This document shows, piece after piece, positions 1 through 64,000 of a DNA stretch of 64,000 nt. Both the position numbers and the translations under genes were made by a program. This DNA comes from Longibacter salinarum (GTDB lineage: Bacteria > Bacteroidota > Rhodothermia > Rhodothermales > Salinibacteraceae): positions 1 through 64,000 of the forward strand of contig NZ_PDEQ01000006.1 of assembly GCF_002554795.1 (NCBI RefSeq), read 5' to 3'. The first letter of the stretch is position 1. Each line of letters begins with the position of its first letter. The notes beneath the pieces were generated by a model. It did not search any database. It worked only from the letters and a program-made list of their open reading frames with translations, and was not told the DNA's origin.

Positions 1-737
1 GACTGCTCGGCTCGATCGAAGAGGTGCTCCAGCGTCGCGAACCGGGCATGTACGCGCCGCTTCACGACGGCCGTAAAGCGGCCATATCCGGCGCGGACGA
101 TGTGGTACGGGTTGAAGGCGTACGCCTCCATAAGTGCCTGACCCGTGGAGCCGAACGTAAACGTCGCGGACTTATCGTAGTCGGGGAAGAGAGCTTCAAT
201 TCCGGCTTGGATACGCTGGCGCACAGTAGCGAGCGTTTGCTCATCCTCGTCGTAGTAGGCGGTGAGGAGCCGGATCCGGCGGTACACCTCGGGTAGAAGT
301 CGGTCGGTTTGCGTTTTGCCCAGACGGGCAACGAGGTGCATCACCCGCGGGTCTTTATGGTCGGTTTTGCCGGTGTCGTTCGACTCGACCGCTTTGAGCT
401 TGGCGACGTGCTCGGGGCTAATCAGCGCGGTCGGGTGGCCGAGACGCCGAGCGGTGTGCAGGAGCTTGCGTTCGTACCCGCCGGTCGCCTCCGCGCAGAC
501 CCGCACGCAGTTGAGGTCGACCTCGGTGGCCAGGCGGTCCAGGCGGCGGAGCAGTGCTTCGATCCGGTCGGTCTGGTTCGGAATCGTGTCCTCGACGCGG
601 CAGACCGAGGGCCCGGCGTCGTGTTTGGTGGCGTGGTATTCGGTGTAGAGGGAGAGCGAGTGCTTCGAGACGTCGAAGCAGCAGACGAGATCCGTGGAAG
701 GGTTGACGGTGGGAGTCGCAGCTACGATCTTGAGCAT
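1..737 (-). CDS. IS110-family transposase, N-terminal part (runs off left edge)
   Basis: This frame is open from an ATG at 737-735 to the window edge, about 245 codons. The N-terminal DEDD (RuvC-like) catalytic domain of IS110-family DNA recombinases is visible: a first Asp in CFDVSKHSLSLY, a Glu in CAEATGGYER, and the acidic pair region NDTGKTDHKDPRV. IS110 enzymes move small elements without terminal inverted repeats and are guided by a structured non-coding RNA. The C-terminal Tnp_20 domain with the catalytic Ser would lie outside the window, so intactness cannot be judged. It is only distantly similar to the transposase at 2544-3578. The roughly 230 bases upstream of its start contain no gene and an imperfect hairpin around 832-865. 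Confidence 0.85.
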   Translation of the reverse strand, partial: MLKIVAATPTVNPSTDLVCCFDVSKHSLSLYTEYHATKHDAGPSVCRVEDTIPNQTDRIEALLRRLDRLATEVDLNCVRVCAEATGGYERKLLHTARRLGHPTALISPEHVAKLKAVESNDTGKTDHKDPRVMHLVARLGKTQTDRLLPEVYRRIRLLTAYYDEDEQTLATVRQRIQAGIEALFPDYDKSATFTFGSTGQALMEAYAFNPYHIVRAGYGRFTAVVKRRVHARFATLEHLFDRAEQ

Positions 738-974
738 GAGGGGCTAAGCGAAGCTGGTGAATGGAATCAAGGACCGGAGTCAGTGTAGCGAGGCCCCTTC
801 TTCTTTGCTGTGCTTCGCATAAAGGTACGGTGCACCGGACGATGTCGGTGTGCCGTTTCAGACGATTTGTAGCGGTTGGCTGCACGTCCCGCGACCTTTA
901 GCCCTCGCTGCTCACCTATCCATCGCCGGTGAACGCCCATCCGTTATGCGTTTGGAAAACGTCTACCCAGTGCA

Positions 975-1631
975 ATGAGAGACGGAAAGTGTGTCTATTG
1001 CGGCGAAGAGAAAAAGGTTACTGATGAGCACGTCGTACCGCAGGGGCTGTACGTGGACTCGCACAACGCAGTGATTCCATGCTGCGAATCCTGTAATAAC
1101 CAGAAATCGGATGACGACGAGTACTTTAGGCTCGTTTTTGCAGTTCTAGAAGCCAGCAAAGACCACCCAGTGGCACAGAAGATGAAAGAGAAAGTCATCC
1201 GCTCTCTTCAAAAACCTGAAAAGGCGGGTTTCGCAAATATGATTCAGCGTTCAGCAAGTAATGTCGAGACCCAGAACCAAGAGGGTGAAACCATACAGAG
1301 AACGGGTTTGAAAGTAGAAGTCAATCGCGTAAACCGTATTTTTGAGTTCATCACTCAAGGGCTGCTGTACCTGGAGGAGAAAATGTACGTGGAAGCGAAT
1401 TTCTCGGTTGTCAGTACATTCGGACATGAAGAAGATACGGATGCGGGCAAGAAACTTATTGGCCGGATTAATAGTGATCTTGTGAATCTTCCCTGGACGC
1501 AGATTGGAGACAACGGTGTTTTTAGGTACCGGTACAAACCAGTCGAAGAGCTACCCAGATCGATTTGGGAAATGGAAATATACAATGGTGAAAGTGTAGT
1601 CACTTTTGTCAGTAAGAAGGAGGATAGTTGA
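975..1631 (+). CDS. HNH endonuclease-like protein (cassette gene)
   Basis: This is a 218-aa protein. The N-terminus shows the zinc-knuckle HNH layout: C6-x2-C9, then DEHVVPQ (H19), then CCESCNNQKS with C37/C40 and the Asn-Asn pair. HNH domains bind one metal and cut DNA; such stand-alone proteins occur in defence or mobile contexts. The rest (about residues 55-218) has no motif I recognise. The gene is followed 3 bases after its stop by an attC site (1635-1750), the usual position in an integron cassette. A GTTATGC at 943-949, 25 bases before the start, could be the 3' end of a preceding attC. Its substrate is unknown, and a non-nuclease role is possible. Confidence 0.72.
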   Translation: MRDGKCVYCGEEKKVTDEHVVPQGLYVDSHNAVIPCCESCNNQKSDDDEYFRLVFAVLEASKDHPVAQKMKEKVIRSLQKPEKAGFANMIQRSASNVETQNQEGETIQRTGLKVEVNRVNRIFEFITQGLLYLEEKMYVEANFSVVSTFGHEEDTDAGKKLIGRINSDLVNLPWTQIGDNGVFRYRYKPVEELPRSIWEMEIYNGESVVTFVSKKEDS

Positions 1632-1634
1632 AAC

Positions 1635-1750
1635 ACATAACCCAACGCTGCTGCTGACAACGGGCGTCAGCTAAATCCGTGAGGGTAGCGTCTGCAGCGC
1701 TTCTTCCGCAAGTTATCATTGCCCGTTGCAGCAGAGCTCTTTCCTTATGT
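1635..1750 (+). repeat. attC recombination site 1 of a cassette array
   Basis: The site starts with an R''-type box ACATAAC (1635-1641) and ends with the near-complementary CTTATGT (1744-1750). Internal arms GCTGCTGCTGACAACGGGC (1647-1665) and GCCCGTTGCAGCAGAGC (1721-1737) pair, leaving unpaired extra bases, as in the L''/L' arms of attC sites. Total length is 116 nt. The first base of the right box is C where a functional R' has G, so the downstream crossover point may be damaged. The site lies between the stop of the HNH gene and the start of the next gene. Confidence 0.75.
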
Positions 1751-1762
1751 GTACTTGCGCTG

Positions 1763-2410
1763 ATGGCTGACTTAGAAGAAAACTTAGAGCGGCCTCCAGA
1801 CTACGGTTCGCTGCAGTTTTCTGTGGAGGGTCAACCGGCATCTCTTCAGTCCAGTAGTAGCAGTAGGCAAGAAGTGAAAAGCAGAGTCTCCAAAAAATTG
1901 GAGGGTGTTCAGTATTTGCTATCCGATGACGTACAAGTTGAAATCCGCTGGTTCATCCACGAGCGCGATCGGTATGAAAGTGATGCTGCGCCCGATATAG
2001 ACAACATTCTGAAGCCCCTCATGGATGCCCTATGCGGTGCAGATGGACTGATCGTCGATGACTGCCAAGTTCAGGCTGTAAGTTGTTACTGGCTTGACTC
2101 GTATGATGGATCACAACGTCTTGAGTTTTCAATCGACTACAGTCCTGAATCTTGGGTTAAGAAGGGCGGTCTTTGCTTCATTCACCTTGGTGACGGACTG
2201 TGCTACCCGTTACCAGGAGGTCTAAGTGTTAGACAGTCGAAATTTATGACGCAGATGATCAAGACGATGGTTGAAATGAGGGATGAATTCGAAGAGCTCG
2301 ATGCAGATTACTATCAATCTAAGATGTTAATGCCGAGTCAGCGGGCCTTCCATCGGACGAGAGTGGCGTCAGAATTCGAAGTTTTAGAAGCTGAGGACAT
2401 CTTGAACTAA
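1763..2410 (+). CDS. RusA-like Holliday-junction resolvase family protein (cassette gene)
   Basis: This is a 215-aa protein. I chose the ATG 12 bases after the end of attC site 1; upstream in-frame codons would translate the attC itself. The central stretch APDIDNILKPLMDALCG followed by LIVDDCQV matches the RusA signature, with Asp residues of the metal site in D-x-D-N and in the later D-D. RusA proteins are small dimeric nucleases that cut four-way DNA junctions and are common in prophages. Here the family core (about residues 45-130) is followed by an extra tail of about 80 residues without recognised motifs. The gene is followed 7 bases later by attC site 2. Function by homology only. Confidence 0.65.
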   Translation: MADLEENLERPPDYGSLQFSVEGQPASLQSSSSSRQEVKSRVSKKLEGVQYLLSDDVQVEIRWFIHERDRYESDAAPDIDNILKPLMDALCGADGLIVDDCQVQAVSCYWLDSYDGSQRLEFSIDYSPESWVKKGGLCFIHLGDGLCYPLPGGLSVRQSKFMTQMIKTMVEMRDEFEELDADYYQSKMLMPSQRAFHRTRVASEFEVLEAEDILN

Positions 2411-2417
2411 ACCTTAC

Positions 2418-2530
2418 ACATAACCCCACGCTGCTGCTGACGAAGGGCGGAGCCGATTTCCGGCGCCGCAGAATCCACTGCCGGGCTCGTACCTTTTCTT
2501 GCCCTTCGCAGCAGAGCTCTCCCGTTAGAT
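2418..2530 (+). repeat. attC recombination site 2 of a cassette array
   Basis: Left box ACATAAC (2418-2424) and right box GTTAGAT (2524-2530), the latter a perfect GTTRRRY core site. Arms GCTGCTGCTGACGAAGGGC (2430-2448) and GCCCTTCGCAGCAGAGC (2501-2517) pair, again with extra unpaired bases. The arms are nearly the same as those of sites 1 and 3, as in sedentary chromosomal integrons, where attC sites of one array resemble each other. Length is 113 nt. The IS110 element begins within 13 bases of its right end. Confidence 0.82.
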
Positions 2531-2543
2531 ACTCTCTTCAAAG

Positions 2544-3578
2544 TCAAGCGGCGGTGAGCACTTTTTCGGGCACTCTGTAGAACTTCTCGCCTTGGAAGTC
2601 TTGGCCGTGTTTGAGCATGCCGTAGATCGCGTGCAGGAGTTTGCGCATCACCGCCACGACGGCCACGATTGGCTTCTTCCCACGCCCGGTGAGTTTCTCG
2701 TAGAATGCGGCCACGTTGGGCTCCCAGCGGATGCTTACCAGGGCCGGCATGTAGAGCGCGTGCCGGAGCCGAGCGTTGCCCACCTTTGAGATTCGTTCCG
2801 GTCGGTCAACCGAGCTGCCAGACTGATGTCGGCGCGGGTCAAGCCCGGCGTAGGCGACCCACTCGCGCACGGTCATATCGTCGGGTAGGAGCGCAATCTC
2901 GGCCAGGATCAACAGCGCGCTCTTCTCGGCGATGCCTCGGATTGAGGTCAGGTGATCCAGAGCGACCTTCAGGCGCTCGGACTTGGCAGTGACCTTCATG
3001 GCCTGCCGTGTCAGTTCGGCAATGCGGCGGTCAAGATGACGAACGTTGACCTCAATATCGTTGACGACGACGGCAGAACTTGTCCGGCTCTGCTGGGCGG
3101 CGTGCAGGCGGTTCTTCTCGCGCGTCCGTTCGACGGTAAGTGCCTGGATCCGCCGCGCAATCGCTCGGAGGTCCAGCACGGCGCGTTCGGGAGGCGTCCA
3201 TGCCCTAAATGGCATGCGGCGCGCGAATGCGCAGATGACGACCGCATCCGAGCGATCCGTTTTCGAGCGCTCTACGAGGGCATCGCGGAAGCGGCTCATG
3301 GCGCGCGGGTTGGCAACCATGACATCGGCGCTTCCAGACGCGTGGAGGGCGAGAGCGAGATCGAGGCTGTACAGGCCACTGGCTTCCAGACAAACCCGCA
3401 CGGCATCGTCGGTGCCTAGCCAATGGATCAGCTGTTGGTGTCCGTCGGCGTCGTTGGCAAAGCGCCGCGTCTTGCGCTTGTCATCGGTCCGGTCGAGACA
3501 GACGTCGAGATGGTCCTTGCTGACATCGATCCCAGCGAAGGTGGACGGAGGATAGCGCCGTGGGTGGTGGTTGTGCAT
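2544..3578 (-). CDS. IS110-family transposase (complete)
   Basis: This is a 344-aa protein of normal family length. The N-terminal DEDD domain shows GIDVSKDHLDV (first Asp), VCLEASGLYS (Glu) and SKTDRSDAVV (two Asp). The C-terminal Tnp_20 domain shows TSIRGIAEKSALLILAEI and YAGLDPRRHQSGSSV, containing the Ser-Gly that supplies the catalytic serine. It looks intact. The stop lies 13 bases from the end of attC site 2, so almost no non-coding DNA is left on the 3' side. The non-coding end of the element must therefore be upstream of the start (from 3579 rightward), as in IS110-group elements whose bridge RNA precedes the transposase. Confidence 0.92.
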   Translation of the reverse strand: MHNHHPRRYPPSTFAGIDVSKDHLDVCLDRTDDKRKTRRFANDADGHQQLIHWLGTDDAVRVCLEASGLYSLDLALALHASGSADVMVANPRAMSRFRDALVERSKTDRSDAVVICAFARRMPFRAWTPPERAVLDLRAIARRIQALTVERTREKNRLHAAQQSRTSSAVVVNDIEVNVRHLDRRIAELTRQAMKVTAKSERLKVALDHLTSIRGIAEKSALLILAEIALLPDDMTVREWVAYAGLDPRRHQSGSSVDRPERISKVGNARLRHALYMPALVSIRWEPNVAAFYEKLTGRGKKPIVAVVAVMRKLLHAIYGMLKHGQDFQGEKFYRVPEKVLTAA

Positions 3579-3800
3579 GAGCGCGTCTCATCGTATGCTT
3601 TAAGAGAAGTGAATGGCCGGTCGGTCCCGCCCTGCGCTTCCTGCCTGCGGATATTGCACGATGCAGGATCTGACGAAGGCGCTGCTACGCCGTCAGGCCT
3701 TGGATACTCCTCAGCATGGGCAGGAGCCGGGGCGGGGGGACGGGTCTAACGGTCAAGCTCAACGGGCCTGCCGAAGGCAAGCCGCTCTGGCTTCATGCCG
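3579..3800 (-). other. Structured non-coding end of the IS110 element, candidate bridge-RNA region
   Basis: No gene is visible. A long imperfect stem pairs about 3627-3649 with 3719-3741 (GC-rich, tolerating mismatches). Inside it a compact hairpin has outer arms CTGAC/GTCAG and inner arms GGCG/CGCC around the loop CTGCTA (about 3671-3700). IS110 elements are known to transcribe a structured guide RNA from such a flank. Its position, just 5' of the transposase, fits that. The right end of the element is not defined, so the boundary is a guess. Confidence 0.3.
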
Positions 3801-3963
3801 CTGCAGTCTGCCCGGCCCCGGCAAGCTACGAACTCAGCTTACACCTGCCCACTTCCGAGATACAATGCCGAGGTTGGTTGACCGAAAAGGAGTCGATAGA
3901 TACGTTTCCTGTCAAGCACTATCGGCTTTCCTCTCAGTACCTATTTTTAGACTCTTCCATCCA

Positions 3964-4176
3964 ATGGATAAGCGATTTGGCGGTGCATTTCTTGGCGTTA
4001 TCATTTATAAAGCGATCGCTTGGTCAATTGCCCCAGCGGCCTCCGAGTGGTCGACCGAGGCTCTTGAGGCTGTCGCGATTGCCCTTTTTGTGACAGCGGT
4101 CCTAGAGCTGCAGGACTGGTGGCTCAGTAAGAGCGACACTACGACCGATGAGACCAAGGTCAGTGAGGCAACTTAA
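3964..4176 (+). CDS. Small membrane protein (probable cassette gene)
   Basis: This is a 70-aa protein of unknown function. Two hydrophobic stretches, GGAFLGVIIYKAIAWSIA (residues 6-23) and LEAVAIALFVTAVLEL (about 31-46), suggest a helical hairpin, followed by a polar Thr/Asp/Glu-rich tail. I chose this ATG because the 117 in-frame codons upstream have no protein-like pattern and run into the flank of the IS element. The sequence TTTAGAC, complementary to GTCTAAC at 3744-3750, lies 11 bases before the start; these could be the outer boxes of a badly decayed attC. An attC-like site follows at 4272. Orientation and size fit a cassette gene. Confidence 0.45.
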   Translation: MDKRFGGAFLGVIIYKAIAWSIAPAASEWSTEALEAVAIALFVTAVLELQDWWLSKSDTTTDETKVSEAT

Positions 4177-4271
4177 CCCAAGGTGAGACCGGTGACGGGG
4201 CGCAGATGACCCGACAAGACAAATTTAGATAGAAGGCTTCCTCGGATACCGAAAAGCTGGGACACAGCACG

Positions 4272-4463
4272 GCATACCCCCACACTGTAGTTGCCGAAGG
4301 GCCAGTGCCAGTTTCGAGCGAGATGCATGGGGCGATTTCGCTGTCGCTACATGGAAGTGTAGGGCCGAGCCAATGCGTGCTTAGGGAACGGCGTTGGTTG
4401 ATCGACATGCCGGAATACCGAGCTTTTTCCTTACCCTTTGCGAACGAATCGATTCCGTTACAC
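4272..4463 (+). repeat. Probable degenerate attC site
   Basis: The left part, 4272-4302, matches the first 31 bases of attC site 2 at 24 positions, including the terminal GCCGAAGGGC arm. The right part (CCCTTTGCGAACG at 4434-4446, then GTTACAC at 4457-4463) has the spacing of an L'-R' end and precedes the next gene by 23 bases. The left box is GCATACC instead of GCATAAC, and the outer boxes no longer pair. At 192 nt it is longer than the other sites. It is probably a real but decayed site. Confidence 0.45.
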
Positions 4464-4486
4464 AGCAAGACACTAAATCTTCTGAC

Positions 4487-5626
4487 ATGGCTTCGTGCTG
4501 GACGTACTGCAGCGCCGTTGCTCTTCTTCTATCGGTTTTTCCGACTTTTTCCTTCGCGCAAACGCCACAAGAGTCGATCGACGTGCCCATAGCCCCCCGC
4601 GTGGACACGACCGACGCTGACGTCAAGCAGGTGTACCAGCTCTGGCGGTCGTACCTGAGGTCCCGGCCGGACTCGGTCTACGACAATCCGCACTGGTCAG
4701 AGGAGGAGAAAGAACGCTACGCGGATTTCGACATCTCCAGGCGCTGGACATACGGCTACGAAGTCGGCGGAAGGAGCATTCACGAGACATACGGACTCAA
4801 ACCGCGCGTCTTGAGCATCGAGCGGCAGGACAGCCTCTACGCCATCCGTACGCTCTACGCGCCGGATGACCTCGCTCATGCGCAAGAAATCTATTCGCTC
4901 CAACGCGTCTATGCCGGAAAGGAAAACGGCGCATGGAAGCTGTACAACGCCCTGTCGGTTCGTACGAAAGACTGGAACCGGGCGCGCGCGGGCGCTCTTC
5001 GCTACATCTATCCGCCCGGTCACACCCTCAACGAAAAAGCGGCGGAGCGGTCCGCTGCCTTCGTAGATTCGTTGGAGCAGGCATACGATCTTCCCGAGAC
5101 CGAGCCGATCACCTACTACGTAGCGCGCAGCTACGACGAGATGGCCAGGATCAGCGGTCTCGACTACGCCTGGGACGGCAATGACGGGCGCGCCTACCTG
5201 GTCAACCGTCAAATCTTTGTCGGCACGGCTTCGGCGTCGTACCCGCACGAGCTGGTCCATATGGTATTTGCGGACTACGACCTTCACCCGCTCATTAGCG
5301 AAGGACTCGCTACGTACCTCGGAGGGATCGGAGATCAGTCTTTTCACGAACTGGTCGCAGACGTCGATCAACGCGTCCAGCAGAATGATCTTACGCTCGA
5401 GAGGATGATCAGCGGCCGAGGCGTGCGAGCGAGGACGCGCTACGTAGGTGGAGCCGTGCTCGTCAAAGCGGCCGACGAAGATGGAAACGAGACGCTAACG
5501 ACGTTTCTATCGCTTGCGAACTCGAAATCGGGAATCTTTGAAGCGATGGAGCAGGTGCTGGGCGTAGAACGCGAAGAAGCATCCGGGTTTTGGCAACAGA
5601 AACTGCGTGAGTACAGCCGCCAATAA
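4487..5626 (+). CDS. Secreted gluzincin-type zinc metallopeptidase (cassette gene)
   Basis: This is a 379-aa protein. The start was placed at the ATG that opens a clean signal peptide (SAVALLLSVFPTFSFAQ, cleavage near residue 25). The zinc site is HELVH at residues 254-258, with a third ligand Glu272 in SEGLATYLGG, the spacing of the peptidase MA/gluzincin clan. It should act in the periplasm or outside the cell; the substrate is unknown. The N-terminal half (residues 26-200) holds an NTF2-like or simple beta pattern I cannot assign. It sits between two attC-like sites, with the next attC 8 bases after the stop. A secreted peptidase is an unusual cassette cargo. Confidence 0.7.
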   Translation: MASCWTYCSAVALLLSVFPTFSFAQTPQESIDVPIAPRVDTTDADVKQVYQLWRSYLRSRPDSVYDNPHWSEEEKERYADFDISRRWTYGYEVGGRSIHETYGLKPRVLSIERQDSLYAIRTLYAPDDLAHAQEIYSLQRVYAGKENGAWKLYNALSVRTKDWNRARAGALRYIYPPGHTLNEKAAERSAAFVDSLEQAYDLPETEPITYYVARSYDEMARISGLDYAWDGNDGRAYLVNRQIFVGTASASYPHELVHMVFADYDLHPLISEGLATYLGGIGDQSFHELVADVDQRVQQNDLTLERMISGRGVRARTRYVGGAVLVKAADEDGNETLTTFLSLANSKSGIFEAMEQVLGVEREEASGFWQQKLREYSRQ

Positions 5627-5634
5627 AGGTTGCA

Positions 5635-5749
5635 GCATAACCCCGCTCTTCTGTTGGCGAAGGGCTGCGGCCAAAATTCAGCCGGTCGCGTCTCCTACGC
5701 CACATTCGTGCTTGGCGGTGCCCTTCGCAGCAGCCCACTATCGTTGTAT
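5635..5749 (+). repeat. attC recombination site 3 of a cassette array
   Basis: Left box GCATAAC (5635-5641); right box GTTGTAT (5743-5749). Arms at 5645-5665 (ending GGCGAAGGGC) and 5720-5736 (GCCCTTCGCAGCAGCCC) pair with a small bulge. The GCCCTTCGCAGCAG arm is the same as in attC site 2, over 3 kb away. Length is 115 nt, between a stop codon and the next start. Confidence 0.75.
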
Positions 5750-5770
5750 AGCCGAACGAGCGAAAGCATT

Positions 5771-6355
5771 GTGAGTCCGTTCGAGTATCTGCTTCCGCTG
5801 ACATCTGTCCTTGTCGGACTTGCCATAGCTGATTTAGCAACAAGTCTGCACCGGCTCCTTGAGGCACGGCGTCGTGTCCAGTGGGACTGGCTTCCTCTCC
5901 TGGCCGCGCTCCTAGCCCTTCTTGCTGTCCTCGATCTCTGGTGGGGTTTCTACGGCTACACGGGTCGTAGCGAGTGGGAGTTTGCTCAATTCCTCCCGAT
6001 ATTCGTTCAACTGGTCATTCTTTTTCTGCTCTGCGCTTCCGCTCTGCCGGACGAGGTTCCATCCGACGACGGACTGGATCTGCATGTGTTCTACCAGTCG
6101 AACGGTTCGTATTTTTGGTTTCTATATGCTGCGTATATATTTTCTATCCTCGCTCAAGACGCATTCACGTACGCCGCGTCTGGCTTGCCGGAGCAGATGA
6201 GCACCGTGTCGGTGCTTGCGGGTTCTATCCCCAACCTTTTACTGATTGCGCTATTCGTGGGGCTTGCCCTCGTGCATCGGCGCTGGCTCCACATGGTAGC
6301 CGTACCCGGTTTGATCGTGTACCAGATTGTTGAATGGTCCGGACGAGTTCTTTGA
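5771..6355 (+). CDS. Integral membrane protein (cassette gene)
   Basis: This is a 194-aa protein starting with GTG, 21 bases after attC site 3. The upstream in-frame codons would translate the attC. About five or six membrane helices are visible: the N-terminal LLPLTSVLVGLAIADLATSL, then WLPLLAALLALLAVLDLWWGFY, FLPIFVQLVILFLLCASAL, WFLYAAYIFSILAQ and IPNLLLIALFVGLAL. Related hypothetical proteins beginning with a similar S-P-F-E-Y-L-L-P pattern occur in many genomes; no function is known. It is the last cassette-like gene I can defend; no attC was seen after it, only a hairpin at 6380-6411. Confidence 0.65.
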   Translation: MSPFEYLLPLTSVLVGLAIADLATSLHRLLEARRRVQWDWLPLLAALLALLAVLDLWWGFYGYTGRSEWEFAQFLPIFVQLVILFLLCASALPDEVPSDDGLDLHVFYQSNGSYFWFLYAAYIFSILAQDAFTYAASGLPEQMSTVSVLAGSIPNLLLIALFVGLALVHRRWLHMVAVPGLIVYQIVEWSGRVL

Positions 6356-6379
6356 AACGGTCGGACGCTGCAGTTCAAT

Positions 6380-6411
6380 GCCGGGGAAATGGAAAGAAAT
6401 GTCTTCCCGGC
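6380..6411 (+). terminator. Hairpin after the last cassette gene
   Basis: GCCGGGGAA (6380-6388) pairs with TTCCCGGC (6404-6411) around a 15-nt loop, 24 bases after the stop. There is no T-run, so termination is uncertain; it may mark the end of the cassette array. Confidence 0.35.
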
Positions 6412-6487
6412 CACGTCGGCTGAGGTTTTTCGCTATGCCAGTGAAATCTTCTTTTTAACCATCCTCGCTCAATTCCGATGAGAAGCT

Positions 6488-7220
6488 ATGCCCACCCGCT
6501 CGCTGTTGTTGACGCTTCCGCTTCTGGTCTGCCTTTTTCTCGCGGAGCCGGTTCAAGAAGCATCTGCCCAAACTGCTGATCAAGCGGTGTCCGATGAGAC
6601 GGCGTACGTCGTGTCCTATTTCGGGGCAACGTCTGCGGCCCATGCAACCGCTCTGAAGTGATTCAGAACCTGTTTGGCGAACAGCCCTCGGCGATCCAGG
6701 CGTACGGACCTCCTGCCGGTCGGTCCTCGCGGTGCTTGCAGGACTAGGATCGGTTGATCTCGTGTATCCTGTTTGCTGTGTCAATGCGAACGGATCATCG
6801 TCGGCCCGATGATCGGCATGAACGACCGCGCTTCGTTCTTTGCAAATCTTCCTCCATAAAGGTGGTTCAGGCCGTCAAATCCATCGAGTCGAAGTGTGAG
6901 AGCATCCGCGCCCTCTCGCCTGCAAAGTTTGTCATGGTGGCCATGGACACGGACATCGAGGAAGGTATCGCGTTTCTCAAAAAGTATGGCTCCTGGGACG
7001 AGGTTTCTGTTGGAAGCTTCTACCGAAACCAACCCATGATGCGCCATGTCAACACGCTGGAGGTTCTCGGCGTGCCGGGGGCATTGTGTAAAAGAACACC
7101 GACGAGGACGCTGGGCAGGGAACGACGACGCGGAAGGATACGGAGCGGGTAGCACTAGGAATGGGTGGGGAGGGCATGGTCGCCTGGGCAAAGAACCATT
7201 TCCCGCTCGAAACAAATTAG
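6488..7220 (+). pseudogene. Decayed exported thioredoxin-fold protein
   Basis: An ATG at 6488 opens a good signal peptide (SLLLTLPLLVCLFLAEPVQEASAQ) and continues for 57 codons to TGA at 6659-6661. Shifting the frame near 6627-6637 gives CGPCNRSEVIQNLF, a CxxC thioredoxin active-site motif directly after SYFGA. Further downstream (about 6864-7080) another frame reads like the second half of a thioredoxin domain: AKFVMVAMDTDIEEG, then VLGVPG (the cis-Pro region). A third frame then carries NTDEDAGQG and GMVAWAKNHFPLETN to TAG 7218-7220. At least two frameshifts and an in-frame TAA (about 7090) break it. It was probably a periplasmic redox protein. Sequencing errors could mimic part of this, but several independent lesions argue for decay. 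Confidence 0.6.
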
Positions 7221-7393
7221 CATGAGGAAACAGACAACAGTGGCGTCTGAGCGAGGGCGTCGTCTTCGTCGGTGACGAAAAGCACCTGCGCCGGGTGGAG
7301 GCTCGCTGCCTAAGGCCAGGGTTTTCATTCCTCATAGACCCACCGCGGTCGTATCACAAATTCGAGGTCTGTATCCATGATTGGAGATCAGAA

Positions 7394-8386
7394 ATGACGA
7401 TATTGACGCGCTTGCTCGGCCCTCTTCTCTTCGCCACGCTCGTCGCCGGTGGCGCACTCGTCGGGGCCGGGTGCGACGGACAGGGAGGTGGAATGCAGGA
7501 AAGGGACAGGCAGGAGGACGACCCTGCCGCCGTCTCCTATGAATTGAAGGCCCAGCCCAATGACGGGGCGTTCCCGCTCGGTCGGAGCGGGCAAGTGACG
7601 TTTTACGACCTGGGCGGCGACTCCACCCTCGTCACGTTAGACCTAGCTGCGAGCTTGAATCGGCGCCCTGAACCGGGGCCTCCACAGGTATCCTTCGCCA
7701 CGTCCATCCGCCGCGGCCGTGTGTCACGGGGAGGGGAGCGGATCTATCGCTTGAGCCCTATCGACGCGCGGACGACTGCCCTTGAGAGCGCACGCTTGGT
7801 GATGGAACCGATCGACGCATTCCTGAATCTCGACGGACACGTGCAGATTCGCGAACGTATCGCGGATACCACGGTCATCTCTCAGGGAAACATCGGGACG
7901 AACGCAGACGGTGTCACGAGGGACGCCGGGCTCGAACTCGTCACAGACCCGCGGACGCTCGTGCTCGATCTCCACGCTGTGCCGAACGAGGGGCGTGCCG
8001 TGCCGGATGGACGTGCCGGTACCGTCCGGTTTCGAGAGTTGACTCATGGGAAAACGCTGGTAACGGTCGCACTGGATCCTGCACCGTCCTCCGGCTCGAC
8101 CGGAGCCGACGTGGCTCATCCGGTTTACATCCGCGGGAAGAGTGCGTCGGGGGGCGTCGACATCACGCTGGCGCTGAGCCCGATCAGTGGGATGGACCCT
8201 GCGGCGAGAAGCTCCAGGATCATCCGAAAACGGTTCGAGGTCTTCACCGACATCGACGGGCACGTCACTGTGCACGAGAGCAACGCGAATCGGTCGATCA
8301 TTCTCGCCCGCGGCAACATCGAGGCAACGGCGTCGCCCTCTGGCAACGATGGCTCGGAGAACGACGGTCCCATGCAGGATGAATAG
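7394..8386 (+). CDS. Lipoprotein with two CHRD-type beta domains
   Basis: This is a 330-aa protein. I chose the ATG that gives a lipoprotein signal (LLGPLLFATLVAGGALVGAGC, lipobox VGAGC). Two similar halves follow: residues about 40-165, starting SYELKAQPNDGAFPLG, and about 175-315, starting DLHAVPNEGRAVPDG. Each runs through a TLVT segment and ends in GHV-x-I/V-x-E...S/A-x-GNI. This is the pattern of CHRD domains, extracellular beta folds found in many Bacteroidota lipoproteins. The usual His pair of CHRD is largely missing (AHPVYIRG in repeat two, none in repeat one). Probably anchored in the outer or inner membrane; function unknown. Confidence 0.6.
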   Translation: MTILTRLLGPLLFATLVAGGALVGAGCDGQGGGMQERDRQEDDPAAVSYELKAQPNDGAFPLGRSGQVTFYDLGGDSTLVTLDLAASLNRRPEPGPPQVSFATSIRRGRVSRGGERIYRLSPIDARTTALESARLVMEPIDAFLNLDGHVQIRERIADTTVISQGNIGTNADGVTRDAGLELVTDPRTLVLDLHAVPNEGRAVPDGRAGTVRFRELTHGKTLVTVALDPAPSSGSTGADVAHPVYIRGKSASGGVDITLALSPISGMDPAARSSRIIRKRFEVFTDIDGHVTVHESNANRSIILARGNIEATASPSGNDGSENDGPMQDE

Positions 8387-8791
8387 GAAGGTTGGTACTG
8401 GGAAGCGGATCGCATCCGTGAGAACCTGTTTGGGGGATGGGTCTCAAATACGTAAGCTCGGGCGTGCATGTCTATTCGCAGGCCCGATCGTAATCCTATG
8501 GCACGTGTGCTAAAGCCACGGTGCGCGAAACGAACGAGGCCTGGTTCGTAGGCGTCTCGAGGACCCGCCGTCGGGACGTCCGTCCTTCTGGATGACCGAC
8601 GGCTGTCCGCCAAACAGGCTTTTTAGACTTCACGATCTATGGAGTGGGGACGCCCCTAGTGCGATCCCACCGTGCTGTAGCTGACGAGGCGTGCAGGTCG
8701 AGCGTAACGCTGGAGCAAGACGCGATATGGGTCCGGGAAACAATACTTGTGGCGCCATCCTTAACTTCCCGAACCATTGTGTTATAGAACA
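8387..8791. other. Intergenic region, no gene seen
   Basis: About 400 bases between two lipoprotein genes. Short open frames here have no protein-like composition, and no strong hairpin or promoter motif was recognised. The last 100 bases presumably contain the promoter of the small lipoprotein gene. Confidence 0.5.
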
Positions 8792-9172
8792 ATGCTTTCT
8801 ACCGTGCAGTTTAGTGTTGTAAAATATCTATGTATTGCTCTGTCGTTGTTTGTTCTTGCGTCCAGCAGCGGGTGCGATCTCTCGAATCAAGGAGATTCGC
8901 CCCCCGGGAAGGTCGTACTCGGAGACACGACGGGGACGCTCGCAATTACTGGGAGAGTGGATTACGAGCACGTTGAAGGCGGCTTGTGGGTCATCGAGGG
9001 ACGGAAAGCAGGTTCAGAGGCATCCAACACGTATGAACCGATGAATTTGCCCGCTATCTTTGAGGTGGATGGCCAGCGGGTGCGTGTTCGTGCAAGAGTT
9101 CGAGATGATGTAGGGAGCATCTACATGACCGGACCAACCATTGAGATTCGAAGCATCGAGTCCCGTGACTGA
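8792..9172 (+). CDS. Small lipoprotein with compact beta domain
   Basis: This is a 126-aa protein starting at the ATG that gives a lipoprotein signal (YLCIALSLFVLASSSGC). The mature part follows a pattern seen in small conserved Bacteroidota proteins: G-x-V-x-Y-x-x-V-E-G-G-x-W-V-I, then YEPMNLPAIFEVDGQRVRVRARVRDDVGSIYMTGPTIEI, probably an OB-like barrel. Function unknown. It is followed after about 95 bases by a DUF2007 gene on the same strand. Confidence 0.65.
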   Translation: MLSTVQFSVVKYLCIALSLFVLASSSGCDLSNQGDSPPGKVVLGDTTGTLAITGRVDYEHVEGGLWVIEGRKAGSEASNTYEPMNLPAIFEVDGQRVRVRARVRDDVGSIYMTGPTIEIRSIESRD

Positions 9173-9267
9173 GAGAGGCCAAACACGAACAAAGAGAACG
9201 CCTGGTGGCTGACCGTCTTCCCGTTGTGGGCGCACGTTCGATTCCATTCCAAATGGCTTAGACCACG

Positions 9268-9657
9268 ATGTCTCGACACCTTCCCGAAGAGAAAACAACC
9301 GTTGTGTCGACGTTCTCGAATCGCCAGGATGCGGAGATCGCCCGGGCGCGCTTGGCCGAGTATGAGATCGACGCCATGATCGTCGCCGACGACGTCCATC
9401 CTCCGTTCCAACTCACGGAGGGCGCAAAGCTTCTCGTCCTCGACCAGGAGGTAGACCGGGCCCGCCATGTTCTCGAGGAAACAAGCATGTCCGTGGATCA
9501 GGATGTCGCGTCGGACCGGTCCGCCCGGTCTACGGAGGAAAGCGCAAATTTGACATTTGGTCTGGATGGGTTCGTGCAGGCGACCGCTGGGACCTACCTA
9601 ACGGTATTCGTCCTCATGGTGGCGATGATTTTGACTGGACTTCTGGTGGGACTGTAG
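9268..9657 (+). CDS. DUF2007-domain protein with C-terminal membrane helix
   Basis: This is a 129-aa protein. Residues 11-75 (VVSTFSNRQDAEIARARLAEYEI..., EGAKLLVLDQEVDRARHVLEE) match DUF2007, a small ferredoxin-like fold that is thought to bind a ligand and is often called a putative signal-transducing domain. A hydrophobic segment, YLTVFVLMVAMILTGLLVGL, closes the protein, so the domain is tethered to the membrane facing the cytoplasm. No partner is obvious. Confidence 0.72.
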   Translation: MSRHLPEEKTTVVSTFSNRQDAEIARARLAEYEIDAMIVADDVHPPFQLTEGAKLLVLDQEVDRARHVLEETSMSVDQDVASDRSARSTEESANLTFGLDGFVQATAGTYLTVFVLMVAMILTGLLVGL

Positions 9658-10141
9658 CGAAAACCGATGGTAGCGAGAAGGTGAATGGTCTCGAAGCATT
9701 CGATTTGAATCTGAAATCTAATGCATTCATCGCTTTCCGTTCCGTTAAAGTGGGGTACCCTTCGCCGATGCCGACTGACCATTCGTGCCAATAAGCACAT
9801 CGAGAGCCATTGTCGTCAGATCGGATTCAGGTGTTGCTGAACGCGTCGTTTGTCCGGGGTAGGTAGGCGAACATCTGCGATTCTCCTTGGACAGTATTGC
9901 ATGTCCTCTTCGTCGGTCTCGGTTCCACCCTTCACCGCGTACCGCTCAACCGGCGTCTGCCAGCACTCATTGGACGCTCTATAGGGGGAGAAGGGCGGTG
10001 TCATACGTCGCTTTGTTTGAGCGTCCGTTCTCGTGCAGCATTTGTCGACACGTCCTGCTATACTTGGACGTGGATCTCCAGCGACCGATCGGCGATCCGT
10101 GGTGCATGCTGCGTGATGACCTTGAGAGAAACCCACGACCT
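9658..10141. other. Intergenic region, no gene seen
   Basis: About 480 bases. Both strands contain open frames, but their translations are low in hydrophobic residues, rich in Arg/Ser/Cys and lack any recognisable motif. I see no RNA gene or repeat. Confidence 0.45.
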
Positions 10142-10375
10142 ATGTCAGACAACTCGTTTTCGTTGCAGATAGGGCCCCTGGTGTTGAAAAGCGACGCAAT
10201 CCGGTATATCGTAGCCGGCGTGTTTTTGCTGGGCGTGATCGTCGGGTTGATGAGCATCATTCATGTCGATTCCCCGGACGCTTCTTCCGTGATCACGATG
10301 CCCCTGTTCTGGGCAAGTGCCATACCCATCGTCATCATCTTCCGTGGCATTCGGAAAGCTGATGTCGTGTCCTGA
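10142..10375 (+). CDS. Small two-helix membrane protein
   Basis: This is a 77-aa protein. The ATG was chosen because hydrophobic, protein-like sequence begins just after it. Two membrane helices (IRYIVAGVFLLGVIVGLMSII, residues about 20-40, and MPLFWASAIPIVIIF, about 53-67) are linked by a polar loop. The fold and function are unknown. It stands alone, with a gap of about 147 bases to the next gene. Confidence 0.5.
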   Translation: MSDNSFSLQIGPLVLKSDAIRYIVAGVFLLGVIVGLMSIIHVDSPDASSVITMPLFWASAIPIVIIFRGIRKADVVS

Positions 10376-10522
10376 GGGGCTTAGTGCGACAGTTGAGAGG
10401 AGAAGCCCACGCCCTTTATTGCTGCTTGGAGGGTTTCCAGAACGGGCACTCTGAGATCGGAGGCAGTTCAGACGGTCGTCGCTGTATCTAATCAAATGTG
10501 TTCCTCTTAGGAACGATATCGT

Positions 10523-11284
10523 ATGGATGAGCAGGCTATGTTTACCCTGATGGTGGACTTGCACCGAGATGGCGAACGTCAGGGCCCTGGAAGTGAGGAG
10601 GAGACGCTCCGTGCGCTCGATCTGACGCGACTTGATCAAGAGGCTGCTCTTCAGGTTGCCGATATTGGGTGTGGAACCGGCGCGTCGACCCTCGTGCTCG
10701 CGAGCCGTCTCCCGAACGCCCAAGTTACGGCCGTAGATCTGTTTCCCGAGTTTCTTGATGTCCTGTCGAGGCGTGCGCGAAAGGCCGGAGTGTCCGAACG
10801 GGTCGATCCACTGGAAGCATCAATGGAGTCTTTACCGTTTGACTCTGAGTCGTTGGACCTTATCTGGGCGGAGGGGGCCATTTACAACATGGGGTTCAGC
10901 GAGGGAATCAAAACGTGGAAACCGTTCCTGCGCCCGGGCGGAGTACTTGCGGTTTCCGAGATTACCTGGCTGCGCCCCGACCCTCCGGAGACGATTCGGC
11001 GGCATTGGAACGCCGAATATCCGCAGATTGCGACCGCTTCCGAGAAGATCAATATCCTGGAGGATGTCGGCTTTGACCTGCTGGGATACCTTGTCCTTCC
11101 GCCGAACAACTGGATCGACAACTACTACGAGCCGACCGAGAAGCGAATGCCTGCGTTTTTGGATCGGCACGACGACCGACCCGAAGCAGCACAGATCGTC
11201 GCCATGGAGCGAGAGGAGGCCGACCTATACCGGAGCTATCAGGAGTGGTATAGCTATGGATTCTACGTGGCGCGAAAACGGTGA
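10523..11284 (+). CDS. Class I SAM-dependent methyltransferase
   Basis: This is a 253-aa protein. Motif I, VADIGCGTGASTLVLA (residues about 46-61), followed by VTAVDLFPEFL and the post-motif LPFDSESLDLIWAEGAIYNMGF, marks a Rossmann-fold methyltransferase of the UbiE/Methyltransf_11 type. FLRPGGVLAVSE is the usual motif III strand. The C-terminal part, rich in Trp/Tyr (NNWIDNYYEP, YRSYQEWYSYGFYVARK), probably shapes the acceptor pocket. The substrate cannot be read from sequence. Confidence 0.85.
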   Translation: MDEQAMFTLMVDLHRDGERQGPGSEEETLRALDLTRLDQEAALQVADIGCGTGASTLVLASRLPNAQVTAVDLFPEFLDVLSRRARKAGVSERVDPLEASMESLPFDSESLDLIWAEGAIYNMGFSEGIKTWKPFLRPGGVLAVSEITWLRPDPPETIRRHWNAEYPQIATASEKINILEDVGFDLLGYLVLPPNNWIDNYYEPTEKRMPAFLDRHDDRPEAAQIVAMEREEADLYRSYQEWYSYGFYVARKR

Positions 11285-11592
11285 CGTCCCATCGTACCGC
11301 GAACGTTCTCACTCCGACTGTCAGGATAGAACCCCAGCCTCATGCTTATACGTTTTCCGAATGATAGTGTCGGGATCGCCCAACCCACGTCCTCGCAGCG
11401 GCTCCGAGTGGCAATAACCATCGACGATACCGGTGAGGTGGTGCCTCGTTCGTCGAAAACGACGAGGCCGTACTTGACGACCCCGCCAGCATAGAACAAC
11501 GCTCTCGATGTCCTGGTCAATCTAGATTCCCCTGCGCCTCGGGTTCCCGTTGTTGCATATCCTCCGCATTACGTTCAGAACGGCATGAGCAA
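11285..11592. other. Intergenic region, no gene seen
   Basis: About 310 bases between the methyltransferase and a small conserved gene. No convincing frame, hairpin or repeat. Confidence 0.45.
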
Positions 11593-11943
11593 ATGGTCAA
11601 TCGAGGCGCAATTCTAATTAAGTATCGAGAGCCGGCCATCCGCTGGATTAACGAGACCGACCCCTACGATGAGCAGTTCGAGATTGGGGCGAAAGATCTT
11701 CAACAAGACCGGACGGTGTACTTGGTCTCTGAAGATGTGGTTGATGGGGAGGAAGCGGTCAACCGATGGCTTGAAGCAAATTTTGAGGAGGTCTTTGAGC
11801 ATGAGTTAGGTGGATGGTACACGGATCCATCACTGTGGCCCAGCAGAAGAACATTGAAGATGTTTCGTGACTGGTTTGACGTTGAGTACCACAGCGTAAT
11901 CATAGATATGGAAGGCGGGCAGATTGTCGATGACGACCTGTAG
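11593..11943 (+). CDS. Conserved small acidic protein of unknown function
   Basis: This is a 116-aa, strongly acidic protein. The layout YREPAIRWINETDP, then YLV-x-EDVVDGEEAVNRWLEANFEEVFEHEL, then WYTDPSLWPSRRTLKMFRDWFDVEYHSVIIDM, is one I know from conserved hypothetical proteins of many bacteria; no function is established. No signal peptide or membrane helix, so cytoplasmic. It precedes the potassium channel gene by 75 bases on the same strand; a functional link is not shown. Confidence 0.65.
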   Translation: MVNRGAILIKYREPAIRWINETDPYDEQFEIGAKDLQQDRTVYLVSEDVVDGEEAVNRWLEANFEEVFEHELGGWYTDPSLWPSRRTLKMFRDWFDVEYHSVIIDMEGGQIVDDDL

Positions 11944-12018
11944 ATGCATGCCAGGCTAGCGGCTCGTCTGCGGAAACGTCTCTCCGCTCTGCCCCAGTAG
12001 ACTGATGTCTGATACTCG

Positions 12019-13653
12019 ATGAACATCTGGACCCGGCGATTTCTCTATGCCATAGGTACCGTGTCGGCGGTATTTCTTCTCTATGCGATGGTGTATCAGT
12101 GGTGCATGCGAACCTTCGAAGGGGAGCCCGTCACCTACATCCAGGCGCTGCAAGTGGTGGTGGAGGCGATCACCACGGCCGGCTTCGGCGGCCATGCTCC
12201 GTGGCAGAGCGGGGTGCTGAACGTGATGGTTCTCGCTATGAACCTGACGGGTGTCCTTTTCGTCTTCCTTGCCGTTCCGGTGTTCCTTGTGCCGCTCTTT
12301 CGCGAGGTCATACGGTCGCATCCCCCGTCGTCGACGGACATCACCGGCCACATCATTATCTGCACGCACACCGCTCGTGGAGATGCGTTTATATCGGAAC
12401 TCATCGCTCGAAACCAGGGCTATGTCATTATCGAGCCCGATCGGGACGTGGCCCGAAGGCTCTACGACGACGGCTATCAGGTGATGGTTGGTGACCCGGA
12501 GTCGGTCGATGTGCTGAAGAACGCGAACATCGCGGACGCGATGGCCGTGGTCGCCGATGCCGAAGACGATGTTAATGCGAGTATTGCCCTGTCCGTCCGC
12601 GAGATCGATTCCGATATCCGCGTTGTCACGTTGGTCGAAGATCCCGCTCTTGTGACGTATCACCGGTTGGCGGGGGCTGACGACGTGTTGTCGCCGCGGC
12701 AGCTCGTGGGCGAAAGTCTCGCACGTCAGGTTCCGACGGTGATGCGGGCGTCAATCGCTGAAGGTGTGCCGCTCGGCGGTGAGATCAAGCTCGTGGAGTT
12801 GAAAGTTGAGCCCGACGGAGAGCTCATCGGAAAGACCATAGGAGATCTACTGAATCGCGGGGAATATGCAACGGATCTCATCGGTGCCTGGAAGGATGGA
12901 GAGTTTACGAGCCCTCTGCCCGACAACTTTGTGCTGGATTCCGGTGTACGGCTGTTGGTTGCCGGCCCGGCATCACGCATCAAGGCTCTTCAGGAAGAAG
13001 CATCCGCGACGCTCGCATACGCTCCGCCACGGTCGGTCGTCATTGCAGGATATGGGCGAGCAGGAGAGGCTGCGGCGTCCGTGTTGGCGGAGACGAGTGC
13101 GTCTGTTACGGTACTCGACCGGGAGCCGAGTCGTCCGGTCGATGTCGTGGGCGATGTGCGCGATCCGGATGTGCTGGTCGAGGCCGGCGTCAAAGATGCC
13201 ACGGCCGCGATCATAACCGTCGACGATGATACAACGGCGATTCTCGCCACGCTCGTCATGCGAGATCTCAATCCGGGCCTCTACATCATCGTCCGGGCAA
13301 ATGCTGAGTCCGATGAGCGTAAGCTGTATCGGGCGGGTGCGAACTACGTGCAGTCTCTGGCCACGGTGAGCGGCCGGATGCTGGCGTCTACGATCTTACA
13401 GGATGAAGAAGTACTGTCCTTCGAGCAGCAGATTGAAATTGTCAAACTCCCGGCCGGTCGCCTCGCGGGAATGACCCTTGCGGATGCAGACGTACGGACA
13501 GAAACAGGCGTCGTCGTACTTGCTATTTACCGCGACGGAGAGACGCACCTCGATATGGACCCAAACACCTTCGAAATCGCGAAGGAGGATGCTCTCATCA
13601 TTGCAGGCATGACGGAGAACATTCGTCACTTCGAAACCCGATATCTTGGGTAG
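12019..13653 (+). CDS. Potassium channel with two RCK (TrkA-N/TrkA-C) modules
   Basis: This is a 544-aa protein. The N-terminus has a 2-TM pore unit: helix 1 at residues 8-28, a pore loop with TTAGFGG (53-58) where potassium channels usually have TVGYG, and helix 2 at about 67-90. Two RCK modules follow in tandem. The first Rossmann domain begins HIIICTHTARGD (about residue 112) and has a TrkA-C domain near 252-330. The second begins SVVIAGYGRAGEAAA (about 336), with TrkA-C near 470-544. It should conduct K+ under nucleotide or ion control. The altered filter raises the question of selectivity. Two RCK domains per chain means four chains give a full gating ring. Confidence 0.85.
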   Translation: MNIWTRRFLYAIGTVSAVFLLYAMVYQWCMRTFEGEPVTYIQALQVVVEAITTAGFGGHAPWQSGVLNVMVLAMNLTGVLFVFLAVPVFLVPLFREVIRSHPPSSTDITGHIIICTHTARGDAFISELIARNQGYVIIEPDRDVARRLYDDGYQVMVGDPESVDVLKNANIADAMAVVADAEDDVNASIALSVREIDSDIRVVTLVEDPALVTYHRLAGADDVLSPRQLVGESLARQVPTVMRASIAEGVPLGGEIKLVELKVEPDGELIGKTIGDLLNRGEYATDLIGAWKDGEFTSPLPDNFVLDSGVRLLVAGPASRIKALQEEASATLAYAPPRSVVIAGYGRAGEAAASVLAETSASVTVLDREPSRPVDVVGDVRDPDVLVEAGVKDATAAIITVDDDTTAILATLVMRDLNPGLYIIVRANAESDERKLYRAGANYVQSLATVSGRMLASTILQDEEVLSFEQQIEIVKLPAGRLAGMTLADADVRTETGVVVLAIYRDGETHLDMDPNTFEIAKEDALIIAGMTENIRHFETRYLG

Positions 13654-13949
13654 ATTTAGGGGGAGATAACAGCTCGAGGTGTGCACTTTTGCCGCCCTCC
13701 CGAGGACATAGGTCGACGCCGCGGTTCAATCCGCCTGATTCCTTTCAACAAAGCGAGAGCGGAATTCAGAACGCACCGGTCTCTCGACGGACCGATTCCG
13801 GTCATCTCTATACTCGCGATACCAGGCGTCGTTACTATCGGGCACCGTGTCTAGTGCGGCTGGGGCAACGGATCACCCTTGCCTGCGAATAGACATGAAC
13901 GACCATGCTGGCTTTTTCGCGAATCATCGGCCAAACAGGTTGTCGCATC

Positions 13950-14528
13950 ATGAACTGGCGAGAGATTGCGTATCTGCAAAAGGGAACGGTACGACAGCGC
14001 GCTGCACACGATACCCTGGTAGATCTGGATATCCTCGCGCGCCTTCGTCCGTTCGATCCTGCGCTGGTGAGCACCGTCTGTGTGGATCTGGATGTGCCCG
14101 GCAGCGACCTCGATGTTATCTGCGAGATGCGCGATGAGTCGGAATTTCGCGCTACCGTCGAGAATGGATACGGGGCGCGGCGTGACTTTCGGATGTGGCA
14201 GCGAGACGATGGGGCCGTAGTGGCTCAATTTGAAACGGAGGCGTTTCCGGTCGAGATCTTCGGGAAAGAACGGCCGGTGCAGGATCAGATGGCCTGGCGT
14301 CACTTAACCGCCATGAAGCGCCTCCTCAATGTCGAGCCGCGGCTGCGAGAAACGGTTCGGGCGATGAAGAAGGAGGGCGTCGGAACGGAGCCCGCCTTCG
14401 CGAAGCTATTGGACCTGGACGGGGATCCGTATGAAGCCATGCTTTCACTTGAGACGGCTACGAAAGAAGAACTAGCCGATGTGTGCGGCAGAGCAATGAA
14501 AAACGTCACACAAAGAGCCGGGGCGTAG
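13950..14528 (+). CDS. DUF4269-family protein (nucleotidyltransferase-like)
   Basis: This is a 192-aa protein. I chose the ATG giving MNWREIAYLQKGTVRQ, because the family core starts here. VCVDLDVPGSDLDVICEM resembles the G-S-x-x-D-x-D region of minimal nucleotidyltransferases, and DUF4269 proteins have been placed near that fold. The later block QDQMAWRHLTAMKRLL is also family-typical. Cytoplasmic; function unknown. Confidence 0.68.
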   Translation: MNWREIAYLQKGTVRQRAAHDTLVDLDILARLRPFDPALVSTVCVDLDVPGSDLDVICEMRDESEFRATVENGYGARRDFRMWQRDDGAVVAQFETEAFPVEIFGKERPVQDQMAWRHLTAMKRLLNVEPRLRETVRAMKKEGVGTEPAFAKLLDLDGDPYEAMLSLETATKEELADVCGRAMKNVTQRAGA

Positions 14529-14651
14529 CGGACGTGGGCCGTGGCTCGCATGTGATGTCTGGGATCAAGCGCCGCAAAGTGTCGTGGCCTCGGTCGTTTA
14601 CATTGTATCGTAGCACCTTCCGGTTGCATCACAAAACCATCAGTAGACGGA

Positions 14652-15017
14652 ATGAGTCCAAGAGACGTTGTTCGACAATGGGTCGATGCCTTCAACCAGG
14701 CAGACCCAGACGCACTTGCTGCACTTTATGCTGAGGAGGCCGTCAACCATCAGGTTCCGGAGGAGCCGGTCGAAGGGCGGCGCTCGATTTTGGAAATGTT
14801 TGAGCGCGAGTTCGAAAATGCGGATATGACGTGCATCGTAGAGAATATTTTCGAGGACGGCGAGTGGGCCATACTGGAATGGCGAGACCCACTCGGCCTG
14901 CGCGGCTGTGGCTTCTTCAGAGTCAAAGGTGGAAAGATCGTATTCCAGAGAGGATACTGGGATAAGCTGTCATTCCTGAGGCAGCATGGCTTGCCCATTC
15001 CGGATACAATGGAGTGA
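14652..15017 (+). CDS. SnoaL-like / NTF2-fold protein
   Basis: This is a 121-aa protein. The start VVRQWVDAFNQADPDALAALYAEEAVNHQVPEEPVEGR and the later CGFFRVKGGKIVFQRGYWDKLSFLRQ match SnoaL-like polyketide-cyclase-type proteins of the NTF2 superfamily (cone-shaped alpha+beta fold that binds small hydrophobic ligands). Complete, soluble, single domain. Ligand and reaction unknown; most members of this family outside antibiotic clusters are uncharacterised. Confidence 0.78.
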   Translation: MSPRDVVRQWVDAFNQADPDALAALYAEEAVNHQVPEEPVEGRRSILEMFEREFENADMTCIVENIFEDGEWAILEWRDPLGLRGCGFFRVKGGKIVFQRGYWDKLSFLRQHGLPIPDTME

Positions 15018-15407
15018 TACCCCGGTTACTGCTGTTCCCGCCGCTTGCAATATGTCATGTGGAGAACGCGCTGGAGGGAACGGTCATGTGCTGTTCCACT
15101 CCTGCAATAAGCTGTTCCACTCCTGCAATACACAGCGCAGCCGGGGGCGACGGCCACCCGTCAGAGGTCCGACGTGGACATTCCGGAGGACCTGTGCACT
15201 GCCAGATGCTTGCGTGTTGATACGTCCGAAGGGCCGAAGCATGGAGCCTGTATTACGTCAGGTTTCTCCCGAGTGAATCGGCGCATCGGGGTGCCCGTGT
15301 TACGATAACCACGTTTGCTCGACGCACAGAACATCTCTCCGGTGAACGTGACCTTCGGTCCAGGCTCTTCGCAGGTTTTCGCTTTTCATCAGATAACGGA
15401 CCCAAAC
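15018..15407. other. Intergenic region with a short tandem repeat
   Basis: No gene. A 19-base unit (ctgttccactcctgcaata) occurs twice, at 15091-15109 and 15112-15130, a period of 21 bases. Otherwise nothing recognisable. Confidence 0.5.
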
Positions 15408-15818
15408 ATGTTCGACCGAGCGGTGCACGGGATTCTGTTTTCCATCCTGATTTTTCTCCCGGGATGCTCCAGTTTTGGTGATCGTCCCGACTTTGGACGT
15501 GATATTGAGGTTGCTCCGGTCGCAGTACAAACGTTTGAGGTGAAGGAGCAGTCTGGTTTGTCCATCACCTTCGGGCTAACGGGCGAATGGCGAAATACGT
15601 GCGGCGAGTTTTCTCGTGTTGAGGCGAGCCGTGAGAGGATGACGTACTCTGTCACGATGTACGGTCAACAGCCGATCGGAGTCGTTTGCGGAGATGCGTT
15701 TACGCCGATATCCGGAGAGTGGAGTACGACGGTGCCAGCGGAGGGAACCTATACGTTTGAGTTCCAACGGAACGATGCTGCACCGATCGACACGACCCTC
15801 ACGTTCGTGACCGAATAA
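15408..15818 (+). CDS. Small lipoprotein
   Basis: This is a 136-aa protein starting at the ATG that opens a lipoprotein signal (AVHGILFSILIFLPGC, Cys at residue 20). The mature domain is a beta-rich unit with two Cys (NTCGEF and VVCGDA) that could form a disulfide; its end, EGTYTFEFQRNDAAPIDTTLTFV, resembles carbohydrate- or Ig-like beta sandwiches. Not assigned to a family. Confidence 0.55.
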   Translation: MFDRAVHGILFSILIFLPGCSSFGDRPDFGRDIEVAPVAVQTFEVKEQSGLSITFGLTGEWRNTCGEFSRVEASRERMTYSVTMYGQQPIGVVCGDAFTPISGEWSTTVPAEGTYTFEFQRNDAAPIDTTLTFVTE

Positions 15819-16004
15819 GCCGATCGGCGCGCCTCCGTAGCCAAATCGTTTGCCGAATTTTGGTGATCCTATAATTCGCTGCTCAGCTATCACCGATCTT
15901 GCGTGCGCTACAGACCGCTTGTCCGTTGCATCTCGTGCTTCCGCGATATCATGGTGTTGTTCGCGATGTGTACCGATTCTCGCACCGAAACAAATTAGCG
16001 GGTG

Positions 16005-16220
16005 ATGGCAGAATATCGAAAGCGCATCGGGGGCGGGAAACACGATTTCTGGCATTGGTGCCGAAACTGTTCGCGGGATCCGATACGCGGGAACGGTCCC
16101 TTCCCTCGTTATGTGACGCGAGAGCATCCTCCCGAAGGCGGCAATCTGTGCGGCGATTGCGAAAAGCTCGTACGAATAGGTCAATGCCGAGACGGTCCTC
16201 AGCGTGGTGATGATGCATAA
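16005..16220 (+). CDS. Small zinc-ribbon protein
   Basis: This is a 71-aa protein. The sequence MAEYRKRIGGGKHDFWHWCRNCSRDP, then EGGNLCGDCEK, gives two CxxC knuckles (C20/C23 and C50/C53) that should bind one zinc. I have seen this H-W-C-x-N-C pattern in very short conserved bacterial proteins of unknown role. A GTG just before the ATG is an alternative start. No neighbours suggest a function. Confidence 0.55.
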   Translation: MAEYRKRIGGGKHDFWHWCRNCSRDPIRGNGPFPRYVTREHPPEGGNLCGDCEKLVRIGQCRDGPQRGDDA

Positions 16221-16438
16221 TGAGGCGGTTGACAGCGTCAACGATCGGCTGCGTCCTTGGCGTCGCCCGGACGTTCTCGCGGCACGGAATGGCCGCCATA
16301 CGAGACGCATCGTGTCCGGCAACCTCTGAAATAAGACGGACTCCCCGTATCTGTCGAGCGAGTGCGGTAGATTGATTTATCGCAGGAACCAGGACCTGCT
16401 CCCTTGCACGTGCCGGTTGATCAAACGGGGGAGACATC

Positions 16439-17248
16439 ATGGCCGTGATGAATCGATCTGAACTGCAAAAAACAGCTCAAGCATATGAGGATCTCCTCGT
16501 GCCGGCGCTGTTTGCTGATTGGGCTGATCATGTTGCAGAAAGCGCCGCCGTCCAACGGGGTGATCGCGTGCTCGATGTAGCCTGCGGGACGGGTGTTCTG
16601 AGTCGTGCCGTCGTTGCGTACGCTGGTGAAACAGGGTCGGTAACCGGCGTGGACCCGAACCCGGGAATGCTCAGCATTGCGCGCACTCTCGAACCGGAGG
16701 TCAACTGGACCGAAGGCACCGCCGAATCGCTGCCCTTCGATTCGAACCTGTTCGACGTAGTGCTAAGCCAGTTTGGCCTGATGCTATTCGAGTCTCCCGT
16801 GGCGGGGCTCAAAGAAATGTATCGTGTGCTCAAACCGGAGGGCAGTCTACGCGTTGTCGTGTTCAACTCCCTTCAGCATCTTCCGGCGTACGACGCGATC
16901 GTGGATATCTATGAGCGTACAGTCGGTCCGTCCGTTGCCGAAGCACTCCGTGTTCCGTTCTCGATGGGAGATCCAGATGATCTCGTCACCCTCTTCGAGC
17001 AGGCCGGTATCCATGGCGCGGTCGTATCTACCGGGACGGTCGTAGCTCGCTTTCGGAATATGCGTCAAATGGTGCTTTCCGATGTCAAAGGATGGTTCCC
17101 GTTCGCGAACATTCACCTCGACGATCAAACCATCAACAGCATCGTTGAGCGGGCCGAACATGAACTCGATCGATTTATTCAGCCGGAGGGTGGCGTGCGT
17201 TTCGATGTATCTGCGCACATGGTTCGTGCTGCGAAGGAGGTGACGTGA
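16439..17248 (+). CDS. Class I SAM-dependent methyltransferase (UbiE-like)
   Basis: This is a 269-aa protein. A strong purine-rich ribosome site (ggggag) lies 5-10 bases before the ATG. RVLDVACGTGVLSRAVVAYAG (motif I), VTGVDPNPGMLSIAR, then ESLPFDSNLFDVVLSQFGLMLF and MYRVLKPEGSLRVVVF follow the UbiE/Methyltransf_11 plan. The C-terminal 100 residues (DPDDLVTLFEQAGI..., MRQMVLSDVKGW) are typical of small-molecule methyltransferases. It is distinct from the enzyme at 10523. Substrate unknown. Confidence 0.85.
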   Translation: MAVMNRSELQKTAQAYEDLLVPALFADWADHVAESAAVQRGDRVLDVACGTGVLSRAVVAYAGETGSVTGVDPNPGMLSIARTLEPEVNWTEGTAESLPFDSNLFDVVLSQFGLMLFESPVAGLKEMYRVLKPEGSLRVVVFNSLQHLPAYDAIVDIYERTVGPSVAEALRVPFSMGDPDDLVTLFEQAGIHGAVVSTGTVVARFRNMRQMVLSDVKGWFPFANIHLDDQTINSIVERAEHELDRFIQPEGGVRFDVSAHMVRAAKEVT

Positions 17249-17386
17249 TAGGCAAGGTCCTTGGAAATCTGGCCCGGCTTACATCACACGAAAAAATTCT
17301 CTTCGTCCGCTGCAGGTATTGCGAAGCTTTATATTTTAAAGTAATCTGAGTCTGTGGTGACACCAGGGTTCAAGACAACAGCGAAT

Positions 17387-17974
17387 ATGCATACGCGGGA
17401 GACAGCAGGTGCAAACCAGGACAGCAATCATGCGCGGTCATGGCAGCAATGGCGACGAGTTGCCTGGACGGTAGCCGGTCTGGCTCTACTCGCCCCGCTG
17501 CTGGCCATGCAATTTACCGAGGAGGTCGCCTGGGGCGTGGGTGACTTCGTTCTGTTCGGGGGGATGTTGTTGCTTGCCGGCGCCGCAGTCGAGACGGTCA
17601 TCCGCACGAATCCCTCATCCATCTATCGTTACGCCATGGGAGGGGGACTCGGCGGCGCGTTTCTGCTGATTTGGGTGAACGGAGCCGTCGGGTTGATCGG
17701 CGCGGCGGGCAATCCCGCGAACCTGATGTATGCAGGTGTCCTTGCCGTCGGCGTGATTGGTGCTCTCGTTGGTCGCTTTCGAGCGCGCGCAATGAGCCGT
17801 GTTCTGCTTGCCATGGCCGTCATCCAAACGGTCATCATGGGAACCGCCATCGTGATGGAGTGGGGGCAGCCGAGCAGCGGTCCGGTGGAACTTGTTGTCG
17901 CGAATGGCGCGTTCGCCGGGATATGGCTTGTGTCGGCCTGGCTATTTCGAAAAGCCGAACGAGACGGGACGTAG
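17387..17974 (+). CDS. Multi-pass membrane protein
   Basis: This is a 195-aa protein. An in-frame GTG 33 bases upstream is a possible earlier start; the ATG precedes a short polar N-terminus. Helices: VAWTVAGLALLAPLLAM, FVLFGGMLLLAGAAVETVI, LGGAFLLIWVNGAVGLI, LMYAGVLAVGVIGALVG, MSRVLLAMAVIQTVIMGTAI and the C-terminal FAGIWLVSAWLF. The phrase FTEEVAWGVGDFVLFG recurs in conserved hypothetical membrane proteins of Bacteroidota. Function unknown. Confidence 0.68.
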   Translation: MHTRETAGANQDSNHARSWQQWRRVAWTVAGLALLAPLLAMQFTEEVAWGVGDFVLFGGMLLLAGAAVETVIRTNPSSIYRYAMGGGLGGAFLLIWVNGAVGLIGAAGNPANLMYAGVLAVGVIGALVGRFRARAMSRVLLAMAVIQTVIMGTAIVMEWGQPSSGPVELVVANGAFAGIWLVSAWLFRKAERDGT

Positions 17975-18515
17975 AGAAGAGCGCGTCGCGCCGTGCGATC
18001 GTTCTCGGGCGAAGGGTCGCGTCATCGTCTGAGGAGAGAACGGTGACACAATGGATGATCTGCGTCTTCTTGCGACGGACTCGGCCACGGACCAGACCAC
18101 GGAGCAACTTGTGGTTTATGCAGGCAAGGCCTGTAGCCGCTTTGCCCGTGTTGTGGGTACCCGTTCAGAAGAAGACGTGACACGGTCGCTTGCCCCGGCT
18201 CTTCGCGATGCGGTAGTCAACGCGGTGCTGCCCTCTGTGTGAGAGCCCATCCATCATGGCGGCCAGTCCTTGCTCGATCTTCGACTCATGGGGGCTACCG
18301 CGCCCGATCTGCACGGCACGATGTGAACCCTGGTCTTCGCTCGGGCAAAGGTTCGGTGTTGTTCCTGGTGACTCTTCGACCCTCGCATCGGAGACGGGGA
18401 ATGCGCTCCGATTGCATGGTACCGGCCCGTCTCAATGGTCGCTACGTTACGAAGCACATCGTCTTCCAGTCGATTCCGCGCGCACGACCTTCTCATCGAT
18501 CGAGGTGACGTAATT
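17975..18515. other. Mostly empty intergenic region, one doubtful small frame
   Basis: About 540 bases. A 63-codon frame at 18051-18242 has a purine-rich stretch about 14 bases upstream and could be a small gene, but its translation has no recognisable pattern. Nothing else was seen. The last bases contain GAGGTGA (18502-18508), the ribosome site of the next gene. Confidence 0.35.
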
Positions 18516-19070
18516 GTGGAAACGAAAAGCAAGACACGCAAAAACACAGATCGGAGCGGCTACGGGCGGTTCTTCGCTATGATCGTCACGGCGATGGTAG
18601 CCATGTTCGCACTGATGTACGCGCACTCCTATCAGATTATCGGGCACGCCTGGTTCAGCGAAACCCGCCTGTTCATGACCTTGCTCATGGGCGGCTCCAT
18701 GATGGTGATCATGCTGTCGTTCATGCTCGGGATGTACGCGAGCCGACGAACCAATCTTGGGATTTTTGTCGGTGGCGTGCTGCTGATGGTGCTTGCCGTC
18801 TGGCTCGTACGGAGTCAGATCACCGTGAGCGACGTCGACTACATGGAAGGAATGATTCCACACCACTCGATCGCCATTCTGACCAGCGAGCGTGCGCAGA
18901 TCGACGATCCTCGCGTTCGCAAGCTCGCCGACGAGATCATACAAGCTCAGCGGAAGGAGATCAGCGAAATGGAATGGCTCATCGATGACATCCGGACCAA
19001 TGGGATTGCGAGTACCGAGGCCGCGGCAGAAGCGCGTGCGGTGCCAACGTTTGGCGAAGCGAGCGACTAG
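18516..19070 (+). CDS. DUF305-family membrane protein
   Basis: This is a 184-aa protein. I chose the GTG at 18516 because GAGGTGA ends 7 bases before it and hydrophobic sequence follows soon after. Three helices: RFFAMIVTAMVAMFALMYAHSY, LFMTLLMGGSMMVIMLSFMLGM and LGIFVGGVLLMVLAVWLV. The C-terminal half is the DUF305 signature: DYMEGMIPHHSIAILTSERAQ, then RVRKLADEIIQAQRKEISEMEWLI. The His-His pair and following helix suggest a ferritin-like or metal-binding bundle. Such proteins often accompany metal-stress genes; none is next to it here. Confidence 0.8.
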   Translation: METKSKTRKNTDRSGYGRFFAMIVTAMVAMFALMYAHSYQIIGHAWFSETRLFMTLLMGGSMMVIMLSFMLGMYASRRTNLGIFVGGVLLMVLAVWLVRSQITVSDVDYMEGMIPHHSIAILTSERAQIDDPRVRKLADEIIQAQRKEISEMEWLIDDIRTNGIASTEAAAEARAVPTFGEASD

Positions 19071-20129
19071 CCAATTGGGATGACGCGGTGGGTGGACACT
19101 TGATACGTCACGTCTACTATGTCCGTGTCTTCACCTTCCGATGCATGGTTCCGGTATTGCATTCAGCAAGAGTTCAGTGCACGCTCACTCGGGTCTGATC
19201 TTGTATGGATGTCTCGCGACGAACACACTCTTATGTGGAAGCTGTACGGATAGCGCGGTTGGTTACATGGGGGAGGCCGGCGTACCGAGACCGCTCGTCA
19301 CAGGCACTCTTTCGCATTTACAAGAGACCGATCGTCGTGACGAGCGCACCGTTGTAGTAAGGCGTGTAGCAATCAGTTCGAACAGATACCACGCCGAATA
19401 GCGTTTCGGCTGAATCGGTGGCCATAAGTAAGATGTGGTGTAGGTGAGATATTTGTGTATGGATGATAGGCGTCGAAAATATATAGATCCAGTCGATCGT
19501 GTCGTTAAAAGAGCTTCGGATATGGATCGGAAGTGATGAATATCCTGTTTTATAACAATATAAAAACCCTCGCTTAATTGATTAAATAACTTTTGATTAA
19601 CATGATCTCTTTTGGGTGTATGTCTGTTTCGTTCAGCTAGCTGCAGAAATTAAAATTACAAGAAGCCGTCAATTGCGCGCTCTGGATCATGTCGTGTGCG
19701 CTGTATACGGGTCGAGTAATTTTGAGTGGATGCCGTCCGCCTACTTCAATTCGGCTCCCCGTCGACAAATGTCAGAGTCTGATGCTTGAGATGGATTTCG
19801 ATTTTATGCATATCTACTGAGTTTAATACAGTACAACGTTACCTAAATCAGTCATTTGCGTTCACGCTAATGTAACAGCAGTTGTTGTGATATGAGAAAC
19901 CATCTTTCGGTTTGGTCTGTGCATGTCGCGACTTGAGTACGCAACGTGTGAGTCCTCGAGAGTCAGAGGCTCACACCAGGTTGACCACATGATGTATTCG
20001 CGAGCGTTCTGCGATCTGTCGGACGACGCACAATCGATCCATTACGGGTGGATTGTCAATTTCCCGAACCGGATTGTCAATCTAAATGCTCGCGTCGATT
20101 TTACACTCAACACGCAAGAGGGAAATTTT
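19071..20129. other. Long gene-free stretch with an AT-rich core
   Basis: About 1060 bases without a convincing gene. From about 19400 to 19920 the sequence is strikingly AT-rich for this genome, with runs such as tttataacaatataaaaacc (19550-19569), ttaattgattaaataac and aaattaaaattac. An 86-codon frame at 19141-19401 is not protein-like. The end presumably carries the promoter of the CsbD gene. No tRNA, CRISPR or clear origin repeat was seen. Confidence 0.5.
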
Positions 20130-20336
20130 ATGGCCGGACCGAAAGAGCAGCAAGCGAAAGGAAACTGGAAGCAGCTCAAAGGCAAGATCAAAGAGGCATG
20201 GGGCGTCCTCACGGATGACGATCTGGACCGGTATGAGGGGAAACGTGACCAGTTAGAGGGTCACATCCAGGAAAAAACTGGGGAGTCGCGGGAGAAAATT
20301 CGGAAGAAGCTCGACCGGATGTCCACGCGACGCTAG
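20130..20336 (+). CDS. CsbD-family stress protein
   Basis: This is a 68-aa protein. The ATG was chosen because the CsbD fold begins at once: KEQQAKGNWKQLKGKIKEAWG, then DDLDRYEGKRDQLEGHIQEKTGESREKIRKKL. CsbD-like proteins are short, charged, flexible and often strongly induced in general stress or stationary phase; the molecular role is unknown. The 200 upstream in-frame codons lack any pattern. A long AT-rich leader and a partner membrane peptide 125 bases downstream fit a stress operon. Confidence 0.88.
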   Translation: MAGPKEQQAKGNWKQLKGKIKEAWGVLTDDDLDRYEGKRDQLEGHIQEKTGESREKIRKKLDRMSTRR

Positions 20337-20461
20337 CTACAGCAGGAGATGGCTGACACGGGATTCAGCCCTTCGCGTCTTGGTGGTCGAGAATGTGCCG
20401 CCGAGGCGCGACAGGGTGCTCCCGACCTTGCATTAGAGAAATCATATCGAGGACATAAACT

Positions 20462-20605
20462 ATGATCTGGACGATCATTCTGATTCTCGTCATCCTGTGG
20501 TTATTGGGATTCTTTGGGGGCATAGGGGGCAACCTGGTCCATATTTTACTGGTCATCGCCCTGATCGTACTCATCGTTAATCTGGTTCGAGGCCGCGGGG
20601 TCTAG
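20462..20605 (+). CDS. Tiny membrane peptide, lmo0937/DUF5670-like
   Basis: This is a 47-aa peptide starting M-I-W-T-I-I-L-I-L-V-I-L-W-L-L-G, followed by a short Gly-rich turn (FFGGIGGNLVH) and a second helix (ILLVIALIVLIVNLVRGRG). Two short helices around a Gly/His turn and a basic end are the hallmark of the lmo0937-type peptides that often sit next to csbD genes. Function unknown, inner membrane. Confidence 0.72.
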   Translation: MIWTIILILVILWLLGFFGGIGGNLVHILLVIALIVLIVNLVRGRGV

Positions 20606-20878
20606 AGAAACCAAATCAGTGTAATCCATAGTGCGGATAGCGCCGGTTCGGCGAAGGCGTACGTTTCGTGGCCGTTGTGTGCATAGGCATATGCATAGCC
20701 TCGTTAATCGGGGAGGCAACGACCACGAACGACGTCCCGGACCGGCTAGCCGTATGTTTGTTGCCGAAGGATGCTCTGCTGGACGTACACCCGGCAGAGC
20801 ATGATGGAACAGAGGTAGGGATTTGAACCATCCGGATGGTGTACAACACCGAGTAGTCAACTTGATCGGCCTTTTTGC

Positions 20879-22048
20879 ATGACTGACCCCGAACAACCCA
20901 CTGCTGAAGACGACATCACATCTCAACCGGAACCGTCTTCAGACTCGCAGGACTCACCATCATGGATGCAGCCCGATATCACGGAGCTCGGTCGGAAGCT
21001 GAAGAATTCGCTCGGCGTCGTTCAGGGAGCCGTCGTGGGGCTTTTCATCCTTGCTGCCGTTTTCGCGCTCGATGCGGCGGCGGCCTTTGTGATTCCGATC
21101 CTGGTGGCGCATCTCCTCGACCGTCTCTTATCCCCGCTTGTGCGTGGAATGGGAAAGGTGGGCATTCCCAAGCCTATGGGAGCTGCAATCGTACTGTTCG
21201 GCTTTGCCGGCATCATCGGCGGTGGGGTGTATTACCTCTCCGGGCCAGCGATGGAGTGGGTCGAGTCCGCCCCGCGCAACCTGCAGATTGCTGAGTACAA
21301 GTTGCGCGGCATGACGGACGCTCTGGAGAAGATGCAGGAGGCAGCGCAGAAAGTGGATGAAGCGACCGACATGGAGGGGGGAGAGTCCGGGCAGACCGTA
21401 CGTGTTCAAGAGCAGTCGACCAGCGAACTGCTGATGAGTCAGGCTCAGACCTTTATCTCGGGGCTCCTCATTACGTTATTCCTGCTCTTCTTCCTTCTGG
21501 CAAGTGGCGACCTGTTCCTGCGAAAGCTCGTGTCGGTGCTCCCCCGGTTTCGGCATCGACGCAACGCCGTCCGAATTGTCCGCCGCACGGAGGAAAACCT
21601 GACGCACTACCTGACCACCCTCATGCTCATCAATACGGGGCTTGGTGCGGCACTCGCAGCCGCCATGTATTTGTTGGGTATGCCCAATCCGTTGCTCTGG
21701 GGGGTGCTCGGTGGGCTGTTGAACTTCATCCCGTATATCGGACCGCTCGTCAACATCGTGATCGTAACCATCGTCGCGCTCGTGAGCTTCGAGTCCGTCA
21801 CGTATGCCCTATTGCCCGGGGTCGTTTACCTGATTATCAACGGGATCGAGGGAAGTGTTGTCACACCGGCGCTGATGGGTTGGCGATTACGCCTGAACCC
21901 AATCGTCATCTTCATCGGGCTGACATTCTGGACGTGGATATGGGGGATTACCGGTGGCCTATTGGCCGTTCCTTTGCTGGCAACCATCAAGATTATTTGT
22001 GACAGCATCACCGTACTCCGGCCCGTGGCCGTGCTTATGGGGCGATAG
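20879..22048 (+). CDS. AI-2E/PerM family transporter
   Basis: This is a 389-aa protein. After a charged N-terminal tail of about 45 residues come two helix pairs (VVGLFILAAVFALDAAAAFVI; AAIVLFGFAGIIGGGVYYL), a soluble segment (about residues 125-195) with an acidic insert, and further helices. NFIPYIGPLVN and the late GGLLAVPLLATIKI are diagnostic for the AI-2E (PerM/YdiK) family. Members export the autoinducer-2 signal or act as Na+/H+ antiporters; which applies is not visible. A related gene lies at 24340. Confidence 0.85.
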   Translation: MTDPEQPTAEDDITSQPEPSSDSQDSPSWMQPDITELGRKLKNSLGVVQGAVVGLFILAAVFALDAAAAFVIPILVAHLLDRLLSPLVRGMGKVGIPKPMGAAIVLFGFAGIIGGGVYYLSGPAMEWVESAPRNLQIAEYKLRGMTDALEKMQEAAQKVDEATDMEGGESGQTVRVQEQSTSELLMSQAQTFISGLLITLFLLFFLLASGDLFLRKLVSVLPRFRHRRNAVRIVRRTEENLTHYLTTLMLINTGLGAALAAAMYLLGMPNPLLWGVLGGLLNFIPYIGPLVNIVIVTIVALVSFESVTYALLPGVVYLIINGIEGSVVTPALMGWRLRLNPIVIFIGLTFWTWIWGITGGLLAVPLLATIKIICDSITVLRPVAVLMGR

Positions 22049-22158
22049 TGCCGGGGGGGCACTCGACCGAAGCACGCAACTGTACGGCGTCCACGTGCCC
22101 TGCCGGCATCGTTGTTCTGATCCGCCATCACTCTTCATCACCAAGAGCAAGGTATCTT

Positions 22159-22845
22159 ATGTATCTCCACATGCTCAGAACGCTGTACGATCAGTCCGCT
22201 CGTGGACTGCCTCTCCTCGGTCGGCCGGCAGACGAGGCCCGGTATCTCCGGCCCATCATGAATCACGACGAGGCAGCCCGACACATCATTCGGCGCGCCG
22301 TGACGGTGAGTGGAACGACCGGGTTCGTCATGGGACTGCCCGGCTATCTCACCATGCCCATCACGGTCCCGTCAAATGTCGGAGGCGTGCTGCTCATTCA
22401 GCTGCACATGTGCGCAACTCTGGCGGCGCTCCAAGACCATGATCCGCATACGGACACCGTGCGCGAAGCGTCCATTCGGTGCGTCCTCGCTACGCGCGAT
22501 GACATTGAGGTCGACCGCGCAGATCGAGGACCGGGGTCATCCACCACGTCAAGAACGGAGCACGACCCCGATACGGGCGATGAAGAGGTTATTGGGCTCA
22601 TTGACCGGTTTACGACAAAGCTGGGTGAGCGTGGCATCCGGTTTCTCGGTGAGCAGGCGTTCCGACTGGGGAGCTATGCTGCCCGGCGGGCGAACCACGC
22701 GTCGCGCAGTCTACCCTTACTTGGCGGAGCCATTGGCGCCATCAGCGATGGCATGGAGACCCGGGCTGTGGGGGATCGAGCCCAACGCACATTTAGCGAG
22801 CTCCCGTCCCTCTCCGGTGGAGACCCGCGTGGGCCCGCAGCGTGA
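22159..22845 (+). CDS. EcsC-family protein
   Basis: This is a 228-aa protein. The ATG at 22159 begins the conserved helical part. TTGFVMGLPGYLTMPITVPSNVGGVLLIQLHMCATLAAL and the late SLPLLGGAIGAISDGMETRAVGDRA follow the EcsC pattern (small helical membrane-associated protein named after Bacillus EcsC). An acidic, low-complexity linker (DADRGPGSST...EHDPDTGDEEV, near residues 115-145) splits the two halves. Role unknown. It overlaps nothing and ends before a bidirectional hairpin. Confidence 0.65.
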   Translation: MYLHMLRTLYDQSARGLPLLGRPADEARYLRPIMNHDEAARHIIRRAVTVSGTTGFVMGLPGYLTMPITVPSNVGGVLLIQLHMCATLAALQDHDPHTDTVREASIRCVLATRDDIEVDRADRGPGSSTTSRTEHDPDTGDEEVIGLIDRFTTKLGERGIRFLGEQAFRLGSYAARRANHASRSLPLLGGAIGAISDGMETRAVGDRAQRTFSELPSLSGGDPRGPAA

Positions 22846-22925
22846 TCTCCAGGGTTGAATAGGGAACGGGAGACATCAGAGCATGATGCTGCGTCTGATC
22901 AATAGAGATAGTTTGACCATAACGA

Positions 22926-22956
22926 GAGGCGGAGATACATGCGTGATCTCCGCCTC
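22926..22956. terminator. Bidirectional hairpin between convergent genes
   Basis: GAGGCGGAGAT (22926-22936) and ATCTCCGCCTC (22946-22956) form a perfect 11-bp stem with a 9-base loop, between the plus-strand EcsC gene and the minus-strand DUF1206 gene. T-runs are weak (TATTTT on plus). Confidence 0.7.
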
Positions 22957-23015
22957 CGGCTATTTTAGGTGTCTGTGCCCTTCGATCGAACGTGTGGATC
23001 GCCCTGGTTGAGATG

Positions 23016-23855
23016 TTAGCCTGCCGGCTCGGCGAACCGGCGATATCGGACGTAAGAGAAGCAGTAGATAGCGTAGGCAATCAGGCCAAGAGCTACAAAG
23101 CCCAGCAGCCACGGACCATAGGGTTGCCGGGCGACGACCTCCAATGCCCCGCCGAGGCCTTTGGTCTCGCTTGGATCGGCCTGTAGCGCGGCTTGAACGA
23201 GAAAGATGCCGATGATCACGAAGACGATGCCTCGCGCCGTCAGACCCCACTGACCGATGCGTTTCGCCCACATCCGCGTATCCGCGTCCATGTCGCCGAC
23301 GCTGTAGTTCTTCATAAAAGTGGCGTTGGCCGCACGGTAGAAGTGATACAGCCCGACGCCGACGACGATACAACCGATGATGCCGATGATCCATAGACCG
23401 TACGGCTGACTCATCAGTTCGGCGGTCACAGCCTTCTTGGAGGAGCCGCCCCCTCCGCCGGAGCCAATCAGGAGCTGTGCCGCGTAAAGCCCGAGTGCCA
23501 GGTTCGCAAACCCACTGACCGCAAAGCCCGACCGCTTGATGACGCCTTCAGTATCTGTGCCCTCATGCTTTGGATCCATCGTCGCAAGGATGAGGCGCCA
23601 GGTGGCATAGCAGGCCAGCCCAAGGGCGACAAGCGCGAGTCCGACCTGGCCGAGCGGCGCCGACCCGATTTCCCGAATTGCTTCGCGTGTACCGGTTGCC
23701 GATCCGCCTGCGCCGAATGCAAGCTGTGCCGTCAGCGTGCCAATCACAGCATAGACCACCCCCTTTGCCATATACCCTGCCCGGCCAAGGGTGTCCGTCC
23801 ACCCGCTAGATGTCTGCGTACCCGCTGTTTGGTACTGTTTTTTCCTGACGCTCAT
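23016..23855 (-). CDS. DUF1206-family membrane protein (three internal repeats)
   Basis: This is a 279-aa protein. Three DUF1206 units, each with two helices, are seen: LGRAGYMAKGVVYAVIGTLTAQ...GLACYATWRL (residues 24-90), IKRSGFAVSGFANLALGLYAAQLL...VGLYHFYRA (105-175) and IGQWGLTARGIVFVIIGIFLVQAA...GLIAYAIYCF (195-270). The G-x-x-A-R/K-G-x-V pattern opens each repeat. Integral membrane, six helices; function unknown. Start as drawn, with a ggggga stretch just upstream of the ATG on the coding strand being weak. Confidence 0.85.
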   Translation of the reverse strand: MSVRKKQYQTAGTQTSSGWTDTLGRAGYMAKGVVYAVIGTLTAQLAFGAGGSATGTREAIREIGSAPLGQVGLALVALGLACYATWRLILATMDPKHEGTDTEGVIKRSGFAVSGFANLALGLYAAQLLIGSGGGGGSSKKAVTAELMSQPYGLWIIGIIGCIVVGVGLYHFYRAANATFMKNYSVGDMDADTRMWAKRIGQWGLTARGIVFVIIGIFLVQAALQADPSETKGLGGALEVVARQPYGPWLLGFVALGLIAYAIYCFSYVRYRRFAEPAG

Positions 23856-24339
23856 TTTTGGGTCCCCCTGTGCTGGTCGTGTAGCCGCGTGAGACTCATA
23901 CAGGCGACCCCTTCAGATGTGTGGCGCAAACCCCGGTAGTCGTGGGGGACACACTTGCTTATTACATGTACAACGGCCCTTCACCGAACACGCGACGTAC
24001 GTTTGTTCGTGCTTCCAGTGTCGGAGTAAACCGTATTTTTCGGGAGCCGTCGTTACGCGAGTAGTGACGTGTCCGGGCTCTAGTTACCGGACCGTTTTGA
24101 TTTCAAACCGGAATGTATCCGTATGTCATCGACAAACGGATCTCGTACGTCCCGTGCATTTGGAGCAGCCGCGCCGGGAAGGCTGAAATGACCTACGCTC
24201 TAATGAACGGGTCCGGTAGGTAGGTTTCCGGGTTTCGTATCGTCCGACACAACTTGCGCAAAATCAGGGCGGCGTCGGTTCGGCACGCCCTGCGGTGTCA
24301 TGCTCCTTGCCACCCGACTGCAAATAGAAGTCAGATCGA
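23856..24339. other. Divergent intergenic region, no gene seen
   Basis: About 480 bases between divergently transcribed DUF1206 and AI-2E genes. Open frames here are Cys/Arg/Ser-rich and not protein-like. It should contain both promoters; no operator motif recognised. Confidence 0.5.
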
Positions 24340-25368
24340 ATGGATACGCACCTGCACCCTTACACGCGCCGGGTACTGATCGCCGCGGCTATCCTTCTGG
24401 CCCTCGTCATTTCCGTCCTTCTGCTGCGGCAGATCGCGTCGGTGCTTTTGCTCTTTTTCGCTGGCATCCTGGCGGGTGTATTTCTCGACGGTCTCACAAG
24501 CAAGCTGCACGACTATTCTGGGATTCCGCGGGCGTGGTGCCTTGGGATTGTGGTTACGCTTCTCCTGGGCTTCTTCGTCGCCTCTGTGTGGTACGCCGGG
24601 CCGCGAATTGACGGACAGATTGATCAACTCGGAGAGCGGATTCCAGCGGCGCTCGATCGCCTTCGCTCGAGTATCGAGCAGTACGAATGGAGCCGACGAT
24701 TGCTGTCGGGTTCGCCGAATTCCGGACAAGCGATGTCGTTCGTCGCCGGAGGCGTCAGCAGCATTGTCGGCGGGCTCACAAGCGTTATGGTCGCCTTGAT
24801 TATTGGATTGTACTCGGCCGTCAATCCAGATGTGTATATCAAGGGCGGCATCCGCCTTCTTCCGAAGGCGCGTCGCGAGCGTGGACGAGCGGTTGTTCAT
24901 TCTCTCGGCCAGGCGCTACGGTGGTGGCTCGTCGGACGGATTGCCTCGATGGGCGTTGTCGGTGTCCTTACCGCCATCGGCCTGTGGATCGCGGGGATTC
25001 CTCTGGCGATTGTACTGGGACTGATCGCCGCGCTGCTCTCGTTTGTCCCTTACATCGGGCCCATCTTGTCAGTCATCCCAGCGGGGCTCGTTGCGTTTGC
25101 GGAAAGCCCGACCAAAGTGGTTTATGTCGTCATCCTCTTCGCGGCGGTCCAGTTTCTTGAGAGCTACGTCATCACCCCGCTGATTCAGGAACGAGCGGTT
25201 TCCCTGCCGCCTGCCGTCCTGATCGGCTTCCAGGTGCTCATGGGAATTGTGGCGGGAGCGCTGGGAGTGTTTATGGCCACGCCCCTGGCTGTCGCCGTGA
25301 TCGTGCTCGTGCAGATGCTGTACATCGAAGATGTGCTCGGCGAACCGGTACGCACACTGGGCGAATAA
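24340..25368 (+). CDS. AI-2E/PerM family transporter (second copy)
   Basis: This is a 342-aa protein. Helices at VLIAAAILLALVISVLLL, VLLLFFAGILAGVFLDGL and CLGIVVTLLLGFFVASVWY, a soluble segment at residues about 85-140, then SFVPYIGPILSVIPAGLVAF and GVFMATPLAVAVIVLVQMLY. This is the full AI-2E architecture without the acidic N-terminal tail of the copy at 20879. The two copies are not close duplicates. Proposed role: small-molecule or cation export across the inner membrane. Confidence 0.86.
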   Translation: MDTHLHPYTRRVLIAAAILLALVISVLLLRQIASVLLLFFAGILAGVFLDGLTSKLHDYSGIPRAWCLGIVVTLLLGFFVASVWYAGPRIDGQIDQLGERIPAALDRLRSSIEQYEWSRRLLSGSPNSGQAMSFVAGGVSSIVGGLTSVMVALIIGLYSAVNPDVYIKGGIRLLPKARRERGRAVVHSLGQALRWWLVGRIASMGVVGVLTAIGLWIAGIPLAIVLGLIAALLSFVPYIGPILSVIPAGLVAFAESPTKVVYVVILFAAVQFLESYVITPLIQERAVSLPPAVLIGFQVLMGIVAGALGVFMATPLAVAVIVLVQMLYIEDVLGEPVRTLGE

Positions 25369-25515
25369 CAGGGCCCGAGCAACGTGCGATTCTTGATAAA
25401 TAGCCCTCTAGGCATTCGCCGACCGTCGAGCCAACGGTTCTGAAATGGCCCTTGCAGGTATGGAACGTGCCTTCTGGTCGAATCATCTGCCGACCCGAGA
25501 TTCAGATCGCGATGA

Positions 25516-26640
25516 TTATTCGGGGTGGGTCTGCATCCATTGATCGACTTGGGCTTCATCGTCGAGCGGATCTTTCACTTCTCCGGCAATCGACTCGAAG
25601 GCATCGGTAATCGTGATGAGACCGACGATTTTGTCATCGTCTTCCACGAGAGCCAACTCCTGATTCCGCTCCTGCAGATAGTCAATTAACCGGCTGATGC
25701 TAGCAGTCGCCGGCACGATGACTGCTTCAGCCGCAAGGTCTTCGAGGCTCACGTCGCCATCGCGCAATGCATTCCAGTCGCGAAGGAGCGATGCGGCGTA
25801 GATCGTGCCAATGACGTTGTCGAACGAGCCGTCAATCATCGGATAGCGGCTGTGGACGTTATCGGCTGCAATCGTCAGGTTCTCATCGAGGGTTTTATCC
25901 GTCGACAGAGAAACAACATCCTCGCGTGGGATCATGATTTCGCTGATGGGGCGCTCCCCGATCGTCAGCGTATTCATGATCTCCTGCCGCCGGTCCACCG
26001 GAATATCCTGAGAGCGCATGAGTGCAGCCATCTTTCGCTTTAATTCCGTCCGGCTCCCAACCTGAGTAGAATCCCCGTCCACGCCCTCTACCTCCTGCTC
26101 CGCTTCCGTCCAAGATCGACTGATTTCGACGCCGAAGAGACCCAGCGTCTTTTTCGCAAGCCCATCGCCGAAGAGAATGAACGGGTACGTAATTGTCGTC
26201 CACCAGTAGTGGAGCCAGGATGTGTATTTCGCGATCAGCTTCGGCTTTTCGACACCAAGATACGTCGGGGCCTGCTCGCCCCAGATTTTATGGATCAGAT
26301 TGATGATGACGACGGCGACGACGACGGAAACGATCGATGTGGTCTCGCTTCCCAGATTGAAGACCGCCACGATGGGTTCGAGAATGGCGGTAACCGCTGG
26401 TTCGGCCACAATGCCGAGGAGGATGCTCGTTGTCGTAATCCCGAGCTGGCAGCCGGTGAGGTAGATCTCAAGTTGCTGTGTCATCGACCACGCGCGCTCA
26501 AGGCCCGCGTGTCCGGTGAATTCGTCCTGATCAAATTGGGGAACGCGCGTTAATGCAAACTCCGTAGCGACGAAGAACGCATTTGCGAGCGTCAGCAACA
26601 CGCCGGCAATGAGGCGAATAGTGAGCTCGGCAGCAGGCAT
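25516..26640 (-). CDS. CNNM/HlyC-CorC-type membrane protein with CBS pair
   Basis: This is a 374-aa protein. I chose the ATG at 26640, where the first helix follows; an upstream GTG would add 29 residues. The N-terminal CNNM (DUF21) domain is seen in LLTLANAFFVATEFALTRV, LEIYLTGCQLGITTTSILLGIVAEP and the WGEQAPTYLG segment. CBS-type sequences follow: ISEIMIPREDVVSL and the later VEDDDKIVGLITITDAFESIAGE. CNNM proteins move or sense Mg2+ and other divalent ions. The usual C-terminal CorC_HlyC domain is absent, so it is a short form. Confidence 0.85.
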   Translation of the reverse strand: MPAAELTIRLIAGVLLTLANAFFVATEFALTRVPQFDQDEFTGHAGLERAWSMTQQLEIYLTGCQLGITTTSILLGIVAEPAVTAILEPIVAVFNLGSETTSIVSVVVAVVIINLIHKIWGEQAPTYLGVEKPKLIAKYTSWLHYWWTTITYPFILFGDGLAKKTLGLFGVEISRSWTEAEQEVEGVDGDSTQVGSRTELKRKMAALMRSQDIPVDRRQEIMNTLTIGERPISEIMIPREDVVSLSTDKTLDENLTIAADNVHSRYPMIDGSFDNVIGTIYAASLLRDWNALRDGDVSLEDLAAEAVIVPATASISRLIDYLQERNQELALVEDDDKIVGLITITDAFESIAGEVKDPLDDEAQVDQWMQTHPE

Positions 26641-26778
26641 GAAGAGGGTGGTCTGTAAAACAAAAGGCGAAAGGGGCACGAGAACGGTGCCCGAAGAGGT
26701 GCTCCGACGACGCTGTGCATCTAACACGTACGACTCAACGCGTGGAGCTGCGCCGAAATATCGAGGCGTTGGTTCAGC

Positions 26779-27339
26779 TTACCCGAGAGGCGTCGAATCT
26801 AGATACGCATCCTTGTCACGAATGCCGTGGAGAATATCGGAGTCGATCGGAGGGGCCTCGGGATCGGCGTGAAGGACGGACACGTCCCCGGTCGACTCCA
26901 CGACGACGGCGCGCACCTGATCCATACGGGTTACGTTCGCCTCGCGAAGTTTTGCGTACAGGTCGTCCTTTGTCATCTGGACGCTCTTCATGTTCTCTGT
27001 TAGAATGTCCGGGCCAATCATGACGAGCACAGGGGCGTTGTCGACGGCCTCGACGACGAGGGAGGAACGAATGCGCAATTGCGACACGCCATACTGAATA
27101 AGAAAGAGTGCCGCGAGTGCGACGACAGCCTGTGCGAGAGGCGGCTCTTTCGCGAGAACGGTGCTGGCGAGAAGCGAGCCGAACGCGACCGTGACCGCGA
27201 AGTCGAAGCTCGACATTTTCGAAAAGCTCCGCAGGCCGGCCAGCCGGGTGAAGGCAATCAACACGACGTAAATCCCGACGGCCTTGATCAGGACCATGAG
27301 GGAAGCACTAAGATTCGTCGTAAGCCACGACCAATCCAT
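26779..27339 (-). CDS. DUF421 (YetF-like) membrane protein
   Basis: This is a 186-aa protein. The ATG at 27339 is chosen as the start of the helical part (MDWSWLTTNLSASLMVLIKAVGIYVVLIAFTRLAG). SFSKMSSFDFAVTVAFGSLLASTVL is the DUF421 core; the cytoplasmic end carries NAPVLVMIGPDILTENMKSVQMTKDDLYAKLREANV, also typical. YetF-like proteins are three-helix inner-membrane proteins of unknown function. It lies 138 bases upstream of the CNNM gene on the same strand and may share its transcript. Confidence 0.82.
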   Translation of the reverse strand: MDWSWLTTNLSASLMVLIKAVGIYVVLIAFTRLAGLRSFSKMSSFDFAVTVAFGSLLASTVLAKEPPLAQAVVALAALFLIQYGVSQLRIRSSLVVEAVDNAPVLVMIGPDILTENMKSVQMTKDDLYAKLREANVTRMDQVRAVVVESTGDVSVLHADPEAPPIDSDILHGIRDKDAYLDSTPLG

Positions 27340-27720
27340 AATAGATTTCGGATCCGGATGCCAGGATTCCAGCAGGCGAGCGAGGCGGTGGACAAAACAG
27401 GCGTTTCGGGCAAACACCTCTAACCAACATGGTGGCTACTTCACGCATCCAATGGCAAACAGAGCAGGGGCCCGTTACGAAAACACTCCAGATATGACAA
27501 ACTCCTGCACAGAGCCAGCATATCGTGTGGCGAGCCGGTGGTACGGAGTCGTTCGGCCGAGTTGACATTCCAACGCTTCGGGCGAGGACGTTCTCCGGCG
27601 TGTAACGATCGTTTGGTGGCGGCGGCGTAGGAAAGGAATCCGCCCACGAAAAGGGACCCCCTTCCGTCATACGCTCGTGTGACCTACCGAATCGACTCCA
27701 CGTCATGACGGCACCCTGTG
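27340..27720. other. Divergent intergenic region, no gene seen
   Basis: About 380 bases between the DUF421 gene (minus) and a lipoprotein gene (plus). Open frames on both strands lack protein-like composition. No motif recognised. Confidence 0.45.
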
Positions 27721-28503
27721 ATGCGCGAACAAACGAAAATAGACTGCCGAGTCTTAGAGAAATGGAGCCCTCGTATTCTGGCGAAGGCCGTCGTTGGTAT
27801 CGCAGTCCTTGGCACGCTGCTACTCGTCTTCGGTTGCGGGAGCGACGCTCCATCGCCGGAGTCTGATGCTCCGGTAGATTCCGTGACCCAGGCCGAGAGG
27901 CCGAAACCCGGTACCGATCAGGCAAGCGGAGACACGTCTGCTACAGTTTCTGATCCGTATACCGTTCGCGACACGCTTTCGTATGAGACGATGCTCGCTC
28001 GCGAAAAGGCGGCGGTTTTGTACCGGGGCGATGAAGTTGTCGACACCATCGATGCGGCGTTTGGAGTCCAGTCGATCGGAACTGATTCCGTCATCTACCT
28101 TCCGGTGAAGAAGGGGGCACGCGGGCCACAAGACACGTGGCGCGGTCGACAGATCTATGTGCTTCGCACTGGAGGGGGAGCGACGACGCCCATCGAGCAG
28201 TCCGTTCCATGCTTCGATGCCAACTTTTCCTCGCCGGCGGTTCTGGATAGGGCGTTCTACTACTGGGGACTTTGCACGGCGCGGGGGAAGACCGAGGTGT
28301 ATGCGATGCGCTACCGGTTCGATGCATCTGCGCCCGTCGACTCCACGCATCTACAGACCGGTCTAACGGCCACGGATAATCGCTTCCTCCTCAAGCCACC
28401 GTCCATGGAGGACAACTTGCTTCGTTTTCAGGGGGACGGACGGGTGTGGATGCTGGAGGCCCGAGAGATGAGAGTTAAGTCGTCGTCCTCCTTACAAAAA
28501 TAA
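27721..28503 (+). CDS. Lipoprotein of unknown function
   Basis: This is a 260-aa protein. The ATG follows directly on a GTG that could also initiate. A lipobox LLVFGC follows the helix AVVGIAVLGTLLLVFG, Cys near residue 39. A Pro/Ser/Asp-rich linker (to about residue 80) leads to a beta-rich domain with many Tyr/Arg/Asp pairs. No family recognised; repeated VLYRGDEVVDTI and YVLRTGGG segments hint at a beta-propeller fragment. Confidence 0.6.
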   Translation: MREQTKIDCRVLEKWSPRILAKAVVGIAVLGTLLLVFGCGSDAPSPESDAPVDSVTQAERPKPGTDQASGDTSATVSDPYTVRDTLSYETMLAREKAAVLYRGDEVVDTIDAAFGVQSIGTDSVIYLPVKKGARGPQDTWRGRQIYVLRTGGGATTPIEQSVPCFDANFSSPAVLDRAFYYWGLCTARGKTEVYAMRYRFDASAPVDSTHLQTGLTATDNRFLLKPPSMEDNLLRFQGDGRVWMLEAREMRVKSSSSLQK

Positions 28504-28613
28504 GGTGCCGGAACGCCCCGTTCGTGGCGTGAAATAACGCGTGGCCGATGATATGCAGGTCGCTTCCGTCGAGCGCTGGCTATCCGAGCGATTAAGGCCC
28601 GTTGGGCGGAGAA

Positions 28614-28847
28614 TCATGGGTCGAGATCCAATTCCGCGATGCGCTGCTCTGCCTTGTCCAGGCGCTCAAGACAGGATTTTGCGAGAGCGACCCCCTCTTC
28701 GTATGCAGCGAGCGATTCATCGAGGGCGGGCGGATCATCTTCCAGCGTCTCGACGATGGACTCAAGACGTTCGAGCGCAGCTTCGAAAGAGAGTTCGTCG
28801 ACATCGTCGACGTTGGGGGCGCTAGCCGCCGATGGGGACTCGGACAT
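28614..28847 (-). CDS. xseB: Exodeoxyribonuclease VII small subunit
   Basis: This is a 77-aa protein. LSFEAALERLESIVETLEDDPPALDESLAAYEEGVALAKSCLERLDKAEQRI is the complete XseB helical domain. It binds several copies to the long helices of XseA to form exonuclease VII, which degrades single-stranded DNA in the cytoplasm. The xseA gene is not next to it here. The N-terminus is short and Ser/Ala/Asp-rich. It faces the lipoprotein gene tail-to-tail. Confidence 0.93.
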   Translation of the reverse strand: MSESPSAASAPNVDDVDELSFEAALERLESIVETLEDDPPALDESLAAYEEGVALAKSCLERLDKAEQRIAELDLDP

Positions 28848-29075
28848 GTCGGTGACAGGGAAGATAGTTGAAACGTGAGGTTGTTAGATTGCACGTTAGC
28901 GCTCAGTTTGTCAACCTTTCGCCAGCAAACGTCATCGTGCGTGCCATCAACGCGTCAAAGTTTGCACGAAAAGGACGCTGTATGATGGAAAAAGTCGAGC
29001 GTAACCAATCCTTTGAACCGTGTTGTAGGTTATTGTACGCCTCTGTCGATTTCTCGAATGTAAGCTAGCGAACAT

Positions 29076-29858
29076 ATGGATCTCGGATTGACCGACAACG
29101 TCGCCATCGTAACCGGTGCCAGCCGTGGCATTGGCAAAGGTATCGCTCACGCCCTCGCCCGGGAAGGCTGCTCGATTGCTATTTGCGCACGAGGGGCGGA
29201 CGACTTAAATGCTGCAGCGGACGACATTCGGGACCAAACCGGGGCCGATGTCCTGGCCATTCCGATGGACGTCACCGATCCCGATGAAGCCGATCGGCTC
29301 GTCGAGGAAACGGCCGACCGCTTCGGCGCCATTCACCATTACGTCGGCAACGTCGGCGGAAACCGGCGCGGGACGTTCGCTGAGCTGTCTGACGAGGACT
29401 GGAAGGATCTCATCGACCTCAACTTGATGTCGCACGTCCGTGTCGCCCGGGCGGCGGTCCCGCACATGCGTGAGGCAGAAGAGGCCGGGTCGATCACGTT
29501 CATTTCGTCTATCTTCGGTCGCGAGCTTGGTGGCGCCGGACTCTCGCTCTACAACACGACGAAATCTGCGCTGATCAGTCTCGGCAAGGTCATGGCGCAG
29601 GAACTGACGCCCGATGGCATCCGCGTCAATACGGTCGCTCCAGGGTCAATCCGCTTCGAGGGCGGGAGTTGGGATCGCCGCGTGAAGGAGCAGCCGGAGA
29701 AGATGAAAGAGTTTATCGCAGAGAACCTGCCGATTGGGCGGTTTGGGCGCGTCGAGGAGGTGGCCGATACGGTTGCGTTCCTCGCCTCTGAGCGGGCAAG
29801 CCTGATCACGGGAGCCTGCATCAACGTGGACGGTGGACAGTCGCACTCGCTGATCTAG
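29076..29858 (+). CDS. Short-chain dehydrogenase/reductase
   Basis: This is a 260-aa classical SDR. NAD(P)-binding VTGASRGIGKGIA (residues 13-25), the N-x-x-G-N region (VGNVGGNRRGTFAE), the catalytic Ser in ITFISSIFG, the YNTTKSAL active-site Tyr-x-x-x-Lys, and VAPGSIRFEGG are all present. ISLGKVMAQELTPDGIRVN is typical of 3-oxoacyl-ACP-reductase-like enzymes, but substrate specificity is not readable. It ends before a strong hairpin. Confidence 0.9.
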   Translation: MDLGLTDNVAIVTGASRGIGKGIAHALAREGCSIAICARGADDLNAAADDIRDQTGADVLAIPMDVTDPDEADRLVEETADRFGAIHHYVGNVGGNRRGTFAELSDEDWKDLIDLNLMSHVRVARAAVPHMREAEEAGSITFISSIFGRELGGAGLSLYNTTKSALISLGKVMAQELTPDGIRVNTVAPGSIRFEGGSWDRRVKEQPEKMKEFIAENLPIGRFGRVEEVADTVAFLASERASLITGACINVDGGQSHSLI

Positions 29859-29917
29859 TCTAGACGCCACGTGCGCCGATTGCCGTTAGCTGTACGAGAC
29901 GACATGCTTCCAACGTA

Positions 29918-29956
29918 AAACGCGCTCCCTGTCGCCACGTGGCGGGGAGCGCGTTT
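29918..29956. terminator. Intrinsic terminator, bidirectional
   Basis: AAACGCGCTCCC (29918-29929) and GGGAGCGCGTTT (29945-29956) form a perfect 12-bp stem with a 15-base loop, flanked by A- and T-tracts. It lies between the SDR gene (plus) and the lactate dehydrogenase gene (minus), so it can end both transcripts. Confidence 0.85.
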
Positions 29957-30012
29957 CGTATTGGCGAGTGTGGATCGATCGGCAGTGTGTGCACGACTCG
30001 ATCACAATCCGT

Positions 30013-30957
30013 TCAAATCTCCAGACCCTCGCGACTTTCTCGGAGCGCATCCGCAGAGGCTCGGAGAGCGGCTTCTTCCTTCGAGGTGAGCTGCGGACTC
30101 ACGTGTTCAGCGACACCTTCGATGCCCACGACACAGGGCGTGCTGAGTGCGACGTCGTGAATGCCGTAGGCGCCATTCGGGCGCACGCTTACGGGCATCA
30201 CGGCACGCTGGTCCTCGAGGATTGCTCGGAGGATGCGAGCGATGACGACACCGATGGCGGAGTCCGTGTAGCCCTTCCGTCGGATGATCTCGTACGCGGC
30301 ATTGCGCGCCTCATCGAAGAGGGCGTCCATGGTTGCCTGGTCCCACGGGCGGCCGAGAACCGTTTCATTCTGAATGGCCTGTCCGCCGATCATGGCATTG
30401 CTCCAGATGGGTACCTCGGAGTCGCCGTGTTCGCCGAGGATGTATGCGTGCACCGACTTCGGATCGACGCCGTAGTGATTGCCAAGCAATGCGCGGAAGC
30501 GGGCGGTGTCCAGCAGGGTCCCCGTTCCGATGATCCGCTCCTGCGGGCGAGCGCTCAACTCCTGCGAGATGTACGTAAGCACATCTACGGGGTTGGTCGC
30601 AATAAGCAGAATCGCGTTGGGCGCGTGCTTATCGACTTCACTGATGATCTGCCGGAAGATGTCGGAATTTCGTTTGAGAAGTTCGAGCCGGGACTCATCT
30701 GGGGATGCCTGGTTGGCGCCGGCGGCGATAATGATCACCTGCGCATCGGAGAGGGCGTCGTAGTCAACGGCCCGACAGGTGACTCGACCGACGAGCAGTT
30801 GCCCGTGCATGAGGTCCATCGCTTCGCCTTCCGCCTTCTCCTGGTTGGCATCGACGAGGAGCAGTTCGCTCGCAAGGTTCTGGTTGTAAATCGCGTAGGC
30901 GGCCGCGGTACCGACCTGGCCCGTGCCTACGATTCCCACGGTACGTCGTTGGATCAT
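30013..30957 (-). CDS. ldh: L-lactate dehydrogenase
   Basis: This is a 314-aa protein. I chose the ATG giving MIQRRTVGIVGTGQVGTAAAY, with the dinucleotide-binding GxGxxG at once; 21 upstream codons are not family-like. The mobile loop AGANQASPDESRLELL carries Gln at the position that separates lactate (Gln) from malate (Arg) dehydrogenases. TNPVDVLTY, GTGTLLDTARFR (substrate Arg) and GEHGDSEVPIWS (catalytic His) complete the active site. It reduces pyruvate to lactate with NADH in the cytoplasm. Single gene with its own terminator. Confidence 0.92.
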   Translation of the reverse strand: MIQRRTVGIVGTGQVGTAAAYAIYNQNLASELLLVDANQEKAEGEAMDLMHGQLLVGRVTCRAVDYDALSDAQVIIIAAGANQASPDESRLELLKRNSDIFRQIISEVDKHAPNAILLIATNPVDVLTYISQELSARPQERIIGTGTLLDTARFRALLGNHYGVDPKSVHAYILGEHGDSEVPIWSNAMIGGQAIQNETVLGRPWDQATMDALFDEARNAAYEIIRRKGYTDSAIGVVIARILRAILEDQRAVMPVSVRPNGAYGIHDVALSTPCVVGIEGVAEHVSPQLTSKEEAALRASADALRESREGLEI

Positions 30958-31094
30958 CGTCGAGAGATGGCTAATGGAAGGGTCGAGTTCACCGTTGCAT
31001 GATCTGACACGGTGCAGCAAACACCCGGTTCAGCCCGAAACCGGTTCCACTACGGAGATTTAACTGATGCCCGAAACGAGATGGAGGGCAGGGC

Positions 31095-31508
31095 TCAATG
31101 GGACGATGACTGTGGCTGATGGTCGTCGGGCAACGCAACGTCGAGCCATTCGAGAGCATCATCGAGCTGGCGGAATACTCGCTGCTTCCTCCGTGGGGTG
31201 TGCGTCTGGAGGAGAAGGAGCCTTGAAATGGAGTGCACCGGCTCATGCGGGGCGACGAATGCGGCACGACCGTCCCCCAGGCGGTCACGGAGCGAGTGCA
31301 CGGCCTCAACCATATCCGGGACATCTGCCGGTGAAACGACGAGTTCATCTACGAAGCGAAGGTCCCAGAGCGCTTTCATGCCGGGTTCCCAGTCTTCGTC
31401 GAGGTACAGACTGCGCGCAGCCTTTACGAATGCGGAGGCGTCGACTCGATTCGTCAGCGCAGCGGCTCCGAGGCTTCGCGTTGGGTCGATGACGTAGGAG
31501 AAGGACAT
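31095..31508 (-). CDS. STAS/SpoIIAA-like protein
   Basis: This is a 137-aa protein. I chose the ATG giving MSFSYVIDPTRSLGAAALT. The pattern GMKALWDLRFVDELVVSPADVPDMVEAVHSLRDRLGDGRAAFVAPHEPVHSISRLLLLQ, then VFRQLDDALEWL, is that of small SpoIIAA/STAS-SEC14-like proteins, which bind hydrophobic ligands or act in signalling. Cytoplasmic, single domain. The function is not known. Located between ldh and pyrB on the same strand, with no overlap. Confidence 0.7.
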   Translation of the reverse strand: MSFSYVIDPTRSLGAAALTNRVDASAFVKAARSLYLDEDWEPGMKALWDLRFVDELVVSPADVPDMVEAVHSLRDRLGDGRAAFVAPHEPVHSISRLLLLQTHTPRRKQRVFRQLDDALEWLDVALPDDHQPQSSSH

Positions 31509-31669
31509 AAGGCATCCCCGCGCGGCGGCGCACTCGGCGGTCGAGAAACAGGAGAAATGATGCTGCAGGAAATATATGTGATAGAGCGTACTGGAAGATC
31601 CCGCTGCGTCAGCAGGAGGAAGAAAATCACATCGGTCGGACACTTCCGGGGAAGCGTAACACGAAACGA

Positions 31670-32632
31670 TTATTCTGCAGCGTCTGTCTGGCGCCCGGGA
31701 GCCAGCAGATACAGTACGGCCATGCGCACGGCGACCCCATTCGTGACCTGACTCAAAATGATGGCCCGCTCGTGATCGACGACATCATGCGCAAGCTCGA
31801 CGCCGCGGTTTACGGGGCCCGGATGCATCACGAGGAGGTCGGGATGGGCCTCCATATGCTCGGTCGTGATTCCAAAGCGGTCGTGGTATTCACGCAGGCT
31901 CGGGAAAAGCCCTTCGTCCTGCCGCTCGAGCTGGATGCGCAGCGCCATAACGATGTCGGAACGGTCGAGCGCCTCATCGAGATGGTGGGTCACATGAACG
32001 CCCAGATGTTCGATTTGCGGAGGGATCATCGTGCGGGGGCCGCAGAGAGTGACCTCGGCTCCGAGTGTCCGCAGTGCCTGGATGTTCGAGCGGGCGACAC
32101 GACTATGGGTAATGTCGCCAATGATCGAGACGTGGAGGCCGTCGAAGGTATCGATGTGCTCGGACATCGTTAGCACATCGAGGAGAGCCTGTGTCGGATG
32201 TGCGTGGGCACCGTCACCCGCGTTCACGAGCACAGCATCGGTGACGCGGGACAGGTAATGTGGGGCGCCGGGCGAACTGTGCCGGATGACCACCATGTCG
32301 CACTTCATCGCGAGAATGTTCTCCGCGGTATCGCGCAGGGTTTCACCCTTTTTGACCGATGATCCCGACTTAGAGAAACTGATGGTCTCGGCGGAAAGAC
32401 GTCCGGCGGCCAGTCCGAAGGAAAGCTTCGTTCGTGTCGACGGCTCGAAGAACATATTGGCTACCGTCGTGCCCTGTAGAGTCGGCACCTTCTTGATGGG
32501 GCGATCGAGAACCGAGCGGAATTCCCGCGCCGTGTCGAGGATCAGACGAATGTCGCCGGCACTGTAGTCCGACAGATCGAGCAAATGGCGATGGGGAAGG
32601 GACGACGGCGTGTCCTGAGCATCGGAAGCCAT
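31670..32632 (-). CDS. pyrB: Aspartate carbamoyltransferase catalytic subunit
   Basis: This is a 320-aa protein. The ATG at 32632 is chosen; 79 in-frame codons upstream overlap the end of pyrR and are Ser/Pro-rich. The carbamoyl-phosphate signature [15 protein letters not shown] (residues about 58-72), [19 protein letters not shown], the [11 protein letters not shown] block, and the late [11 protein letters not shown] are all in place. It makes N-carbamoyl-aspartate in pyrimidine synthesis. It follows pyrR by 64 bases on the same strand. No pyrI is nearby. Confidence 0.95.
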
Positions 32633-32696
32633 GAGCGGGGGAGTCGGGCGAGCGGAAGTTGAAGCAGGCAGGGAAGGAGTCGACCGGACGAATGGG

Positions 32697-33293
32697 TCAG
32701 TCCGTCTCGGTGGATTGACCACGGGGATGCGGGGTTTCGACGAGCCAGACGCCCTCGCGGTCATCAATTTCGCGTAGGCGGACGCGGACCTCCTCGCCGG
32801 GCAGGGTGGGGACGCGTCGACCCACGATGTCGGACGCGATCGGGAGCTCTCGGTGACCGCGATCGACAATCACAAGGAAGCGCACAGAAGCGGGACGGCC
32901 GAGGTCCATCAGGGCGTCAAGCGCCGACCGGGCGGTTCGGCCCGTGTAGGCGACATCGTCAACGAGCACCACGTGACGGCCCGTGAGGTCGACTGGAATA
33001 CGGGTCTCTCGGATCTGGGGCTGATTCAGACGGAGTCGCACATCGTCCCGATACATCGTGACGTCGAGAACGCCGACGGGCAGGTCGATGTCTTCCTGCG
33101 TTCGGATACGATCCGCGAGCCGGCGAGCCAGGTAGACGCCGCGGGTTTGCATCCCGACCAGCGCGAACGCATCTCCGGCCTCCTCGACGTCGGGGTCGGT
33201 CAGCTCGATAATCTGTTGCGCCATCCGGTCGAGCGTTCGGCCGAGATCACGCTCGGTCATGAGCTGAGCTTTAATGCGATCGTCCGGTTCCAT
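32697..33293 (-). CDS. pyrR: Bifunctional pyrimidine operon regulator / uracil phosphoribosyltransferase
   Basis: This is a 198-aa protein, close to the usual 180. The PRPP-binding loop [21 protein letters not shown] (residues about 106-126) and [21 protein letters not shown] are diagnostic. PyrR binds UMP and the leader RNA of pyr operons to cause early termination. It heads a pyrR-pyrB unit here. I looked for a PyrR-type attenuator upstream of its start (33294-33480) and did not find a clear one. Confidence 0.92.
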
Positions 33294-33703
33294 CGTCTGG
33301 ATCGACAGGGAAAGGAGGAGGGGCCATCGGGCAACGTGTCCACGCTGTTACAGTAAACAAAACGATGGCAAGGATGGAAAACGAATGTCGGAAGGAGCTT
33401 TGATTTCCTGCCGGTTCCCCGTTGGGGGACGGTAGCGGAAGCCTCGATATTTATCCAGCGAGGCAACCGGGTTTTGTGTCTTCAGGGTGAGTTATAGGCA
33501 TCGACTCAGGTTCTATCGGGATGTGGAAAGGAAACCCCATCGGTCATGCCCGACCCGCTCGGTTTGAAACGGAGCCGACGCCGTCGTCTACACCATTCCG
33601 GGCGAGATGCGCACGTGGCGTCTTCCATATGACTGACTTCATCTCGTGACGCGCATGTCGCGCAATGCATCCGTTTTGTTCGTTTTGCTGTGAGACGCGT
33701 TAT
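33294..33703. other. Leader/intergenic region before pyrR, no gene seen
   Basis: About 410 bases. It must hold the pyrR promoter. No convincing PyrR-binding loop or antiterminator pair recognised; no open frame looks real. Confidence 0.45.
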
Positions 33704-33865
33704 TTAGAGACGAGGGTTTTGCTCGTCTTCGCTCTGCTTTGAAACGGCGAGGTGCTCGCGGTTGACCTGCGTGTCCAGACGTTCGACCTTTTCGGATGGC
33801 ACGAGCAGATCGTCGCAATGTCCGTAGCGACGACCGGCGGCGGGCGGGCTTTCGAGAATGGTCAT
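33704..33865 (-). CDS. Small protein coupled to the recombinase-like gene
   Basis: This is a 53-aa protein: MTILESPPAAGRRYGHC, then a charged helix ending in QSEDEQNPRL. The ATG lies 2 bases after the stop of the upstream serine-recombinase-like gene, a layout typical of translational coupling. The composition is plausible for a small cytoplasmic protein. No family recognised. It could be a cofactor of the recombinase-like protein, or a chance frame. Confidence 0.4.
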   Translation of the reverse strand: MTILESPPAAGRRYGHCDDLLVPSEKVERLDTQVNREHLAVSKQSEDEQNPRL

Positions 33866-33867
33866 GC

Positions 33868-34722
33868 CTAGTCTCGTGGGGATGCGACGATTTGCAGGTG
33901 GGGTAGATCCTGCGTGACCGTCTGCCCGTCCAGCGAGTAGGTCCGGTAGCCGAAGTAGGTCTCGTTCGACAGCACGTACTTCACGGTTGAGGCGTACCAC
34001 GTGCCGCCCCGGGGAGAGAGAATTTCGTCGTCGTTGAGTTCGCTGGCAATGGCGCGGAGGGAGCGTCCGTCCCGTCGTAGGTCGAAGATCCGCCGGACAA
34101 CCCGCGCCTCGTCCGGGTCGATGCGGAGCGTCCGGTCCTCCGCATCCGAGCCGCTGGACTCAATGCGGCGATACCCATACGGGATGCGCCCCCCGGCATA
34201 TGCCCCCGACTCCGCGAGTTCGCGCTGGCGCTGCCGGGACCGGATCTGCGCCTCATGATCGGAGGGAGGTGGCGCCGGGTCTTCGAAGGAGCGTAGCATG
34301 TCGATCACCGACGCTCCACGTGGCGCGTCGGTGTCGATGTGTTCGGTCACGGAAATTAGCGGAACGGACTGCGGCGTGAGGTACGTATCGAAGAGGTGTA
34401 CGAGTTGAGCACGGACGCTTGCGAGCCGATTCATGCGATAGACGAGCAGGTGGGTGATCTCCCCCTTGTTGACCGCCGTGATGAGTCGGCGGAGTCCGAT
34501 TCGGTCGAGGTCTGCTCCCTGGGTATCTTCATCGGTGAACCAGGTCAACTCGCCCAATCCTTCGGCGTCGGCGTACCGCTGGAGGACGCGCCGCTGGGTG
34601 TCGAGGTCGGCGCCGGCAACATCCAGAGCGTCTCGGTCGGGGGCGGTGCGGAGGTAGCCGGCCGGGCCCGCCGTCTCGGTTCGGCGGGGGGCTGTACGGA
34701 TGCCGAAGGGATCGTCGGACAT
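33868..34722 (-). CDS. Serine-recombinase-like protein lacking the catalytic serine
   Basis: This is a 284-aa protein. I chose the ATG giving MSDDPFGIRT; the upstream 27 codons are less protein-like. Resolvase fold: AGYLRTAPDRDAL (about residues 21-33), LDTQRRVLQRYADAEG, IGLRRLITAVNKGEITHLLVYRMNRLA. A recombinase domain follows: GRIPYGYRRIESSG, PDEARVVRRIFDLRRDGRSLRAIASELN and GTWYASTVKYVLSNETYFGYRTYSL. Active members have Y-x-R-V-S at the start; here it reads YLRTA, so the nucleophilic Ser is missing. It is about half the size of large serine integrases. It may be a DNA-binding regulator rather than a recombinase. Confidence 0.8.
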   Translation of the reverse strand: MSDDPFGIRTAPRRTETAGPAGYLRTAPDRDALDVAGADLDTQRRVLQRYADAEGLGELTWFTDEDTQGADLDRIGLRRLITAVNKGEITHLLVYRMNRLASVRAQLVHLFDTYLTPQSVPLISVTEHIDTDAPRGASVIDMLRSFEDPAPPPSDHEAQIRSRQRQRELAESGAYAGGRIPYGYRRIESSGSDAEDRTLRIDPDEARVVRRIFDLRRDGRSLRAIASELNDDEILSPRGGTWYASTVKYVLSNETYFGYRTYSLDGQTVTQDLPHLQIVASPRD

Positions 34723-35386
34723 GAGGCGATTGCTGAATTGTGTTGGAACGGGGCGTATCTGTACAGTGGCAAAAAGGGGAAGTTGCAGCCCGTTTCGCCT
34801 CAATATGGACCGTGATCCGGTGCTTTTCCTCCCTGAATTACGTCACCGTTACGTTTGGCGTTTGGAGAAGTGCGGCAATCCTGCTATGTTGTAATCAGTT
34901 GATCAAATCAAAAAAGTGCAGCGCTCGCCACGTCTGGCGGGCTTTTTTTATGTCCGAGCACGTGTTTGGCGGATGGGCCGGAAGCCGACACCGGTGAAGC
35001 TAGAGCCGATCTTCGGGAAGTTAGTGCGCCTGGAGGACACAGTCCGCCAAAAAGGTCAGAACGGTACGTCCGTGCACGTCTGCGCGGAGTCCGTTCGTTG
35101 TCGCAGCGATAACGTTCGTTTCTGCGAAGAGCCCTACGCCGACGGCCCGTCCCACGCCACGTCTTGGGATTCGTCGCCTCGGTATCCTCGAAGGCCGTAT
35201 GTCGATCGAATCCGGAGATTCATCCGGTTCCCCCGACGGCTGTCCGGAAAACTCCTACCGAGGACTGCAACAAGCGTGGACGCTTGATGTCTGCGGATGA
35301 GGAATGGCTCTGCGTCATTGTGCCGTATTGTCCGGTTGGGTCGCGATGCGACTCCTTCACTCGATACCCGACATACGGACAGTTCT
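34723..35386. other. Intergenic region with one terminator
   Basis: About 660 bases with no convincing gene. A hairpin with flanking A/T runs lies at 34923-34949. The rest (34950-35386) contains short frames of mixed composition that do not resemble proteins. Confidence 0.45.
34923..34949. terminator. Intrinsic terminator, bidirectional
   Basis: GCTCGCC (34923-34929) pairs with GGCGGGC (34936-34942, one G-T pair), followed by TTTTTTT; AAAAAA precedes the stem at 34911-34916. No gene ends just upstream on the plus strand, so it may serve a lost or unrecognised transcript. Confidence 0.65.
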
Positions 35387-35860
35387 ATGATTTCGATCGC
35401 CCGCACATTCACGGTCGCTCTGCTACTCGCAGGAATTCTGTCGTACCCGGCGTTCGGCCAGGTCGATGATCCCGGTCGCGCTATGCAGCACCAAATGCAG
35501 CAGATGCGGGACATGCAGTCCCACATGGATAAGTTGATGACGCGGACGCAGGAGATGTCGCGCATGATGGAGCAGCACATGCAGCAAGCTGAGGACCAGC
35601 AGCGTCGCGAGCAGTTGCAGCACATGCATCAGATGGGGCAGAACCTCGGGGAAATGGCCGGTCAGCTGAAGACGGCTGCCGAGCGTGCGCAAACGATGAA
35701 TCAGAACCGCGATATGCTGCGTCAGCAGAACGCCGAAGCAGAGATGGAGCAACTGCAGACGCGGCTCCATCGTCTGAGCGAAGACCTAACTGCAGCCGTG
35801 GAGTCGGTGGAGGCCATGTCGAAGAAGCTTGGCGTGACGACAGCAGCGAGCACGGACTAA
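35387..35860 (+). CDS. Exported Met/Gln-rich coiled-coil protein
   Basis: This is a 157-aa protein. The ATG giving MISIARTFTVALLLAGILSYPAFGQ provides a clear signal peptide, cleaved after residue 24-25. The mature chain is almost one long helix with Met and Gln at high density (QHQMQQMRDMQSHMDKLM, SRMMEQHMQQAEDQQ) and His-Met pairs (HMHQM). Periplasmic. Met/His-rich helices can bind Cu(I) or Ag(I), but that is only an inference. It could also be a simple structural or chaperone-like coiled coil. A terminator follows 15 bases after its stop. Confidence 0.65.
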   Translation: MISIARTFTVALLLAGILSYPAFGQVDDPGRAMQHQMQQMRDMQSHMDKLMTRTQEMSRMMEQHMQQAEDQQRREQLQHMHQMGQNLGEMAGQLKTAAERAQTMNQNRDMLRQQNAEAEMEQLQTRLHRLSEDLTAAVESVEAMSKKLGVTTAASTD

Positions 35861-35874
35861 CCCTCACACAACGT

Positions 35875-35924
35875 GCCGCTGGATGTCGTAACCGTTCGAG
35901 GTGCGAGATCCAGCGGCCTTCGTT
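35875..35924 (+). terminator. Intrinsic terminator after the coiled-coil gene
   Basis: GCCGCTGGAT (35875-35884) pairs with ATCCAGCGGC (35908-35917), a perfect 10-bp stem, followed by CTTCGTTTT. Confidence 0.75.
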
Positions 35925-35945
35925 TTATCCTTTCTCCAATTCGTT

Positions 35946-36860
35946 ATGCGCGTATTCCCGTTTCAGCCAGTTGGGCGCGTATCCAGACATTGCCTGCTCG
36001 CTCTCGTCGCCATCACGTGGATGGGCGTTTATGCTTATCCGGCGGATGCCCAGCAGTGGACGTACAACACCTCCCTCCGGTATTCCACTGGTACCTACAT
36101 CTTTTCCGAGCGGACGCACACGCTTGCATTTACACACGGCCTCGGCATTCGCGGAGATCGATATGATCTATCGTTTTCGATTCCTCTTCTCTACCAGTCG
36201 TCGCCGTGGATCTCGTACACGCCGATCGGGGGCGTTCCGTCCGGCGGTCCCCAGCAGGACGTGGTTCGGCAGCGGCGTGGACGACATGCTTCTACCGAGG
36301 GGCAGAGTAAGCAGTCGGGGTCCCGGTCGCGGGACACGGTCATTCTCCAGGACACCGTCAGCTACCAGGATGTGGGTATCGGCGACCCCTCCGTGTCCGC
36401 TTCTTTCGCTCTCATCACGAGCAAAGACCAGCGGCCGAGCATCCGGCTCACAGCATCGGCGAAGGCGCCCGTAGCTGACGAAGATTCCGGATTCGGCACG
36501 GGCGCATGGGACGGCGCACTCGGACTGCGGCTCACCCAGCGGGTGGAGACGTGGTTCCTCTTCGCGGACGTAGCGTACTGGTGGCTCGGCGATCTGGACG
36601 GGCTCGAACTGAACGACTCAATCGCGTACAGCGCATCGATCGGACGCGCGTTTCTCGATGGCCAGCTCGGCGCGTTGATCAGCGTAGCTGGCTACGAGGC
36701 TGAGATCATCGACAATGTAGAACCGCCCGTTCAAGTCGGCGCCGGACTGTCCTATTTTCTGGACAATGGGTCCTACGGAATCAACACCTCGTTCTACGTC
36801 GGCATCAGCGAGTCCGTCCCCGGCTTTTCCACGTCCATCGGCGGCTTCGTGAGGTTCTAA
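35946..36860 (+). CDS. Outer-membrane beta-barrel protein
   Basis: This is a 304-aa protein. The ATG at 35946 gives a signal sequence (HCLLALVAITWMGVYAYPADAQ). The mature chain alternates hydrophobic residues with the Tyr/Trp/Phe girdle of a beta barrel (QQWTYNTSLRYSTGTYIFSERTHTLAFTHGLGI..., ISESVPGFSTSIGGFVRF) and ends in Phe, as outer-membrane proteins do. One long, basic, Ser/Arg/Gln-rich segment (residues about 100-140) would be an extracellular loop. A transporter-like barrel of roughly 14 strands is plausible; ligand unknown. Confidence 0.65.
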   Translation: MRVFPFQPVGRVSRHCLLALVAITWMGVYAYPADAQQWTYNTSLRYSTGTYIFSERTHTLAFTHGLGIRGDRYDLSFSIPLLYQSSPWISYTPIGGVPSGGPQQDVVRQRRGRHASTEGQSKQSGSRSRDTVILQDTVSYQDVGIGDPSVSASFALITSKDQRPSIRLTASAKAPVADEDSGFGTGAWDGALGLRLTQRVETWFLFADVAYWWLGDLDGLELNDSIAYSASIGRAFLDGQLGALISVAGYEAEIIDNVEPPVQVGAGLSYFLDNGSYGINTSFYVGISESVPGFSTSIGGFVRF

Positions 36861-37389
36861 ACCTGGATACACGACCAGAGAAACCGATCGACACCGATGG
36901 TGGATTGCTGGCCCTGTGCCGAGTGCACCGTCAAATGTAGTTCAAGTAGTGGTTGGAGGTGCTGTTTGGCGGATGGATTCGAAGCCACACGAGCGAAACA
37001 AGAGCCGAAGGTCATGCTCCTGGTAGGGCCGAAGGTCGCCCTTTGGCACTGAGGCAATAAACCAGTGAGCGAAGACCGCGGAGCGCTCCAGCGAGCTATG
37101 TAGTCGGGCCGGACCGCAGGGAGTTGATTCTGTGGGGAGCTACGTGGCGAGCGACGTCATTTCGCGTGGGGCTGACCCCGGTGCTCCTACCATCACGCGC
37201 GCAACAACTTTGTAAGACGCTCTCTATCGCTGAATCCGTGCGTCCTTCTCCCTGTAAAGCTCGTCCGGGTCCCTGGAGGGAGGACCGTGAATCGCAACCA
37301 CACCGCGGGAACAGTAGTCCGTGGGATGGCGCCGGTGTTTTCACTTCAGATGTGGCCTTTCGTCTGATTCTTGTAACCTGCCTGAGGCC
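36861..37389. other. Intergenic region, no gene seen
   Basis: About 530 bases between two outer-membrane-type genes. Frames on both strands are not protein-like. No hairpin terminator or repeat strong enough to report. Confidence 0.45.
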
Positions 37390-37917
37390 ATGCAAAAACA
37401 ACGACTGCAAGCCGTCTCGACGATTGCTATCCTTCTTCTGATGCTGCTGACCGCACCGTCGGCCCAGGGGCAGGCCATCGTCAAGGTTGGGCCGCGCATG
37501 ACGGTCGAATTTGGGGATATCTCCGACGCCCCCGGTGACAGCTGGGCCCTCGGAGGGGACGCTCGTATCCGACACGAAGAGTATTCTATCCAGGCGAACG
37601 GCGCGATCGACTATTATTCCATCAACGACGACCTTAGCGTTCTCACCCTCGATGTGAACGCCGTGTTCGTCTTCATTACCGAAGATCAAGCCTTGATGCC
37701 GTATGTAGGTCTTGGCCTCGGCGTGGCTCGCGTTTCATCGAGCGGGGAGGTCGGAGAATCCTACTTCGGGGGAGATCGCACAGAGGCCGGGTTGAACATT
37801 GTCGGGGGGGCCGAACTCGACCTCGGTTTGCTCAGGCCGTTTGCACAGGCGCAATTCACCAACGGCAACGAGATTGACCGATTTGGAATGAGCGTGGGAC
37901 TGCTCGTTGCCTTTTGA
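37390..37917 (+). CDS. Small outer-membrane beta-barrel protein
   Basis: This is a 175-aa protein. The ATG giving MQKQRLQAVSTIAILLLMLLTAPSAQGQ yields a signal peptide. The mature part has eight likely strands (VKVGPRMTVEFGDI, WALGGDARIRHEEYSIQANGAIDYY, LSVLTLDVNAVFVFI, MPYVGLGLGVARVS, AGLNIVGGAELDLGLLRPFAQAQFT, FGMSVGLLVAF), the OmpX/OmpA-barrel-like plan with a C-terminal Phe. Function unknown. It is the last gene before the integrated element. Confidence 0.75.
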   Translation: MQKQRLQAVSTIAILLLMLLTAPSAQGQAIVKVGPRMTVEFGDISDAPGDSWALGGDARIRHEEYSIQANGAIDYYSINDDLSVLTLDVNAVFVFITEDQALMPYVGLGLGVARVSSSGEVGESYFGGDRTEAGLNIVGGAELDLGLLRPFAQAQFTNGNEIDRFGMSVGLLVAF

Positions 37918-37981
37918 CGGACGCGAGTGAGTCGTGGGCACGGCGAACCGGCTGTCCGCGCTTCAACGTTTCGGCGTGCGA

Positions 37982-38099
37982 CAAACAAAAAACCGCCCCA
38001 CTCCACCATGAGCAGGACGGCTTAATTGCCCGCTGGTATTCAGCGGACAGTGGCGTGGGAGGGATTTGAACCCTCGACCTCCGGGTTATGAATCCGACG
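37982..38099 (+). repeat. Left attachment repeat (118 bp) with a tRNA-Met fragment
   Basis: Identical base for base to 56034-56151; the first differing bases are 37981 and 38100. It contains the tRNA-Met terminator (stem 37990s-38022, T-run on the minus strand as AAAAAA) and a 49-base piece (38051-38099, minus strand) comprising the T-arm, variable loop, anticodon and acceptor 3' side. The anticodon stem is cut short, so this copy cannot fold into a tRNA. Confidence 0.92.
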
Positions 38100-38178
38100 G
38101 ATCCCTTTTCTTGTACCGTGGCTAAGTTGCTAATTCGGTTGGAGTTACAGAACGGAGGCCTCGAGGTCGCCGCCCCAA

Positions 38179-38197
38179 ATTGTACACAGTCTGTACC
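38179..38197 (+). promoter_or_regulatory. Candidate integrase arm site, left
   Basis: ATTGTACACAGTCTGTACC, 79 bases inside the left repeat. Nearly the same sequence occurs at 55868-55886 near the other end in the same orientation, and nowhere else that I noticed. Each contains two GTAC cores 11 bases apart. Confidence 0.4.
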
Positions 38198-38254
38198 CAA
38201 ACGAGCTGTTCGCTTCCCTCTTGAAGGCATTTCCTCACGATTTGCCTTCCAGTC

Positions 38255-39367
38255 ATGGCTTCCATTATCAAGCGCTCCGATCATTACTACGCACAGTTCT
38301 TCGATACATCCAAGACGCCGAAGCGACACCGCTTTTCCCTGAAGACAAGAGATGCTCACGAGGCGCGGCGCCGCATGGTGCGCCTCGAGGACGCCTATCT
38401 GCGAGGCGCGTTCGATCCGTGGACGGACGACCCCTGGACGTTCGACCAGCCGGTGTATGACCTACTACGGCTTCCCGAAGCAGAGCAGGCGTTCCTTTCA
38501 GAGAAGGAAGCGGCGGGGCGGCGCCCGAACACGCTTCGGACCTACCGGGAGGTGCTTTCCCTCTTTCGAGCTCAGGTCGACGGAAACCCTCGAGTCGATG
38601 ACATACCCGAAGACGCCCTCCAACGGTTTGTCTGGCGGTCGGACTTATCCCGGGCGACGCAGCATAAGCGGTACGGGCACCTACGCACCTTCTTCCGTTG
38701 GTGCGTTGCGGGCAGGCATGCTCGACGCAACCCCCTGGAGGCCGTAGAAGCCCCCAGGCGGCCCCAGAAGCTTCCAAAAGCGGTCCGGGTAAACGACCTG
38801 GATCGCATCTGCGCGGCTGTTTGGAAGGACTACAGGGCGAAGCTAGAGCGCGGTCACGTTCGCGACGGCGAGCTGATCTGGCGGGTGCCGCTGTTTCGGT
38901 TTGCCTTCTACACCGGAATGCGCGCATCTGAGCTCGCCCGGCTCCGCTGGCGCGACCTTGATCGAGAGCGGGAGTTGATTGTCATTCGAAGGCAAAAAAA
39001 CGGCCGCGAACAAACCATCCCGTTGACCTCGAGGGCGGCTTGCCAATTGCAGGAAGTCCGCGCGGGGGACCCGGAGGACTTCGTCTTTCGAAGCCCGACC
39101 TTTGACAGGAGGAAAAGAAGCACGCGCAGCTTCCGCGAGCGTGCCTCCAAGGCGTTTCGTGAGGCGAGGCGAAGGGCGGGGATCGAGCGAAAGCTCAACT
39201 TGCACTCGCTCCGCCACGGCTTCTGCACGCGCTTGGCCGAAGCGGGCAAGAGTGCTGTGGTCATCAAAGAGGCCGCCCGTCACGCAGATATCAGCACCTC
39301 CATGCGATACGTCCATATGGCAAACGACACGCTGAAGCGAGAACTAGCGGATGCCTTCGATGACTAA
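38255..39367 (+). CDS. int: Tyrosine recombinase (site-specific integrase)
   Basis: This is a 370-aa protein. N-terminal arm-type domain (residues 1-60), SAM-like core-binding domain (about 70-165: RRPNTLRTYREVLSLF..., RYGHLRTFFRWCV), and a catalytic domain with all six residues in place: R223 (FYTGMRASEL), K248 (RRQKNGRE), H317 and R320 (LNLHSLRHGF), H343 (ARHADISTSM) and Y352 (RYVHM). It should catalyse integration into and excision from the tRNA-Met site. Placement 155 bases from the attachment repeat supports that. No excisionase gene is evident; one may hide in 40455-42034. Confidence 0.93.
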   Translation: MASIIKRSDHYYAQFFDTSKTPKRHRFSLKTRDAHEARRRMVRLEDAYLRGAFDPWTDDPWTFDQPVYDLLRLPEAEQAFLSEKEAAGRRPNTLRTYREVLSLFRAQVDGNPRVDDIPEDALQRFVWRSDLSRATQHKRYGHLRTFFRWCVAGRHARRNPLEAVEAPRRPQKLPKAVRVNDLDRICAAVWKDYRAKLERGHVRDGELIWRVPLFRFAFYTGMRASELARLRWRDLDRERELIVIRRQKNGREQTIPLTSRAACQLQEVRAGDPEDFVFRSPTFDRRKRSTRSFRERASKAFREARRRAGIERKLNLHSLRHGFCTRLAEAGKSAVVIKEAARHADISTSMRYVHMANDTLKRELADAFDD

Positions 39368-39437
39368 CGCGTCTCTTCCTGTTCTATCGAGCCGAGAGGG
39401 GCGCGAGCTTGTTTGGGTCTCTCACGAAGCAAAAAAA

Positions 39438-39465
39438 GATCCCCCAGCCAGAGGGCTGAGGGATC
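39438..39465 (-). terminator. Intrinsic terminator of the minus-strand recombinase-like gene
   Basis: On the minus strand GATCCCTCAGCCC pairs with GGCTGGGGGATC around a 3-base loop, followed by TTTTTTT (39437-39431). It sits 18 bases after the stop of the gene at 39483 and between it and the integrase gene. Confidence 0.85.
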
Positions 39466-39482
39466 ATCGACTCACGAAAGGT

Positions 39483-40454
39483 TTAGCTGTCGGCCGCGCC
39501 AGGAGATGGGTCGGGCGGAGTGTCCAACCAACCGAAGGGCCGGTTCGTGCGAGGGGCCGTTCCCGGCTGCAACGGGAGAAACGGGAGGACCTTCGTGATG
39601 TCGCCGTGGCCGAGCCACCCAGCGATGGGATACAGTAGGTGTCCCGTCTGCACGAGGCTTGCGATAAACGTCTGTTGGCAGATGTCGAATCGAATGGATT
39701 CGGGAAGCCCCGCTTTGTGCCGTGCGGCGTCGAAGCCCTGGAGGAGACGGGTGGGACGAAGTGGCCGGTTGTCCGGCCCGACGAGCACGAATTGCGATTC
39801 GACATCCGCGCCGATCGCGTGCAGCGTGTCCCACGTCGCACGGAAGATGGGGATGAAATGAGTTGGTCCCTCAGGCGAGGCCGCGAGGCCAGCTGGGACG
39901 ATCGACCCGAGCGGATGGTGGATCATCCGCAATCGGAGCTGACACAGCTCTTTGGGGCCGAGGCCCGTCGTGATGGCAAGACGGACGGCCCAGTGCAGCC
40001 ATTCGTGGCGGTAGCGCGTCGGGTCGAACACATCCCCGCGCGTGAGGTGCGGGCGGAGCCGCTGCCACATGGCAGGCGAGAGGGAAGGCGGGGCGGCCCG
40101 GTCGCCGTGGGGGCCAAGGGCATCCTGGATATCGATCTCAAGAGCCGAGGCGTGGTAGGCGTAGCCGCGGCTGGCGGCCCATCGAACAAGCTCCTGGAGG
40201 ACGACAAGGCGTCGCTCAATCGTCTCGGTCGATGGCTCGTCGCGCGTTGCCATTTCGAGGACGAGCGGTCGGGACATCTGGTCGAGCGAGGCAGAGCCGT
40301 AGCGGGCTTTAAGTGGCGTCAGCACGCTCTTGTAGTAGCTAAGCGTGGCGGTGGAGGCAAAGGTGGAGAGTTCGGGCTGCATTCGTAGAATGGCCTCCCG
40401 AACAGAGATCGGCGTCCCTTCTTCAACGAAGGGAAAGCGAGGACGGTACGTCAT
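39483..40454 (-). CDS. Tyrosine-recombinase-like protein without a complete active site
   Basis: This is a 323-aa protein. The ATG at 40454 is preferred; an upstream ATG at 40574 would add 40 residues. A core-binding-type helical domain (residues 30-115) is followed by a domain aligned with the catalytic fold of tyrosine recombinases: WAVRLAITTGLGPKELCQLRL, then GFDAARHKAGLPESIRFDICQQTFIASLVQTG, then IAGWLGHGDITKVLPFLPL. Where active enzymes have Arg, H-x-x-R and Tyr, this has G166, F256-D-I-C259 and no Tyr; only H283 remains. It is therefore probably catalytically dead. It has its own terminator, so it is likely expressed. Confidence 0.7.
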   Translation of the reverse strand: MTYRPRFPFVEEGTPISVREAILRMQPELSTFASTATLSYYKSVLTPLKARYGSASLDQMSRPLVLEMATRDEPSTETIERRLVVLQELVRWAASRGYAYHASALEIDIQDALGPHGDRAAPPSLSPAMWQRLRPHLTRGDVFDPTRYRHEWLHWAVRLAITTGLGPKELCQLRLRMIHHPLGSIVPAGLAASPEGPTHFIPIFRATWDTLHAIGADVESQFVLVGPDNRPLRPTRLLQGFDAARHKAGLPESIRFDICQQTFIASLVQTGHLLYPIAGWLGHGDITKVLPFLPLQPGTAPRTNRPFGWLDTPPDPSPGAADS

Positions 40455-42034
40455 GGGTAGACAGTTGGCGATGGTCGGTTTTCGGATCGGTCCGTCGCTC
40501 GGAGGGAGAGCGAAGGCAACCGAGGGGGAGGGGGGCGCTTCGCGTTTCAACGAAGTCGCCCCCCTACCCACCATCGCAACCGGGGGGACGGTCTCTTGAG
40601 GTAGGCGGCCGTGCCAATCGAGAGCAAAAAATCACCCGATCCCGCGCAGTTTTAGTTAAGAAATGAGGGTGGGGAGGGGGCTGTAACCGACGGATGTTAC
40701 GTATTGAACCTGCTCTCGACGCTCGGCAATACGAAATGACCGATCACCCTATACTTATGCGAATTCAGCCTGACGCGGGCATTTTTTCGGGGTTTCTGGG
40801 CGCTTGAGGCGGATCTGAGGCTCGGCTGCCGGGTTCGTAGTGACCGAGAGCAGGGTATGCCCCTGCGAAGATCGACGTTGTCCCCCTCCCTTACGCCCCA
40901 CGATCCTGTAGCCCCCCCTTTACCTAGTCTTCGGGTTGCTACAGACGCACAAGGCTACATGCGGCCTCACCGTGGGATTCGTTATCGATACCGCCGAACA
41001 GGGAGCGGGTACTGAGAGAACGAGCGGCCCGGAAATGGGTGCGCGTAGTGGGGTCTTCGATCGACCTCGGACTCTGGCTGGTCATCGCCTCTCCACCGTG
41101 AAGCGAGAACCTGCTCCTTCGCCGCTTGCGGCGTCGAAGATGCGGCGCGCGTTCCACCGTAGACGCGCGCAAACATGATGAGGCGCAAACAAGATCAAGA
41201 AGTTGCGGATCAAGAAATCGCGCCTCGGTTGTTGGCAGTACGCGTCTGAGTGGGCTGGGATTGGACGGTACCTTAAGACTAGGGGTTGGTGTATCCGGAG
41301 GGAGTCAGTTAAGCAGGTCAAGTACACCCAGATCCGATTTTTTGCGTGCACTCTGGGATCGTCGCGTCAAGGCCCGAACGTTGCCTCGATGGACGCCCGA
41401 AGATGCTGTTGTATTTGTCTTCTGCAGGAAGCTAGGCGGTTCGACGATCGCGATGTGCACGAGCCGATGAGCAGGGATTACGCGCGCGTAAAGGAAGCGC
41501 GCGGTAGACAGTTTGTTGGTTCGCGAACGGACGCGGCGCTTCGCTTGAAAAGCAGCCTCGAGGCCGCCCCGGGAGGCAAAAAGAGTGAACGATGCTAGGG
41601 GAGAAAAAGACCACCTATGCGGCGACCCGCTGAGTAAAGCGCGGGTGACGTTCCGAAGTTATCCGAGTGGCTGGTGTAGTGCCCGATGGAATTGTAGCGC
41701 CAAATAGAATGATTGCGACAGTTCGTTGATCGCGTTACGACCGTTCATCGCTTGGGCGCTATGAAACGGAATTGCTTGGTCGGTCACGTCAACGAGCAAT
41801 CGTCTGTCGGCTGCCGATGTACTCCCTGTCTAGCGCAGTGTGGGCAGGCGGAGTTGATTGAAAAGCGGGGTATATGATTGCATGAGTTTATAGGCATGGG
41901 GATGACCGCCAAATACGTCGTTTTCACTTAGGTCGAGTTGGGATCGGGGCTTAGGTTTTGTATCATCCACATGCGGCTGTCCACATCGCGGCAGCCCTCG
42001 AGGTCACCTCTGCCATTATTAGTTTCGACAACTC
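40455..42034. other. Gene-poor stretch inside the element
   Basis: About 1.5 kb. Frames such as 41203-41598 (131 codons, Arg/Cys-rich) and 40936-41178 are not protein-like. Short runs (41140-41260) and the AT-richer end (41630-41950) could contain a small regulatory or excisionase gene that I cannot identify. GCCTCGAGGC (41567-41576) is a perfect palindrome that recurs at 55743-55752 near the other end. The hsd promoter must lie near 41900-42030. Confidence 0.4.
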
Positions 42035-44647
42035 TTGAGCGATATTCTCACGCTGCCGCAACTCGAGCGGCATCTCTACGCTGCTGCCGACATCCTCCGG
42101 GGAAAGATGGACGCCTCGGAGTTCAAGGAGTACATCTTCGGGATGCTTTTTCTGAAGCGTGCCTCCGACGTGTTCGAAGCGCGCTACGAGGAGATATTCA
42201 ACCGATGGATTGAAAAGGGGAAAAGCCCAGCCGAGGCTCGAAAACGGGCCGAGCACGATGCCCGGTACGGGAAGACGCTCTTCGTGCCCAAGGGAGCGCG
42301 GTGGCGCTACATCGACGCGTACGGGGACCGGGAGGACGTCTCCGTCATCACGGAAGGCGACGACGAATATACCGCGTTCGTGCAGGAGTTTACCGAGGAC
42401 GTCGGAAACCATCTAAACATGGCGCTCGGCGGCCTCGAGCGCGCCAACGCCGCGGAACTCGAGGGTGTGCTGGGGCACATCGACTTCAACCGGAAGGTGG
42501 GCAAGACCCGCCTCTCCGACCAGAAGCTGCGGGACCTGATCTCGCACTTCAACAAGTACCGCCTGCGCAACGAAGACTTCGAGTTTCCCGACCTGCTCGG
42601 TGCGGCGTACGAGTACCTGATCAAGCAATTCGCGGATACGGCCGGGAAGAAGGGCGGCGAGTTCTACACGCCTCGAGAGGTGGTTCGCCTTCTCGTGCGC
42701 TTGGCTGAACCGGAAGCGGGGCAGCGCATCTACGATCCGTGCGTCGGGTCAGGGGGCATCCTCGTTCAGGCCCGAGACTACGTGGTGGAGCACGACCAGG
42801 ACGCGGGCGACCTCGGCCTCTACGGTCAGGATGAAAACGGGGGCGTCTGGGCGATTTGCAAGATGAACCTGCTTCTGCACGGCATCCGGGGGGCCGACAT
42901 CCGAAACGAAGACACCCTCTCGAACCCGCAGCACCTCGAGGGCGGGGAGCTGATGCGCTTTGACCGGGTCATCACCAATCCGCCCTTCAGCCAGAAATAC
43001 TCGAAGACGAACCTCTCGCACGAGGAGCGCTTCCGTTACGGCTACACGTCGGCCCGCTCGAAGCGGGCGGACCTCATGTTCGTCCAGCACATGATCTCCT
43101 CCCTCCGCGTGGGCGGCAAGGTCTGCACGGTCATGCCCCACGGCGTTCTCTTTCGAAGCCGCAAAGAGCAGGGCATTCGCCAGGGGATGATCGAGGACGA
43201 CCTCCTGGAAGCCGTCATCGGGCTCCCGGGCAATCTGTTCTACAACACGGGCATCCCGGCCGCGATCTTGATCTTCCGCCACAAGGGAGACAAACCGGCT
43301 GAGCGCAAAGGGAAAGTACTCTTTATCAACGCCGACCGGGAGTACGAGGAAGGGCGTGCGCAGAACCATCTTCGCGCCGAGCACATCGAGAAGATCGTCT
43401 CGACCTATCGGACCTTTGAGGACGTGGACGGCTACGCGAAGGTCGTTCCGGTAGAGGACCTCGAGAACAACGACTGGAACCTCAACATCCGCCGCTACGC
43501 GGACAACGCCCCGCCTCCCGAGCCGCAGGACGTGCGGGCGCACCTCTACGGGGGCATCCCGGCGTCGGAGGTAGAGGCCAAGCAGGACCTGTTTGAGGCC
43601 CACGGTCTCGACCTCTCGAGCGTGCTCACGCATGCGTCCACCGGGAACGGCCACGGCGACTACTACGCGTTCCGAGACGCCCTCGAGACCAAGGCGGATA
43701 TCAAGAAGGCCATCGAGGCCGACGACGCGCTACAGGCCCAGGAGGAGGCCCTACGGGACGCGTTTCGCTCCTGGTGGGACGATCACCGAGCCCGGGTCAC
43801 GGCGCTCGCCGACGGGGCCGACGTGATGAAAGTGAGGGCCGACTTTCTCGACTCGTTCGAGGCGGCGCTCCGCCCGGTCGGGCTCCTGGATGAGTTCAAG
43901 GTGTCGGGGGTGATCGCGGAGTGGTGGGATGCGCTGCAGAACGACTTCCGGACGCTGTCGGCCCAGGGCTTCTCCGGGCTAATCGACTCGTGGGTGACCT
44001 CGATTCAGGATGCCGCGGCTCGGACTGATAAGGACGCGCCCGATCCGTTCGACCACCGTTGCATCCCGCAGCTCCTGGCGGACTATATCGCTGAAATCGA
44101 GGGGGCAGAGGAGGCTCTTTCAGAAGCGCAGGGGAGAAAGGATGCGTTCGAGAGCGGGGACCCGCCCGGTGACGACCCGGTGGATGACGACTGGGCCGAT
44201 GAGGACGCAGTTCGATACGACAAATTTCTCGGTGAGCACATCACCGACCTTGAGGCCGAGATGAAAGAGAACCCATCACGGGCTGCCGACTTGCAGGCTG
44301 CCATTAAGCACTGCAAGAAGCAGCAGGCGCAGTACAAGGCGATCAAAGCCGAGATCAAAGAGGCCAAGAAGACGGTCAAGCAACTCCGCGGGGAGCTGCT
44401 GGAGCGCCTCGAGGCGGCTCGCAAGGCGCTGGATACGGAGGCCGAGCAGGTCCTGGTCCTCACTGTGGCCCGCACCGTACTGGCAGACGAACTTTCCAGC
44501 TACGTCGACGTCCACCGGCAGCGCGTGGTGGCTGCGTTCGAGACGTGGTGGGACAAGTATCGGACGACGATGCAGGACATCAAGGCGCGACGCGAGCAGA
44601 CGACGGCGAAGCTGGATGGTTACCTCGATGCGATGGGGTATGCATAA
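42035..44647 (+). CDS. hsdM: Type I restriction-modification system, methyltransferase subunit with long C-terminal extension
   Basis: This is an 870-aa protein starting with TTG, since the HsdM N-terminus begins there ([41 protein letters not shown]). The N6-adenine methylase domain has [14 protein letters not shown], motif I DPCVGSGG (234-241) and motif IV NPPF (315-318). It methylates the specific site with HsdS and AdoMet. A typical HsdM is about 500 residues; here about 370 more follow, largely helical and charged, including [15 protein letters not shown] and a coiled coil ([27 protein letters not shown]). Operon start: hsdM, hsdS (8-base overlap), HEPN gene, STAND gene, hsdR. Confidence 0.93.
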
Positions 44648-46004
44648 TCTGCCGAGCCAGCAAACGGCACAGGACCAATTTATCATGTCTACACTAGCAC
44701 ATCAGGAATATCTTGACGGTTTGCCTGCCGAGTGGGGAAGAGTTCGCCTCGGTGATTTAGGAAGCGTTTATGCAGGAAGTACCCCCCGACGTTCGGAGTC
44801 TCAATACTGGGAGGGCAGCATTCCATGGCTAACGCCAAGCGAAGTGACTGGTCGGACGAGTAAGTGGATTCACCATACCGAGGAGCAGATCTCTAAATCT
44901 GGGTACGAAAGCACGTCGGTCCATCTCGTGCCTAAAGGGTCTCTACTTGTGACTACGCGCGCAACAATTGGTGAGGTAGCAATTGCTGCAATGCCGATAA
45001 CTACGAACCAGGGATTCAAAAACCTGGTGCTAGGCTCGGGCGATGATCCCATTTTCTACTACTACGTATTGCGATTCGTCGCGGATGAGATGAAGCGACT
45101 CGCAAGCGGAAGTACGTTCGACGAGATCTCCAAATCTGATTTTACAGAGATCGTTGTTCCTCGTCCGAGCCTGTCTGAGCAACGCCGCATCGCGGACGTG
45201 CTGGCCACGGTCGACGCGGCGATCCAAGAAACAGACGAAGTGATCGCGAAGCAGGAGCAGGTCAAGACGGGGCTCCTACAAGATCTCCTCACGCGCGGTC
45301 TCGATGCCCAGGGACGACTGCGGGACCCGGAGAAGGAGCCGGAGGCGTTTCGGGAGACTACGGATTTAGGTAAGGTCCCGGCTGAGTGGGACCTCACCAC
45401 ATTAGGTGAAGTGGGCATTTGGAAAAGTGGAGGCACGCCGCGCCGCAGCAATCCTTCGTATTGGGGAGGTGAGACCCCGTGGCTCACTCCGAAGGACATG
45501 AAGTCCTACAGAGTTGAGCGGACGACAGATTACGTGACTAGTGAAGGGCTTTCAGGGACAAAAGTCGCACCTGCCGGATCGATATTCGTCGTTGTTAGGG
45601 GGATGATCTTGGCCCACACGTTCCCGGTCTGTGTGAGCGATAGACCGATGGCATTCAATCAAGATGTGAAGGCTGTCATTCCCAGTGCCGAAATTGCGAG
45701 TGAGTATCTTGGCAAGTGGATGCAAGCCCACGAAGGCGCGTTCTTGCGACTTGTCACAGAGGCTACGCATGGAACCAAAAGGTTTGATATGTCGGACTTG
45801 TATTCGCTATCTGTAGCGGTTCCGCCACGAGAGGAGCAGCGGAGCATCGTTCAGCGCTTGCACTCCCAAGAGAGTCGCGTTGATCAAGAAAGGGAGTACA
45901 AGTCTAAGCTCCAATGCCTCAAAACAGGTCTCATGCAGGACCTACTCAACGGACGTGTCCGCGTGCCTGAAGCCAAAAAGCGAGTAAACGATGTGATCGC
46001 ATGA
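44640..46004 (+). CDS. hsdS: Type I restriction-modification system, specificity subunit
   Basis: This is a 454-aa protein. The start ATG overlaps the hsdM stop (ATGCATAA), the normal coupling. Two target-recognition domains are clear: [25 protein letters not shown] (residues about 27-51) and [24 protein letters not shown] (about 246-268). Each ends in a conserved helical spacer ([42 protein letters not shown], and [14 protein letters not shown]...[14 protein letters not shown]). Two half-sites of a split DNA target would be read. The GC content visibly drops in the recognition domains, as usual for swapped TRDs. Confidence 0.93.
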
Positions 46005-46148
46005 CCTCAAAAGAAGGTGGGGAGCGCGCTTGAGGGTGGAGAACTGACTCAGTTGAGAGAATATCACAACCAGTCAATCGTTGTGACGCTCGGAAATCGG
46101 TTTTGGGGCGATACAAATTAAATTCAAGAATACTCAACGAGGTTAATC

Positions 46149-47564
46149 TTGCAGCGAAATAGTAGAGGCATTCTAGATCTGGAAACTCTTATTCTCGATT
46201 GCAGAACGAAGAGATCAGAGGCATACATCCGGGAAGCCATAAATTGCTATAAGTCAACTGCGTATAGATCGTGTATCGTCGCTACTTGGGTTGCTGTCGG
46301 TTACGATATCATCGATAAATTTCGAGACTTAGCTCTGGGAGATAACAGTCTGGCTGATCAGCGCGTGAAGCGCTTTGAGACAATAATTGAAAATGCAGAT
46401 GTGAAGCAAGCTCTCGATTTTGAAGGTTCGCTTCTTGATGATGCAAAGGATGAGTTTAGCCTGATTTCACCAATCGAATACGAAGATCTCAAACGCATTT
46501 ACGAAGATCGAAATCGATGTGCCCACCCATCGGCACTTCCCGGCGGGGTAATTTATAAACCTGCACCAGAAGTGGCTCGAACTCACATGAGAAATGCGGT
46601 CGATCATCTACTTTCACGGGAGCCACTGCAGGGAGCAGAAGCGCTCGATCGCATCATGCGCGATATCCGGTCGGATTATTTTCCTGGTGAGCAAGAAAGT
46701 GCTGTTCGACGGCTCAAGGCTACACCGATTCGGCATGCTCGCAAGTCGTTGATTAGCAGCGTTGTTGACATCACCCTAAAAGATGCTCTGCTTGACCTGA
46801 ACAGATACGATCAAAGTCAAGAGATTCTTAATCGCTGTGTAGTCTTAAAGGCATTACCGGAAGTTGCAGACTCTCATCCAGTCCGAGATATCATTGTAAG
46901 TAAATCTACAAAGGTACTGGATAGAATGGATGATGTGCAGCTTGGTAGGTTTGTGTTTATGTGTGGCGGTATCGATTATATATTTCCCTCTATTGGAAAC
47001 AAGCAGCAGCGAATCACAGACTATTTACAAAACATAGATGTGACACCCTCTGGAAAGGATGAAACTGTTTGGCGGCCGCTATCGCTAGTGCATCCAGATC
47101 TCCTCTTTGCCCTGAAGGTTCGTCAATTGAGGGACCTAGCGATGCAACGGATCAAGGGGGAAGGACCAAAAGCAATTGCCGAGGCAGCACCTTACCTGCC
47201 CGAAAATATGGAATGGGAGGGATTCCACTCCCTGGCAGAAACGGTTGTGGATGACTTCGTCAACGCAAGTAGCTATTTTGAAACAGAGCGTTACGGAAAG
47301 GTTGTGGTGCAATTTATTGAGCACTTTGATGAAGTACAGATGCGACGTCTCCTGTCGAGTCTTCGTACTAATGATCAAGTCTATGGCGCAAAATTGGGTG
47401 AAGAGCCATGCAATGCGATCTTGAATAGGGCGGTTCAGATGTGTGAAACGTTGGAGGATGAGCTCCAAGACCTGTATAAGTTTTGTCGCGACGAACAAGA
47501 TAAATACCAGGCTCTCCGTGAGCGTGCCGACTTTATTGAGGGACATTGCGCAGGTATAAATTAA
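46149..47564 (+). CDS. HEPN-domain protein in the hsd operon
   Basis: This is a 471-aa protein with a TTG start. The N-terminal 140 residues are a HEPN-like helical bundle: SEAYIREAINCYKSTAYRSCIVATWVAVGYDIIDK, and the motif RNRCAH (R121-x4-H126) in IYEDRNRCAHPSA, the residues that cut RNA in HEPN toxins. The rest (150-471) is alpha-helical and unrecognised, ending in a possible coiled coil. The gene is clearly AT-richer than hsdM/hsdR. It follows hsdS by 144 bases and precedes the STAND gene by 43 bases on the same strand. I infer an RNase effector or partner of the STAND protein in anti-phage defence; neither is proven. Confidence 0.65.
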   Translation: MQRNSRGILDLETLILDCRTKRSEAYIREAINCYKSTAYRSCIVATWVAVGYDIIDKFRDLALGDNSLADQRVKRFETIIENADVKQALDFEGSLLDDAKDEFSLISPIEYEDLKRIYEDRNRCAHPSALPGGVIYKPAPEVARTHMRNAVDHLLSREPLQGAEALDRIMRDIRSDYFPGEQESAVRRLKATPIRHARKSLISSVVDITLKDALLDLNRYDQSQEILNRCVVLKALPEVADSHPVRDIIVSKSTKVLDRMDDVQLGRFVFMCGGIDYIFPSIGNKQQRITDYLQNIDVTPSGKDETVWRPLSLVHPDLLFALKVRQLRDLAMQRIKGEGPKAIAEAAPYLPENMEWEGFHSLAETVVDDFVNASSYFETERYGKVVVQFIEHFDEVQMRRLLSSLRTNDQVYGAKLGEEPCNAILNRAVQMCETLEDELQDLYKFCRDEQDKYQALRERADFIEGHCAGIN

Positions 47565-47607
47565 CCTCCCGTAGTTGTCGCTTCTCTAAACCAGCTTTAG
47601 CCAGAAT

Positions 47608-50600
47608 ATGAGTGCAGACAACCCGCTGTTCGATGTTGAGCCTAGTTCTCTAGATGATCTTGATGGCGGTGGATTAACGAAGGTCCTTCGAGAACTAGTC
47701 TGGTTGGAGTTATACCAGCATGGAGGCTCGCTAAGTAAAGTCCACATTCCTCTAAATATCACGGTCAGGGACGGTGGGATTGACGGTAGAGTTCAGTGGG
47801 AAGGAGACCCGCCGCCCGAAAATCTTTCCGGGTTCAACTCTCGGGATACTGCCTTTCAGGTGAAGGCGACCAATGTGGGGCCGTCAGCCTGTAAAGAAGA
47901 ACTGCTTGATAGTAGCGGGAATGACCTGAAGCCAGGAGTAAAACGAGTCCTCCAAGAAGGAGCATCGTACGTATTGGTTAACAACCGCCAATTAACGTAT
48001 GAGCTAATCAACGACCGGATTGAGAAAATGCGGGAGGCGGTTCGCGAGAGTAACGCCGACCTAGATTCCGAGGACATACAATTCGATGTCATTGATGCCA
48101 GCAAATTGGTTAATTGGGCCCGGCAGTATCCAAGCGTCATTACGTTGATCCGCAGATTAACCAATCAACGTGTTTCGAATGGTTTTATCCGGTGGGAGGA
48201 TTGGGCAGGTAATACTCGGCTTGCGGCCAATTTAGCCGTATCGGATGAGATGTCATCGAACATGGAGTGGATTCGGTCGAGGCTGTCAAATCCCGGATCC
48301 GTCTCAAGAATTGTTGGGCTATCTGGTCTTGGAAAAACGCGTCTAGCCTTGGAGGCTTTGCGGAACCCGGAGCAAAACGAAATTAGTGATGATGACAATG
48401 GTGCTCTTGGTATTCGGGATTATCTGAATAAACTGGTGTTATATGCTAAAGAGGGCGACATAAATGAGCCAGACTTGCTAAGGAGCGTCCGAGGCTTAGT
48501 CCAAGCACAGGTAGATGCAGTAGTCGTTGTCGACGATTGCAGGATCGCATTTCACGATCGTCTCGCATCGATAGTGGACAGGGGGGGGTCGAGAGTTCGC
48601 TTGCTGACGTTGGACTACGATTTTGATAAAGGAGAAGGAAGGGGTGAGCGAGTCGAATTAAGCCCCGAGGTGCAGCGCCCCGTCGTTCGCAAGATGTTGG
48701 AAGAAACTCCTGCCGCCCGCGGGCTGAGTAAGCCGGATTTGGAGCGCGTCGAGGAATTTGCTCAGGGGTTTCCTTTGATTGCAGAACTGCTCCTCGAAAC
48801 ATGGGAAACGGAGGGAGTAGGCGGAGATACGTTGAGTGATGAGCGTCTCATCACGCGGATGCTTTTTGGGCGCAGTGATGACCCAGAGAAGAGACACATG
48901 ATTAGATGTTGCGCTCTCTTCGCGTATTTCGGTGTGGCGGGTGACCTGGATCATCAGTTGCAATTTATTGCAGAAGAGGTTGCCGATGTTGATCCCCGTC
49001 GGTTTCACCGGGTATGTAATGAGTTTAAGCTAAGGAGCATAATCCAAGAACGGGGGCGATACATGCGTGTCCGGCCGCTCCCGCTCGCTCTTCGTTTGGC
49101 GGCGGAATGGTGGCAGACGGCTCCACCCGTTGAAGCAGAGGAATTGTTAAGGACAGCGCACGAGGCCGGACTGGTTGATTCTCTTTGCTTGCAGCTAGAG
49201 CGGCTTAGTGAAGTCGAAAATGCACGCGAGATTGCAGGCGAGCTCTGCGAGGATGGCAGTCCTTTTACCCGAGCGGAGGTCCTGAGGACCTCCGCGGGTG
49301 GTAGAATCTTTCGAGCCTTGGCCGTACTCAATCCTCCAGCAGCTGCAGGTGCATTAGAGCGGGCATTCGGCGACAAGTCAACTGACGAACTCCTTGAAGT
49401 TAAGGATGGGCGGCGCGCTCTTGTGAGAGCACTAGAACACCTGGTCTTCCATCGAGAGAGTTTTCTTCCCGCAGCACGCATACTTCACCACTTTGCTGCA
49501 GCAGAGACGGAGGGATGGGCGAACAACGCCACGGGAAGGTTCAAACGACTTTTCCACGTGTACCTGTCCGGGACGCAGGTACCCGCGCCCGAACGATTGA
49601 CGGTTCTTAAGGATGGTCTCGAGTCTGATGATGCTGCCAGACGACGGATTGCTATAGAAGCGTTAGGTAGCGCATTAAAGACAAAACACTTCACTAGAGA
49701 CGTAGGCGACGAAGCTAAGGGTAGAGTTGGAGGAAGTGGTCCACACGACTGGACTCCTGATCGCTACGAGGAGATATACGAATATTGGGAAGGTTGCCTT
49801 GACCTCCTCGTGGACAAGATAAAGAATGGAGGAGATGAGGGGGCTCTGGCGAGAAAGCAACTAGAAGGAACGGCTGGTTCTCTTCTGGCGATTCTCGGGA
49901 TTAGTAGGAAGGCAGAGGAATCAATACGCGTAGCAGCAGAGGGTGTCGATGGAGTTTGGAGAGGAGCACTACAAGCTGTGGGACGGGCATTGGGTACTCG
50001 TCCGGGTAAGATGCCTGAGGGGCTCCGAAGTCGATTAGAGCGTCTCAGAGACGACCTTCAACCTACCGACCTCGTCGGAAAGTTGGAGTACGTGGTTACC
50101 TCTCCACCCCAGTCGGAGTGGGTGCGACGAACCGAGGACGGCGAATACCTAAAGGTTGCGGAACAGAGAGCGCGAACTCTTGCGAGAGACTTGGCGAATG
50201 ACGACGAAGCGGATTGGACGACGATAGCGAGAGTTCTATGTACCGGTAGGCAAAAGTTCGCCAGGGTGTTTGGAATTGAGATTGCGTCGATACTCGAGGA
50301 CCCCGTTCCGGTTATTGAGGACATCCTTGAGGTATTAGAGAAGATTCCTGAGGATAAAGGTCGGCACTGGGGGCTATTAGCGGGCTTGATTTCTCAAGTT
50401 ACTCAAAGTCAAAGGAACCACGCCTTAACTTGGATTCTCCAGTCAGATACTTTGCGATCTGAGTACTGGCGCATCCTTTCTTCGGTCGGTGTAGAAGAAG
50501 ACGATCTGGATTCGCTTCTGGATATCATTAAAGAGGGTTCAATCGCCGCTCGGGATTTAACCGAACTTACCTATTCATTTCACGACGTATCGCCTGGCGA

Positions 50601-51507
50601 TCTCTCTAATTTTGCACTTCAGGTGTTGGAGGAAAGTGTTGAATACGGACCAGCACTTTTAGAGATAATCCAGTCCTATCAGCATAATCGTGAGGAGACG
50701 TCTCGCCAACTCCGTGACGTTCAGCGTCAAATTGTTTTGACGAGTCTCAGAGGGTTGACCCTCACAGAGGACCTTTGGCAACGCTCTTATTCTTGGCGTG
50801 ATGCTATCGTCTCTTTACTTAGCGGCGAAGACGATGATGAGTTGGCCCGAGCAGTAGCTTCCCAGATTGTAAAGACCGCAGAGTCTGCCTCACCGTCCAC
50901 ATCGCTTGCTTATGAATTAGATCAAGTTGTGGAAGCTCTATTTAAGGAATACGTCGATACCGTTTGGGAGACGTTTAGCGATGCGCTTCTGTCCGGCTCC
51001 TACAAGAGTATGGCCATCACGGCAATCGTCGCATCCAACCCGGTGGTATCAACCTCCGAAACGGCTCCCGGTGGGCCACTCTTTCGAAGCATTGATGATG
51101 ACTTCTTAATTGACTGGAGTCACAACAACACTCCCCAAGCCCCAGTCTTACTCGCCGAGACGGTGCCAATTTTTGACAAGCCGAATGATTCAAACGCCGA
51201 ACAGCGTGCAGGTCTAGATGACGAACCGACAAACCCGGTTTGGTACCCCTTGGCTCGTCGGATTCTCGACGAGTTTGGAGAAGTCGACGAGGTACGTTCT
51301 GCCTTGAGAAGCAATATGTTCAGCTTCAGTTCGACGGGATCTCGTATTCCGTACTACAAGCGGAGAATTGGACTGCTAGAAGAGCTACTCGAACATGATG
51401 TCGCTGCTGTTCGACAATGGGCAACCGAGGAAATCGCTCACCATAGGGAGGTCATAAAGCGTGAAAGACAGCAAGAAGAAGAGGAGGATATGAGGTGGCG
51501 TTCGTAG
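47608..51507 (+). CDS. STAND-family NTPase with N-terminal PD-(D/E)XK-like domain (Avs-like)
   Basis: This is a 1299-aa protein. Residues 1-190 contain DGGIDG (D59) and AFQVKAT (Q84-x-K86), the spacing of a PD-(D/E)XK/Mrr-like nuclease with Gln in the second acidic place. A P-loop ATPase follows: Walker A GLSGLGKT (237-244), Walker B VVVVDD (305-310) and a winged-helix-like part to about 500. The last 800 residues look like helical (HEAT/TPR-type) repeats, the usual sensor. This layout is known from Avs-type antiviral proteins, which bind a phage protein and then cut nucleic acid. It lies between hsdS and hsdR in the element. Its GC content is lower than hsdM/hsdR. Confidence 0.75.
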   Translation: MSADNPLFDVEPSSLDDLDGGGLTKVLRELVWLELYQHGGSLSKVHIPLNITVRDGGIDGRVQWEGDPPPENLSGFNSRDTAFQVKATNVGPSACKEELLDSSGNDLKPGVKRVLQEGASYVLVNNRQLTYELINDRIEKMREAVRESNADLDSEDIQFDVIDASKLVNWARQYPSVITLIRRLTNQRVSNGFIRWEDWAGNTRLAANLAVSDEMSSNMEWIRSRLSNPGSVSRIVGLSGLGKTRLALEALRNPEQNEISDDDNGALGIRDYLNKLVLYAKEGDINEPDLLRSVRGLVQAQVDAVVVVDDCRIAFHDRLASIVDRGGSRVRLLTLDYDFDKGEGRGERVELSPEVQRPVVRKMLEETPAARGLSKPDLERVEEFAQGFPLIAELLLETWETEGVGGDTLSDERLITRMLFGRSDDPEKRHMIRCCALFAYFGVAGDLDHQLQFIAEEVADVDPRRFHRVCNEFKLRSIIQERGRYMRVRPLPLALRLAAEWWQTAPPVEAEELLRTAHEAGLVDSLCLQLERLSEVENAREIAGELCEDGSPFTRAEVLRTSAGGRIFRALAVLNPPAAAGALERAFGDKSTDELLEVKDGRRALVRALEHLVFHRESFLPAARILHHFAAAETEGWANNATGRFKRLFHVYLSGTQVPAPERLTVLKDGLESDDAARRRIAIEALGSALKTKHFTRDVGDEAKGRVGGSGPHDWTPDRYEEIYEYWEGCLDLLVDKIKNGGDEGALARKQLEGTAGSLLAILGISRKAEESIRVAAEGVDGVWRGALQAVGRALGTRPGKMPEGLRSRLERLRDDLQPTDLVGKLEYVVTSPPQSEWVRRTEDGEYLKVAEQRARTLARDLANDDEADWTTIARVLCTGRQKFARVFGIEIASILEDPVPVIEDILEVLEKIPEDKGRHWGLLAGLISQVTQSQRNHALTWILQSDTLRSEYWRILSSVGVEEDDLDSLLDIIKEGSIAARDLTELTYSFHDVSPGDLSNFALQVLEESVEYGPALLEIIQSYQHNREETSRQLRDVQRQIVLTSLRGLTLTEDLWQRSYSWRDAIVSLLSGEDDDELARAVASQIVKTAESASPSTSLAYELDQVVEALFKEYVDTVWETFSDALLSGSYKSMAITAIVASNPVVSTSETAPGGPLFRSIDDDFLIDWSHNNTPQAPVLLAETVPIFDKPNDSNAEQRAGLDDEPTNPVWYPLARRILDEFGEVDEVRSALRSNMFSFSSTGSRIPYYKRRIGLLEELLEHDVAAVRQWATEEIAHHREVIKRERQQEEEEDMRWRS

Positions 51508-51592
51508 GATTAGGTAGCATCGAAGATGCGCCGGGATCTAAGGCATGAGTGCATGCCAAAACCGTCTACTGATGTAGTTAGAACGGGCTTTA

Positions 51593-54500
51593 ATGATGGA
51601 CGATCTATCGACGCCGGGAGAGTATCGAAAAACGGAGAATCCATTTATGGACCAGCTCGAACAGATGGGCTGGACCGTGGAAGACGGGGATACGGACGTG
51701 CCCTACTTGTCGGGAGACCGGAGCAGCTTTCGGGATGTGATCTTGCGGCAGGACCTCCGCGATGCGCTCCTTCGGATCAACCGGGCGGGAGGCAGCCCGT
51801 GGCTCGACGACAGACGCATCGACCAGGCCATCCACGAACTTGAGCGCGTCGCTTCCCCCAACTTAATGGAAGCGAACAAGGCGGCGACGCGCCTTCTCCG
51901 CAAAGGCACGGTCGTGGACGGGCATCCCGAGCATCACGATGGCCGGGATCAGACGATCCATTACATCGATTTCGGCGATCCCAGCCGGAACTCTTTTCGA
52001 GCCATCCGCCAGTTTCGCGTGGACTATGCGGGAGCGTCCGGCTACGCCATCCCGGACGTGGTCCTCTTCGTCAACGGCATCCCTCTGGTCGTTGTCGAAT
52101 GCAAGAGTCCCACGGCCACCAACCCGATCGCCAGCGCCGTCGAAGACCTTCTGCAGTACTCCAACCAGCGGCATGGGATCGAGGAGCGGGAAGGCGTCCC
52201 CCGGCTCTTCTACACCAACCAGGTGCTCGTCGCGACGAGCTACGACAAGGCAGTCGCAGGCACCGTCGGTGCGCGACCGGAGCACTACCTTGCCTGGAAA
52301 GACACGAGCCCGGTTCCGTCCAATACCATTGCCGAAAACCTCGGTGTGGAGCGCCTTAGCCAGCAGGAGACGCTCGTCGCGGGGATGCTGCGCCCGGAGC
52401 ACCTGTTGAAGCTGTTGCGCCACTTCATCCTGTTTAAGGATCAGCAGGGCAAGACCATCAAGATGGTGGCGCGATATCAGCAGTTTCGTGCCGTGCACAA
52501 CACCGTGTACCGTCTTCAGCACGGCGAGACGCGCCTCGAGGATGGTAACCAGGACCGAAGGGGTGGCATCGTCTGGCATACGCAGGGATCGGGCAAGAGC
52601 CTGACGATGGTCTTTCTGGTTCGCGTCATGCGATCGCTCCATGCCCTCCGTCGGTTCAAGGTTGTCGTCGTCACGGACCGCGTCGACCTGCAGGAGCAAC
52701 TTGCGAAGACCGCAACCCTTTCCGGGGAAACTGTCCGGGTGGCTGATTCGACGGACGAGCTGAAGGACTACCTGAAGGAGGAGGGGCCGGGTTTTGTCTT
52801 CGCCACGATCCAGAAGTATCAAGAGCAGGAAGAGACCGAGGACTTTCCCGTCCTCAACACGTCCGAAGATATTGTCGTCTTAATTGATGAGGCGCACCGA
52901 TCGCATACGGACCGCCTGCATGCGAACCTTATGCAGGCCCTCCCCAACTGCGCCAAGATCGGGTTTACGGGGACGCCCATTCTTATGGGGGCCAAGAAGC
53001 GGACGCACGAGATCTTCGGCGAGTACCTCGACACCTATACGATCGAGCAGGCCGTCGACGATGGCGTCATCGTCAAGATCCTCTATGAGGGCCGCATGGA
53101 ACGGGCGGCGCTCAAGGACGGGCGGACGTTGGATGAACTCTTCGACGCGGCGTTTGCCGAAAAGACGGACGAGGAGCGCGAAGAGATCAAGCGGCGGCAT
53201 GCAACGCGGCGCAGCGTGCTGGAGGCCACGCAGTTGATTCAGGCGAAGGCCAAAGACATGGTGCAGCACTACGTCGCCCATGTCCTGCCGAACCAGATGA
53301 AAGCGCAAGTCGTCGCGGCCAGCCGCAAGGCTGCCGTCCGGTATCAGGCGGCCATTCGCGAGGCACTCGATGAGCTCATCGCCAAAGCGGAATCGATCGA
53401 CCCCCGCCTGGTCCAGTTGACCGTCGATGAGCGCAAAGAGCTTCGTAAGACCAACCCGGAGGACGCGCTTTTAGCGACGGCCCATGCGCACCTCGACGTG
53501 CTGCGTCGACTCAAGGCTGCAGCCGTGATCTCCGGCAAGAAGAACGATCCTAAGGATTGGGGACAATGGAGCGGGGACGCCGCCACAAAGCAGCACATTG
53601 GTTCATTTAAGGATCCCCTCCAGCATGCGGATCCCGGTAAAGCAAACGGGCTGGCCTTCCTCTGCGTCTGCACGAAGCTACTGACGGGGTTTGATGCTCC
53701 GGTCGAGCAGGTGTTGTACCTGGATCGGCAGATTCGCGAGCACAACTTGCTTCAGGCAATCGCCCGCGTCAACCGGCTGTACACGGGCAAAGAGCACGGC
53801 CTCGTCGTCGACTACTATAACGTCGCAAGTCACCTCGACGAAGCCCTCGACGTGTACAGCGACGACGACGTCCGGGGCGCACTGACGGACATTAGCGATG
53901 AACTGCCCCGGCTGCGGGACAGGCACGCACGTGTGATGGGCTTTTTTCAGAAGCACGGGATTGACGATCTCTGGGAAGACGAAGAGAAAGCCGTTCAGCT
54001 ACTGCGCGACCCGAAGCTCCGCGCGGAGTTTGTCGTGCGGTACAAAGACCTCATGGCCTCGATGGACACGGTCATGCCTCGCCCGGAAGCCCTGAAGTAT
54101 CAGAGCGACGCGGCGCAGCTCGGCAAGATTAAGAAGCGGGCGGCCAACCGGTACCGCGACGAGTCCCTGGCCCACATCGACGCGGGCGCCAAGGTCCGAG
54201 AGCTGATCGACGAGCACCTGATCGCCGAGGGCATCGATCCGAAGATCCCCCCGGTGTCTCTGCTGGACGCAGGCTTCTCGGAGCATGTCCAGGAGCAGCC
54301 CTCGCACCGGGCGAAGGCGTCCGAGATGGAGCACGCCGCGCGGCACCACATTCGGAAGCACCGCGACGAAGACCCGGCTTTCTACGACCGCTTCAGTGAG
54401 CGACTGGAGCAAATCCTTGCCGAGTACGAAGAAGACTGGGAGACGCAGACGAAGCTCTTCGACGAACTCATCCACGACCTGCGGCAGGGACGCACGTCCG

Positions 54501-54883
54501 ATGACACGGGGCTCGACACGGATCGAGAAGCTCCCTTCTTCAGCCTTCTGCAGCGGATCGTCGCAGAGGCGCAGGGCCAAACCAATGATGCGGAGCGCGC
54601 TGCGAAGGGCGTGGCGGAGCCACCTGCTCCGTACGACGCAGATTCGCTTTCGGACGCGACGCGAGAGCATCTAGCCAACGTCACGGTGGAGATGGTCGAT
54701 CACATCGAGCAGGAGGTCCGAACCGTTGACTTTTGGCGAAACAACGCTGCGCAGCAACAACTCCGCAGTGATCTCGTGATGTACCTTGACGAACACGAGG
54801 TTGTCCCCTTCGAAAAGCTTGAGGCCACGGCCGACAAGATCGTCGACCTCGCGAAGCACCGTCATTCGTACCTCACTGTTTGA
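51593..54883 (+). CDS. hsdR: Type I restriction-modification system, restriction (motor/nuclease) subunit
   Basis: This is a 1096-aa protein. HSDR_N nuclease: PDVVLFVNGIPLVVVECKS (D155, E169, K171). Helicase domain: Walker A TQGSGKS (330-336), VVVVTDRVDLQEQL, DEAH (432-435), IGFTGTPIL, and late QAIARVNRLY. A C-terminal EcoEI-type helical domain follows, with acidic blocks. It translocates DNA by ATP hydrolysis and cleaves far from the unmodified site, in complex with HsdM and HsdS. GC-rich like hsdM. Intact by all visible motifs. Its start is 85 bases after the STAND gene, on the same strand. Confidence 0.94.
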   Translation: MMDDLSTPGEYRKTENPFMDQLEQMGWTVEDGDTDVPYLSGDRSSFRDVILRQDLRDALLRINRAGGSPWLDDRRIDQAIHELERVASPNLMEANKAATRLLRKGTVVDGHPEHHDGRDQTIHYIDFGDPSRNSFRAIRQFRVDYAGASGYAIPDVVLFVNGIPLVVVECKSPTATNPIASAVEDLLQYSNQRHGIEEREGVPRLFYTNQVLVATSYDKAVAGTVGARPEHYLAWKDTSPVPSNTIAENLGVERLSQQETLVAGMLRPEHLLKLLRHFILFKDQQGKTIKMVARYQQFRAVHNTVYRLQHGETRLEDGNQDRRGGIVWHTQGSGKSLTMVFLVRVMRSLHALRRFKVVVVTDRVDLQEQLAKTATLSGETVRVADSTDELKDYLKEEGPGFVFATIQKYQEQEETEDFPVLNTSEDIVVLIDEAHRSHTDRLHANLMQALPNCAKIGFTGTPILMGAKKRTHEIFGEYLDTYTIEQAVDDGVIVKILYEGRMERAALKDGRTLDELFDAAFAEKTDEEREEIKRRHATRRSVLEATQLIQAKAKDMVQHYVAHVLPNQMKAQVVAASRKAAVRYQAAIREALDELIAKAESIDPRLVQLTVDERKELRKTNPEDALLATAHAHLDVLRRLKAAAVISGKKNDPKDWGQWSGDAATKQHIGSFKDPLQHADPGKANGLAFLCVCTKLLTGFDAPVEQVLYLDRQIREHNLLQAIARVNRLYTGKEHGLVVDYYNVASHLDEALDVYSDDDVRGALTDISDELPRLRDRHARVMGFFQKHGIDDLWEDEEKAVQLLRDPKLRAEFVVRYKDLMASMDTVMPRPEALKYQSDAAQLGKIKKRAANRYRDESLAHIDAGAKVRELIDEHLIAEGIDPKIPPVSLLDAGFSEHVQEQPSHRAKASEMEHAARHHIRKHRDEDPAFYDRFSERLEQILAEYEEDWETQTKLFDELIHDLRQGRTSDDTGLDTDREAPFFSLLQRIVAEAQGQTNDAERAAKGVAEPPAPYDADSLSDATREHLANVTVEMVDHIEQEVRTVDFWRNNAAQQQLRSDLVMYLDEHEVVPFEKLEATADKIVDLAKHRHSYLTV

Positions 54884-54906
54884 TCGACACTCGTCGACCC
54901 TGCCCG

Positions 54907-55635
54907 ATGGCTTCTCCGATCTCCACCAAGACCCCGACGACGGTCTCTGTCGGCAATGATTTGACGTTCGAGGTGCGCTGGAGTGCGAGGCGAACCACCC
55001 TGGGCATCACGGTCGACCGGGACGGGACGCTAGTACTGGCCCTGCCCGAAGATTGCCCGCTCGAAGAGGGGCGAGCCTTTGCCGAAGAGAAGCAGTTTTG
55101 GGTTTACACGAAGCTGGCTGAGAAGAAGCTCCTCCGCCGCCCTACGGCCTCGAAACGCTTTGTAGAAGGCGAAGGGCACTACTACCTGGGGCGAAGCTAC
55201 CGGCTGCGTCTCGTGGACGATGCGGCACCTGAGACGGCCCCCCTGCGCCTCTATCAGGGGCGGTGGCGACTTTTATCGACGGAGCGATCTAGAGCCCAAG
55301 ATCACTTCCGCGAATGGTACGTCCGCCACGGCAAAGATTACATTCGGGGACGCGTTGAACGGTATGCCGACCGTCTTGAGGTATCCCCGTCTGGGGTCGC
55401 TGTGAGGCCGCTGGGGTACCGCTGGGGATCCTGTAGTCGAGACGGTACCCTGAACTTCCACTGGCGAACGGCTTGCCTGCCAGCTCGGCTGATCGATTAC
55501 GTGATCGTACACGAGTCGGCCCATATCCATGAGCCGCGGCACGACGATGCCTTCTGGCACCGCGTCGAGCGAGCCATGCCCGACTACGAACGCCGAAAGC
55601 GCGAACTCCGAGAGGAGGGAGGGGGCTACTTCTAG
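54907..55635 (+). CDS. YgjP/DUF45-type metallopeptidase linked to hsdR
   Basis: This is a 242-aa protein. The ATG at 54907 is used; a TTG overlapping the hsdR stop (54880) would add nine residues. The YgjP-like domain shows LGYRWGSCSRDGTLNFHWRTACLPARLIDYVIVHESAHIHEPRHDDAFW: zinc motif HESAH plus a downstream His, in the family form H-E-x-x-H...H. Genes of this family are often found just after type I hsdR. Role unknown; a maturation or modulating protease is conceivable. Last gene of the cargo. Confidence 0.8.
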   Translation: MASPISTKTPTTVSVGNDLTFEVRWSARRTTLGITVDRDGTLVLALPEDCPLEEGRAFAEEKQFWVYTKLAEKKLLRRPTASKRFVEGEGHYYLGRSYRLRLVDDAAPETAPLRLYQGRWRLLSTERSRAQDHFREWYVRHGKDYIRGRVERYADRLEVSPSGVAVRPLGYRWGSCSRDGTLNFHWRTACLPARLIDYVIVHESAHIHEPRHDDAFWHRVERAMPDYERRKRELREEGGGYF

Positions 55636-56033
55636 CAGATCTTTACCTCCTTGTACCGGACCGCGGGTCATCGACCTGCGGCATCGAGCAGGACGCGACG
55701 CGGACCTGAGAGGGAGGCGGTGGAGGTGGAGATTCAGGAACCGCCTCGAGGCCGCCCTTCCGGGGCGATGGGTGACAGCTACGCACGCGATGTGAAGAGA
55801 AGGCGAACGCGGCCCATGTCTCGGCGTTACAAGAAGTGATTTCCTATCGCCTCTTCAGGAGGGAGCGATTGTACACAGTTTGTACACAGAGCGGCGCTTC
55901 GACGGGTGGAAAGCCCCGGAAGGGTAGCTCAGTTGGGGAGAGGGTCGGGTTCGTTCGGGGGCTAGCGCTCGGGCGACAAACATCTTCAATACGTGCCGAA
56001 AAAGCGGGTTTATCGGCGTCTAAGGCGTATTGG
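55636..56033. other. Right end of the element, no gene
   Basis: About 400 bases from the last cargo gene to the right repeat. Contains the palindrome GCCTCGAGGC (55743-55752) and an arm-like site, ATTGTACACAGTTTGTACAC (55868-55887). No open frame is protein-like. Confidence 0.5.
55868..55887 (+). promoter_or_regulatory. Candidate integrase arm site, right
   Basis: ATTGTACACAGTTTGTACAC, 147 bases from the right repeat; same orientation and 16 of the first 18 bases equal to 38179-38196. TGTACA-CAGTT-TGTACA is an inverted pair by itself, so it could also be an operator. Confidence 0.4.
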
Positions 56034-56151
56034 CAAACAAAAAACCGCCCCACTCCACCATGAGCAGGACGGCTTAATTGCCCGCTGGTATTCAGCGGAC
56101 AGTGGCGTGGGAGGGATTTGAACCCTCGACCTCCGGGTTATGAATCCGACG
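56034..56151 (+). repeat. Right attachment repeat (118 bp), part of the intact tRNA-Met
   Basis: Perfect copy of 37982-38099. It contains the tRNA terminator (stem about 56040-56074, AAAAAA at 56040s as the T-run of the minus strand) and 49 bases of the tRNA gene. The unique 5' part of the tRNA continues at 56152-56176. Confidence 0.92.
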
Positions 56152-56176
56152 CTCTCACCAACTGAGCTACCACGCC
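56103..56176 (-). tRNA. tRNA-Met (CAT anticodon, elongator type)
   Basis: Read on the minus strand: acceptor GGCGTGG with CCACGCC, then TA, D-arm GCTC...GAGC, anticodon loop TTCATAA (CAT), a short variable loop, T-arm GAGGG TTCAAAT CCCTC, and discriminator A. Length 74; CCA is not encoded. The paired first base argues for the elongator rather than the initiator form. An A-C mismatch closes the anticodon stem. The integrated element has replaced its 3' part with an identical copy, so it stays functional. Confidence 0.93.
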
Positions 56177-56457
56177 AGGAAAATGTAAATGCTCGGCTTC
56201 GGGGTTGCGTATCTTAGCCAAGCACCACGGTTATATGCCGGATATGTGTCTCTGTGTTTCCGTCAAAACGGTGAAGAAGAAAGGAACCACCAGGTGATGG
56301 CGAGACGGCCGGCCGCGGCACGATCATAATTCGAGAGGAGCCAGCACAGAGCGATCCATCACGTCTTTTTCAAAGCGGGTTAACGTCGGGAAACTGAACG
56401 TGGGGGTCACGGGCTGTAGTTTACGGTACCATCCTCCTGCCATTCCGGTTGCCTAAT

Positions 56458-57900
56458 ATGCTTCGTACCGATACGTTGATTCGCCGGCTCGCACCGTGTG
56501 TGCTGGTCTTTCTCCTTACTGTTGCCGCAACGTGGTCAACGGCTGCAGTCGCACAGGCTCCGGACACAACCGCTCGTCCGGCAAACCCCGTCACATCGGC
56601 TCCCGCGCTCCAGGCCGGTCCAATGGTCGGATATGGAACGCACCGCACCGCCGCCGTCTGGGTGCAGACGACCGACCCGGCGCCTGTCCACCTGCGCTAC
56701 TGGTCCGTGACGCCCGAAGATTCGGTTGCGATGAACGCGGGTATCATCCCGGACCCGGATACGACCACGACAACACCGCTCATAACGGGGGCCGACGGCA
56801 TCGGGCTCATTAGGCTCACGGACCTTGAGCCGGGACATACGTACCGGTACGAAGTGTACATTGACGGTGCTCGCGTGGAGCGCCCGTATCCGCTGGAGTT
56901 CCAGTCGCAGCGGCTCTGGCAGTGGCGATCCGACCCGCCCGCGTTCGATGTCGCCGTCGGGTCCTGCGCGTACGTAAACCAAAAGGTGTACGACCGGCCG
57001 GGCCGACCGTACGGCGGGGACTACCGTATTTTCGAGACCATTGCGGAGGCAAATCCCGATCTGATGCTTTGGACGGGTGACAACACGTATCTCCGTGAGG
57101 TCGACTGGGCGGACGCGTCGACGATGAACGATCGCTACGCTCACACGCGGAAGCTCCCGGAGATGCAGGCGCTTCTGGGTAGCACGCACCACTACGCGAC
57201 ATGGGATGACCACGACTTTGGCCCAAACAACTCGGATCGCTCGTATCCACTTAAGGATGCTGCGCTCGAACTCTTTCAGCGCTACTGGGCCAACCCGACG
57301 TTCGGCATGCCGGATGTTCCCGGCGTGTTTGGTTCGTTCATGTGGAACGACGTGGAGTTTTTCCTGATGGATGACCGCTATCACCGGTCCCCGACGACGG
57401 CCCCTCGCAGCGAGAAGAAGACGCAGTGGGGAGACGCACAGCTTCAGTGGCTAATCGATGCGCTCACGACGAGCGAGGCGCCATTCAAGGTGATCGTGAA
57501 CGGGGGACAAATGCTGAATCCGAATACGGAGTACGAGACGCTCGCACGATTCCCGCAGGACCGGAAGCGGCTGCTCAATGCGATTGCGGAGCGCGAGATT
57601 GACGGTGTCGTGCTGCTTTCCGGCGACAGACACTTTACCGAGATGGCGAAGTACCAGCCCGAGGAGGGATACCCGCTGTACGAAATCACCGTCTCGCCTC
57701 TCACCGCCGGAAGCGTGGGGCCGATCGAGGAGAAGAACGACCTCCGCGTCAATGGGACGCTCGTTGACCAGATGCGCAACTACGGCATCCTCTCGTTTAG
57801 CGGTCCGAGAACCGACCGAACGCTCACCGTGACGATCTATGATACGGATGGGGCCGAGCAGTGGACCCGGCAGATTCACGCGCGTGATCTCAAACACTGA
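56458..57900 (+). CDS. PhoD-like alkaline phosphatase/phosphodiesterase
   Basis: This is a 480-aa protein. The ATG at 56458 opens a signal peptide (RLAPCVLVFLLTVAATWSTAAVAQ). After an N-terminal Fn3-like domain (residues about 50-150; PMVGYGTHRTAAVWVQTT, LTDLEPGHTYRYEVYIDG) comes the PhoD catalytic domain: FDVAVGSCAY, LMLWTGDNTYLREVDW, HHYATWDDHDFGPNN and LLSGDRHFTEM, the metal ligands of the metallophosphatase fold. It should release phosphate from phospho-mono- or diesters in the periplasm or outside. No pho-box was recognised upstream. Confidence 0.87.
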   Translation: MLRTDTLIRRLAPCVLVFLLTVAATWSTAAVAQAPDTTARPANPVTSAPALQAGPMVGYGTHRTAAVWVQTTDPAPVHLRYWSVTPEDSVAMNAGIIPDPDTTTTTPLITGADGIGLIRLTDLEPGHTYRYEVYIDGARVERPYPLEFQSQRLWQWRSDPPAFDVAVGSCAYVNQKVYDRPGRPYGGDYRIFETIAEANPDLMLWTGDNTYLREVDWADASTMNDRYAHTRKLPEMQALLGSTHHYATWDDHDFGPNNSDRSYPLKDAALELFQRYWANPTFGMPDVPGVFGSFMWNDVEFFLMDDRYHRSPTTAPRSEKKTQWGDAQLQWLIDALTTSEAPFKVIVNGGQMLNPNTEYETLARFPQDRKRLLNAIAEREIDGVVLLSGDRHFTEMAKYQPEEGYPLYEITVSPLTAGSVGPIEEKNDLRVNGTLVDQMRNYGILSFSGPRTDRTLTVTIYDTDGAEQWTRQIHARDLKH

Positions 57901-58032
57901 TCCGTTCCGCCGGCACCCGCGAGCCACGATCGGGGTGACGTGACGTGCTGGCCGATTCGCTTTATTCACCGCCCCCGTCTTCGTACGTTGGCGTCGCCCC
58001 AGACCTCGTTTTTCCTCTTTTAGTGTCCGCTT

Positions 58033-59196
58033 ATGTGGGACCGCATCATTGATCAGGAGCGCGTCGTGGAAACGATTCGACGGACGCTCAAACAGAACCG
58101 TGTCGCTCACGCCTACCTGTTCCACGGGCCCGACGGCGTCGGCAAGCGAGCGGTTGCGCTTGCGATGGCCCGCGCGCTCGAATGCAGCCGCAATGATGCG
58201 GTCCCGTGCGAAGAGTGCGCGGACTGCCGGAAAACGCGGCGCATGGTGCATCCGGATGTCCACGTGCTGTTTCCGTACCCGAAGGGCACGGACGAGGACG
58301 ATGTTGCAGAGCGAATCCAGCGGCTCGGTGAGGATCCGTACGCCGCGGTCGATTACGTCCGTCGCCCGTCGCTCAACGACCCGACGGAGACGTCCAACAA
58401 ACAGGTGATGTACCACATCAGCCGGGTGCATGAGGATCTGCTTCGGCCGATGTCGTACCGCCCATCGGAAGGGGCGTCCAAGGTCGCGATCATCACGGAT
58501 GTGGAGCACATGAACGAGTCGGCCGCCAACGGCTTCCTGAAGCTGCTGGAAGAGCCGCCGCCGCGGACGATCTTTTTGCTGACGACGAGTCGGCCGGAGC
58601 AGCTGCTTCCGACGATCGTTTCGCGCTGCCAGCGACTCCGCTTCGATCCGCTTCTGGTCGAGTCGATCGAATCAGCGCTCCGGGAACGGGAGGGCATGGA
58701 CGAGCCGCGGGCTGCGATGCTCGCCCGCATGGCCGATGGGTCGTACACGCGTGCTCTCGAGCTGGCCGAGAGCGACGACCTGATGACAAGTCGACAGCTC
58801 GTGATCGACTTCTTTCGGTCGTCGTACGCACGGAACGTCAATCAACTGAGCGATCAGGTTAACGAGATCTCGTCTCAGGGCCGGGAGCGAGCCAAATCGG
58901 TTCTGCAACTGATGCTACGGTGGATCCGGGATCTGATGCTCTATCGCGAACTCAACGACGAAGCTCCCCTCGTTAATGTGGACCAGCAAGAGGTCATCGA
59001 AAACTTTGTCCGTCGCGTCCCGGATGCCAACCTCGAATCGATGATCGACATGGTTGAACAGGCCATTCACCTCGCCGAGCGAAACGTTCGGTTGTCGCTT
59101 GTCCTAACGACGCTCGCGCACCGGCTGGGCGATGCGATGCGTGGTCAGGGGAGTGATCGTCTGTACGTGCCCATGCCGGAGGCGGAGCTTTCCTAG
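58033..59196 (+). CDS. holB: DNA polymerase III delta' subunit
   Basis: This is a 387-aa protein. IIDQERVVETIRRTLKQNRVAHAYLFHGPDGVGKRAVALAMARALEC with a P-loop, then the zinc knuckle CEECADCRK, then HPDVHVLFPYPKGTDEDDV, the SNKQVMYHISRVHEDL block and the sensor-1 region FLKLLEEPPPRTIFLLTTSRPEQLLPTIVSRCQRLRF. This is the clamp-loader AAA+ fold of the gamma/tau-delta' type. It works in the complex that loads the sliding clamp at the replication fork. The long insert before residue 130 is seen in Bacteroidota homologues. Confidence 0.88.
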   Translation: MWDRIIDQERVVETIRRTLKQNRVAHAYLFHGPDGVGKRAVALAMARALECSRNDAVPCEECADCRKTRRMVHPDVHVLFPYPKGTDEDDVAERIQRLGEDPYAAVDYVRRPSLNDPTETSNKQVMYHISRVHEDLLRPMSYRPSEGASKVAIITDVEHMNESAANGFLKLLEEPPPRTIFLLTTSRPEQLLPTIVSRCQRLRFDPLLVESIESALREREGMDEPRAAMLARMADGSYTRALELAESDDLMTSRQLVIDFFRSSYARNVNQLSDQVNEISSQGRERAKSVLQLMLRWIRDLMLYRELNDEAPLVNVDQQEVIENFVRRVPDANLESMIDMVEQAIHLAERNVRLSLVLTTLAHRLGDAMRGQGSDRLYVPMPEAELS

Positions 59197-59596
59197 CGAA
59201 TACGCAACTCATCCCGGCAGGGCTCACGGGGCCGAGAGTAGCAATATTGAAGCATCGACAGAAATAACTTCACAATTCGTTCTTCGATGCCTTATACTTG
59301 GCGATTGCATACGGTTCGTCTAGAAGCCCCTTGACTCCGAGCCGGATTTTCGGCCTGGATTCTTTGCTGAATGACGCTTCACGCATGAGACTGCCTCACA
59401 CAGTTGGTTCTGACCTTCATGCGTGACGATGGGAGACAGAACCGTGTCGATCCGACGTCGCTTCATTGCTGTCTCAAATCGTGAGATCAGGCGACATTAA
59501 CGAGGTCGGCATATTCCTTGTAGATTAGTTACGACGCTGCCCGATCCGGCTGGCCCGGATCCCCCAATCACCCGTTTCACAACTCTCGAGCGCTTC
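59197..59596. other. Intergenic region with one inverted repeat
   Basis: About 400 bases without a gene. TCACGCATGA (59379-59388) and TCATGCGTGA (59417-59426) form a 10-bp inverted repeat with a 28-base loop. There is no T-run, so it could be an operator or an RNA hairpin rather than a terminator. Confidence 0.45.
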
Positions 59597-59953
59597 ATGT
59601 CCTATCCCTCTGATGCCGAGCCGATCCTGTCGACGCGGTGTAAGTTACCCGGACGAAGCCTGTGGTTCAGCCGTGCACATCTCCATGAGGATCATATCGA
59701 ACTTTCGGGTTGGAATTGGCGGGGTCGCTTTTCCCGATCGATCGAACTCGATAACATCGATCGCTTCCAGTGGTGGGCCGTCCTCAACGACGTCAACTTC
59801 CTGCTTCACCTGAAGGATGGGGCCGCTGTGCCACTTCAGTTGCTCCGCAGTGCAGGCGTATGGAGTTGCAAATTGCACGAGCTTTTGGGGCAAAGTATTC
59901 TGGCACAAGACGCGATCCCACGCGTTGCACCTCGTCGCGACATCGCTGCCTGA
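59597..59953 (+). CDS. Hypothetical protein, PH-like beta pattern
   Basis: This is a 118-aa soluble protein. LPGRSLWFSRAHLHEDHIELSGWNWRGRFSRSIELDNIDRFQWWAVLNDVNFLLHLKDG alternates short strands in the manner of bacterial PH-like domains that end in a helix (SAGVWSCKLHELLGQSI). No family can be named. It precedes the TPR protein gene by 63 bases on the same strand. Confidence 0.5.
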   Translation: MSYPSDAEPILSTRCKLPGRSLWFSRAHLHEDHIELSGWNWRGRFSRSIELDNIDRFQWWAVLNDVNFLLHLKDGAAVPLQLLRSAGVWSCKLHELLGQSILAQDAIPRVAPRRDIAA

Positions 59954-60016
59954 TCCGTTCGGTTCTCATCGAGAGTGGGCAGCGAGCATTCCACGCTCAC
60001 CGACTCGCTTTCTCCG

Positions 60017-60841
60017 ATGATGTCTAACCGACTGCCGACCCGTTTCGGGTTGTCTCTCACGCTCGCAACTCTTGTGCTTCTCTTCGTGTCGCTCGTCCCG
60101 ATGTCAGCGGCGGCACAGACGCCGGATCCAGACGAGATCGACGCGTCACCGGAACTGAAGCCGAACCTAGTTGAAGCGGACAGCCTTCGTCGTGCTGGAG
60201 CATTCCGCGAGGCGTTCGGTCTACTTACGTCCTTAAAGCAAGAACATCCGTCCAATGCCGAAGTCCTGTATCGGCTTGCACTGACCCGCGTGGACATGGG
60301 GGAAATCGCGGACTCCGGTCAGAGGCGGCAGTCGATGTACAAGTCGGCGCTCGAAGACGCGAAAGCAGCCGTCGAAGCAGATACGGCGCTCGCGTTTGCA
60401 CACCTCTCTAGAGCTATCGCCGAGGGCCGCGTTGCCCTCACCGCAGGGACCAAAGAGAAGATTCAGCGCTCCCGTGCCGTCAAGCGTCATGCCGACCAGG
60501 CGATTGAGCTCGACCCTGATATGGCTTCCGCGTACCACGTCCGGGCTCGCTGGAACCGGGAAGTGGCGGACCTTGGCTTCTTCTCTCGTGCCATTGTCAA
60601 AACGGTCTATGGCGGACTCCCCGAAGCCTCGTTCGAGCAGTCCGTGCGTGACTTCAAGACGGCGATTCAGAAGGAAGACAAGATCGTTCACCATATCGAA
60701 CTTGCCCGAACGTACATGAAGATGGACCGCGAGGATGCGGCCAAAGAGGAGCTTCAGACGGTCCTCGCCATGGAGAATGAAGATCCCGACGACCCGCAGC
60801 ACAAGAAGGAAGCGGAAGAGCTTCTGAATGATCTGAGTTAA
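60017..60841 (+). CDS. Exported TPR protein
   Basis: This is a 274-aa protein. A double ATG starts it; the second follows at once. Signal peptide: RFGLSLTLATLVLLFVSLVPMSAAAQ. TPR-like helix pairs are seen in VEADSLRRAGAFREAFGLLTSLKQEHPSNAEVLYRLALTRVDMG, then KSALEDAKAAVEADTALAFAHLSRAIAEG, then VKRHADQAIELDPDMASAYHVRARWNRE and IELARTYMKMDREDAAKEELQTVL. It matches the general plan of small periplasmic TPR proteins of Bacteroidota. Partner unknown. Confidence 0.78.
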   Translation: MMSNRLPTRFGLSLTLATLVLLFVSLVPMSAAAQTPDPDEIDASPELKPNLVEADSLRRAGAFREAFGLLTSLKQEHPSNAEVLYRLALTRVDMGEIADSGQRRQSMYKSALEDAKAAVEADTALAFAHLSRAIAEGRVALTAGTKEKIQRSRAVKRHADQAIELDPDMASAYHVRARWNREVADLGFFSRAIVKTVYGGLPEASFEQSVRDFKTAIQKEDKIVHHIELARTYMKMDREDAAKEELQTVLAMENEDPDDPQHKKEAEELLNDLS

Positions 60842-60998
60842 TGTCGCGCGTCATATCGCCCGGTCGTTTCGTCCGGCGTCTCCGCACCACGTTCACGCAT
60901 GTCGCGTGTGCGTTACGGTCGCGAGACGCCGGAACGTTTTACGGGGTCAACGATGACAAACGTCACTCCTTTTCTCCGCTCTCAAACCCCAATTGTAC

Positions 60999-61865
60999 AT
61001 GCCGTACTCCGCCGAGATCAGTCGACAACAGCCGACGGCGTTTTTATTTCTGTTGGATCAGTCGGCGTCGATGCAGGACACGTTCGGTGGGGCGAAAGCG
61101 AAAGGCGATGCTGCACCAAGCAAGGCACGCGTACTGGCCGATACGGTGAACCGTCTGCTCCAGAATCTCGTCCTTCGGTGCGCGAAGGAAGAAGGAGTTC
61201 GTGACTACTTCGACGTCGGCATCATTGGCTACGGAGAGCGGGTGCAACATTTGATTACCCCGGCGGATGAGCACAATACCGGGACGGGTCTGATTCCGAT
61301 CAGTCACCTCGCTGAGCGGCCGCGTCGCATGGAGGAGCGAGTCAAAACCGTTACGGACAGCAACGGGGGCGAGAAAGAGCGCCGCGTGAAGTCGCCGGTC
61401 TGGTTCGATCCGCATGCGAAGAACGGCACCCCGATGTGCCAGGCGCTCGACCTTGCCGCGCAGTCGGTGCGGTCGTGGATCGACGACCATTCGTCCAGCT
61501 TCCCGCCTGTCGTGATAAACGTGACGGACGGCGAGGCGACCGACGGAGATCCGCTTCGATATGCGCAGCAGCTCCGTTCGTTTGCCACGGACGACGGAGA
61601 GGTTTTACTCTTCAACGTGCATTTGTCGGAGTCCGAGGAGCCGGCGTTGATGCTGCCGTCGGATCGTAGCGAGCTGCCGCATGACGATGAATACGCGGAG
61701 ACCCTCTTTCAGATGTCGAGCACGCTACCGTTTTCGATGCGCGCAGCCGCCGAACAGGAGGGCTTGCACGTCGACCTCGACACACGCGGCTTTATCTTCA
61801 ACGCCGATCCAGTTTCGCTCGTAACGTTCCTCGAAATCGGTACGCGACCAAGCACGCTCCGCTAA
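60999..61865 (+). CDS. von Willebrand factor A domain protein (TerY-like)
   Basis: This is a 288-aa protein. The ATG at 60999 is used; a TTG 6 bases earlier is possible. AFLFLLDQSASMQDTF gives the MIDAS motif D-x-S-x-S, NGTPMCQALDLA the Thr and VVINVTDGEATDGDPLRYA the second Asp. There is no signal peptide, so it acts in the cytoplasm. It is followed by a PP2C phosphatase and a protein kinase on the same strand, the gene set known as the TerY-P phosphorylation triad. No C-terminal zinc ribbon is seen. Confidence 0.8.
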   Translation: MPYSAEISRQQPTAFLFLLDQSASMQDTFGGAKAKGDAAPSKARVLADTVNRLLQNLVLRCAKEEGVRDYFDVGIIGYGERVQHLITPADEHNTGTGLIPISHLAERPRRMEERVKTVTDSNGGEKERRVKSPVWFDPHAKNGTPMCQALDLAAQSVRSWIDDHSSSFPPVVINVTDGEATDGDPLRYAQQLRSFATDDGEVLLFNVHLSESEEPALMLPSDRSELPHDDEYAETLFQMSSTLPFSMRAAAEQEGLHVDLDTRGFIFNADPVSLVTFLEIGTRPSTLR

Positions 61866-61898
61866 CATCGAGCCCCGGGAGCTTTCGATCCACGAACG

Positions 61899-62657
61899 AT
61901 GTGCATGGCAGCCGACTCCAATTCGATCGAACAAGAAGATGTGCGGGGTGACCCCGGGTCGCCTGTGGCAGATTCTGTTGCGGTCACGCTTCCGAAAGCC
62001 GGTCATGACGAGGACGAAAACGAAGACGCCTTCGTTGTCCGGGATGAGACTTTTCCGGTTCGGGCTGCCGTCGCGGATGGTGCAACCGAAGCCGTGTACT
62101 CAGGCGTCTGGGCAGACCTGCTTACGCGGCAGATCGCAGCACTGGACGACTGGTCGGGTACGGGCTGGGACGACGCCGTTCATGCCGCTCGGTCCGAGTG
62201 GCAGACGGTCGTCGACGCGGAACCGGTTGACGTTCCATGGTATGTCGCAGAGAAGCGGGAGCAGGGAGCCTTCGCGACGGTGCTCGGCCTGGTGATTCGG
62301 GGCGACGGAACGTTCGAGGCGCGATGGGTCGGGGACTGCGTCCTCATTCAGCAGTCGAAGGGGAGCAAGCAATCCTGGCCCGTTGACGATCCAGAGGCGT
62401 TTACGCATCGGCCCGCACTACTTTCTAGTCGTTCCGAGGCGGGGACGATTACCGCGCAGACGACCGAGGGGACGTGGGATCAGGAAGATGTCTTTCTTCT
62501 CGCGACGGACGCCGTCGCGGCCTGGCTCCTTCGCGAGACACCCGAGTTAGCCCACGACGCGGATGCTCTCCGCGAGCAGCTCCGCACGGCCCGGCAGGAA
62601 GGACATCTACGCAATGATGACTGCACCATCATCCGCATCACAATGGCGGCCGGTTGA
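61899..62657 (+). CDS. PP2C-family protein phosphatase
   Basis: This is a 252-aa protein (or 250 if the second ATG is used). NEDAFVVRDETFPVRAAVADGATEAVYSG carries the metal-binding Asp pattern of PP2C enzymes; FATVLGLVIRGDGTFEARWVGDCVLI and WDQEDVFLLATDAVAAWLL follow, ending with LRNDDCTIIRI, the last metal Asp. It should remove phosphate from Ser/Thr set by the kinase encoded next, or from the VWA protein. 33 bases after the VWA gene, so one operon. Confidence 0.83.
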   Translation: MCMAADSNSIEQEDVRGDPGSPVADSVAVTLPKAGHDEDENEDAFVVRDETFPVRAAVADGATEAVYSGVWADLLTRQIAALDDWSGTGWDDAVHAARSEWQTVVDAEPVDVPWYVAEKREQGAFATVLGLVIRGDGTFEARWVGDCVLIQQSKGSKQSWPVDDPEAFTHRPALLSSRSEAGTITAQTTEGTWDQEDVFLLATDAVAAWLLRETPELAHDADALREQLRTARQEGHLRNDDCTIIRITMAAG

Positions 62658-62707
62658 CGCCACTGCTTTTCTTTGAGCTCGCCTATTTTTTCGCCCCAGT
62701 TCCGTTC

Positions 62708-64000
62708 ATGAGCTACCCCACGCCGAGCGATTATCAGGAAGCCGTGCAGGACCCGGAATCTGCGTTTCACGATCCGGAACTGCAGACAGCTTCGCCCCGC
62801 GAGAACGTGCTCGGTCTACCCCAGCCGATCACAGGCGCTTTTGCGGCGGTCTTCCCGATGACGACAGATATCGGCGTGCGATATGCTGCCAAGTGTTTTC
62901 TGTCAGAGGTGCCGAATCAACAACGCCGATATGCTGCGGTGTCTGAGCATCTTTCATCGGTTGACCTGCCGTGGACGGTTGCATTCGACTACCAGCGTCG
63001 TGGCATTGACGTGAACGGCAGCACGTACCCGGTTCTCAAGATGGAATGGGCCGAGGGGGCGGGTCTGAATCGGTTCGTCGACCGGCACATCAATGAGCCG
63101 GATGTGCTCTTGAGCCTGGCTGATCGCTGGCTCGATGTCTCTCGGGATCTGGAAAAGGCAGAAATAGCACACGGCGATTTGCAGCACGGAAACATCCGCG
63201 TGGTTGACGAGGACGGCGACGTGGTCATCCGCCTCGTCGATTACGACACGATGTATGTACCGGCGCTCTCCGGCCGGATAAGCGCGGAGGTCGGGCACCG
63301 AAATTATCAGCACCCGGATCGAACTGAGCAGGACTTTGGGCCGGGCATCGACCGCTTTTCTGCACTCGTCATCTACGCGGGATTGCAGGCGTGTGCCGCT
63401 CGTCCCGAGCTCTGGCAAGCGTACGACACAGGGGAGAACCTCCTTTTCCGCGACGGCGATTTCTATGATCCCGATTCGTCGCCTCTGCTGAACGAATTGC
63501 GCGGTATAGAACATATGGCTCCGCTCGTCGAGTCGCTACGAACGGCATGTTACGTGGAGCCGGAGGATGTCCCGAGTCTTGATGACATCGTTCACGGTGA
63601 GGCCTCGTTTTCGGGAGTCACCGCCCGGTCGCGGTCCCGTGACCGGGCGGCCGATCCAGTGGCGCAGCGTGACACCGTCGAACGCCTCTGGGCCCCGGGT
63701 GTCGTCCTGGCTCTGGTTCTGGCCGTCGCGCTCGGCATTGGTTTGAGCATGACGATGGGGGCTGTGATGACTGCCTCAATCGTAGTCGTGTCTGGAGCGG
63801 CCGCCTGGCTTCGATATCGCCGACACCCTGTTGTGCGCCGGAATCGTCGGCTCACAAGGGAGGCGGAGCGCATCAGCCGCCTGATCCAAAACGTACGTCG
63901 TCAGATCGCTTCGTTACAGCTTCGCCGGGAGGAGGTGTTAGACTCGGTGGATGACCGGCGCGCCGAGCGCCTGAACGAGCTCCGAGAGGAAGTGATATAC
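62708..64000 (+). CDS. Protein-kinase-like protein with membrane helices (runs off right edge)
   Basis: Open frame from the ATG at 62708 to the window end, at least 431 codons. Kinase core: VRYAAKCF (probable ATP Lys in YAAKCF), then EIAHGDLQHGNIRVV (catalytic loop HGDL-x-x-x-N) and VVIRLVDYDTMYV (Asp of DFG as DYD). After a linker with many Arg/Asp come two membrane helices (LWAPGVVLALVLAVALGIGL and MTMGAVMTASIVVVSGAAAWL), then a basic coiled coil (LTREAERISRLIQNVRRQIASLQLRREEVL). It is the third member of the VWA-PP2C-kinase triad; the membrane anchor suggests a signalling complex at the inner membrane. Confidence 0.75.
   Translation, partial: MSYPTPSDYQEAVQDPESAFHDPELQTASPRENVLGLPQPITGAFAAVFPMTTDIGVRYAAKCFLSEVPNQQRRYAAVSEHLSSVDLPWTVAFDYQRRGIDVNGSTYPVLKMEWAEGAGLNRFVDRHINEPDVLLSLADRWLDVSRDLEKAEIAHGDLQHGNIRVVDEDGDVVIRLVDYDTMYVPALSGRISAEVGHRNYQHPDRTEQDFGPGIDRFSALVIYAGLQACAARPELWQAYDTGENLLFRDGDFYDPDSSPLLNELRGIEHMAPLVESLRTACYVEPEDVPSLDDIVHGEASFSGVTARSRSRDRAADPVAQRDTVERLWAPGVVLALVLAVALGIGLSMTMGAVMTASIVVVSGAAAWLRYRRHPVVRRNRRLTREAERISRLIQNVRRQIASLQLRREEVLDSVDDRRAERLNELREEVIY

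What the first reader, a model, noticed from the sequence alone, without database searches (positions are those of the whole stretch)
943..6355. Integron-type cassette array without an integrase in a Bacteroidota-like chromosome
Three strong attC-like sites (1635-1750, 2418-2530, 5635-5749) and one decayed site (4272-4463) alternate with single plus-strand genes. All have complementary outer boxes, long arms with extra unpaired bases and a length of 113-116 nt, and the arms GCTGCTGCTGAC-x-A-x-GGGC / GCCC-T/G-TCG/TGCAGCAG are shared. A cluster of attC sites lacking a nearby integrase is a known arrangement; sharing of arms points to a resident chromosomal integron. Further weak traces: GTTATGC at 943-949 and GTCTAAC/TTTAGAC at 3744 and 3946.
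Basis: partly seen in the sequence, partly recalled or inferred. Interest (0 to 1): 0.78.

Follow-up and report, generated by a model that had tools for sequence, protein, structure and literature searches.

The report
Chromosomal integron split by assembly break
This is a real but ordinary gene-capture array (a chromosomal integron); it seemed to lack its integrase only because the assembly breaks inside a transposon lying in one of its recombination sites, and an intact integrase gene sits at the end of the contig that most likely joins here.

Summary
The attC-like sites are real. A covariance model built from seven sites of this genome scores window 1635-1750, 2418-2530 and 5635-5749 at 96-105 bits. 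The 'decayed' site 4272-4463 matches a long (about 190 nt) attC class of relatives (E=2.9e-9). GTTATGC at 943-949 is the R' end of a fifth attC whose 5' half was cut off by an IS110/IS1111-like insertion at the contig start. 'Without an integrase' is wrong at genome level. An intact 323-aa IntI, with attI and three cassettes, lies 2.9 kb from the end of contig C2, which stops inside the same IS type, inserted in an attC. In three near-complete relatives the genes before the C2 intI are followed 8-10 kb downstream, in the same order and orientation, by orthologues of window 58-64 kb. So C2 and the window contig most likely abut, and the array is one complete sedentary integron split by an assembly break. 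Equivalent attC sites occur in 24 of 27 family genomes and IntI in 44 of 114 genomes of the order. A complete integron is already published for Salinibacter ruber. I file it as a new member of a known kind. A conserved, catalytically dead IntI paralogue elsewhere in the genome is more unusual.

The parts
1..828 (-). Part of IS110/IS1111-family element #1 (transposase N-terminus on - strand 3-737; rest lies beyond the contig end); inserted in an attC
   Evidence: NF033542 IS110 transposase E=2.7e-13; a 94% identical copy of window 126-830 at C8; subterminal repeat TTATGC[G/C]AAGCACA at both ends with unequal extensions
829..949 (+). 3' part of an attC split by IS #1 (arm GTGCACCGG-A-CGATG ... 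CATCGCCGGTG, R' GTTATGC 943-949)
   Evidence: R1 29.1 bits, R2 43.1 bits; resembles intact C2 attC L017:16586-16700; 5' half at C2 end L017:17740-17757
975..1631 (+). Cassette gene, HNH-like protein 218 aa
   Evidence: PF14279 HNH_5 E=1.7e-4, below the gathering score
1635..1750 (+). attC site (R'' ACATAAC, R' CTTATGT), 116 nt
   Evidence: R1 104.8 bits, R2 90.3 bits; fold z=-3.0
1763..2410 (+). Cassette gene, RusA-like Holliday junction resolvase 215 aa
   Evidence: PF05866 E=5.9e-10, over the cut-off
2418..2530 (+). attC site (R' GTTAGAT), 113 nt
   Evidence: R1 96.2 bits; fold z=-2.3
2544..3578 (-). Single-copy IS110-family transposase (element #2) between attC 2418-2530 and the next ORF
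   Evidence: PF01548 E=8e-30, NF033542 over its cut-off; single copy
3964..4176 (+). Small cassette ORF, 70 aa
   Evidence: no Pfam match
4272..4463 (+). Long-class attC (192 nt) with weakened R'' (GCATACC) and L'; R' GTTACAC
   Evidence: nhmmer with 14 long-class attC, window excluded: E=2.9e-9; R2 20.7 bits, E=0.011; no R1 hit
4487..5626 (+). Cassette gene, 379 aa secreted-looking protein
   Evidence: no Pfam or NCBIfam match
5635..5749 (+). attC site (R' GTTGTAT), 115 nt
   Evidence: R1 95.9 bits, R2 68.2 bits; fold alone not significant (z=-0.6)
5771..6355 (+). Last cassette gene, membrane protein 194 aa
   Evidence: no family match
6361..6438 (+). Possible 3' remnant of a long-class attC that would end the array
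   Evidence: nhmmer profile positions 114-189, E=0.29 only
58024..64000 (+). Conserved chromosomal block that in relatives lies 8-10 kb downstream of the GlgX gene next to which intI sits on contig C2
   Evidence: colinear in G062, G065, G066

Best explanation
The region is the distal part of one complete sedentary chromosomal integron. The intact integrase gene and attI lie at the end of contig C2. Reading from attI: three cassettes on C2, whose third attC was split by an IS110/IS1111-like element, then at least four cassette genes in the window (HNH-like, RusA-like, 379 aa, 194 aa), with a second IS110 element between the RusA-like cassette and the long-class attC. By the known integron mechanism IntI would recombine the folded bottom strand of attC with attI to insert and shuffle cassettes. 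The apparent absence of the integrase comes from the assembly breaking inside the repeated IS. Shown: the sites, their conserved structure, the intact intI with its catalytic residues, and the IS sitting in an attC. Inferred: the direct C2-window join (about 0.88) and present-day recombination activity.
For: attC covariation; 20 genome-wide hits and 24 of 27 family genomes. IntI at C2:756029-756973 over the TIGR02249 cut-off, aligned end to end with VchIntIA 2a3v at E=1.4e-78 with R, K, HxxR, H and Y conserved. attI core GTTATGC 308 nt upstream of the intI start, followed by two intact attC-bounded cassettes and an attC cut by the IS end. The window starts with the other end of such an IS and the 3' part of an attC. 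C2 block ... GlgX, then the window 58-65 kb block, in the same order and orientation in G062, G065 and G066; flanks of the competing contigs do not match there. The same genus shows GlgX then intI at the same place.
Against: Two contigs end in the left IS end (C2, C5) and two start with the right one (C6, C8), so the IS alone does not fix the pairing. The middle of the IS is not in the assembly. About 51 kb without an orthologous block lie between the array and the conserved block. R'/R'' of neighbouring cassettes are not always complementary, and site 4272-4463 and the end of the array look degraded.
Confidence: 0.87

Rival explanations
1. A true CALIN: the window array belongs to a cassette cluster elsewhere (for example continuing from contig C5), and the C2 integron is a separate locus that acts on it in trans.
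For: C5 also ends in the same IS left end inside an attC R'' half, and the C5|C6 empty site folds about as well as C2|C6 (-29.5 against -28.0 kcal/mol). Other attC clusters without an adjacent intI exist on C1, C5, C7, C8 and C9.
Against: Order and orientation in three near-complete relatives join C2 to the window contig; C5 and C8 flank proteins do not match that neighbourhood.
Confidence: 0.11
2. A dispersed palindromic repeat family (REP/MITE-like) that only imitates attC.
For: Sites occur at several places in the genome and across the family.
Against: Sites alternate with single same-strand genes, have R'/R'' boxes and extra-helical bases, arm sequences change by compensation while the fold is kept, and the same site type stands next to attI and an intact intI on C2, and next to intI in G055 and G065.
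Confidence: 0.02

Closest known systems
Sedentary chromosomal integron (complete integron sensu IntegronFinder; Salinibacter ruber M1 reported in PMC9024848)
   Same: intI with all catalytic residues, attI, attC-bounded same-strand cassettes, fixed chromosomal place in the genus
   Different: Assembly split by an IS in an attC; a second, longer attC class in the family; additional attC clusters on other contigs
CALIN (cluster of attC sites lacking an integron-integrase; PMC9024848)
   Same: Taken alone the window fits: several clustered attC and no intI among them
   Different: An intact intI lies on the contig that most likely abuts the window; that paper names this as a draft-assembly artefact
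IS1111-attC group insertion sequences (ISKpn4, ISPst6; PMC11187229, citing Tetu and Holmes 2008 and Post and Hall 2009)
   Same: IS110-superfamily transposase, subterminal inverted repeats with unequal extensions, longer non-coding end downstream of the transposase gene, insertion at one position inside attC
   Different: Only the two ends and the transposase N-terminus are assembled; the guide RNA could not be located

Membership tests
Complete sedentary chromosomal integron | Tyrosine integrase of the IntI type with catalytic R, K, HxxR, H, Y and the IntI-specific insertion | tested here: met
   TIGR02249 399.7 bits; full-length alignment with 2a3v
Complete sedentary chromosomal integron | attI next to intI | tested here: met
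   Core GTTATGC 308 nt upstream of the intI start; similar core in the same genus; located by inspection, not by assay
Complete sedentary chromosomal integron | At least two attC sites with R''/R' boxes, L arms and extra-helical bases | tested here: met
Complete sedentary chromosomal integron | Integrase physically linked to this array | tested here: inconclusive
   Linked by split attC and conserved gene order, but across a contig break
Complete sedentary chromosomal integron | Recombination of these attC by this IntI | not testable with these tools
   needs an assay
CALIN | No integron-integrase adjacent to the attC cluster | tested here: inconclusive
   none next to the array on its own contig; one at the end of the probable neighbouring contig
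IS1111-attC insertion sequences (element #1) | Subterminal inverted repeats with unequal (7/3 nt) extensions and insertion in attC | tested here: met
   TTATGCGAAGCACA / TTATGCCAAGCACA with longer outer extension on the left, junctions inside attC at C2, C5, C6, C8; exact ends uncertain
IS1111-attC insertion sequences (element #1) | seekRNA in the downstream non-coding region matching attC | not testable with these tools
   middle of the element not assembled

The most novel reading that the evidence does not exclude
This clade has domesticated an integron integrase: a catalytically dead IntI paralogue (C3:143263-144261, not in the window) that has lost the catalytic Arg and the whole HxxR-H-Y part is kept at a conserved place in three genera, under strong purifying selection within the genus. 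It could act as a DNA-binding regulator, for example of IntI, of att sites or of the TCCGGATA repeats beside attI.
Probability: 0.2. Interest if true: 0.6.

Novelty: new member of a known kind. Interest (0 to 1): 0.3.

Why it matters
It corrects a likely 'integrase-less' call into a complete integron and shows that attC-targeting insertion sequences can make draft assemblies break exactly inside integrons, which inflates CALIN counts. It adds that attC of one structural type occur in nearly every genome of this family, in a short (about 115 nt) and a long (about 190 nt) class, in a group for which I found only one published complete integron.

Tried and rejected
Rfam gave only a tRNA in the window, so attC models were built here. 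Minimum-energy folding alone was not decisive for site 3. The IntI scan of genome contigs found only a 44% relative in a Pseudomonadales MAG. Boxes at 3744 and 3946 found no model support and were dropped. Pairing of contigs by attC half-site complementarity was tried and does not discriminate. A first synteny try with the gene at window 12019-13653 failed, because it is far from GlgX in relatives; the 58-65 kb block gave the answer. AlphaFold of the dead IntI paralogue was poor (pLDDT 52.6) and was not searched further. Tetu and Holmes 2008 is not held and is cited only through PMC11187229.

Full report
Observation. The window is the first 64 kb of contig C6 of a 4.4-Mb genome in 22 contigs. 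The three strong sites are at the stated coordinates. Each has an R''-like box (ACATAAC or GCATAAC), arms in which GCT, six bases and five bases pair with the opposite arm (the outer GCT pairs fail in site 3), and two unpaired bases at fixed places. Two more such sites stand on contig C2 and two on C1. In the seven, 91.3% of cells pair and eleven pairs change on both sides, against 77.1% and 5.7 in shuffles; sliding the partner by one to three columns drops pairing to 30-43%. Two of the seven (C1) were found by a scan that asked for the arms, so they lean towards the structure; the other five were picked by eye. A covariance model from these seven finds 20 sites in the genome. With 74 family sites the covariation stands, with the caveat that this alignment was fitted to the model.

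The weak site and traces. The family, however, holds a second attC class of about 177-192 nt. A sequence profile of 14 of these, window excluded, finds 4273-4438 at E=2.9e-9, against 0.05 for the best hit in five locally shuffled windows. It is a long-class attC with a weak R'' (GCATACC) and an L' arm that pairs poorly. GTTATGC at 943-949 is the R' end of a further attC, 829-949, that lacks its 5' end. The boxes at 3744 and 3946 are not supported.

The missing 5' end. Window 1-828 is one end of an IS110-family element (transposase N-terminus on the minus strand 3-737). Contig C2 ends with R'' TGTATAAC and GGCGCT followed by the other end of such an element. The two ends share the subterminal repeat TTATGC[G/C]AAGCACA with unequal outer extensions, and the insertion lies inside the attC L'' arm. 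This fits the IS1111-type elements known to target attC, which use a guide RNA from the non-coding region (PMC11187229). C5 also ends in this element, and C8 starts with a partial copy of it, so the element explains the assembly breaks but does not by itself say which ends belong together.

The integrase. Contig C2 carries, 2.9 kb from its end, an intact 323-aa IntI (C2:756029-756973, minus strand). It aligns end to end with the solved Vibrio cholerae integron integrase 2a3v (E=1.4e-78), with the catalytic residues in place. An attI core GTTATGC lies 308 nt upstream of its start, then two intact cassettes with attC and a third whose attC is split by the IS. Five copies of TCCGGATA (four direct, one inverted) lie within 125 bp before the attI core, against 0.01 in shuffles. 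The same genus carries GlgX then intI at the same place (G054).

Joining the contigs. In relatives G062, G065 and G066 the genes before the integron on C2, up to GlgX, are followed 8-10 kb downstream by orthologues of C6 58024-65144 (five genes, same order and orientation; 51-79% identity). Flanks of C8, C5, C7 and C9 have no orthologue in that neighbourhood beyond weak matches of 35-41% far away. So C2's end and the window's start most likely abut. In that case the integron is complete: intI, attI and at least seven cassettes. Not excluded: a further contig between the two.

How it works. By the established integron mechanism (from general knowledge, not tested here) IntI binds the folded bottom strand of attC through the extra-helical bases and recombines it with attI, so that cassettes enter at attI and are carried down the array. 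Orientation fits: all sites and cassette genes read away from attI. Cassette products include an HNH-like protein, a RusA-like resolvase and proteins of no known family. Activity is inferred. The distal part, with IS #2 at 2544-3578, the weakened long site and only a trace of a final attC (6361-6438, E=0.29), looks like ageing cassettes.

Known or new. Model R1 finds sites in 24 of 27 family genomes, all 14 of the near-complete ones, and IntI is found in 44 of 114 genomes of the order. A complete integron is published for Salinibacter ruber M1, and the same paper warns that split integrons in drafts look like CALINs (PMC9024848). Genomes here are unnamed; that the order is Rhodothermales is my inference, not tested. 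I therefore file the finding as a new member of a known kind.

In passing. Four short IntI-like genes lie elsewhere in the genome. One (C3, 333 aa) keeps the N-terminal domain and the IntI-specific stretch but has lost the first catalytic Arg and everything with HxxR, H and Y. Orthologues in G054, G052 (one stop codon inside), G055 and G056 share the loss, and the neighbouring dehydrogenase gene stays with it. Against G054, dN is 0.08 with dS about 2 (near saturation), while intI itself shows dN 0.40. This suggests a domesticated DNA-binding protein; its function is unknown.

Noticed in passing
G000:C3:143263-144261 (L010:1402-2403); orthologues L097, L098, L099, L100: Catalytically dead IntI paralogue: catalytic Arg replaced and HxxR-H-Y part absent, yet conserved at a syntenic place (next to an SDR gene) in three genera, with dN 0.08 against dS about 2 within the genus.
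   Followed up: partly
G000:C3:233136 (238 aa), C4:394472 (244 aa), C4:40676 (169 aa): Further short IntI-like ORFs without a complete catalytic domain.
   Followed up: partly
L017:15175-15297 (contig C2, before attI): Five TCCGGATA copies (four direct, one inverted) within 125 bp upstream of the attI core; possible IntI-binding repeats or an operator.
   Followed up: partly
G000:C1:148022-148142, C5:392359-392495, C1:583404-583470: Short stretches matching only the non-coding end of the attC-inserting IS, following attC R'' halves: possible non-autonomous derivatives carrying the guide-RNA end.
   Followed up: partly
loci L121, L122, L126, L128, L129, L130, L135, L139, L140, L146, L087: A second attC class of about 177-192 nt in this family alongside the 113-117 nt class.
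   Followed up: partly
window 2531-3740: Single-copy IS110-type element whose transposase ends 14 nt after the R' box of attC 2418-2530, with the longer non-coding part upstream of the transposase.
   Followed up: no
window 9000-58000: About 50 kb between the array and the conserved 58-65 kb block has no counterpart between GlgX and that block in G062, G065 or G066, so the integron lies at the edge of a larger variable region; a tyrosine recombinase gene lies at 38255-39367.
   Followed up: no
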